Source of the DNA: Bacteroidales bacterium
GTDB taxonomy: Bacteria; Bacteroidota; Bacteroidia; Bacteroidales; JAGONC01
Assembly: GCA_028716265.1 (NCBI GenBank)
Contig: JAQUQD010000027.1
Location: 1 to 36,947 of the forward strand
DNA length: 36,947 nt
Direction: 5' to 3'
The translations under genes and the position numbers were made by a program. A model generated the notes under the pieces. That model worked only from the letters and a program-made list of their open reading frames with translations. It was not told the origin of the DNA and did no database searches. Every line of letters begins with the position of its first letter. Positions within the stretch are counted from its first letter, which is position 1. Shown piece by piece: positions 1-36,947 of the stretch.

Positions 1-1
1 T

Positions 2-673
2 TTTTACAAACGGTTCATCAATCCCGGGGCAAGCGAACGAAAACTGGTATTGCTGGGAAGAATCTCCACCCTACTGCTGACAGCGGCCGCTCTATTATTC
101 GCCCTTTTGTTGAGCAATGCAATGCAGGCATTCAACATCGTACTGCAGATCGGGGCAGGCACGGGGCTAATCTTCATACTGCGGTGGTTCTGGTGGAGGA
201 TCAATGCCTACAGTGAGATCACAGCCATGATCGTTTCATTCGTCGTGGCCCTCTATTTCCAGTTTCTACACCCTCTGACAGGATTGCCCGGTATCAGCAC
301 CGGTCTCCAGCTGGTAACCGGTGTTGCGGTCACTACCATCGCCTGGATCAGAATTACCTATCTTACTCCCCAGGTGGATAAAGTCACCCTGCGGCGGTTT
401 TACCGGTCTGTCAGGCCGGGAGGACCGGGATGGAAACGCGTGGTGCTGCAGGCTGCGGAGGATAGTGATCCCGTTGAACCGGCGGTTCCGGTGAAATGGA
501 ATGTACCGGCCGGCATCCTGGCCATGGTCGTGGGATGCATCTTTATCTTCAGCCTGTTGTTCGCTACAGGAAACTGGATCTATTCGAATCATTTGCTGGC
601 TGGAATCCTGACACTGGTGTCTGTGTCATCAGGGTATGTCTTATTCAGGCTGACCTGGAGAAAGATCGCATGA
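2..673 (+). CDS. Sodium:solute symporter family (SSS/SLC5-type) protein, 3' part
   Basis: The reading frame is open from the left edge, so the N-terminal part of the gene lies outside the window; about 223 C-terminal residues are present. Several hydrophobic spans are visible: about 20-48, 50-66, 75-92, 100-115 and two near the end. Between them is a cytoplasmic-looking stretch with the segment RRFYRSVRPGGPGW. The opening segment YKRFINPGASERKL and this FYRxxRPGGPGW motif are typical of the long Na+/solute symporters common in Bacteroidota. Family knowledge: these inner-membrane proteins use the sodium gradient to import sugars or other small solutes; the substrate cannot be read from this fragment. 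The next two genes activate a sugar, so a sugar substrate is an inference from context. A downstream promoter-like element means it need not share a transcript with them. Confidence 0.82.
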   Translation, partial: FYKRFINPGASERKLVLLGRISTLLLTAAALLFALLLSNAMQAFNIVLQIGAGTGLIFILRWFWWRINAYSEITAMIVSFVVALYFQFLHPLTGLPGISTGLQLVTGVAVTTIAWIRITYLTPQVDKVTLRRFYRSVRPGGPGWKRVVLQAAEDSDPVEPAVPVKWNVPAGILAMVVGCIFIFSLLFATGNWIYSNHLLAGILTLVSVSSGYVLFRLTWRKIA

Positions 674-688
674 ATCAGTCTGGTGGTT

Positions 689-713
689 GTTATCATGGAT
701 TTATCATGATAAC
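689..713 (+). terminator. Short hairpin after the symporter gene
   Basis: GTTATCATG (689-697) and CATGATAAC (705-713) pair perfectly over 9 bp around a 7-nt loop, beginning 15 nt after the stop codon. There is no T-run after it, so it may be a weak or factor-dependent terminator, or a 3'-end stabilising hairpin. Confidence 0.4.
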
Positions 714-764
714 CGCTGCTCTGCTGAAGCACTAAATAATGTAAATCACCCCGGGTAATTTTTA

Positions 765-772
765 TAATTTTG
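765..772 (+). promoter_or_regulatory. Candidate Bacteroidota -7 element before the nucleotidyltransferase gene
   Basis: TAATTTTG matches the Bacteroidota -7 consensus TAnnTTTG. It would place the transcript start near 779, which favours the ATG at 793 over the in-frame TTG at 781. No clear TTG -33 element is visible about 20 bp upstream. Confidence 0.45.
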
Positions 773-792
773 ACAGTTTATTGAATGAATTT

Positions 793-1692
793 ATGAAACC
801 AATCCTTCTGATCATGGCTGCCGGGATAGGCAGCCGCTATGGAAACCTGAAACAGATCGACCGAATCGGGCCATCAGGGGAGACGATCCTCGACTACTCC
901 GTCTTTGATGCCCTCAGGTCCGGATTTAAGCGTGTCGTCTTCATTATCAGGAAAGACATAGAGAAGGATTTCAGGGAGGTCATCTTTGACCGGCTGGAAA
1001 AGAAAATTCCTGTCAGCTACATCTTTCAGGAACTGGAGGACATTCCTGCCGGTTTCACGTATCCATCCCAACGCCTAAAACCCTGGGGTACAGGCCACGC
1101 GGTATGGACTGCACGGCATCATATCCATTCCCCCTTCTGCGCCATCAACGCCGATGACTTCTATGGCCTGGAATCCTTTCAAAACGCTGTCCTGTTTTTT
1201 GAACAACAAGAAAATCAGGAAGCGTATTGCCTGATGGGATATCTGGTGAGGAACACTCTTTCCGAACATGGATCCGTCACACGGGGTGTGTGTCAGGTTG
1301 ACCATGACGATTACCTGATTGGGATCGAGGAACGGTTTCATATCCTGAAAACCAAAAAGGGAATCATTTACAGGGAGAATGAGCAGGATTATCCTCTCGA
1401 CGAAAACACTATTGTTTCGATGAATATGTGGGGATTTACTCCAAGCCTGTTTGACTTCCTTGACCGGGGATTCAGAGAATTTTTGCAGGAAAATGCCTCG
1501 CTGCCAAAGGCCGAATTTCTCTTACCTTCTGTCATCAACGACCTGCTCCAGCGTCATTTGATAAGGGCTAAGATACTGAAAACTAATGCTATATGGTTTG
1601 GGCTTACCTATCATGAAGACAGACAAAAAGTCATCGATACAATCAGGAACCTGGTCAGCCAGGGGCTCTATCCAGCATCCTTATGGGATTGA
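793..1692 (+). CDS. Sugar-phosphate nucleotidyltransferase family protein
   Basis: A 299-residue cytoplasmic protein with the nucleotidyltransferase signature at its N-terminus: LLIMAAGIGSRYGNLKQ carries the glycine-rich GxGSR loop, followed by GPSGETILDYS. INADDFYG near residue 115 is the usual acidic metal-binding segment. This group joins NTP and a sugar 1-phosphate to give an NDP-sugar plus pyrophosphate. The start is taken at 793 because homologues begin directly with MKPxLLIMAAG and because the promoter-like element ends just upstream; an in-frame TTG at 781 is the alternative. Its last 10 bp overlap the next gene, an APH-fold sugar kinase, so the two are almost certainly translated together. 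Inference: the kinase makes the 1-phosphate and this enzyme activates it. The exact sugar and nucleotide are not determined by the sequence. Confidence 0.82.
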   Translation: MKPILLIMAAGIGSRYGNLKQIDRIGPSGETILDYSVFDALRSGFKRVVFIIRKDIEKDFREVIFDRLEKKIPVSYIFQELEDIPAGFTYPSQRLKPWGTGHAVWTARHHIHSPFCAINADDFYGLESFQNAVLFFEQQENQEAYCLMGYLVRNTLSEHGSVTRGVCQVDHDDYLIGIEERFHILKTKKGIIYRENEQDYPLDENTIVSMNMWGFTPSLFDFLDRGFREFLQENASLPKAEFLLPSVINDLLQRHLIRAKILKTNAIWFGLTYHEDRQKVIDTIRNLVSQGLYPASLWD

Positions 1693-2765
1693 GCGGGAAG
1701 GATATACTGTCCGTTTTTCAACATTACGCCTGTAAAGGAACGTATAACGGACACAGTCGTTACGGATCCGGTCACATTCATGAAACATGGCTGGTGAAGA
1801 CCATTGAATCCGATGCACCGGATTATATCCTTCAAAGGATCAATAGTGATATTTTCAGGAATATTCCTGCCCTGATGGAGAGCATCCGGCTGGTGACGGC
1901 CCATCTGGCGGAAAAAGGAAGCCCGTCGCTGCAGCTGGTCACGACAACCGGCCACCAGACTTATTATGTGGATGATCTGGGGGAAAGCTGGCGGTTGTTT
2001 GTCTATATCCCTGATAGCTTAATCCTTGATCATACCGATGATCCAGGCCGGGCATCTGAAGCAGGGAAAGCGGTTGGAAATTTTCAGTACCTGCTGTCCG
2101 ATCTGAAAGCAAATTTACACGAAACCCTTCCGGGATTCCACGATGTGGAATTCAGGATGGAGCAGTTCAGGAAAGCCTGCCGGGAAGACCCTGCTGGCCG
2201 TTGCTTACCGGTTCAGGTGGAACGGGATCGTGTTGAGGAATTGTATCAGGCTCTGGCTCCTTTCAGGGAGGTGATTGCCCTTCGCAGGTTTCCGTTGCGT
2301 GTGATCCATAACGATACGAAACTGAACAATATTCTTTTCGACCGGCAGGGGAAGGCCATTTGCATGATTGACCTGGATACGGTCATGCCGGGTTATGTTC
2401 ATTATGATGTTGGTGATGCCTTGCGGATCATGTCTAACACAGCGACGGAGGATGATCGGAACCTGTCGCGCGTCGGGCTGGACTTCCGGATACTGGAAGC
2501 ATTTCTGAAGGGTTATCTGGGAGAGGCCGTGAAATTCATAACCCCGGAAGAAAGAGCGTGGCTGCCCATGGCCCCTTTGTACATGACATTCATCATCGGA
2601 CTGCGGTTCCTGACCGACCACATCCAGGGTGACCGTTATTTTCACATCCGCCGTGAAGGCCACAATCTGGACCGTGCCAGGGTGCAATTTGCATTCGCCG
2701 GAGAACTGTTGAAACAACAGGAGCAAATCTACCGGTGCCTGGCGAGGATCGAATCGATGCTATAA
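1683..2765 (+). CDS. APH-fold sugar kinase resembling N-acetylhexosamine 1-kinase (NahK-like)
   Basis: A 360-residue phosphotransferase of the aminoglycoside-phosphotransferase/choline-kinase fold. YGSGHIHETW near residues 22-31 resembles the YGxGHIxxT nucleotide-loop segment of NahK-like kinases, followed by YILQRINSDIF. The catalytic loop VIHNDTKLNN (H-x-D-x-K-x-N-N, about 202-211) and the metal-binding IDLDT are intact, followed by GDALR. Length and motifs fit the N-acetylhexosamine 1-kinase group, which phosphorylates the anomeric hydroxyl of GlcNAc/GalNAc. The ATG at 1683 lies inside the nucleotidyltransferase gene (10-bp overlap, different frame), indicating translational coupling. Product pairing suggests salvage of a free hexosamine into an NDP-sugar. 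This resembles the logic of NahK plus uridylyltransferase or AmgK/MurU, but sequence identity to either cannot be computed here. Confidence 0.78.
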   Translation: MGLSGKDILSVFQHYACKGTYNGHSRYGSGHIHETWLVKTIESDAPDYILQRINSDIFRNIPALMESIRLVTAHLAEKGSPSLQLVTTTGHQTYYVDDLGESWRLFVYIPDSLILDHTDDPGRASEAGKAVGNFQYLLSDLKANLHETLPGFHDVEFRMEQFRKACREDPAGRCLPVQVERDRVEELYQALAPFREVIALRRFPLRVIHNDTKLNNILFDRQGKAICMIDLDTVMPGYVHYDVGDALRIMSNTATEDDRNLSRVGLDFRILEAFLKGYLGEAVKFITPEERAWLPMAPLYMTFIIGLRFLTDHIQGDRYFHIRREGHNLDRARVQFAFAGELLKQQEQIYRCLARIESML

Positions 2766-2805
2766 CCTAAAACAAGAATCCTTTCCCCGTGTAATCCGGA
2801 CCGAA

Positions 2806-5451
2806 TCATTTATCCAGGGGATTCAGCAATAATGCGTTGAACAGCAGTTTGTACGTCCCTTGTGTCGAAGCCCTGAACTGAGGATTGAATCCAAAAAGCA
2901 CCAGCTGTCCTTTTCCCTTTTTTAACCAGATCATCACTGCCTGATTGGCCAGTTTTTCTTCATTCTCGCAGTATCCGCTCATTAGCACGTCCTTTTCTGC
3001 ATAAGTGGCGATCACACGGCGGTCCATGTCAAAGATGGGGATCTGGGTAGCAAACACGGGAGTTCCGCGTGTAAAGACACCAATTTGGGAAGGCATTCCG
3101 GCAGTCAGGGGATGATCTTTTATTAGATTCACTTTCAGCAAAGATCCAGGACAATAGACTTTCTGATCTTTTAACGTGGATGAAATGTCCCTGAAGGGCA
3201 ACTTAAAATCTTCTTTTTGGGTATCATTCCGTTTTATGATGAGTGGTCCTGCAAACAGTTCGGTTGACTCCCCCCAGGAAACAAGGATCCCTCCATTGTC
3301 AAGGAATGTCATCAGTTTTTCCATCCCTTGGTCACCCATCCCTTTTGTAAACTCAGGAGGATAACTGGTTGGAAAGTACTCATCACCCATTTTATATTTT
3401 CCCGACATCAGGATGGATTTATCTTCACCGGGAAACACGATGACATCGTAATCTTTGGCAAGGTCTGCCGTTCCGAAATCGCCCGGCCGGATCACCTGAA
3501 AAGGAATATGGTACTGGTCGAAGATCAACCGGGTCCAGCCAGCGTCTGCATCATGAAACCAGGATTCCACGAGCCCGATCCGCGGCACGTGGAACGGTTC
3601 AACCGGAAGGGTGGTCGTTTCAGAAATATAAATGGGATCAGTACTGCATTCTTTAAGGACCTGGCTGACATTATTTCCCGCATGTATGACAAATCCACCG
3701 GGTGAATAGACTGATCCTTCCGTCACGGCAGAGGCCGTCAGCCGTTCGACCTTTAATCCCAGGCTGTAGGCCAAAAACGCCAGGGCATAACTTTCATTCT
3801 GTTCGACAGAGAGGATGATTTTATCAAAGGATGCAGGGGAAGACCCTTTCAGGTTAAAATCAGCAGAAATGGGCTCAAGTGCTTCATAAAGAACTTCCTG
3901 GGGGTAGTTCACCTCAACCGCGTTTATTCCCCGCTGAAGGGGGAGTGACCAGGAGGTGATGTCGTATGGCTTTATGATCTCGCCATCCGGAGAATAATGC
4001 CGCACGGGGTAATCCTGTCGTTCCATGATCTCCTTGATGAAAGGGCGGAAAGCCTGCGACAGGGATATGACCACATCCCCTTTATTGTACAGGGAGTTCT
4101 GCACTTCCATGTCACGGGTTAGCTGACAGACAGAGATGTTATGCTCCCTCAGCAGGTTCACCAGCCTGACCAGTTCCCCCTGATCGTGCTGCTGCAGGGG
4201 GATGATATAGAAATATGGTGCCTGTGTCTTCCCTTTTTCCACCTCGCTGCAGCACAATTCATTTCTGAATTTCAGGATGCTCTTGTCATAGCAGGATGCC
4301 GTTTTCAGGATCGAGAAAGTGGATGAGATCTCGTAGCTGACCAGGTCGCTCAGGCGCCACCATCCTCCGGGCCAAACTTCAGGCATGTTGATGCTCTTTT
4401 TATACTCGGACAAACCTTTTCCATATACCCTGAGTTCACCGGGTTCAATATAGACCGGGGAGGCAATTTGAACACCGGCACCTTCGGTCAGAAATGATAT
4501 GACATTTTTCCATTTGCACGTCTCGGTCGATCCCGGCCAGTAGTCATCGAACATGAACCGCTGTGCGATCCCTTTCAGACCGTCGGCGGTCATGTCATTG
4601 ATCATATTGGAGCCAAAAACGCCCACCCAGTTCCATATACCTGCATCGATGTTTTCTGCAATGGGATCATGAGGTGGTGGTACGAAATATCGTACTCCGG
4701 TTGGCCCCATCTGGTGTTTATCTACCATTACCTGCGGGAACCAGTCGTGTGAATAAATGGAGGAAACAGCCCTGGTATCGCTCAGGCTGAGGGTGATGAA
4801 ATCACGGTTATTGTCGTGCCCCGCGTACTTATGGTACACTCCGGGCATGGTGCTGCCCTCATACTTTGTTCCTCTGTATTTCATATAATGTTCCACCATC
4901 ATATCCATTCCATCCGGATTATGAGTGGGAACCATCATCCAAACGACCCGGTCAAGCCATTCCAGTTTTTGGGGATCTCCGGTAGTGACAAGATCATACG
5001 CTATGAGCGGGGCAGCCTGTGCAGGAGCCACTTCGTTCGAGTGCAATGACAGGGTAGTCAGGACGAATACCTTGCCTGTCGTGATCATGGATTCCAGCTC
5101 GCTGGCCGGGATGTCCGGATCCATCGCCAGCCGGCGGTTGATCTCCCTGAGCCGTTCCAGGTCACGTATATTTTCAGCCGATGATATGAAAGCGACGTAC
5201 ATTTGTCTTAGCATCGGCGACAGGCCTATTTCTACCAGTTTCAACCGGTCGCTGCCGGAGTCGAGTACCTTGAGATAATCGATGAGTTTCTCATAGTTGA
5301 ACAGTTCCCGGTCGGTGCCCGGTTGAAAACCGAAAAAGTCGGCCGGCGGTACAACGGTAGAGGTAACAGCATTCTGAGCATATATGGTCTGAATGACCAT
5401 AAATGACCCAATGACTGCCAACAAGACCGGAAAAAAATTCTTTATTTTCAT
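2806..5451 (-). CDS. Secreted M14-family zinc carboxypeptidase with C-terminal GATase-like domain
   Basis: An 881-residue exported protein. The start is placed at 5451 because MKIKNFFPVLLAVIGSF...TIYAQ is a clean signal peptide; the longer in-frame start at 5490 adds 13 polar residues and would overlap the upstream gene. M14 hallmarks are present: LHSNEVAP (zinc ligands His and Glu, about 137 and 140), THNPDG, DNNRDF (substrate-binding Asn-Arg), VDKHQMG (third zinc ligand) and FLTEGAG (candidate catalytic Glu). The C-terminal 300 or so residues (YDVIVFPGED; FLDNGGILVSWGES) resemble the glutamine-amidotransferase-like domain often fused to large M14 proteins in Bacteroidota. Expected role: periplasmic or outer-surface removal of C-terminal residues from peptides. 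It lies 22 bp after the C69 dipeptidase gene and probably shares its transcript. Confidence 0.88.
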   Translation of the reverse strand: MKIKNFFPVLLAVIGSFMVIQTIYAQNAVTSTVVPPADFFGFQPGTDRELFNYEKLIDYLKVLDSGSDRLKLVEIGLSPMLRQMYVAFISSAENIRDLERLREINRRLAMDPDIPASELESMITTGKVFVLTTLSLHSNEVAPAQAAPLIAYDLVTTGDPQKLEWLDRVVWMMVPTHNPDGMDMMVEHYMKYRGTKYEGSTMPGVYHKYAGHDNNRDFITLSLSDTRAVSSIYSHDWFPQVMVDKHQMGPTGVRYFVPPPHDPIAENIDAGIWNWVGVFGSNMINDMTADGLKGIAQRFMFDDYWPGSTETCKWKNVISFLTEGAGVQIASPVYIEPGELRVYGKGLSEYKKSINMPEVWPGGWWRLSDLVSYEISSTFSILKTASCYDKSILKFRNELCCSEVEKGKTQAPYFYIIPLQQHDQGELVRLVNLLREHNISVCQLTRDMEVQNSLYNKGDVVISLSQAFRPFIKEIMERQDYPVRHYSPDGEIIKPYDITSWSLPLQRGINAVEVNYPQEVLYEALEPISADFNLKGSSPASFDKIILSVEQNESYALAFLAYSLGLKVERLTASAVTEGSVYSPGGFVIHAGNNVSQVLKECSTDPIYISETTTLPVEPFHVPRIGLVESWFHDADAGWTRLIFDQYHIPFQVIRPGDFGTADLAKDYDVIVFPGEDKSILMSGKYKMGDEYFPTSYPPEFTKGMGDQGMEKLMTFLDNGGILVSWGESTELFAGPLIIKRNDTQKEDFKLPFRDISSTLKDQKVYCPGSLLKVNLIKDHPLTAGMPSQIGVFTRGTPVFATQIPIFDMDRRVIATYAEKDVLMSGYCENEEKLANQAVMIWLKKGKGQLVLFGFNPQFRASTQGTYKLLFNALLLNPLDK

Positions 5452-5473
5452 TTCAGATCTAAGAAAGTGGATT

Positions 5474-7078
5474 TCAGAATTTCTCATCATACTTGGTCCA
5501 TAGAAAATCGCCCAGCTCCCAGGCCCTGTTCACCACTTTCTGTCCCCATTCATTCGTATATCCCGTCAGGAATTCGATCGTGGCCTGAGGTTTTTTTGGG
5601 TTATACAGTTCCAGCGCTTTTTGGTCGGTAGAGGATTGTTTGTCAAAGAGTTCTTTTTGCCAGGGAATCCAGACTGCATCCACGTCGTGCCGCATATCTC
5701 CCCATCGCTGTGCTGTGAGTGTTCCCAGGTAGTTGAACGCCCACCATGCTGATTCGCGGGTGAATCCCTTGGTCCGGCCCGGTGTCTTGTATGGCTGGGG
5801 CAGGTCGGTGACGCAGCAATAGACCGGGATATAGACGGAGGTGGCCACGTTGTCCATAGCCAGCCAGGCAACGCCTCCGATCGCATCGGGCAGCCACCTG
5901 CGGCACTGGATGATGGTGGCGTACATGGTATACCACCGGGCGATGGTACGTTCGCCCATCCATCCCCAGCCACCGTTTATTTTAAATACCTTGTTCATGT
6001 CGTAAGGCATGAAGGGATTGGCCAGGGGAGAAATGACTGTTTTACCGTTTTCATCTGTGACCGTAATGTCCTTGACGAAATTATAGGGAGTGCCCTCATA
6101 GTAGTCCTTAAAGATGTTCACCAGGTCCTGTGTGGTCACCGGACGGTCCGGTTTAACGGAAAAAGGATAATTTTCGGCGTTAGCATCCAGTCGGAGCGAG
6201 GGCGCCAGCATGTCGAACACGCGCCATTCACGCCGGCGGGAACCATAGGAGGTACGGCTCTCCGGCGCGTAGACATAGCAGAAGCGGAAGGATTCTTTGG
6301 CTGGATCCCACCATCCGCTGTCGATGGCCACCTGGAAGATGTTATCCGATGCCATGAAGTAGTCGGGGTTTTTCAGGTCGATCTCCTTGATGGTGCTGGC
6401 GTTGGCATTCACGCCCACATGGTCGTCGGGCACCCGCTGAGCTACCCAGATGGAGCCTTTATTACCCTTTCCCGGGCCCACGATCTCCAGGTGCCACACC
6501 TCGTTCTTGTCGGCGATGGTAAGGCATTCCCCTTCGTCGATCCAGCCGTATTCTGCTGTCAGCTCACCTACCATCCGGATGGCGTCCCTGGCTGTCGTGC
6601 ACCGTTCGACCATCAGCTGGCAGAGGCGCTGGCAGTCGATCAGGCCTATACCGGAATGCAGGCTGGCCCGACCACCGAAAGTTGACTCCCCGATGCCCAG
6701 CTGGTGTTCGTTCATACAGGGGTAGGCTGAGTTGATGAAAGCATATGTATGGGCGACCTGGGGTATTTCGCCGATCCGGATATTGGCATAGGAAGGCATG
6801 GCGGTCGTATCGCAGGGGGCACGTTTGAACATGGGTGTGGTGGCCCCGGCGGGATGGTCCTGGGCAGGCGTCATCCAGATCTCAGAGCGTGTGCGGTGAC
6901 TGTCGTCGGTGTGGGATGTGTAAACGGAACCATCGGATGAAGCCATCTTCCCGACGGTGATGGAGGTGCACCCGTCGGGGAATCCGCCGATCCAGTCGGG
7001 TTTACCGGTTTGGGCGAAGAGGGAGATGGATCCTTGTAAAAGAATGAATATCCAAACTATATTTCGTAGTGTTCTCAT
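5474..7078 (-). CDS. Secreted C69-family dipeptidase (PepD-like)
   Basis: A 534-residue exported protein. Residues 1-22 (MRTLRNIVWIFILLQGSISL...) form a signal peptide ending near FAQ. DGCTSITVGK at about 34-43 contains the likely nucleophile Cys of this N-terminal-nucleophile hydrolase family, followed by ASSDGSVYTSHTDD. In C69 enzymes the Cys becomes N-terminal after processing. NAN and GESTFGG segments further support the family, and the length of about 530 is usual for the secreted Bacteroidota members. Expected activity is hydrolysis of dipeptides in the periplasm. The ATG at 7078 is preceded by AGGAG only 2 nt away, a rare Shine-Dalgarno-like site in this window. First gene of a peptidase operon with the M14 gene downstream; divergent from the purF-type gene. 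Confidence 0.88.
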   Translation of the reverse strand: MRTLRNIVWIFILLQGSISLFAQTGKPDWIGGFPDGCTSITVGKMASSDGSVYTSHTDDSHRTRSEIWMTPAQDHPAGATTPMFKRAPCDTTAMPSYANIRIGEIPQVAHTYAFINSAYPCMNEHQLGIGESTFGGRASLHSGIGLIDCQRLCQLMVERCTTARDAIRMVGELTAEYGWIDEGECLTIADKNEVWHLEIVGPGKGNKGSIWVAQRVPDDHVGVNANASTIKEIDLKNPDYFMASDNIFQVAIDSGWWDPAKESFRFCYVYAPESRTSYGSRRREWRVFDMLAPSLRLDANAENYPFSVKPDRPVTTQDLVNIFKDYYEGTPYNFVKDITVTDENGKTVISPLANPFMPYDMNKVFKINGGWGWMGERTIARWYTMYATIIQCRRWLPDAIGGVAWLAMDNVATSVYIPVYCCVTDLPQPYKTPGRTKGFTRESAWWAFNYLGTLTAQRWGDMRHDVDAVWIPWQKELFDKQSSTDQKALELYNPKKPQATIEFLTGYTNEWGQKVVNRAWELGDFLWTKYDEKF

Positions 7079-7107
7079 AACTCCTGAGGTAAAATTTGAA
7101 TGTTACA

Positions 7108-7115
7108 CAAAAATA
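7108..7115 (-). promoter_or_regulatory. Candidate -7 element for the peptidase operon
   Basis: Read on the minus strand this is TATTTTTG, a full TAnnTTTG match, 29 bp upstream of the C69 start codon. No convincing TTG -33 box was found. Confidence 0.4.
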
Positions 7116-7168
7116 AAAAAAACCTGAAGCGAACAGGCAGTTCTTCACCACCCGCCTGCTATTATTCT

Positions 7169-7176
7169 TACATTTG
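7169..7176 (+). promoter_or_regulatory. Candidate -7 element for the purF-type gene
   Basis: TACATTTG matches TAnnTTTG and predicts a transcript start near 7183, 16 nt before the ATG at 7199. This lies inside the longer in-frame extension that could start at 7100 and so argues against that extension. Confidence 0.5.
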
Positions 7177-7198
7177 CAGTTTCATCTTACCCGTCCCC

Positions 7199-9100
7199 AT
7201 GAGTGAACCCATCAAACATGAATGCGGCATTGCGCTCATCAGGCTGCTCAAACCCCTCGAATACTATATCGCCAACTACGGCACGGCGTTCTATGGCTTC
7301 AACAAGCTGCACCTGCTCATGGAGAAACAGCATAACCGCGGTCAGGACGGAGCCGGCATTGCATGTGTGAAATTCAACCTCGAACCCGGACACAACTATA
7401 TCGACCGGATCCGGAGCGATTCAGAAACAGCCCTTCATACGATATTTTCTGAGATCTACGATAAGATCCAGGCCCTGCATGAGCGGTCGCCCGAACGCCT
7501 GCTCGACGTGAACTACCTGAAATACCATTTCGACTTCGCCGGCGAGCTCTACCTGGGCCATCTACGCTACGGTACCTTCGGCAGGCATGGTCTGCTGAAC
7601 GTTCATCCTGTCCAGCGCTACAACAACTGGAAAACGCGGAACCTTGTGCTCGCGGGCAATTTCAACCTGACCAACGTGGATGAGCTCTTTGAAAAGCTGG
7701 TGGATTACGGCCAGTATCCCGTAGAGACTTCCGACACGGTCACGATCCTGGAAAAGATCGGTCATTTTCTGGATGACGCCAATGACGAGCTCTATTATCA
7801 TTACAAGGCGCAGGGATTTTTTAAGAAGGACATTACGGATAAGATCGCGGCGAATCTGGATCTGCAGAAGATCCTCACCAACGCGTGCTGTCACTGGGAC
7901 GGAGGGTATGTGATCGGCGGCCTGCTCGGGCACGGTGACGCGTTTGTCCTGCGTGACCCGTCGGGTATACGGCCGGCATTCTATTACAGTGATGAGGAGG
8001 TGGTGGTGGCCACGTCCGAACGACCCGTGATCCAGACCGCATTCAATGTACCGGTCGGACACATCAGGGAGCTTCAACCTGGCCACGCACTGATCATCAA
8101 AGCCAGTGGCGCTGTGGATGAACTACCGTTCATTGATTCTCAACCCAAGAAGGCCTGTTCGTTTGAACGCATCTATTTCTCACGGGGAACGGACATCGAC
8201 ATCTATCAGGAACGGAAGAGACTGGGAAAGTCACTGGCCCCTGCCATCCTCAGGGCGATCGACTATGACCTGGAGAATACGGTCTTCTCCTATATCCCCA
8301 ATACGGCCATCGACGCTTTTTTGGGACTTATAGAGGAAATAACCGCTTTTTGCGATGCACAGATCAAGGACCAGATCATCCAGCTGGGAGATAAGCTTAC
8401 GCCTGAAAAGCTGGACGCTATCTTCAACCTGAAACCCAGAATCGAGAAAGTGGCCGTCAAAGATATCAAACTGCGGACGTTCATAGCCCAGGACACCCAC
8501 CGGGATGACCTGGTGACACACGTCTACGATATTACCTACGGAACGGTACGAAAAGGCGTTGATAACCTCGTGGTGGTGGATGATTCCATCGTGAGGGGAA
8601 CGACTCTGCGCCAGAGCATCATCCGCATCCTTGACCGGCTGGGACCCAAACGGATCATTGTCGCTTCTTCGGCACCACAGATACGGTACCCGGATTGCTA
8701 CGGTATTGATATGACCAGGATCAACGACTTCATTGCCTTCAACGCGACCATCCTGCTTCTCAAAGAGAAACAGATGACCGGCGTCATCAACCATGTCTAT
8801 AAAAAAGCAAAGGAACAGGATAAGCTGCCGAAAGAAAAGATCGTGAACGTCGTCAAGGACATCTACAGGCCGTTCACAGCTGAGCAGATTGCGGGGAAGA
8901 TTTCGCAGATGCTCCTCTCCCCTGACCTTCATGCGGAGTTAAAGATCATTTACCAGTCCATTGAAGATCTTCATACGGCATGCCCCAACCATACCGGCGA
9001 CTGGTATTTCACGGGCAATTACCCGACTCCCGGCGGTAACAAGATCGTTAACAGAGCGTTTATCTATTATATCGAAGGGATCAGGGAAAGGCCCTACTAG
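7199..9100 (+). CDS. purF: Amidophosphoribosyltransferase, long Bacteroidota form
   Basis: A 633-residue protein with a class II glutamine amidotransferase domain at the N-terminus (Cys9 in MSEPIKHECGIA; then KQHNRGQDGAGIA and GHLRYGTFG) and a phosphoribosyltransferase domain at the C-terminus. The PRPP-binding motif VVVDDSIVRGTT (about 458-469) is intact. Family role: glutamine plus PRPP to phosphoribosylamine, the first step of purine synthesis. It is roughly 130-160 residues longer than the classical enzyme; Bacteroidota carry such a long form, often beside a normal PurF, so its exact duty is uncertain. The start at 7199 is chosen because MSEPIKHEC gives the short propeptide expected before the nucleophile Cys, and a -7 element lies inside the longer extension. 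No other purine gene is nearby. Confidence 0.85.
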   Translation: MSEPIKHECGIALIRLLKPLEYYIANYGTAFYGFNKLHLLMEKQHNRGQDGAGIACVKFNLEPGHNYIDRIRSDSETALHTIFSEIYDKIQALHERSPERLLDVNYLKYHFDFAGELYLGHLRYGTFGRHGLLNVHPVQRYNNWKTRNLVLAGNFNLTNVDELFEKLVDYGQYPVETSDTVTILEKIGHFLDDANDELYYHYKAQGFFKKDITDKIAANLDLQKILTNACCHWDGGYVIGGLLGHGDAFVLRDPSGIRPAFYYSDEEVVVATSERPVIQTAFNVPVGHIRELQPGHALIIKASGAVDELPFIDSQPKKACSFERIYFSRGTDIDIYQERKRLGKSLAPAILRAIDYDLENTVFSYIPNTAIDAFLGLIEEITAFCDAQIKDQIIQLGDKLTPEKLDAIFNLKPRIEKVAVKDIKLRTFIAQDTHRDDLVTHVYDITYGTVRKGVDNLVVVDDSIVRGTTLRQSIIRILDRLGPKRIIVASSAPQIRYPDCYGIDMTRINDFIAFNATILLLKEKQMTGVINHVYKKAKEQDKLPKEKIVNVVKDIYRPFTAEQIAGKISQMLLSPDLHAELKIIYQSIEDLHTACPNHTGDWYFTGNYPTPGGNKIVNRAFIYYIEGIRERPY

Positions 9101-9163
9101 GATATCTGATATCAGATTGCCGATTACCGATTTCAGATAGCTGATAGCTGGTTGCTGATTTGT
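9101..9163. repeat. Heptanucleotide-periodic array, nine units beginning GAT/GGT
   Basis: The stretch divides without gaps into nine 7-bp units: GATATCT, GATATCA, GATTGCC, GATTACC, GATTTCA, GATAGCT, GATAGCT, GGTTGCT, GATTTGT. Eight start with GAT. It begins one base after the purF-type stop codon and runs into the last codons of the convergent HIT gene. It also contains a perfect 14-bp palindrome, ATCTGATATCAGAT (9104-9117). Confidence 0.75.
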
Positions 9164-9534
9164 CGGGCAGTTTCGGTGAATTCCTCGGGTGTGAAAGCAA
9201 GTAAAGGCTTTTTGAAGTCGATGTCATTATTGTCGTTTGTGGGGATCAGGTGAATATGGGCATGGGGGACATCGAGCCCCACCACCACCAGACTAACCCT
9301 CTTGCATTCGATAACTTTCCCGATGGCAATGCCAATTTTTTTGGCAAAAGCAAAAAAATCCTTGTACAACTGGTCTTCCATATCGAAGATGTAGTCGATC
9401 TCTTTTTTGGGAACAATCAGGGTATGGCCTTTTACCAGTGGATGGATGTCGAGGAAAGCAAAGAACTGATCATTTTCGGCGACCTTATAGCTGGGAATTT
9501 CTCCGCTTGCTATTCTTGAAAAGATGGTACTCAT
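9133..9534 (-). CDS. HIT-family (histidine triad) nucleotide-binding protein
   Basis: A 133-residue cytoplasmic protein with the histidine triad PHAHIHLIP (about 97-105), the catalytic H-x-H-x-H motif of HINT-like phosphoramidases and nucleotide hydrolases. The N-terminal MSTIFSRIASGEIPSYKV and FLDIHPLVKGHTLIVPK are characteristic of the family, and the length is normal. Family members act on AMP-linked phosphoramidates or dinucleotides; the physiological substrate is rarely known. It lies 28 bp downstream of greA on the same strand and is probably co-transcribed. Its last seven codons (NQLSAI and stop) fall inside a heptanucleotide repeat array, so the array supplies this protein's C-terminus. 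Confidence 0.92.
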   Translation of the reverse strand: MSTIFSRIASGEIPSYKVAENDQFFAFLDIHPLVKGHTLIVPKKEIDYIFDMEDQLYKDFFAFAKKIGIAIGKVIECKRVSLVVVGLDVPHAHIHLIPTNDNNDIDFKKPLLAFTPEEFTETARQISNQLSAI

Positions 9535-9562
9535 GGGATGAGGATTTTAAAATGATACGGAG

Positions 9563-10042
9563 TTAACGTGAAATCTCAATGATCTCAAAGGGTAATATGC
9601 CTGCAGGTACATGGATCTCAGCAATCTCACCCACTGTTTTTCCGAGCAATCCCCTGGCGATGGGGGAGCTTACCGAAAGTTTACCGGTCTTGAGATTGGC
9701 TTCTTTTTCCGGGACCAGCGTGTAGGTCATCACCGCATTATTCTTGAGGTTTTTGATTTTTACGGTTGAAAGCAGCAGCACTTTGGAGCTGTCCAGTCTG
9801 GTCTCATCCAGGATGCGTGCATGACGGATCTCCTCCTGCAGTTTGGCAATTTTCATTTCGAGCATTCCCTGGGCATCCTTTGCAGCGTCATATTCCGCAT
9901 TTTCGGAAAGGTCGCCTTTGTCTCTGGCTTCGGCTATCTGACGGGAAATTGCAGGACGTTCGACAGAGATCATGTGTTCCAGTTCTGCTTTCAGCTTGTC
10001 CAGTCCTTCCTGGGTATAATACTTCACCTGTTTCATATCCAC
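9563..10042 (-). CDS. greA: Transcription elongation factor GreA
   Basis: A 159-residue protein with the two GreA domains. The N-terminal coiled-coil hairpin (residues 5-78) has the tip acidic loop GDLSENAEYDAAK, which reaches the RNA polymerase active site. The C-terminal FKBP-like domain includes SPIARGLLGKTVGE. It stimulates RNA polymerase to cleave backtracked transcripts. Length is standard. The start may be Met1 or Met3 (10042 or 10036). First gene of a probable greA-HIT operon, with a good promoter in the 93-bp gap upstream. Confidence 0.95.
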   Translation of the reverse strand: MDMKQVKYYTQEGLDKLKAELEHMISVERPAISRQIAEARDKGDLSENAEYDAAKDAQGMLEMKIAKLQEEIRHARILDETRLDSSKVLLLSTVKIKNLKNNAVMTYTLVPEKEANLKTGKLSVSSPIARGLLGKTVGEIAEIHVPAGILPFEIIEISR

Positions 10043-10103
10043 GTGTTTGACGATGTATAAAAAGCAAACTGGAAAGTCACTTCCTCAGAAACTTCCCAGT
10101 ATG

Positions 10104-10119
10104 CGAAGTTACAAAATTA
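10104..10119 (-). promoter_or_regulatory. Candidate promoter for greA with two adjoining -7-like elements
   Basis: On the minus strand the sequence reads TAATTTTGTAACTTCG: TAATTTTG (10112-10119) directly followed by TAACTTCG (10104-10111). Either fits TAnnTTTG/TAnnTTCG. The same composite arrangement, TAATTTTGTAnnTTCGCA, occurs before the T9SS gene at 31391. Confidence 0.5.
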
Positions 10120-10135
10120 ATCCTCAGATGGTTCT

Positions 10136-11194
10136 CTAAAAACTTATGCCGGCACCGATACGGTGAACGCCATCGAACGGTTCGGTATCGGTGTACGAAT
10201 AATCGACATAGAATTTAGTATTGGAATCTTTGCTGAGTGGCACCTGGACGGTGAAGCCTGCGCTGGGTCCTGTAAAAACAGTAGTGCGGTCGGTATCTTC
10301 CGTGATCCCGTCTTCATAGGTATATCCACCCCTGAGCATCAAGTAATCCTTCAGGGAGAATTCCAAGCCGGCCGAGATCTGGTCCTTTGTAAATGCATTG
10401 GAAACAAAGTTGGCAGCAAGAGTCAGCCGGTAGTTGCCCGTGAAGTTGATGTCGTAGGCAGCGCCGATGTTCAGCTGTGAGGGCAGCTGATAGCTTGCAG
10501 CACGTTGTTCAACTGTGAACTGGCTTTCCTGTCCGGGTAGAAGCGTGCGGATGGCGAGCCCGTCCCCGGAGAATTTCATGGTTGGGCCCCAGTTTCTCAG
10601 AGTGATCCCAAAATGGATGTTGTCGGTTTCCCCTGTCACATATTGAACACCCGCGTCTATGGCAAAGCCCATTGCCGATATGTCGGAAATGCTTTCGGAT
10701 ACCAGTTTTATCTGCAAGCCCCCGTAAATGCTGTTGGAAAACATCCGGGAGTAGGACAGGGCAAAATTCAGCAAACTGGGCGAGAAGTTACCGATGCCTC
10801 CTTCCGGCAGGTCAACGGTAGTGATGGGTATGTCGCCAAACGACATCGACATAACACTCAGGCCGAGAACACCGGATTCTCCAATCTTCTGGGTCAATCC
10901 AAAGGTGTAGATATTGATGTCGGAGCCTCTCAGCCAGTTGGTATGGCCAAAGGTGATATCCGTCTTGTTGATGAAGGCGGTTCCAGCAATATTGCTGAAC
11001 ATACTTTCCACTCCCCTGACGTTTGCGGTATTCACCCCGCCCCATCCGGAGCTCCTCGCCCACGGGTTGATCAGTAATTCAGAAGCTCCGGCCTCCCCTG
11101 ATCTGTCCTTGTTTCCGCCGAACGTCGAAATCACAGGCGCAATCATCAACCAGGAGATCAAAACAACAGGAATATATCTTAGCATCTGTTTCAT
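10136..11194 (-). CDS. PorV/PorQ-family outer-membrane beta-barrel protein
   Basis: A 352-residue exported protein. The N-terminus is a signal peptide (MKQMLRYIPVVLISWLMIA...), followed by GASELLINPWARSSGWGG and VRGVESMFSNIAG, which match the conserved start of PorV/PorQ proteins, where the mature chain opens with a small-residue-rich segment and an N-P/A-G pair. The rest is alternating amphipathic strand sequence ending in aromatic Phe (RIGAGISF), as in outer-membrane barrels. PorV of the T9SS shuttles cargo from the translocon to the attachment complex; paralogues are frequent and mostly uncharacterised. It lies 54 bp downstream of a T9SS cargo gene and probably shares its transcript. It could be a dedicated carrier for that cargo or simply a structural barrel. 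Confidence 0.85.
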   Translation of the reverse strand: MKQMLRYIPVVLISWLMIAPVISTFGGNKDRSGEAGASELLINPWARSSGWGGVNTANVRGVESMFSNIAGTAFINKTDITFGHTNWLRGSDINIYTFGLTQKIGESGVLGLSVMSMSFGDIPITTVDLPEGGIGNFSPSLLNFALSYSRMFSNSIYGGLQIKLVSESISDISAMGFAIDAGVQYVTGETDNIHFGITLRNWGPTMKFSGDGLAIRTLLPGQESQFTVEQRAASYQLPSQLNIGAAYDINFTGNYRLTLAANFVSNAFTKDQISAGLEFSLKDYLMLRGGYTYEDGITEDTDRTTVFTGPSAGFTVQVPLSKDSNTKFYVDYSYTDTEPFDGVHRIGAGISF

Positions 11195-11248
11195 TGTTGA
11201 GAGATTTTCAGTTTTACAATATCATTTGTCATTTTTCTCTGTCAGGGA

Positions 11249-14200
11249 TTAGAAAGCATTCAAATCGACCGGTCGCAGCGACCCAAACCATTTGAGGATC
11301 CGTTCGCCAACGCCGTCAGCTTTGACATAAACAAGGTAGATTCCGCTCGCAACAGGAATACCGGCATAGTTCTTCAGATCCCAGTCGACCGATGTTTTGG
11401 AGTCATCCTTGGTGAACTGACGGATGAGGGTTCCACTCATGGTATAGATCGAGATCGAGCATCGCTGGGGCAGGTTGGTGATCTTCACACGGTTGTCCAG
11501 CTGATTGGTCTCATAGGGAGAATACCCGTAATAGGGATTGGGGACGATGTTGATAAGATCCAGATCTGTTTTTGCTTTTTCCACATTGTCGGTCACCGTG
11601 GCGAATCCTTCCGTGTTGAACTCGTAGGCCGGATAGAAATTATTGTATGTAATGTCGGGATCCGGAATAAAATAGGACGAATCGGGGTAATAGACCGTGT
11701 CGGCCAGCGGTGTGGAGAAGTACTGGCTGTAGGGCTTGGTTATTCGGATCTTGATTTTGGCGTCATTGGAGAACCATGGTTCGCCATCCACAGCCAAGGG
11801 AATGCCAACCCACATGCAGGAGGAATAAATGATGGCCTTGCCGACCTGGTTGTAGTTGATCGGGATCTCTTCCCGGATCCGTTTCCCCGCATCATACGCC
11901 GGCATGTCAAATTGCCGGAGGTAGGTGCCACTTTCAGCATATTTATTATATGTATGGGCAAACACATATACATAATGTTTGCCTCCGAAGATGGCTCTGG
12001 TATTCAACGGATCGGTAAAATCCCAGACGGTAGAGGTGGGATTCCATAGCATGTCGCGGCCGTTTTCCTTGACCAGCCATGAATCTTCGCTGAACGCGAT
12101 GTTGAGTCTTTCCCCGGTCTCGATGTTGATTGCATAACCGGGGAACCAGCCCATACCGGTAGCGCTGATGTAGTTTGGATCGTCGGGGTTGTCGCTGGCT
12201 TCGGTTACTCCGGCGGGGGTTGGCTTGCCGTCTTTATCCACCGAACGGCCAGACCGGGTATCAAACTGTACTGCACCACCTTCAGCCAGCTTCGGGTCCG
12301 GGCACATTTCAATGACCGGGCTGCGTGTCCATTTCGATTTATCCGCAGTGAGGACGATATCGACACTGGCCACATCATAGATATTCATGGTCAGTTTTGA
12401 CTGGTTTGATACCTTGCCGCCTCCAAAAGCCGGTCCGGCCAAGTTTTGTGAGTTGGATGCGCACAGTCCGTAGGGAGCCCAGGTCCCGCTCAGCACGGTC
12501 TCATAGTTTGCATCGGGATCGAACGCTCTCCCCTCAGGGGTACCATCGATTCCGACGTAAAGGTTCCAGTCGTTGTAGGCGGCGTTGTCCGGGTCGGTGA
12601 ACTCGCCGGACCGGATCCAGTTCTGGGCCCATGGATTGTCATCGTCGGGTACGCCACTGAGCCACCTGCGTGAACTGTCGGCATAAATGATCGTACTGCC
12701 CTGCAGTCCACTGTTTGCTTCCAGTACAGCGTATACATCGTTCTGGTCGGGATCCTGGCCGACCTTGAATGTTCCGGGCGGGTATTTTTGATGAATGGTG
12801 ATGGAAAAACCGAGATCCAGGAACAGCTGTTCATTATTATAAGAAATGTTCGTGTCCGAGATGTAGGTCTTGTTATTCACCACATCGACCAGGCGCCACT
12901 TGGCGATGTATGTTGAAGTTGTATCGCCGGTTGTATTTGGATCACCTGTAATATCATAGACCTTCATATAATACAGGGAATCGAATTCCACCCGGTATGT
13001 ACCGGATTTGACATTCAGCGGATCGATGATCCTGACTAGGATGGGCCCTGCATTGGTCTCATACTCAGGTTGATAGTTGATGGGATAGGTCTTGGTTCCG
13101 TAGATGTTCCCGCTGGTGGAATCGGCCCAGTCCAACGGTGGTTGGGCCAGGATCTTGTCGATGCTTTCCTGTGTAAGTTCCAGGACATTACCGCCATTTC
13201 CCTGTCCTGCCAAACGGGTGATCCTGGGAATATCACCATAATCAGCCTGTGTCGAGATCGTCCCAACAGTCTTGTGCGGGATACCTGTGTACACCTTGAT
13301 GTTTTTCCTTCCGGCCAGGTAAGGTTCTTTCTGCCCATCCAATCCGATGATCGGAGGCTGCTGAGCCCCGGGGTCCTGGCTGTAGATCATGTATTGGTTG
13401 AAACCATAGGCCAAGGCGAGGAAATAATATTGTTTATGGTTGACAAAACGGTCACCGCTGAAGGCATCCTTGGTCAGTACAAAGGTATGGCTGATCCCGA
13501 GATCGGCTCCATTGACCTCCTCCACGGGGACATTCCCGCCGAGCGCCTGGTCGTAGTAATAATTGACGAGTTGGCCGATCCCGTTTCTCACATCGCACTG
13601 GAACACCGGGCGGGCAAGGTCGGGATTTTTAAGATCTGCCACTGAGACACTGGAATTGGCCAGCTGAAATACCTGGTATCCTTCAAAGTTATAGGTGGAA
13701 TCGTACCTGTCCGCTCCGTGGAGATCATCGGGACTTTTGATGTTCGGATCGATCTCTTTATAGCTTTCATTGAAGTTGTTACCCGCATCGTTGGACCTAC
13801 GGTTGGTGATATAGAAGATCAGTGTCTGGTCGAGTTCGCGGATGGTAAGATCCGGTGCGTTGGGGCCGTTGACGACCTGGAAGCAATTGTCGAACAATGA
13901 CTGGCATTTGTCGTCGGTCACCCTCAGTAAAGCGACGGATGCTTCTGGTCCTCCGGAGGCCGCCCTTGCCCAGGGTATACCTACGGTGATGTAGTTCACC
14001 GCTCCGGGTTCGAGTTTGAAGGGACCTGCCGACTGCATGAACCTTCTGTCGTATGGGTTGTTGCCTGCCGTGACCTCTGTCCAGTAAACGTCTCCGTTGG
14101 GAGGATTGCCCTTTGTTCCCCAGAAGCATGGATCGGAATCACCGGGAAACATGAAGTCGCAATCAGGTCCGTAGGCCCCTGATGATATATGTGCATTACC

Positions 14201-15565
14201 TCCATACGTCATCTTGGTTCCATCTTTCCAGATACCCCTCAGGAAATTGTAGTATTGGGGGGCGTAATCCGGGTCGGTCATGTATTCAGCTACGCCCGAG
14301 TTGTTATGATACACAAAGCGGCGCATCCCGAACCGTTCGTTATCCACGATGCCGTCGCCGAAGTTCACGCCGTTCAGGGCCATCTGGTCCAGTGTATCGG
14401 GGCTTGTCACCAGTGCGCAGTTACCCTCGAAGGCTGGGTTGTCTTTCCCGTCAGGATCCATGTAAGGGCCCTGGAAGAAGTCAACTCCGATGGCCGGCGG
14501 TTGGCTCCCGTATGCCCAGGCTTGTCCTGAACCATCCACGGAGGTTCCGTTGTAGCAATATCCCAGTCCCCTGTCCACATCGCATCCCACATAGTCATCC
14601 TTCGCATAACCAAGGTCGGTGTCCACCCACTGGCTGAAATAGGTATCCCTCAGCACGAAGGTTGACCGGTTGATGATCTCGTAGCTGTAGAAGGTCATAT
14701 TGTTGATCTCGTCGTTCGTGGTGAAACCAAAAGCCTGGCCTCGAATCTCCATCCCGATGGGATCCCCTTCGGTTTCCGTATGGATGTTCCCCTTGTCGTT
14801 GAACACCCACCATAGTGTCTGGTCTCCCTTGATTACCTGGTCGGCAAGGATACCGATTCCTTCCATCGGAGGCAGTGAGCTTTTGCAGAGCACGTTTCCG
14901 ACATCGTAGTAGGGATAGTCCCCTGAATAGGGATCATAATTCCCATCTCCGTCGCGGTCATAGAAGGGTGCCAGGTAATAGCTTTGGTTTCTGGAAACAT
15001 CGCCATGGGCAGGCCAGTCGATGATCGATGTGGGAATGCTGTAATCGGGGTAATCGCTTTTGGCATCCCACCAGGCTAGGAACTGGTCGATCTCAGCACG
15101 CGTGATGGGAAACAATCTGTCGTACTGAGTGCAGATATCTTCCGTGATAGAAGCCGTTCCATCCACTGTCAGAGGACCGGGCCAGTAGTCGTTCCCACCA
15201 CCAAAGTCAGGTCCCTGCCGATAACGGATAGCAGCCAGCTTGAGCTGATCGTTCACGTCGATGCCCCCGATCCAGAGGGAGGCTGAGAACATCGACATTT
15301 TACCTGATTTCTTTGGGATCTCGTAATCTGCATCCTCAAAATTCCACCACATGTCGCCCCCGGTATTGATCCTGGTCCTGACATTATTGATATCCAAATA
15401 TTTAAAACCTGCTCCCGGCAAACATCCTGCTGCTGTCGATTTGAGTTTGGCTGCTTTAGCCTTTCCTTCCGGCACCGGTACTTTGTCGGCAAAACTGTAT
15501 TCGGTCACCAGGAACAGACCAAACAGCGTGACTAAAGCATATCGAAGTATATTTTTCATATTCAT
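11249..15565 (-). CDS. Giant surface protein with T9SS type A C-terminal sorting domain
   Basis: A 1438-residue exported protein. The start is placed at 15565 (MNMKNILRYALVTLFGLFLV, a signal peptide; 15559 also possible); the frame extends 31 codons further into the upstream gene but without signal-peptide character. Early segments LDINNVRTRINTGGDMWW and SLWIGGIDVNDQLKLAAIRYRQ are typical of a large Bacteroidota family of unknown function. YDRDGDGNYDPYSGDYP is a calcium-loop-like acidic segment. I recognise no catalytic domain. The C-terminal 90 residues (IVPNPYYGYSPYETNQLDNRVKITNLP ... ISIYTMSGTLIRQF ... GIPVASGIYLVYVKA) form a T9SS sorting domain, followed by a family-typical tail ending RPVDLNAF. 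It would be secreted through the outer membrane and anchored or released. It sits between the TonB receptor and PorV-like genes. Confidence 0.85.
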   Translation of the reverse strand: MNMKNILRYALVTLFGLFLVTEYSFADKVPVPEGKAKAAKLKSTAAGCLPGAGFKYLDINNVRTRINTGGDMWWNFEDADYEIPKKSGKMSMFSASLWIGGIDVNDQLKLAAIRYRQGPDFGGGNDYWPGPLTVDGTASITEDICTQYDRLFPITRAEIDQFLAWWDAKSDYPDYSIPTSIIDWPAHGDVSRNQSYYLAPFYDRDGDGNYDPYSGDYPYYDVGNVLCKSSLPPMEGIGILADQVIKGDQTLWWVFNDKGNIHTETEGDPIGMEIRGQAFGFTTNDEINNMTFYSYEIINRSTFVLRDTYFSQWVDTDLGYAKDDYVGCDVDRGLGYCYNGTSVDGSGQAWAYGSQPPAIGVDFFQGPYMDPDGKDNPAFEGNCALVTSPDTLDQMALNGVNFGDGIVDNERFGMRRFVYHNNSGVAEYMTDPDYAPQYYNFLRGIWKDGTKMTYGGNAHISSGAYGPDCDFMFPGDSDPCFWGTKGNPPNGDVYWTEVTAGNNPYDRRFMQSAGPFKLEPGAVNYITVGIPWARAASGGPEASVALLRVTDDKCQSLFDNCFQVVNGPNAPDLTIRELDQTLIFYITNRRSNDAGNNFNESYKEIDPNIKSPDDLHGADRYDSTYNFEGYQVFQLANSSVSVADLKNPDLARPVFQCDVRNGIGQLVNYYYDQALGGNVPVEEVNGADLGISHTFVLTKDAFSGDRFVNHKQYYFLALAYGFNQYMIYSQDPGAQQPPIIGLDGQKEPYLAGRKNIKVYTGIPHKTVGTISTQADYGDIPRITRLAGQGNGGNVLELTQESIDKILAQPPLDWADSTSGNIYGTKTYPINYQPEYETNAGPILVRIIDPLNVKSGTYRVEFDSLYYMKVYDITGDPNTTGDTTSTYIAKWRLVDVVNNKTYISDTNISYNNEQLFLDLGFSITIHQKYPPGTFKVGQDPDQNDVYAVLEANSGLQGSTIIYADSSRRWLSGVPDDDNPWAQNWIRSGEFTDPDNAAYNDWNLYVGIDGTPEGRAFDPDANYETVLSGTWAPYGLCASNSQNLAGPAFGGGKVSNQSKLTMNIYDVASVDIVLTADKSKWTRSPVIEMCPDPKLAEGGAVQFDTRSGRSVDKDGKPTPAGVTEASDNPDDPNYISATGMGWFPGYAINIETGERLNIAFSEDSWLVKENGRDMLWNPTSTVWDFTDPLNTRAIFGGKHYVYVFAHTYNKYAESGTYLRQFDMPAYDAGKRIREEIPINYNQVGKAIIYSSCMWVGIPLAVDGEPWFSNDAKIKIRITKPYSQYFSTPLADTVYYPDSSYFIPDPDITYNNFYPAYEFNTEGFATVTDNVEKAKTDLDLINIVPNPYYGYSPYETNQLDNRVKITNLPQRCSISIYTMSGTLIRQFTKDDSKTSVDWDLKNYAGIPVASGIYLVYVKADGVGERILKWFGSLRPVDLNAF

Positions 15566-15593
15566 GCGAATTTTAAAATTTCGTTCAATACAA

Positions 15594-18500
15594 TTAGAAG
15601 TTAAAGATGATCCCGAACCGAATCTTGCGGGGAGAGCTATAGTTACCGGGCCGGTCAAGGGCCAGCTCGTACAATTCCCTGTAGGAGTCCGGATTCAGCT
15701 GCTGGTTGATCTGGGTCTGCCATTCGTCGGCTGCCAGATAACCATCGTCATCGGGATTTCCGGTGGCCGGATAGACTGTAAGGATATTTTTGGCGTCAAG
15801 TACATTGAGTAACTGGAAATAGACATTCAAATAAGAATAGTGCCGGTTGTCCCCTTTGCCCATTGCGATTTTGATATCCCGGTCAATCCTGGCATCGATC
15901 CTGAATGCCCAGGGGAGGCGTGATCCGTTGAGCGATCCCTGGATGACCAGGTCGTTCTGGACAAGGGCGGGATAGATCTCTGAGGACCGTGTGTAGGGCG
16001 TTCCTGATCCGCCGAACAGGGTGAGGTTGATACCCGTTCCTTCCAGCCATTTGATATTCCTGACCTTGTCGGAATCTTTTGGCTGTTTGCGGGAGACCGG
16101 TCCATTGTATTCTGGTCCTTCTCCCCAGCGGTAATCGAACGATAGGTTGATCCTGTGGCGCTGATCGATGTCGAGGGGATTCAGTGTACGGAGGTTGGGC
16201 TGTCCGGAACGGATGAAAGCCTGCGCAGTTTCAGGATTCGAGCCCGTACCGTCGGCAAACTGGAGGGTATAGCTGGCCCTGACGCGGGCGTTACCCGTAC
16301 GTCTCAGGTCATAGGTCACCGTCAGGCCTTTGATCGTACCGAAGTCTATGTTATTATATGAATAGTAAGTGGAAGGGTATGCTCCCGAAAAACGGTAGCT
16401 CTGGATCTTGTCCCTGACTTCCCTGTAAAAGGCTGAGATATTCAGTGAGGAGGTGGGCCCCAGTTTTTGCTGGAAACCAAGTTCATAGTCGATGGTCTTC
16501 TCCGGACGCAGGTTTGGGTTGTTGATGGTGGGGTTTCCCCTGACCTCCCAGTAATAATAATCGGTGGGGGTAGAGAAGAAATTGCTCGTGGGCCGCTGGG
16601 TTAGAATATCATAATGGGCATAGAACAATGCTTCGTCGGAGATTGGGAATGAAAAAGCGATGCGCGGCATGAAGTTCAGCGCGGGATCATAATCTTCAAA
16701 AGCTTCCGCCTGGATGGATTTGTCATCCGGGTTGACCAGGTATGGGGAAACGCCGTTACCGGCATCCAGTTCCGCTTCGGGATCAACGACTTCAATCCCC
16801 TTGGCATTGTACCACACTCCTTCATTGCGATACCCCATGATCTTGGTAGGATTGCTTACATTATCCACATAAACGACATAGTCCCCGCCCATGTTGGAAG
16901 GATGAGCCCCCAGGTCATTGACCTCCTTGACCGACTTTGTCGGGTAGAGGACATATTCGTCTTTGAGAACTTTCTGGTTCGCGTCGAACCGGTCAACACG
17001 CAATCCGACGTTGAAGATCAGATCCTTGAAGGCAAAGACATCCTGTATGTAGCCGGCCATGTAAATGGGTTCATACGCCCCGATGGCCCGGGTGAAGTTC
17101 CCCTTGTCATCTTTCTGCGTGAAAAAGTCCTCAAAGCTGGGTTTATCCTCCAGTTTATTCCCGTAGGCATCATATCCGTAATACGCTACGATCTGGTCAC
17201 CTTCATTGAGCAGTTCATCCGGGCTGAACATTTCGATATTGAGTCCGTCGGGGAGTGTTGCCTGGTGATGGACCCCGTCTTTGTCATAGTAATAGAGAGT
17301 ATGTGTATCGACATCATAGGAATCCACGTCGATCCAGTCCAGGCCATCAACCTGGAGACCAAGGACCTGCCGGAGCTGTTTGTCGAAATAGAACTGGGAA
17401 TTGGCGTCATACTTACGGTAATAATTGATGGTATCCTGGAACACTCCATCGACGAATACCGGTTGAGGATTTGCCAGGTCAAGTTCACGGATGTGCCAGT
17501 TGGTGGTCTGGTACATTTTTGCCCAGAACTGTGTCGGGGCGACGTTGTATCCACTGGACGAGCGTTGCTGGTACTGGATGCCAAACTGAAGGGCATGGTT
17601 ACCGATATCGGCAGAAGCCATCAGGTCGATGCCAATCTGCTCTGAATCATTTTTTCCATAATTTGTTTGCAGCGTACCGGGGCTGGCCCAGAGCCCGTAG
17701 ATGTTATCGGGTCCTCTCCCGTTGAGGATCCCGCCTTCACTCAGGATGACATCATTGCGGTTCCGAATGCTTTCATGCATCTCATAATACTGGCTTGTAT
17801 AGTTCGACAGGATAGGATTGGCCAGTCCGGGAGTATACGAATAGAGGGTGTCCTGCCAGTTGTTCATAAGATATCCCCACAACCCCGCGACAGAGTCATA
17901 TTCGAGCGTAGGAGTATAGTTTCTGGTCTTGTAGGTAGTGAATTTACCGATATAGCCATAACTGAACATGTCATCCCGATGGTCTGGATCCTCCGTAACC
18001 GAATAATTTTTAGTATAGTCGGCCTGGATCGTATAGAATACATTTTTGATGGCCGAAGTACTTTCTTTATCCGTAGGAAAGCGTTGAGTGAATTTTCCAA
18101 ACACGCGCCATGTATTTCCGTAGGAGTGGCTGTTCTTGTCGTAATTGGTCAGCGAATTACCGAAGCTGTAGTTCCGTAAGTCATACATCGAGTAGTTGCC
18201 TCCGAAGGAAAGATCGATGGTGGGAGAAGTCCGAACGTCGATCTTTCCGGATACGTTGATCTGATAGTTAGAGGAGTTCAGCGACGAGTTGATTTCTTCC
18301 ACGTCGGTCATGCGTAAAAAGTCAGTGTTGTAATAGGTTCCCGATCCGGTTCCCGTGGGGCGAAGCGGTGATTGTTCCAGGGCGGCCAGCACATCGTCCT
18401 TCACTTTGTACAGATCCGTGGCTGATGGCCTGCCATCCTGATTGTAGATAAATTCACCCGCGATGAAATAGCCCAGCAGGGAGACCGGGTTAGTGGGGTC

Positions 18501-19295
18501 CTTGCTCTTGATGAGGGGGCCGTTGAGGTTCAATCCTACCCTGTTATACCCATAGGGATCAAGGTATTGCGATGTCTGTGCTTCGATGCCCATGCCGAAT
18601 TTTCGCGATGGCCCCTTGGTGGTAACATTGATGATACCACCGGTGGCATCTCCATATTGCGCCGGAATACCTCCCAGCACAACGGATACCTGGTCGATGG
18701 CGGATTCGGGCAGGGCGGTGGAGCCGGTGACACGGATCCCGTCAATATAATAAATGGTGTTTTCAGAACGCTGGCCCCTGATGCTTCCCACTTCCCCATC
18801 GGCAGAATAAACGCCCCCGACCGTTGTGGCGACAGCTGCAGCCGACTTGTTGGGCATCTTGGAGATCTCCTCCGAGGTCACCGTCCCTCCGGAAGAAGTC
18901 TGGTCCTTGCTGATCAGAGGGACCTTGTAATCAATGACTTCAAAGGTTTCCAGCGTGACCGTGGTGGCTTCCATATCAATATCCAGAAATGTGATCTTAT
19001 CAGCGCGTACGATCACACCGGTCACCATCTTGGGCTTATACCCCACATAGGTTGCCTTGACATCATACGTACCGGGATTGATGGGCTTGATGGTGTAATT
19101 CCCGTCAAAGTCCGAAGTAGCTCCGCCTTTCTGAGCTCCTGCAACTTCCACGATGATATTACAGAATGGGATCGGCTCTTCTGAATCCTTATCGATGATC
19201 CGTCCTTTCAGCGTCCCCGACTGTGAATACGCAAGCAGGCTGGCAGCCAGGAATAAACCAACACTTAACAGTAAATTTCTTATCATACCTGACAA
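15594..19295 (-). CDS. TonB-dependent receptor with N-terminal carboxypeptidase-regulatory-like domain
   Basis: A 1233-residue outer-membrane receptor. Residues 1-25 are a signal peptide (MSGMIRNLLLSVGLFLAAS...); the start could also be Met4. About 26-110 is a CarboxypepD_reg-like beta-sandwich (GTLKGRIIDKDSEEPIPFCN, DFDGNYTIKPINPGTYDV). About 130-240 is the plug (TSEEISKMPNKSAAAVATTVGGV, IRGQRSENTIYYIDGIRV, GGIPAQYGDATGGIINVTTK). The remainder is a large barrel ending in Phe (IRFGIIFNF). Such receptors import substrates powered by TonB/ExbBD; the substrate is not evident. There is no SusD-like lipoprotein next to it, so this is not a standard Sus-type pair. It heads an operon with a T9SS cargo (28-bp gap) and a PorV-like barrel. 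Confidence 0.92.
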   Translation of the reverse strand: MSGMIRNLLLSVGLFLAASLLAYSQSGTLKGRIIDKDSEEPIPFCNIIVEVAGAQKGGATSDFDGNYTIKPINPGTYDVKATYVGYKPKMVTGVIVRADKITFLDIDMEATTVTLETFEVIDYKVPLISKDQTSSGGTVTSEEISKMPNKSAAAVATTVGGVYSADGEVGSIRGQRSENTIYYIDGIRVTGSTALPESAIDQVSVVLGGIPAQYGDATGGIINVTTKGPSRKFGMGIEAQTSQYLDPYGYNRVGLNLNGPLIKSKDPTNPVSLLGYFIAGEFIYNQDGRPSATDLYKVKDDVLAALEQSPLRPTGTGSGTYYNTDFLRMTDVEEINSSLNSSNYQINVSGKIDVRTSPTIDLSFGGNYSMYDLRNYSFGNSLTNYDKNSHSYGNTWRVFGKFTQRFPTDKESTSAIKNVFYTIQADYTKNYSVTEDPDHRDDMFSYGYIGKFTTYKTRNYTPTLEYDSVAGLWGYLMNNWQDTLYSYTPGLANPILSNYTSQYYEMHESIRNRNDVILSEGGILNGRGPDNIYGLWASPGTLQTNYGKNDSEQIGIDLMASADIGNHALQFGIQYQQRSSSGYNVAPTQFWAKMYQTTNWHIRELDLANPQPVFVDGVFQDTINYYRKYDANSQFYFDKQLRQVLGLQVDGLDWIDVDSYDVDTHTLYYYDKDGVHHQATLPDGLNIEMFSPDELLNEGDQIVAYYGYDAYGNKLEDKPSFEDFFTQKDDKGNFTRAIGAYEPIYMAGYIQDVFAFKDLIFNVGLRVDRFDANQKVLKDEYVLYPTKSVKEVNDLGAHPSNMGGDYVVYVDNVSNPTKIMGYRNEGVWYNAKGIEVVDPEAELDAGNGVSPYLVNPDDKSIQAEAFEDYDPALNFMPRIAFSFPISDEALFYAHYDILTQRPTSNFFSTPTDYYYWEVRGNPTINNPNLRPEKTIDYELGFQQKLGPTSSLNISAFYREVRDKIQSYRFSGAYPSTYYSYNNIDFGTIKGLTVTYDLRRTGNARVRASYTLQFADGTGSNPETAQAFIRSGQPNLRTLNPLDIDQRHRINLSFDYRWGEGPEYNGPVSRKQPKDSDKVRNIKWLEGTGINLTLFGGSGTPYTRSSEIYPALVQNDLVIQGSLNGSRLPWAFRIDARIDRDIKIAMGKGDNRHYSYLNVYFQLLNVLDAKNILTVYPATGNPDDDGYLAADEWQTQINQQLNPDSYRELYELALDRPGNYSSPRKIRFGIIFNF

Positions 19296-19331
19296 TTTTA
19301 TATTAGCGAAACAAATGGTTCGAAAAGTTGG

Positions 19332-19363
19332 TAAAGTTACTAATAAATAATTTTTTAATCCAA
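19332..19363 (-). promoter_or_regulatory. Promoter of the TonB receptor / T9SS cargo / PorV-like operon
   Basis: On the minus strand TTG (complement of 19361-19363) is followed 21 bp later by TAACTTTA (19332-19339), one mismatch from TAnnTTTG. This is the best spaced -33/-7 pair in the window. It predicts a transcript start near 19325, about 30 nt before the receptor's start codon. Confidence 0.6.
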
Positions 19364-19387
19364 ATTTTTGTCTTACTCAGTCTTAAA

Positions 19388-19855
19388 TTAGCCATATGGT
19401 CTGTTGAGAATTTCAGCGTAAATAACTGCTTTTCTGATGTCAAACCGTTCTCCGGCCATTATCGTCTGAATAGGATGTTCCTCTTCGTCAGCTGTCAGGG
19501 ATACCTTTCCGGCTGTCTTAGACCGGCTGTCAAATGCACTTATCCCTTCCTCCGACGGAATTGTTTCCAGGATCGTTTTAGGCCTGTTGAACAGCTGTTT
19601 TTCCTTTTCCAGCTCTTTCACCGTGATATCATCGTAGGACTGGTATTCGGGAAGTGCGACCTCTTCCAGTGAGGAGCCTTCACCCAGTATCTCTTCGAAC
19701 AGGGTATCGAGCGGACGAGGCTGTTCCCTGGGGAGTGCGGACGGGGGCCCGGATGCGGGGGAGGTCGTACTTTTCTTTTTTTGCTTCTGATTGGCCCGGT
19801 ATGCTGCATAGATAACCCAGGCCAGTCCGAGTAATATATATATCAGATCATCCAT
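19388..19855 (-). CDS. Small membrane-anchored protein conserved in Bacteroidota, function unknown
   Basis: A 155-residue protein with one N-terminal membrane segment (MDDLIYILLGLAWVIYAAY), then a basic patch RANQKQKKK that would keep the rest in the cytoplasm. A low-complexity Pro/Ser/Thr-rich linker follows (about 30-50), then an acidic region (EEILGEGSSLEE) and a conserved-looking end, FDIRKAVIYAEILNRPYG. I recall similar short proteins with a 'FDLRxAVIYSEIL' ending in many Bacteroidota, all uncharacterised. It lies between the response regulator and the TonB operon, with 109 bp before it and its own probable promoter (TATATTTA on the minus strand near 19895-19905). No function can be assigned; it could be an adaptor for a membrane complex. 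Confidence 0.72.
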   Translation of the reverse strand: MDDLIYILLGLAWVIYAAYRANQKQKKKSTTSPASGPPSALPREQPRPLDTLFEEILGEGSSLEEVALPEYQSYDDITVKELEKEKQLFNRPKTILETIPSEEGISAFDSRSKTAGKVSLTADEEEHPIQTIMAGERFDIRKAVIYAEILNRPYG

Positions 19856-19964
19856 CTGGTAGTAAATTTATATATGGTAAAAAATTAAAAGGGTAAATAT
19901 AGGAGTTTTTACTGTACGATAAAGCGAAAAACAGTATTCGGCGATTTTCAATAAGTTTACGGCT

Positions 19965-20714
19965 CTATAAATGACTGATCATACGCAGGACCTGTTCGCG
20001 CTTTCGTCTGGAGACCGGGATGGTACTGCCATCCGTCATGAGGATCTGTCCACCTTCCTGTCTCTGGTAGCCCCTGATAAAGCCCGGGTTGACGAGGTGG
20101 GATTTATGCGGACGGATGAAATCGTGGTCCTTCAGCAGTTCTTCAAATTCCTTCAGGGTCTTTGATACCAGGAGGGTTTTTCCGGTGTTGAAATAAAAAC
20201 GGGTGTAGTAGTTGTCGGATTCGCAGCGAATGATAGTATCTATATCCACCACATACATTTGTTCGGTTGTCGACAAAACGATCTTTGCCGGTTTTTCAAC
20301 GCTTGACCTTATATTTTCCAGCAGCACGCGGATATTTTCATTCATCTGGTCGGACCGTTTCTTCTTCTCCGCTTTTTCCACTGCTCGGATCAGTTCATCC
20401 GGGATGATGGGTTTAAGCAGGTAATCCAGTGCGCTGTAGCGTATCGCTTTGATGGCATACTGGTCGAAGGCGGTGACGAAGATGACCTGGAAGGTGCGGT
20501 CGCCGAGTAGTTCCAGTAATTTGAATCCGCTTCCGTCAGGCATCTGGATATCCAGAAAAAGAAGGTCGGGCTGAAGTTTTGGGATCATTTTAAGACCGCT
20601 TTCGACGCCATCGGCAATGCCCACGATGTCGACCTGCTGACAGTACCGGCTCAGCATGGCGGTAAGGGCGTCCTGGGATTTCTTTTCATCTTCGACAATA
20701 ACTGCGCGGAGCAT
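19965..20714 (-). CDS. LytTR-family response regulator
   Basis: A 249-residue two-domain regulator. The receiver domain (1-120) has the acidic pair E8/D9, phosphoacceptor Asp55 in LLFLDIQMPDGSG, switch residue Thr81 and Lys101 in LLKP. The C-terminal LytTR DNA-binding domain (about 145-249) shows IIRCESDNYYTRFYF, LKEFEELL, FIRPHKSHLVNPGFI and PVSRRKREQV. LytTR proteins bind direct-repeat promoter sites. The gene follows the LytS-type kinase gene with a 93-bp gap that holds a 38-bp repeat, and the two are evidently a cognate pair. No obvious Shine-Dalgarno site precedes the ATG. Confidence 0.95.
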   Translation of the reverse strand: MLRAVIVEDEKKSQDALTAMLSRYCQQVDIVGIADGVESGLKMIPKLQPDLLFLDIQMPDGSGFKLLELLGDRTFQVIFVTAFDQYAIKAIRYSALDYLLKPIIPDELIRAVEKAEKKKRSDQMNENIRVLLENIRSSVEKPAKIVLSTTEQMYVVDIDTIIRCESDNYYTRFYFNTGKTLLVSKTLKEFEELLKDHDFIRPHKSHLVNPGFIRGYQRQEGGQILMTDGSTIPVSRRKREQVLRMISHL

Positions 20715-20723
20715 AGAATGGTA

Positions 20724-20812
20724 ATTAATGGTTATTTGCTCAGCCCTGCGGGCTTCGCTTGATTAATGGTCATTGGCTCGGCCTTTCAGGCCTCGCGTGA
20801 TTAATGGTTATT
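20724..20812. repeat. 38-bp direct repeat with internal hairpin, 2.3 copies
   Basis: Copies begin at 20724, 20762 and 20800 (each with ATTAATGGT), exactly 38 bp apart; the third is cut off after 13 bp and overlaps the kinase stop codon. Each full copy contains a 5-bp stem with 3-nt loop: AGCCC/GGGCT (20742-20754) and GGCCT/AGGCC (20780-20792). Two of the five pairs differ between copies in a compensatory way. Confidence 0.8.
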
Positions 20813-23800
20813 CCATTCCCTTTCCTGATATCCGCACCTCCACCCTGGTACCGGCCGCGTCGCCTTTCTCGTCCGTCAAATCAATTACCTGCACGGAAAA
20901 ATGCTCCAGGTTCATTTTGTTGAGGACCTCCAATCTTTCCCTGGTGATGAGCATGCCCCTGGATTCGCGGCGGAGCCCGGATTCTTTCCCGATTTCTATG
21001 GCACGCCGCCTGCCGATCCCGTTGTCCTCAACGATCCAGAGAAGATGCTCCCCCTCCAGTGAGATCTTTATTCGTATAAGACCTTTCCCCTGTTTGTGCA
21101 GCAATCCGTGGATGATCGAATTTTCGACGTAAGGTTGGATGATCATGGTGGGGACCTCCATGAATTCCTCCTCCACAGCCGGATCCACCTCGATACGGTA
21201 ATCAAATTTATCATTGAAGCGTAACTTCTCAAGATCCATATAATTCCTGAGGGCTCTTAGCTCATCCTGAACGGGAATGAATGATTCCCTTGAATTGATG
21301 AGGATGGAACGCATGAGTTGTGAGAATTTCCCCAGGTAATCCACTGCCGTATCGGGTTCGTTCTCCAGAATGAAGCTCTGGATGGAATTCAGGGTGTTGA
21401 AGATGAAATGCGGGTTCATCTGCAGCCTGAGCGCCTGAAGTTCCGTGTCAAACAGCTGTTTTTCAAGATCCAGCATCTTCTTTTCGATCTCGTGCCTGCG
21501 GTGGATGATGTGGATCCGGCGATAGATGAAGTGACTCGCACCGCCGATGAACAGAAGGACACAAAGAATACGGAACAGCCATGTCTGGTACCAGATCGGT
21601 GTAATGATCACCACCAGGGAGGCACCTTTTTCATCCCAGATTCCACTGTTATTGGAACCAAATACTGTGAACCGGTAGGTGCCGGGACTGACCTTCGTGT
21701 AAGAGGCTACTCTGTTTTCGGCAGAGACCGTGGTCCACATATTATCGTAGTTGTGAAATCTGTAACGGTACTTGTTTTTTGACGGATTGGTGAAATCCAG
21801 GGCGGAGAATTCAATGGTGAAAAAGTTTTCCCTTGCACTGAGACGAATGGTGTCACCATCATGAAACTCACCGGGAAGCGTTTTATCGAAAACGGAAAAG
21901 GAGGTGATCACGGTCTGCGGGGCAGCAGGGTTGACTGTGATGGTGGCTGGATGGAACACGTTGAATCCATTCATGCCACCAAAGTACAGTTCTCCTTTCC
22001 GGTTCCTGTACTGCGCTCCCAGGTTGAATTCATTGCTCTGGATACCGTCCTTTACATCATAATTCATGAACGAACCGGTTTTAGGGTTGAATCTGGACAA
22101 GCCCCAGTTTGTACTGATCCACAGGTTGCCTTCCTCATCCTCCAGGCAGCCGTATACCACATTGCTGGGAAGTCCGTGCCCGGTGTTGTATTTCCGGAAC
22201 GATCCCGTTTGTTTATCGAACCGGTTGAGTCCTCCTCCCTTGGTTCCCAGCCAGAAAATTCCGCGGCTGTCCTGGAAGACGGAGAAAACCTGCTGTGCTC
22301 CGATCGACGAAGTATCGGCAGGATCATTTATATATGCATAAAAAGTCTCGTTGTGAGGATCATACTTGTTCAGTCCGTTCCCGGTACCCACCCAGAGGTC
22401 GTGGTCCGAGTCTTCAAAAACAGACCAGATCTTGTTGCTGCTAATGGATCCTGGTTCACCCGGATCGTACTTATAGACCTTCACCGTGTTCCGTACCGGC
22501 TCCAGCCGGTTGAGGCCGGCCTCCGTTGTTCCGATCCAAATGAAGCCGCGACTGTCTTCCAGAATGGAAAGTATCTCATTGCTGCTGATGCAGTTGGTGT
22601 CTTTGGGATGGTACCTGTAGTGGATGAATGTGTTGGAGGCAGGAATGAATCTGTCGACCCCGTTGTTCTGGGTACCAATCCAGCATGTACCTGTCCTGTC
22701 GAAATACACTACCCTTAGAAAGTTGCTCGAAAGGCTGTTGTTGTTTCCTTCCTGGTGCCTGAGGTGAGTGAACTCACCTGTCTTCCGGTCCAGGATGTTC
22801 AATCCGTTGTCAGTCGCTATCCATACCCTCTGTGACGGATCCTCTGCAATGGAGATCACGTAGTTGCTGCTCAGGGAATTCGGATCGTCGGGATATTTCC
22901 TGTAAAGCAAAAATGCTCCTGTAAAGGGCTCTATTTTGTTGATCCCGTTGAAGGTGCCGATCCACAGCGTACTCTTCCTGTCCTCATAAAGGCTCAGAAT
23001 GCGGTTGTTGCCGATGCTTCGGGTGTTGTAGGATTGATTGAGGAAACGGGTCAGTTCATCTGAAACGGGATCCCACCGGTTCAATCCGTTTTCTGTACCG
23101 ATCCAGATCATGCCCCTGGCATCCTTCTGCAGGGAGGATATCCGATTGTCGGACAGACTGGATGGATCAGCCGGATCATGAAAGAAATAGCGAAGGGAAT
23201 CCTTTTGCATATCGATCCGGCAAAGTCCATTCGGCGTTCCTGCCCAGAGGTACCCCGGCTTTTCGACCAGGATCTCTTTTACAACGTTGTCAGGGATGGA
23301 CGATTTGTTGCCAAGTATGTGGTAATACCTCGTCACAGCATAGGTCCTCACATCGAACCGGATGAGCCCCATGCGCGTTCCCAGCCAGAGCACATGTGAT
23401 CCGTCGTACTTCATATCCAGAATCGTATTGCTTCGCAGGGGCGTATTGTCCTGGGGAAGATGCAAAAAGCTCGTGAAGGTCCCTGTCGTCCGGTCATAGT
23501 AACACAGTCCCTGCCGTGTACCGATCCAGATCTTCCCGTCCCTGTCCTGAAGAAGGTCTGTGATGTCGTTGTGGATAATACCCGAAGGATCTTCCGCAGT
23601 GTGGCGGAACGTTTTCATGATCCCTGATCTGCGGTTGAACAGGGTCAACCCATTATCGGTACCGATCCAGAGATCTCCTGCATCGTCCTCCAGCAGGGCC
23701 TGAACCGTTTGTCCTCCGATCTGGTCTCCCGGGAATACCGTATAGCTGTATCCGTCGTACCTGTTCAAACCATCCCACGTCCCAAACCACATATAGCCAT

Positions 23801-23999
23801 AGTTGTCCTGCAGTATAGCGTAAATCGTGTTCTGGGACAGATTTTTAACGGAGGATTCATATTGAAAGGAAAGCCGGTCGAAAGAGATGTCATCCTCTGT
23901 TTGTGCCGGAAGCCGTTTTGGGTTGCTGATATAAGCCATCAGCAAGAGGAAGGGTGCGATGGATCGCAGGGATGATATGCCGGGGAGTGAATTCCACAT
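20808..23999 (-). CDS. Two-component propeller sensor histidine kinase (LytS-type)
   Basis: A 1063-residue inner-membrane sensor. A signal peptide (1-33) leads to a periplasmic region with 14 recognisable propeller repeats of the WIGTxxGLNRYD type, enough for two seven-bladed propellers (about 45-700). A Y_Y_Y domain follows (YRYRFHNYDNMW ... SPGTYRFTVFGSN), then one membrane span (about 807-826), a short coiled coil and the LytS-type His_kinase domain with His864 in LQMNPHFIFNTL. The HATPase domain has QPYVENSIIHG (N960) and EDNGIG. Unlike the hybrid SusR/BT-type sensors with the same front end, it has no receiver or AraC domain; the LytTR regulator is a separate gene downstream. Such propeller sensors usually detect glycans or other periplasmic ligands; the ligand here is unknown. 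The lipoprotein gene ends 25 bp upstream. Confidence 0.95.
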   Translation of the reverse strand: MWNSLPGISSLRSIAPFLLLMAYISNPKRLPAQTEDDISFDRLSFQYESSVKNLSQNTIYAILQDNYGYMWFGTWDGLNRYDGYSYTVFPGDQIGGQTVQALLEDDAGDLWIGTDNGLTLFNRRSGIMKTFRHTAEDPSGIIHNDITDLLQDRDGKIWIGTRQGLCYYDRTTGTFTSFLHLPQDNTPLRSNTILDMKYDGSHVLWLGTRMGLIRFDVRTYAVTRYYHILGNKSSIPDNVVKEILVEKPGYLWAGTPNGLCRIDMQKDSLRYFFHDPADPSSLSDNRISSLQKDARGMIWIGTENGLNRWDPVSDELTRFLNQSYNTRSIGNNRILSLYEDRKSTLWIGTFNGINKIEPFTGAFLLYRKYPDDPNSLSSNYVISIAEDPSQRVWIATDNGLNILDRKTGEFTHLRHQEGNNNSLSSNFLRVVYFDRTGTCWIGTQNNGVDRFIPASNTFIHYRYHPKDTNCISSNEILSILEDSRGFIWIGTTEAGLNRLEPVRNTVKVYKYDPGEPGSISSNKIWSVFEDSDHDLWVGTGNGLNKYDPHNETFYAYINDPADTSSIGAQQVFSVFQDSRGIFWLGTKGGGLNRFDKQTGSFRKYNTGHGLPSNVVYGCLEDEEGNLWISTNWGLSRFNPKTGSFMNYDVKDGIQSNEFNLGAQYRNRKGELYFGGMNGFNVFHPATITVNPAAPQTVITSFSVFDKTLPGEFHDGDTIRLSARENFFTIEFSALDFTNPSKNKYRYRFHNYDNMWTTVSAENRVASYTKVSPGTYRFTVFGSNNSGIWDEKGASLVVIITPIWYQTWLFRILCVLLFIGGASHFIYRRIHIIHRRHEIEKKMLDLEKQLFDTELQALRLQMNPHFIFNTLNSIQSFILENEPDTAVDYLGKFSQLMRSILINSRESFIPVQDELRALRNYMDLEKLRFNDKFDYRIEVDPAVEEEFMEVPTMIIQPYVENSIIHGLLHKQGKGLIRIKISLEGEHLLWIVEDNGIGRRRAIEIGKESGLRRESRGMLITRERLEVLNKMNLEHFSVQVIDLTDEKGDAAGTRVEVRISGKGME

Positions 24000-24024
24000 C
24001 GTGAATAATGAACAAAGTCTTAGA

Positions 24025-24372
24025 TCATCTGCATGAAGGATGGAACAGGCGCTGGCAAAATGATCTTTTCTTGTACCGGTTCACATAGGCAGATCTTTTC
24101 TTCAGGTACTTCATATGATCTATCGTCGCATCGGATTGCCTCTTCTTGTGATCTTTGACCGCATGCTTGTAATCCTCATCGTACTGTTTCTGCTGTGCCA
24201 GTAATCCCTGCTCGATAAGCTTCTCCTCCTTCATGGCATTTCGTTCGGGTATCCTGTCGATACGTTCGATCTTCCATGACTGAAGGACCTGACACCCTGA
24301 AAACAGGAGGAGCATGAATATACCTATCAGCATCCATCCCGGAAATATTCTATGGAGTTGCCTGAGAGACAT
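24025..24372 (-). CDS. Small basic lipoprotein of unknown function
   Basis: A 115-residue protein with a lipoprotein signal peptide: a charged start (MSLRQLHRIFPGW), a hydrophobic core (MLIGIFMLLL) and lipobox FSGC with Cys27. The mature part is short, highly charged and probably helical (EEKLIEQGLLAQQKQYDEDYKHAVKD), ending in a basic, Cys-containing tail (KRSFCQRLFHPSCR). I do not recognise a family. The stop lies 25 bp before the propeller kinase gene on the same strand, so it may be the first gene of a lipoprotein-kinase-regulator operon and could be a sensory accessory. An internal Met at residue 14 is a possible but less likely start because it removes the basic n-region. Confidence 0.65.
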   Translation of the reverse strand: MSLRQLHRIFPGWMLIGIFMLLLFSGCQVLQSWKIERIDRIPERNAMKEEKLIEQGLLAQQKQYDEDYKHAVKDHKKRQSDATIDHMKYLKKRSAYVNRYKKRSFCQRLFHPSCR

Positions 24373-24386
24373 CTGAGATAATCTGA

Positions 24387-24394
24387 CGAAATTA
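24387..24394 (-). promoter_or_regulatory. Candidate -7 element for the lipoprotein/kinase/regulator operon
   Basis: Minus strand TAATTTCG, a TAnnTTCG variant of the -7 consensus, 14 bp before the lipoprotein start codon. It stands back to back with a plus-strand element one base away. Confidence 0.4.
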
Positions 24395-24395
24395 C

Positions 24396-24403
24396 TAATT
24401 TTG
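24396..24403 (+). promoter_or_regulatory. Candidate -7 element for the Rieske-like gene
   Basis: TAATTTTG is a full TAnnTTTG match on the plus strand. It predicts a start near 24410 and a leader of about 58 nt before the GTG at 24468. Confidence 0.4.
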
Positions 24404-24467
24404 GTGGATTAAAAAAACGAAGATTGTCTGTTTTACGTTTTCTGACTGAAGAAAGTTCTAAAGAAAG

Positions 24468-24938
24468 GTGATTAGCATAAAATTCAGATGGATTTATTTT
24501 ATAGCCGGGCTGGCTGCAAGTACTCTGGCGCTGCTGAATGTATTCTGCAATAAAGATAAACTGTGCAAGGACTTGCCGGATACCTACATCAATATCACCC
24601 TTCAGCCCAACACACTGGATTACATACCCCCCGGAAGCTATGTGTATGTGACAGCCAGTTATCCCAGCAGGGGACTTATTGTCTACAGACCCTTTACGGA
24701 TGAGTTCCTGGCCTTTGAACGCATTTGCCCCTATGATCCTTATGGATGCTGTGCAGACGATGATGCCACACGGTGTGCAAGACTGATCGTTGAGGAATCA
24801 GGTATCACCATCGTTGATTCGTGTTGCCTTTCAAAGTATCTGATGACCGACGGATCACCGTTTGAGGGGCCGTCCTCCTGCCCGCTATATCAGTATCAGA
24901 CGTATTATGACGGGACGTATCTGAGGATATTTAACTAG
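24468..24938 (+). CDS. Membrane-anchored protein with degenerate Rieske-like fold
   Basis: A 156-residue protein starting with GTG after AAGAAAGG, a Shine-Dalgarno-like purine run. An N-terminal hydrophobic segment (about 8-26) ends at Cys27, but the preceding residues NVF are not a normal lipobox. The order of segments (YVYVTASYPSRGLIVYRPFTDEFLAF, CPYDP, DGSPFEGPSSCPLYQYQT, GTYLRIFN) follows the Rieske [2Fe-2S] fold as seen in short Bacteroidota proteins. By hand alignment to CPxH ... CPCHGSKF, the four ligand positions are C87, Y89, D117 and C120, so both histidines and one cysteine are lost. It also has many other cysteines (C94, C95, C103, C119, C138). Likely non-redox or disulfide-stabilised; function unknown. 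Convergent with ahcY. Confidence 0.68.
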   Translation: MISIKFRWIYFIAGLAASTLALLNVFCNKDKLCKDLPDTYINITLQPNTLDYIPPGSYVYVTASYPSRGLIVYRPFTDEFLAFERICPYDPYGCCADDDATRCARLIVEESGITIVDSCCLSKYLMTDGSPFEGPSSCPLYQYQTYYDGTYLRIFN

Positions 24939-24960
24939 GTTGGGTTCAAATCCTACGGAT

Positions 24961-25070
24961 AAATTCCAAATTCCAAATTCCAAACAAATCTCAAGCTCCA
25001 AATTCCAGCACATTGTAGGGTTTTGGAATTTTGGTCTTGGTATTTGTCTGGAATATGGATCCTGGGATTT
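24961..25070. repeat. Imperfect inverted repeat, 47-bp arms, built from AAATTCC heptamers
   Basis: The left arm 24961-25007 starts with three perfect AAATTCC units and ends with a fourth. The right arm 25024-25070 is its reverse complement at 36 of 47 positions without gaps, around a 16-nt loop. It fills most of the 152-bp gap between the convergent Rieske-like and ahcY genes and could fold into a long hairpin in transcripts from both sides. Confidence 0.75.
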
Positions 25071-25090
25071 GGGATTTTTGTAAAAGATTC

Positions 25091-26512
25091 TCAATAACGA
25101 TAATGATCCGGCTTGTAGGGTCCATCTTTCGGCACGCCAATATAATCCGCCTGTTCCTGGGTCATTTTTGTAAGCTTCACACCCAGTTGTTCCAAATGCA
25201 GGCGGGCCACCTCTTCGTCCAGTTTTTTTGGCAGCCTGTAGACACCAATCTCGTATCTGGTGCGCCACAGGTCCATCTGAGCCAGCACCTGGTTGGTGAA
25301 AGAGTTGCTCATCACAAAGGAGGGATGTCCGGTGGCGCATCCCAGGTTCACTAGGCGGCCTTCTGCCAGAAGGTAGATGGAATGGCCATCCGGGAATGTG
25401 TACTTATCCACCTGGGGTTTAATGTTCGTGTGCCGGATACCGGGGAACGTTTTCAGTTTATCCACCTGGATCTCATTATCAAAGTGCCCTATGTTGCAGA
25501 CGATGGTTTCGTCTTTCATAGACAGTATGTGTTCGATGGTGATCACATCGCGGTTGCCGGTGGCGGTCACGAAGATATTTCCTTCACCCAGCATATCTTC
25601 TACGGTGGATACCTGAAAGCCTTCCATGGCAGCCTGCAAGGCGCAGATCGGGTCGATCTCGGTGATCACCACCCGTGCTCCGTAAGCCCGCATCGATTTG
25701 GCGCAGCCCTTGCCCACATCGCCGTAGCCCATCACCACCACCACTTTGCCGGCGATCATCACATCGGTGGCGCGTTTCAGTCCGTCGGCCAGCGATTCGC
25801 GGCACCCGTAGAGGTTGTCAAATTTTGATTTGGTGACCGAATCGTTCACATTGATGGCCGGGGCCAGCAGCTTGCCGGCTTCCATCATCTGGTAGAGCCT
25901 GTGCACCCCGGTGGTGGTCTCTTCCGAAACGCCCACCCATTCGGCCACGGTGCGGTGCCATTTGGTCTTGTCCTCGATGAACCACTCCTTCAGTTGATGC
26001 AGGATGGCCGCTTCCTCATCATTGGCTGGTGTACGCTTCAGCAATCCAGGATCGTTTTCGGCCTCATAGCCCCAGTGGATCATCAGCGTGGCATCGCCGC
26101 CGTCGTCAACCACCAGATGAGGACCCTTGTTTCCCGGGAATGTCAGGGCCTGCGCCGTGCACCACCAGTATTCATCCAGGGTCTCTCCCTTCCACGCGAA
26201 CACCGGTATGCCCCTGGCAGCAATGGCTGCGGCAGCATGATCCTGCGTGGAGAAAATGTTGCAGGATGCCCACCGAACCTCTGCACCCAGTTCAACCAGC
26301 GTTTCGATCAATACGGCCGTCTGTATGGTCATATGCAGCGAACCGCTGATCCGGGCACCTTTGAAGGGCTTCTCTGCAGCATACCTCCTGCGGATGGTCA
26401 TCAGTCCCGGCATTTCCTTTTCCGCCATCTCGATCTCCTTGCGCCCCCATTCTGCCAGGCAAATGTCTTTTATCATGTAATTCAACGCTTTACCGACCGC
26501 AAGCTCTTCCAT
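25091..26512 (-). CDS. ahcY: Adenosylhomocysteinase
   Basis: A 473-residue cytoplasmic enzyme that splits S-adenosylhomocysteine into adenosine and homocysteine, removing the inhibitor left by methyltransferases. Visible signatures: [18 protein letters not shown] and [15 protein letters not shown] at the substrate site, [14 protein letters not shown], the NAD-binding [16 protein letters not shown] (GxGxxG) followed by [30 protein letters not shown], and the usual C-terminal KPDHYRY. Length is normal and it looks fully functional. It is transcribed divergently from metH-metF, whose first product consumes the homocysteine made here, so the three genes form a methionine-cycle cluster sharing a promoter region. 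Confidence 0.97.
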
Positions 26513-26544
26513 AATTCTATTATTTAAAACAATTATAAATTATC

Positions 26545-26552
26545 TATCTTTG
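26545..26552 (+). promoter_or_regulatory. Candidate -7 element of the metH-metF operon
   Basis: TATCTTTG is a full TAnnTTTG match, predicting a transcript start near 26559 and a leader of about 50 nt. It overlaps the left half of the inverted repeat CTTTGC-GCGT-GCAAAG (26548-26563). Confidence 0.5.
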
Positions 26553-26558
26553 CGCGTG

Positions 26559-26566
26559 CAAAGTTA
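26559..26566 (-). promoter_or_regulatory. Candidate -7 element of ahcY
   Basis: Minus strand TAACTTTG is a full TAnnTTTG match, predicting a start near 26552 and a leader of about 40 nt. It faces the metH element across 6 bp, so the two RNA polymerases would compete for nearly the same DNA. Confidence 0.5.
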
Positions 26567-26577
26567 CATAATTAATT

Positions 26578-26605
26578 GCTGCAAGCTACAAGCTGCAAGC
26601 TGCAA
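26578..26605. repeat. Four 7-bp tandem repeats (GCTGCAA) directly before the metH start codon
   Basis: Units GCTGCAA, GCTACAA, GCTGCAA, GCTGCAA fill 26578-26605; three bases (CTT) separate them from the ATG at 26609. They occupy the position of a ribosome binding site. Confidence 0.85.
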
Positions 26606-26608
26606 CTT

Positions 26609-29600
26609 ATGTCACCACCCGACATCCATACAGAACTTCGCCACCGTATCCTCGTCCTCGACGGTGCGATGGGGACGATGATCCAGCGGTACCGGCTGAC
26701 GGAGGAGGATTTTCGTGGGGACAAGTTACCTGATCACCCGGTAGCACTGAAAGGGTGTAACGATCTGCTCAGCCTGACACGGCCGGATGTGGTCCGTGAG
26801 ATCCACCACCGTTACCTGGAGGCTGGTGCCGACATCATCGAAACCAATACTTTTAATGCCACCCGGATATCCATGGCCGACTATCGGATGGAAGCCCAGG
26901 TGTACGCTATTAATGTAGCTGCTGCAAGGCTGGCCAAAGAGGCAGCGGATCACTTTACCGCAAAAGATCCGTCAAAGCCCCGGTTTGTGGCCGGAGCCAT
27001 CGGACCTACCAGTAAAACCGCCTCGCTGTCACCTGATGTGAATAATCCCGGATACAGGTCAGTCAGTTTTGATGATCTTAAGGAGAGTTATGCTGAGCAG
27101 GTGGAAGGGCTGGTAGATGGCGGAGCCGATATCCTGCTGGTGGAAACGGTCTTTGACACACTGAACGCCAAGGCGGCCCTGATGGCCATCCTGGAGGTAA
27201 TCCGGAGAAAAGGGAAAAAGATACCTGTTATGGTGTCCGGGACCATCACCGACGCCAGCGGCCGTACCCTGTCGGGCCAGACCATCGAAGCGTTCCTCTA
27301 TTCGTTGTCGCACGCCGATCTGCTCAGCATCGGGCTTAATTGTGCGCTGGGCGCCCGGGAGATGCGTCCACACCTGGAAACGCTCTCCAAATTGGCTCCC
27401 TTTTATGTGAGTGCCTATCCCAACGCCGGACTGCCCAACCAGTTCGGGACATACGATGAAACACCGGAGGAGACGGCCGGTTACATGGAAGATTTCATGT
27501 CGCAGGGCTTCGTCAATATCGTCGGAGGCTGCTGTGGCACCACGCCGGAACACATAGCCCTGCTGTCTGCTCTCGCCGGTTGCTATAAGAGAAGGGAAGT
27601 CCCTCCTCGACAAACGGTCCTGCACCTGAGCGGCTTGGAACCCCTGCTGATCTTCCACGGCAGCAATTTCATCAACATCGGCGAACGAACGAACGTGAGC
27701 GGATCGGTCCGGTTTGCCCGCCTGATCCGCGAAAAGAAATACGAGGAAGCACTGTCGATCGCCCGGCAGCAGGTGGAAAACGGGGCGCAGGTGATCGACG
27801 TGAACCTGGATGATGCCCTGCTCGATGCAGAAAAGGAGATGACCGCCTTTCTGAACATGCTGGCCTCGGATCCCGACATTGCCCGCGTACCGGTGATGAT
27901 CGACTCGTCCAGATGGACGGTCATTGAAGCGGGATTGAAATGCCTTCAGGGAAAGGGGATCGTCAACTCCATCAGCCTGAAGGACGGGGAGGAACTGTTC
28001 TGCGAACGCGCCCGCAAAATACGGGAGTATGGAGCAGCCACCGTGGTGATGGCTTTCGACGAACAAGGGCAGGCAACAACTTTCGAACGCAAAACGGCGA
28101 TCTGTGAAAGGGCGTATAAACTTTTAACGCAGAAAGCCGGTTTTCCTCCTGAGGATATCATTTTTGATCCCAATATTTTAACCATTGGAACAGGGATCGG
28201 GGAGCATAACGATTATGCTGTTGATTTCATTCGTGCTGTCAGGTGGATAAAAGAAAATCTGCCTTATGCCCGAACCAGCGGAGGCATCAGTAACCTGTCC
28301 TTTTCCTTCAGGGGTAACGATACGGTGAGGGAGGCCATTCATTCCGCTTTTCTTTACCATGCAGTGCAGGCCGGACTGGATATGGGCATTGTGAATGCCG
28401 GCATGCTCCAGGTATACGATGAAATTCAGCCGGTCCTGCACGGACTGGTGGAAGATCTGATCTTCAATCGGAGAAAGGATGCGACCGAACGATTGCTTCA
28501 ATATGCAGAGACACTCAAAGACAGCGGCAAGACAGAAGTGACCATCGATGAATGGCGGAAAGGCACCGTATCCGAACGGCTCACCCACGCACTGGTCAAG
28601 GGGATCGTGGAATACATCGACCAGGATGTGGAAGAGGCCCGATCACGTTACCCACGGGCGCTGGATATCATTGATGGACCTCTGATGGAGGGGATGAACC
28701 GTGTGGGGGACCTGTTCGGTTCCGGCAAAATGTTTCTGCCCCAGGTGGTCAAAAGTGCCCGTGTCATGAAAAAGGCGGTGGCTATCCTCACTCCCTATAT
28801 GGAAGCAGAAAAACTGGCATCGTGTCGACGAACATCTGCAGGTAAAATATTACTTGCCACCGTGAAGGGCGATGTCCACGACATAGGCAAGAACATTGTC
28901 GGAGTGGTGCTGGCCTGCAACAATTATGAGGTCGCCGACCTGGGCGTAATGGTGCCTTCCGAAAAGATTCTCCGGACAGCCATAGAGCAACAGGTGGACA
29001 TCATCGGGCTGAGCGGCCTGATCACCCCTTCCCTGGATGAGATGGTCCATGTGGCGTCCGGGATGGAAAAGCAGGGATTTACAATCCCGCTGCTGATCGG
29101 TGGGGCCACTACCTCCGAGATGCACACGGCCGTAAAGATCGCCCCGGCTTACTCCGGACCCGTCATACATGTCAGGGACGCATCAAAAAGCGTCGGTGTA
29201 GCTTCCGGTTTACTATCCCCGGTGACAAAATCTTCTTTTCTCACTGATATCTTTACCCGTTACGAAGGGTTAAGAAGTAAGTACGGTAGCATGCAGGCTG
29301 AATCAAGGTATATCTCTCTTGATGAAGCACGAAAAAACAAACTGCAGGTCGACTGGGAAAGCATTCCCATACATAGACCCCAAAAACTCGGAAATATACC
29401 TTTTCCCGATTATTCTCCGGAGGAGATCAAGTATTGTATAGACTGGACGTTTTTTTTCCATGCATGGAAACTTACGGGGAAGTATCCTGCTATCTTTGAT
29501 GATCGGGTCAAGGGGGAAGAGGCCAAACGGCTTTACATGGATGCACAGGAGATCCTTCGGGAGATCATGGATAAGAATCTGCTTACGGCGAACGGCGTCA

Positions 29601-30283
29601 TTGGACTGTATCCGGCCAATTCCTCGGGAGAAGATGTGCTGGTGTTCCAGGATGAAACCCGGAAACAGATCCTTGCCACCTTCCATTTTCTCAGGAACCA
29701 GCAGCTGAAGGAGGATGGATCACCGAACCTGTGCCTGGCCGATTTCATCGCGCCGGTTGACTCGGGGCGGGTGGATTATATCGGCGGATTTGCAGTCACG
29801 GCCGGGGTGAACATCGAAAAAGGGCTGGCCCTTTACGAACGGCAGCACGACGATTACAAAGGCATCATGCTGAAGCTTCTGGCCGACAGGCTGGCGGAGG
29901 CTTTTGCCGAGCTGCTGCACCGGCGGGTGAGGAAAGAGTTCTGGGGGTACGCGGTGGCGCAGGACCTTGACCTGCCAGCCCTGCTGAACGAGCAATACAC
30001 CGGCATCCGTCCGGCACCGGGTTATCCGGCCTGTCCGGAACACTCGGAGAAACGGATACTTTTCAATCTTTTACATGCTGAAGAAAGCGCGGGCATTACC
30101 CTGACAGAAAACTACATGATGGTACCGTCCGCTTCGGTATGCGGGTATTATTTTGCCCATCCCTTTGCGCGGTATTTCAACCTGGGACGGATCGGCCGCG
30201 ACCAGGTGGAGGTTTATGCCCGCCGGAAAAATATTCCGTACGACGATGCTGAGAAACGGATCCGACAAAATTTAAATTACTGA
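26609..30283 (+). CDS. metH: Cobalamin-dependent methionine synthase
   Basis: A 1224-residue enzyme with all four MetH modules: homocysteine-binding ([10 protein letters not shown]; zinc-ligand Cys in [10 protein letters not shown] and [10 protein letters not shown]), pterin-binding ([22 protein letters not shown]-like [12 protein letters not shown]), cobalamin-binding ([17 protein letters not shown], with the DxHxxG base-off histidine) and the SAM-dependent reactivation domain ([15 protein letters not shown]). It transfers the methyl group of methyl-tetrahydrofolate to homocysteine. The start at 26609 ([19 protein letters not shown]) is chosen over an in-frame TTG at 26576, whose extra residues would be encoded by a tandem repeat. 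The length matches the E. coli protein. No cobalamin riboswitch fits in the short leader. The metF gene begins 5 bp after its stop. Confidence 0.97.
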
Positions 30284-30288
30284 TCCTT

Positions 30289-31239
30289 ATGAAGGTAACC
30301 GATCATCTCAAAAGCACCCAAGAGGTCATGTTCAGTTTCGAGATCATTCCTCCGGCACGGGGGAAGAGCCTGAAGGACATCACGGATATCGTTGAAGGGC
30401 TGCAGCCTTTCCGTCCGCCCTTTATCGATGTGACAGGCCATGCAGCGGAAGCATCCTATGAGGAGCTGAGCGATGGTACGATCCGCAGGCGGATCCGCCG
30501 CAAGCGGCCGGGCACGATCGGGATTTCGGGAGTCATCCAGAACCGGTACAACATCGACACGGTAGCCCACCTGCTATGCAGGGGATTTACTCGGGAAGAG
30601 ACGGAGGATGCCCTGATCGAGCTGAATTATCTGGGCATACAGAACGTGTTTGCCCTGCGCGGAGATGAAACCAGTTACCTGAGGAACCAGCGAAACGGTG
30701 ACTCTTCCAATTCTTTTGCAGTGGACCTGGTGCGGCAGATCAACGACCTGAAACGCGGGAAATACCTCGAGGATATCCTGAATTCTCATCCCATCGATTT
30801 TTGCATTGGTGTCGCAGGGTATCCCGAGAAGCATTATGAAGCACCCAACCTCAAGATCGACATCCGGTATCTTAAGCAGAAAGTGGATGCCGGTGCGGAT
30901 TACATCGTGACGCAGATGTTCTTCGACAACGCCCATTTTTACCGTTTTATCGAGTTATGCGATAAAGCAGGGATCAGGGCCCCAATCATTCCGGGCCTGA
31001 AGATCCTGAATAATGTGGCCCAGCTGAACTCCATCCCCCGCAAGTTCTATGTGAACTTTCCGGAGGAGCTGGTGGACAAGGTGATGGCCTATCCGGATGA
31101 TGCCAAGACCATCGGCATCGAATGGGGCATCCGTCAATCTGAAGATCTCATCAAAAATGGACAGACGCACCTGCATTATTATGTGATGAACGACGTGGCG
31201 GCGGTGAGCAAGGTGCTGGCGGAGTGTCGGTGCAGGTGA
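30289..31239 (+). CDS. metF: Methylenetetrahydrofolate reductase
   Basis: A 316-residue FAD-dependent TIM-barrel enzyme that reduces methylene-tetrahydrofolate to methyl-tetrahydrofolate, the methyl donor for MetH. Visible family segments: FSFEIIPPARGKSL with the catalytic-type Glu, IDVTGHAAEAS, ALRGDET, FCIGVAGYPEKHYEAP, KVDAGADYIVTQMFFDN and PIIPGLKIL. Length is slightly above the E. coli enzyme, as usual in Bacteroidota. It follows metH by 5 bp and is closed by a strong terminator 3 nt after its stop codon, so metH-metF is a two-gene operon. Confidence 0.96.
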   Translation: MKVTDHLKSTQEVMFSFEIIPPARGKSLKDITDIVEGLQPFRPPFIDVTGHAAEASYEELSDGTIRRRIRRKRPGTIGISGVIQNRYNIDTVAHLLCRGFTREETEDALIELNYLGIQNVFALRGDETSYLRNQRNGDSSNSFAVDLVRQINDLKRGKYLEDILNSHPIDFCIGVAGYPEKHYEAPNLKIDIRYLKQKVDAGADYIVTQMFFDNAHFYRFIELCDKAGIRAPIIPGLKILNNVAQLNSIPRKFYVNFPEELVDKVMAYPDDAKTIGIEWGIRQSEDLIKNGQTHLHYYVMNDVAAVSKVLAECRCR

Positions 31240-31242
31240 TGC

Positions 31243-31287
31243 AAAAAGGGATGACATCCTCGAGCAGAGGATGTCATCCCTTTTTTT
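31243..31287 (+). terminator. Perfect 19-bp intrinsic terminator of metH-metF
   Basis: 31243-31261 and 31267-31285 are perfectly complementary over 19 bp around the 5-nt loop GAGCA. The arm begins with five A and ends with seven T, so the hairpin is a textbook intrinsic terminator and, by symmetry, could also act from the other strand. Confidence 0.92.
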
Positions 31288-31312
31288 AATGCATTTCAAG
31301 CATTTTAATGTA

Positions 31313-31343
31313 TTGCATCCTATTGAATAATTTTGTATATTCG
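31313..31343 (+). promoter_or_regulatory. Promoter of the T9SS adhesin-like gene
   Basis: TTG (31313-31315) is followed 20 bp later by TATATTCG (31336-31343), a TAnnTTCG -7 variant; TAATTTTG (31328-31335) adjoins it directly. The composite TAATTTTGTAnnTTCGCA equals that before greA. A transcript would start near 31350. Confidence 0.5.
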
Positions 31344-31390
31344 CACCATCATGCCACGTAAACCATATTATACAGGTGGCTGGTGAAGTT

Positions 31391-34198
31391 GTGAAATGCT
31401 TTGCCCACAATAGTATTTATTGGATTGCAGTTCTTTTTGCTTGCGCTTCTTCCCTCTCCTCCGATGGTCAGCGATGGATTACCGTTACCTGTTCTATTAC
31501 GACTGAATGTGGCAGCCCATCCGGGGCAAAAATTTCGTTAATCAACCTGGACGGAAATTCAGATCACCGGCATGATACGATTTCCCCACCCAGTGGTATT
31601 GTCCGTATTGACAATGTGCTACACGGTTTCTATGATCTGTATGTTGCATTCGGCTCTTTCCAGATTTACCAGGCGAACTCATTTTTCATTCATAGTGACA
31701 CCACAATCCATATTCTCCTGAAGGAATCGTGCCCTCCACCAACCGGAATCCATTATAATCTAACTACCCATTATGTATGGTGGGATCCTCCAATTTTTTG
31801 TACAAATACTATTTTTTCTGAGGGCTTTGAGAGCGGAAGTATTCCATCCGGATGGACATACGAGTACATGAATGATACCGTTGACTGGATAGTGCATTCT
31901 GGAAGTCCGTCAGGATTCCCAAACTATTCTATTTCAGGTGATTTCAATACGTGTATTACGAATGGAAATGCAACAACGATGCTTATTACTCCTGAACTGG
32001 ATCTGAGTTCTTCTGTTCAATCAGAACTGGTATTCTGGCATACACAAGCCGGTGATTCAGTGCAGGATCAGCTGAACATTTACTATAAAACAGCCGACAC
32101 TGCGCAATGGCAACTGTTGGTAGAATATTATGCTCCACAAAATAACTGGATACGGCATCGGATTCCGTTACCCTCCTTATCGGATTCGTATTCTATTGGA
32201 TTTACCGGTAATGTACAAACAGGTGGATTAGGTATCTGTCTGGATGATATACAGATCCTTTCTGCAGATACCAATTCTGGTAAAGCGCATAGGTGCGTCG
32301 AAGGGTACGATATTTACATGGACGGAATACTTATGGCGACAATATCTGATCCATTTTTGACTTTAACTGACCCCCTGCTCGGTATTAACTGTGTGGGAGT
32401 CAGCACCCATTGTTCCTTCACATCTTCAATAATCATAGAATTAGTGTTTCTCTATCCTCCTCCCTGCGAAGTTTTCGCTCAGCCTGTCAATCTAACCCTT
32501 ACGGTGGAAAGTATGGCTGCGTTACTTCATTGGGATCCTCCGGAGAGAAAACCGGAAGAAAAGCAACACGTTGAAAATGAATTGTACAACAGAATGAGAG
32601 ATACTCAAGGTCTAAAGTACGATGATTTTGAGCTGGCCGGATATAACATATGGAGAAATGGGGAAAAAATCAATGCATACGTTGATACAAACACTTTTTA
32701 TTCAGACACGGTCTCACCCGGAGGGATCTATTATTATTCGGTGACTGCCGTTTATGATTTTGGACAAAGCTGCCTGATCGAGCCACCACTGGAAGCCGTA
32801 ATGGGAGCTAAATTGAATACTCCTCAGGGCTTAATGGCACAGGTTCTTGATAATCAGGATGTATTGATTACGTGGAACCCTCCGGATCCATATACCGGTG
32901 AATGGATCGCCTGGGACGATGGTATCTATTTTGGAAGGATAGGTTTAGCGGGAATAACGGAACCCACCAGTTGGTATGCAGCAGCAAGATTCCCGGTCAC
33001 CGACCTTCTGCCCTACAACGGAATGTATCTGACTGAAATCAGGTTCGTAGCAGCTGTCGCTACGACAATTTCTTCTTACACTATCAAGGTGTGGTACGGC
33101 GAGGATGCTGCCTTTGAAGTTGTCAGCCAGCTTGTCCCGAATCCTGTCATTAATTGCTGGAATACGGCTGTACTGGATGATCCTTACCTGATCGACGCCA
33201 CACAGGAACTCTGGTTCGGTGTTGAATACACACAGGTTGCGGACGGATATCCTGCAGGTAGAGACGAGTTCACCAACAACGACGGCAAGGGTAACCTGCT
33301 GAGTTTCGACGCTATCGAATGGGAAGCCCTGTCAGTGTACGGAATCGGCGGTGACTGGAACATCCAGGGTTGGGTGGCATTGGAAGTTGCCAACTACGCT
33401 CCGGCTGCACCACTGGTGAAGAAGGTTGTCCAGAATTCTGGCGACCTGGCATTCGAAACCGTGAAGACGGATCAGATTGCCACCGCTCCTGCTGAAAACA
33501 GGGGACTGATTGGCTATAACCTGTGGAGAAACGGAACCAAGTTCACCTATGTTTCAGCTCCCGATACAGTTTGTACGGATTCAAATTTATATCCCGAATA
33601 TTATAAATACTATGTGTCAGCTGTATACGATGAAGGAGAGTCCTTCCCGGAAGGCCCGGCATACGTTACGATAGTCGGCACAGGTGATCTGGGTGGGAAT
33701 GTTTTTGATCATGAAACTGGAATTCCGCTCACGGATGCCACTGTAGTAGTCCAGGGAAATCTCTATGGAACAACTGGGTTTGAAGGTAGTTACATGATTG
33801 AAGATATTCCAGAGGGCACCTATGATGTCACCTGTGAAGCCTATGGCTATTTGATAAATACGATATCTGATGTGGTCATTGAATATCAGGAAACCACCGT
33901 TCTAAACTTTAAGATGGAGAAAGATAGCCTGGTGAATATGCCGGTTTATGATTCAAGGGGAAATGAGGTACGCGTTTATCCTAATCCATTACGGAATTAT
34001 TTAAATATCGAATCCGAAGGAAATTTCAGGGAAATCTATCTGGTAGATTACCTGGGTAGGGTAATAATGAAGGAAGATAATACCTACAGAAAACAGATTC
34101 AGATCAAGACAACTGGCTTAGCGGAAGGAGTGTATTTTATACAGTGTTATACAATGGAAGGCAATATGATCGTTAAGAAAATTGTCTTGTTGAGATAA
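31391..34198 (+). CDS. Multidomain adhesin-like protein with T9SS type A sorting domain
   Basis: A 935-residue exported protein. No ATG serves it: GTG at 31391 gives MKCFAHNSIYWIAVLFACASSLS, a plausible signal peptide; GTG at 31376 adds five residues. Order of parts: a short N-terminal beta-sandwich-like region; a cleaved-adhesin/MAM-like domain (about 140-290: SEGFESGSIPSGWTYE ... MLITPELDLSSS ... ICLDDIQILS); fibronectin-III-like segments (WDPPER ... YYYSVTAVYDFGQS); a second domain (ISSYTIKVWYGED, about 510-650); another Fn-III-like segment; a CarboxypepD_reg repeat (about 765-840: GNVFDHETGIPLTDATVVVQG); and the T9SS domain (VYPNPLRNYLNIE ... GLAEGVYFIQC ... KIVLLR). It resembles hemagglutinin/adhesin regions of gingipain-type proteins without their protease. 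Expected at the cell surface. Base composition looks uneven along the gene. Confidence 0.82.
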   Translation: MKCFAHNSIYWIAVLFACASSLSSDGQRWITVTCSITTECGSPSGAKISLINLDGNSDHRHDTISPPSGIVRIDNVLHGFYDLYVAFGSFQIYQANSFFIHSDTTIHILLKESCPPPTGIHYNLTTHYVWWDPPIFCTNTIFSEGFESGSIPSGWTYEYMNDTVDWIVHSGSPSGFPNYSISGDFNTCITNGNATTMLITPELDLSSSVQSELVFWHTQAGDSVQDQLNIYYKTADTAQWQLLVEYYAPQNNWIRHRIPLPSLSDSYSIGFTGNVQTGGLGICLDDIQILSADTNSGKAHRCVEGYDIYMDGILMATISDPFLTLTDPLLGINCVGVSTHCSFTSSIIIELVFLYPPPCEVFAQPVNLTLTVESMAALLHWDPPERKPEEKQHVENELYNRMRDTQGLKYDDFELAGYNIWRNGEKINAYVDTNTFYSDTVSPGGIYYYSVTAVYDFGQSCLIEPPLEAVMGAKLNTPQGLMAQVLDNQDVLITWNPPDPYTGEWIAWDDGIYFGRIGLAGITEPTSWYAAARFPVTDLLPYNGMYLTEIRFVAAVATTISSYTIKVWYGEDAAFEVVSQLVPNPVINCWNTAVLDDPYLIDATQELWFGVEYTQVADGYPAGRDEFTNNDGKGNLLSFDAIEWEALSVYGIGGDWNIQGWVALEVANYAPAAPLVKKVVQNSGDLAFETVKTDQIATAPAENRGLIGYNLWRNGTKFTYVSAPDTVCTDSNLYPEYYKYYVSAVYDEGESFPEGPAYVTIVGTGDLGGNVFDHETGIPLTDATVVVQGNLYGTTGFEGSYMIEDIPEGTYDVTCEAYGYLINTISDVVIEYQETTVLNFKMEKDSLVNMPVYDSRGNEVRVYPNPLRNYLNIESEGNFREIYLVDYLGRVIMKEDNTYRKQIQIKTTGLAEGVYFIQCYTMEGNMIVKKIVLLR

Positions 34199-34333
34199 TC
34201 GTGCATCGCCGGGCTCGTCGTTTGATAAACTTCACAAAATAAATCGTCCGTTTTATAGCAGCGATCCTTAAGCAGGAAATCGAGATCAAATGATTTTACC
34301 GATGTTTAAATGATTCCAAACGAGGTTATCATC

Positions 34334-36502
34334 TTATTTTTTGATGAATTTTTCAAGGAACTCACCTCTGTTATCCCGCAGACTGATAATATATAAACCC
34401 TGCGTCAAATCACTGATGTTTATCGTATTCAGATCAAATCCGCTGATATTTTTAACCATCTGTCCCAAGGCATCGTAAATGATGACCTGACGGATTTCAC
34501 TGTCTGAAAGGATCGAAAGGATGTCGCCGGAGGGATTTGGAAAAATGACAGGTCCTGTTTTCTGAGCATGATTCAGATCGGGTGTGCCAACCCCTGTTGA
34601 TATATACGATTTTATCAGGCCGTCATCTCCCGTCAGCCATCCCTGATTCAACCCGATAAAGAAATAATCCCTGACATACATCGACGTGGAAAATGTATTT
34701 AGCAGGATATCCCATGTATCGCCACCATTCTGCGTAAAAGCGATAAAATGATCCCTTTTAACGGCCAGTCCATGTTCGGCACTTGTAAATTTCAGATAAT
34801 CCGGGACCACCCCTTCGATCGTTCCCAGCCAGATCCACGTATCTCCGCCGTCCATCGTTTTTGCAAGGCCTTCATTTTTTATGCAAATGAATCCTGTCTC
34901 AGGATCAGTGAACTCCATGCATTGGATCTTTTTTCTCTGTTCGTTTACATAAACTACCGGCGACCAGTTAATCCCTCCGTCGGTTGATCTGAACATCAGA
35001 CCGTAATCATCATTGATAAGGGTCAGGTATCCGTTCAGCGAATCGGTGAAATCAATCTGATCAACCCGATAATCGGTATAAGAAAGACTGATATTCTGCC
35101 AGGAGTCTCCATAATCTGTTGAACGCCTCAATCCGCTTGCACTGCCTCCAACCCAGATATATTTATCTGTAAATAGTTCAAGCGCATAATAATGTATGTA
35201 TAACCGTGAACTGGCTTGGTTCCAGGTCAGGCCTGCATCCGTTGTGTGCAACATTAATCCTAGGAGTCCCACTGCCCATCCATTGCTGGCACTGGAAAAT
35301 TTAATTCTTTTTAACCGGGCCGTTGAACTGTTCGTATCTACAGGAATCGTTGTGTTTTCCCAGGTTTCTCCCCCGTCGCTGGTCCTGTAAAGTACTGGTA
35401 TGGTCCAGGGAAATCTCATTGTATATCCAACTACGAAACCATTTTGGCTATCCGTAAAACAGATATCATTGAAATTGGATTTCGGGCCCTTTGACATTTC
35501 GTTCCATTTTTGTCCGCCATCCTCGCTTTTAAATATGTATCCCTCATAGCCGACCGAAAGACAAGTAGAAGTATCTGCCCAGACCGTACTGACAAGATAA
35601 GCTCTATCATTGCTTATCAGATGCTCATTCCATGTCACGCCTCCGTCACTGGTAATAAAAACTCTATATTCACAGGATACGATTCCATGCATAACATTGA
35701 AAAACTTAATACTTGTAACTGTAGGACCAAAATAGAGAAGATCGGTTGACATCCATGTCAGTCCACCATCCAGAGTATGATAAATGCGGGTTGCAGCTCC
35801 GTTTGGGCTTCCGATCTGATCGCCCGAAGCGATCCAGAGCTCCTTGAAATTAATTATTTCCAGGCCGGCAACAATTTCAATCTCCGCAGGGATCTGAATC
35901 TCATTCCATGTAAGTCCCCCGTCAACTGTCTTTTTCAGTACCCCATAGTCGTACTGATATTTTAATCCCGCTACAAATCCTGTATCAGGAGTAAGGAATT
36001 TAATTATTTGGTAGTTATGTTCGGTATACATATCATGACTCAGTACATCCCAGGTCACACCACCATCCAGGGTCCTCAGGATGCTGTGGTACAATCCGCA
36101 AATCCACCCGTGCCGGCTGTCCAGGAAAAAAATATCACAGAGGTCAGTAAAGTAGGCAGGAAATGGCTGAGGCAATTGTTGCCAAGTCTCCCCGCAATCG
36201 GATGTTCGAAGAATGGAACCATACCAGCCGACCGCGAAACCGGTATCCCTGGTGCTGAATGCTATTCCGTTCAGTGTATTGTCCGCAGCGAATCCTTTTT
36301 GCTGCCAGGTTTGTCCCCCATCAGTGGTTTTCAGGATCGTCTGATATTGTCCGCATACAAAACCAGTGTCGGGACTGATCAGGTAACAATCTTCAAGATT
36401 GGCATTCGTGGGTAAAGGATTCCGGAGCGCCCATTCCTGTGAAAAGCCTTTAGGAGTTATTGCCAGGGAGCAAAACATCAGGAGAAAAAATGGAAATTTC
36501 AT
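34334..36502 (-). CDS. YCF48-like/BNR-repeat propeller protein with T9SS type A sorting domain
   Basis: A 722-residue exported protein with signal peptide MKFPFFLLMFCSLAITPKG up to FSQ. It contains 13 copies of a TxDGGxTW (Asp-box-like) motif spaced about 45-55 residues apart from residue 60 to 620, as in YCF48/photosystem-stability-like and sortilin-type propellers. The C-terminal 80 residues (VIFPNPSGDILSILSDSE ... VIIYDALGQMVKNI ... DLTQGLYIISL ... FIKK) are a T9SS sorting domain. Family knowledge: YCF48-like propellers in Bacteroidota are secreted surface proteins of mostly unknown function, and the plant/cyanobacterial photosystem role does not apply. It is convergent with the adhesin-like gene (135-bp gap with no clear terminator). 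Confidence 0.87.
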   Translation of the reverse strand: MKFPFFLLMFCSLAITPKGFSQEWALRNPLPTNANLEDCYLISPDTGFVCGQYQTILKTTDGGQTWQQKGFAADNTLNGIAFSTRDTGFAVGWYGSILRTSDCGETWQQLPQPFPAYFTDLCDIFFLDSRHGWICGLYHSILRTLDGGVTWDVLSHDMYTEHNYQIIKFLTPDTGFVAGLKYQYDYGVLKKTVDGGLTWNEIQIPAEIEIVAGLEIINFKELWIASGDQIGSPNGAATRIYHTLDGGLTWMSTDLLYFGPTVTSIKFFNVMHGIVSCEYRVFITSDGGVTWNEHLISNDRAYLVSTVWADTSTCLSVGYEGYIFKSEDGGQKWNEMSKGPKSNFNDICFTDSQNGFVVGYTMRFPWTIPVLYRTSDGGETWENTTIPVDTNSSTARLKRIKFSSASNGWAVGLLGLMLHTTDAGLTWNQASSRLYIHYYALELFTDKYIWVGGSASGLRRSTDYGDSWQNISLSYTDYRVDQIDFTDSLNGYLTLINDDYGLMFRSTDGGINWSPVVYVNEQRKKIQCMEFTDPETGFICIKNEGLAKTMDGGDTWIWLGTIEGVVPDYLKFTSAEHGLAVKRDHFIAFTQNGGDTWDILLNTFSTSMYVRDYFFIGLNQGWLTGDDGLIKSYISTGVGTPDLNHAQKTGPVIFPNPSGDILSILSDSEIRQVIIYDALGQMVKNISGFDLNTINISDLTQGLYIISLRDNRGEFLEKFIKK

Positions 36503-36696
36503 GGGGAAAATCTTAATGCACGTGGGATTTTACTTTAAAATGTAAATATACGACATTTTTGAATATAAAGCAAATGGAATAAAGCCTCTGAGAGTTTTGA
36601 TGGATCAGAGAGCAAGTGTATGACTAAATTTCCTGATGTCTTTACCGGAATCAGGATCTTTGGATTGCACTGATCATTAATTATTGACTGTGTCTG

Positions 36697-36751
36697 AAAG
36701 GAGGCTGTATTAAAAAAAAGTTTTCAATTGGATATTGATACAGCCTCCTTT
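36697..36751. terminator. 14-bp inverted repeat with A/T-rich loop, possible terminator or small mobile-element remnant
   Basis: AAAGGAGGCTGTAT (36697-36710) and ATACAGCCTCCTTT (36738-36751) pair perfectly across a 27-nt loop containing a run of eight A. T follows the right arm on the plus strand. It lies 6 bp past the stop codon of the minus-strand gene at the right edge. Confidence 0.55.
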
Positions 36752-36757
36752 TTACGA

Positions 36758-36947
36758 TCAGGTAATGAATTCCAGATAATTCAGATTATGAATCACCCTG
36801 AATGAGGAATGATCGTAAGCATTCAGGAATTCCTGAGGTGGTTTGATTTTTTTCTCAGTCCATTTGAACTCGAATCCTGCCAGTTCCCCACTGGATTCTT
36901 CAATGAAATCAATCTCTTTTTGATCGTAGGTTCGCCAGAAATAATAG
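36758..36947 (-). CDS. C-terminal end of an AAA ATPase of the DUF4143 type
   Basis: The minus-strand frame is open from the right edge to a TGA at 36758-36760 and encodes 62 residues. YYFWRTYDQKEIDFIEE, GFEFKWTEKKIKPP and FRVIHNLNYLEFIT match the end of ATP-binding proteins with a C-terminal DUF4143 domain, whose FWRTxxxxEIDxxE and FExKW pattern resembles a PD-(D/E)xK-type nuclease core (D13/E16 and E26-x-K28 in this fragment). These proteins are very common in Bacteroidota; their role is unclear. The ATPase part lies outside the window. The family match is from recognised motifs only. Confidence 0.75.
   Translation of the reverse strand, partial: YYFWRTYDQKEIDFIEESSGELAGFEFKWTEKKIKPPQEFLNAYDHSSFRVIHNLNYLEFIT

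Follow-up and report, generated by a model that had tools for sequence, protein, structure and literature searches.

What would bring the gene for a TonB-dependent receptor into one operon with the genes for a giant T9SS cargo and a PorV-like outer membrane barrel? The arrangement lies in a 36,947-nucleotide contig of a Bacteroidales bacterium (GCA_028716265.1, JAQUQD010000027.1), the whole of which we call the window. The sequence-only reading suggested that the three genes are a dedicated export-plus-uptake module, in which the cargo might cap or feed the receptor in place of SusD. The features that concern us are as follows.

20808..23999, minus strand: sensor histidine kinase with a Reg_prop/Y_Y_Y sensor domain, directly upstream (domain call)
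19965..20714, minus strand: LytTR-type response regulator, upstream of the module (sequence reading)
19332..19364, minus strand: Bacteroidota-type promoter candidate, TTTG-N21-TAACTTTA (by eye)
15594..19286, minus strand: TonB-dependent receptor, 1230 aa, with CarboxypepD_reg, plug and barrel and without a SusC-family match
11249..15565, minus strand: T9SS cargo, 1438 aa, ATG start, with a signal peptide and a C-terminal sorting domain; a phylum-wide family with no Pfam model
13874..15424, minus strand: cargo residues ~48-564, a predicted beta-super-sandwich like the N-domains of GH94/GH65/GH15/GH116
11252..11578, minus strand: cargo C-terminal domain (CTD), residues ~1330-1438, predicted fold nearest the CTDs of PorZ and PorU; extended by ~8 residues that end L-x-x-F
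10136..11194, minus strand: PorV/PorQ-family outer membrane barrel, 352 aa, module-private (profile and tree)
9133-10042, minus strand: GreA and a HIT-family protein, after the module

All three module genes lie on the minus strand, with gaps of 28 bp between receptor and cargo and 54 bp between cargo and barrel; the arrangement, its coordinates and its gaps agree with the first description. The receptor gene runs from an ATG at 19286 to 15594, and the listed ORF begins at a TTG at 19295. The promoter claimed upstream of the receptor is legible by eye as a Bacteroidota-type candidate: TTTG at 19364-19361, 21 bases, and TAACTTTA at 19339-19332, called on the Bacteroidota promoter consensus. A sigma-70 promoter scan, whose scope does not extend to the Bacteroidota type, returned no excess of sites over shuffled sequences, and neither did a terminator scan.

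Recurrence and co-inheritance of the three genes

We surveyed 395 genomes across Bacteroidota and found a relative of the cargo in 187 of them, representing 117 of 171 genera. Gene order was read in 40 loci from the surveyed cargo genomes and in 80 named Bacteroidales and Flavobacteriales loci. We collected 90 complete receptor-cargo-barrel triples, which come from Bacteroidales, Flavobacteriales and further classes and whose median gaps are 29 and 32 bp. The gene order, for which the sequence-only reading had proposed a search, is thus conserved across the phylum, which rules out an adjacency confined to the source genome. Because it recurs in dozens of genomes, the arrangement is not due to chance.

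Trees of receptor, cargo and barrel from 43 modules shared 26-29 of 40 splits in each pairwise comparison. All three trees had 23 splits in common, compared to 0.23 expected from shuffled labels, and duplicate modules within genomes were separated identically in all three with full support. These results show that the three genes are inherited together as a module across Bacteroidota.

Where a locus gave no complete triple, the contig ended there, an ORF had been called split or antisense, or the cargo was truly an orphan; lone cargo paralogues with neither receptor nor barrel occur in L120, L125, L136 and L148. Locus L069 (574-14509) carries two complete modules of the window's own class (the main class) in tandem. 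In L142 (12515-16627) and L143 (12384-14563) a second cargo gene directly follows the barrel gene, and one barrel may serve two cargos there. Four tandem distant relatives of the cargo stand in L074 (4279-16507) with no adjacent receptor or barrel, and the tails read were of the ordinary type A.

The T9SS component SprA (TIGR04189) is present in 304 of the surveyed genomes. All 187 cargo genomes have it, as does the source genome, and the cargo was found in none of the 91 SprA-negative genomes. This fits T9SS dependence without proving it, because most of the SprA-negative genomes belong to one family. Because the source genome also encodes SusD proteins, SusCD has not given way to the module in that genome. 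Nor do the counts support the idea that the module is, as a rule, a SusD substitute in SusD-less genomes, since SusD is present in 94 of the 187 cargo genomes and absent in 93.

The receptor, the barrel and the cargo

The receptor of the window consists of CarboxypepD_reg, Plug and TonB barrel domains and gave no match to the SusC family model TIGR04056 at an E-value of 0.01. Receptors of the sister modules described below do match TIGR04056, under its cut-off and in the N-terminal region only. A Pfam search found no SusD domain in the cargo either, and the description of a non-Sus TonB receptor without a SusD partner therefore stands.

The barrel passes the PorV/PorQ family model NF033709 (158.9 bits, cut-off 90). 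Its scores are below the cut-offs for PorV (NF033710, 69.1 against 250 bits) and PorQ (NF033711, 76.3 against 220 bits), and far below that of the PorV2 equivalog. For PorP/SprF, TIGR03519 gave 15.5 bits (cut-off 90.55) and Pfam PF11751 came just above its cut-off. The fold is that of FadL, with a weak TodX match, and among proteins of known structure the barrel profile matches the sequence of PorV best (5e-44), ahead of FadL-type channels. Two other PorV-family genes exceed the cut-off in the source genome (3.09 Mb, 99.6% complete): the general PorV, which lies directly after the PorU gene (426 bits; its NF033710 score is given as 496), and PorQ (335 bits, on C5). Their presence rules out the module barrel as the organism's sole general PorV and makes it a third paralogue of the family, a private copy as had been proposed. 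A general PorV was over the cut-off in all 20 module genomes checked. A 78-barrel tree placed all 37 barrels from modules in one clade (100% SH-aLRT support), separate from PorV (9) and PorQ (11); cargo-adjacent barrels thus have a clade of their own, as the sequence-only reading had suggested checking, and their tree is congruent with that of the cargo.

Beyond a type A T9SS tail that reaches the cut-off of TIGR04183, the cargo has no other Pfam domain. AlphaFold2 models of it were confident (pLDDT 82.7 for residues 24-830 and 88.1 for residues 740-1438). In these models the first 500 residues have a fold similar to that of the beta-super-sandwich N-domains found in glycoside phosphorylases and in glucosidases (best Z 18.8 across 249 residues at 10% identity), and the catalytic (alpha/alpha)6 helical barrel is absent. 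The claim that the cargo has no recognised enzyme domain holds. The predicted super-sandwich is a fold resemblance alone, from which ligand binding does not follow. A search of PDB sequences with the N-terminal profile returned no match, the barely probed stretch of residues ~760-1310 gave no clear fold match, and there were weak fold matches to S-layer and adhesin domains.

At the other end of the cargo, TIGR04183 (cut-off 23) gave 23.0 bits with the whole protein and 26.2 bits with the C-terminal half, and it matched 59 of 66 cargo relatives. PF18962 was not reported for the window cargo, and the type B models TIGR04131 and PF13585 gave no match at an E-value of 0.01. The cargo is one of type A by the TIGR04183 model, and structure prediction backs the CTD fold: the last 100 residues are modelled as a T9SS CTD closest to that of PorZ (Z 10.7, 2.3 A, 28% identity) and next to that of PorU (Z 8.6), with ordinary CTDs scoring lower (mirolase 7.4, NucA 7.0, RgpB 6.8). 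PorZ and PorU were also the sole returns when the CTD profile was compared with PDB sequences, at weak E-values of 0.11 and 0.15. The PorZ equivalog scored 33.6 bits on the CTD only (cut-off 260). Main-class cargos carry about 8 extra C-terminal residues, with a final F in 73 of 90 and an L at position -4 in 74 of 90; sister-class cargos end in K in 46 of 46. The CTD of PorU is retained on PorV and that of PorZ on PorQ, and it has been proposed that cognate PorV-like barrels may shield CTDs from cleavage (PMC10202324).

We compared divergence among module parts in the 54 loci that have all five genes, after removing the background divergence seen in GreA and HIT. After this correction, which is imperfect because both proteins are short, the partial correlation between CTD and barrel (0.65) exceeded that between the CTD and the rest of its own cargo (0.45) in every one of 300 bootstraps. 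When the remaining parts of the module were also held constant, the two correlations became 0.44 and 0.07. The receptor-barrel partial correlation was 0.77. Such co-divergence of CTD and barrel is to be expected if the barrel recognises its cognate CTD.

Gene neighbourhoods and a sister class of modules

GreA follows the module in 57 of 65 Bacteroidia loci, HIT is usually next, and both stay behind it across Bacteroidales and Flavobacteriales. Given this consistency, the copy has long resided at one place. The window's module class is single-copy in the source genome. Elsewhere, main-class neighbours include TPR, GWxTD, PGDH and cytochrome proteins, with no sugar genes; in L060 (3828-5993) and L066 (2989-5226), which are main-class modules from other classes, a multihaem cytochrome and a TPR protein follow.

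As in the window, a Reg_prop/Y_Y_Y kinase and a LytTR regulator lie directly upstream in 16 of the 65 Bacteroidia loci, each of which could be read for about 3 kb on that side. The Reg_prop/Y_Y_Y sensor domain of the window kinase is one that hybrid two-component sensors of glycan loci share. Kinase and regulator are possible regulators of the window module, and the pair hints at ligand-controlled expression. Such kinases also stand beside orphan cargos in L127 (with a regulator), L128 and L130.

Other classes of Bacteroidota have many extra PorV-family genes, which sit in more divergent modules of like composition. A profile of this sister-class cargo matched in 113 of 296 genomes. Of 40 sister loci read, 37 have the order receptor-cargo-barrel, another runs receptor-barrel-cargo, and the remaining two are truncated where their contigs end; the module is thus complete in all 38 uncut loci. 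Sister modules have multiplied within genomes. On the same strand, their neighbours include T9SS-tailed proteins (26/93), ABC sugar permeases, solute-binding proteins, LacI regulators, alpha-amylase, GH16 and ROK proteins, and the carbohydrate-binding modules (CBMs) CBM20, CBM4_9, CBM35 and CBM6. When 150 sister-class neighbours were set against 93 of the main class, solute-binding proteins numbered 8 vs 0, ABC permeases 10 vs 0 and LacI regulators 6 vs 0. SusD was not one of the 25 families found most often next to sister modules. The sister class therefore looks like the outer membrane core of glycan-uptake loci, in the place that SusCD usually holds. This lends support to the uptake half of the original proposal; the neighbours of the window's own class, which are housekeeping genes (GreA, HIT) and not sugar genes, count against it.

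A PPIC-type peptidyl-prolyl isomerase was found among 12 of 150 sister-class neighbours and 0 of 93 main-class ones (e.g., L283:7925-9436 and L284:6460-7986). It is perhaps a cargo-specific periplasmic chaperone.

A nutrient-uptake reading and its alternatives

Because the genes are kept and copied together, and relatives sit in sugar-uptake clusters, the module is probably a nutrient importer. We favour, with some reserve, the view that the three genes make one outer membrane nutrient-uptake machine, in which the private barrel holds the cargo and the cargo serves the receptor as SusD would. The general T9SS translocon (SprA) would carry the cargo across the outer membrane, and the module's PorV-like barrel, not the general PorV, would take the CTD of the cargo. 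The CTD would be kept uncleaved on this barrel, as that of PorZ is on PorQ. At the surface, the beta-rich ectodomain would sit beside the TonB receptor and capture or hand over a ligand, the job that the lipoprotein SusD does in SusCD. From the comparisons above we infer retention of the CTD, a receptor-cargo complex and nutrient uptake. We would give about an even chance to a broader proposal: that this is a second phylum-wide architecture of TonB import, a stable three-part complex in which the place of SusD is taken by a T9SS cargo whose uncleaved CTD sits in a private PorV-like barrel, each PorV paralogue being specialised for a single cargo through matching CTD ends.

The alternative that survives best, though we consider it unlikely, is that cargo and barrel are a second assembly of the PorQ-PorZ kind that helps other surface proteins to attach or mature, while the receptor supplies something such as lipid or metal. 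The nearest folds to the cargo CTD, PorZ and PorU, are both T9SS components, and the main class, single-copy in the source genome and with housekeeping neighbours, resembles a core component. However, sister modules multiply within genomes and stand beside CBMs and ABC sugar transporters in glycan loci that are substrate-specific, and many T9SS genomes do without the module (SprA in 304, cargo in 187).

Quite improbable, in our judgement, is that the genes are only co-expressed: the cargo would be an ordinary one of type A that the general PorV shuttles and PorU attaches, the barrel would be a FadL-kind channel for fatty acids or other hydrophobes, and the receptor would work alone. The cargo could use the general PorV, since type A tail models match 59 of 66 CTDs, and the FadL fold with its weak TodX match would suit a channel. 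Against this, the three trees agree through duplications, the CTD diverges more in step with the barrel than with the rest of the cargo, the CTD end is class-specific (F in 73 of 90 main-class cargos, K in 46 of 46 of the sister class), and the barrel profile matches PorV best (5e-44) rather than FadL-type channels. A structural surface coat or adhesin anchored by the barrel, with the receptor a bystander or sensor, would suit the large beta-rich ectodomain without an enzyme domain and its weak S-layer and adhesin matches, but it is very improbable given a receptor in essentially every complete locus, a receptor-barrel co-divergence as strong as that of CTD and barrel, and the glycan-uptake context of the sister class.

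The nutrient-uptake reading can be set against known systems. As in SusC-SusD, the gene of a CarboxypepD_reg TonB receptor adjoins that of a large surface partner, and the glycan loci that house sister modules also encode CBMs, glycosidases, transporters and regulators. Unlike SusC-SusD, the partner is a T9SS cargo of 1000-1500 aa and not a SusD lipoprotein, a PorV-like barrel is the third gene, and the receptor falls outside the SusC family by cut-off. BtuB-BtuG likewise joins a TonB receptor to a dedicated surface ligand-binding partner; that partner surfaces by the lipoprotein route, whereas the module uses T9SS.

PorP/SprF barrels and type B cargos (SprF-SprB, PorP-PG1035; PMC9143113) also have a dedicated FadL-superfamily barrel encoded beside one large T9SS cargo, which it is thought to anchor. 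Unlike them, the module includes a TonB receptor, its barrel belongs to the PorV/PorQ family and the CTD of its cargo is of the type A/PorZ kind. PorQ-PorZ and PorV-PorU (PMC10202324) pair a PorV-family barrel with a surface protein whose CTD is kept, and these CTDs are the nearest in fold to that of the module cargo. They differ in that the module barrel scores below both equivalog cut-offs, has its own clade and comes with a linked receptor; neither the propeller of PorZ nor the protease of PorU resembles the cargo ectodomain. The closest known arrangement is therefore PorP/SprF with type B cargo for the export half (PMC9143113) and SusCD for the import half; the module fits neither definition and combines features of both. 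We found no description of a receptor-cargo-barrel unit in the open-access literature, which was the scope of our search.

PorV is usually treated as a single general T9SS shuttle. In about half of the Bacteroidota genomes sampled, barrels of the PorV family have diversified and become private partners, each tied to a single cargo and to one receptor. If the nutrient-uptake reading is true, T9SS feeds nutrient importers directly, and T9SS sorting is tied to TonB-dependent import across the phylum. It would also give a role to many giant surface proteins that are so far anonymous and to many "PorV/PorQ family" genes, and SusD-less glycan loci would become recognisable in lineages that SusCD-based searches have missed. 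The module also offers a clean test case for CTD sorting, cleavage versus retention.

Two further T9SS-type cargos are encoded in the window, one at 31376-34198 (plus strand) with MAM and CarboxypepD_reg domains and one at 34334-36502 (minus strand) with BNR/Ycf48-like repeats visible by eye. The tails of both are of the ordinary kind, unlike that of the module cargo.
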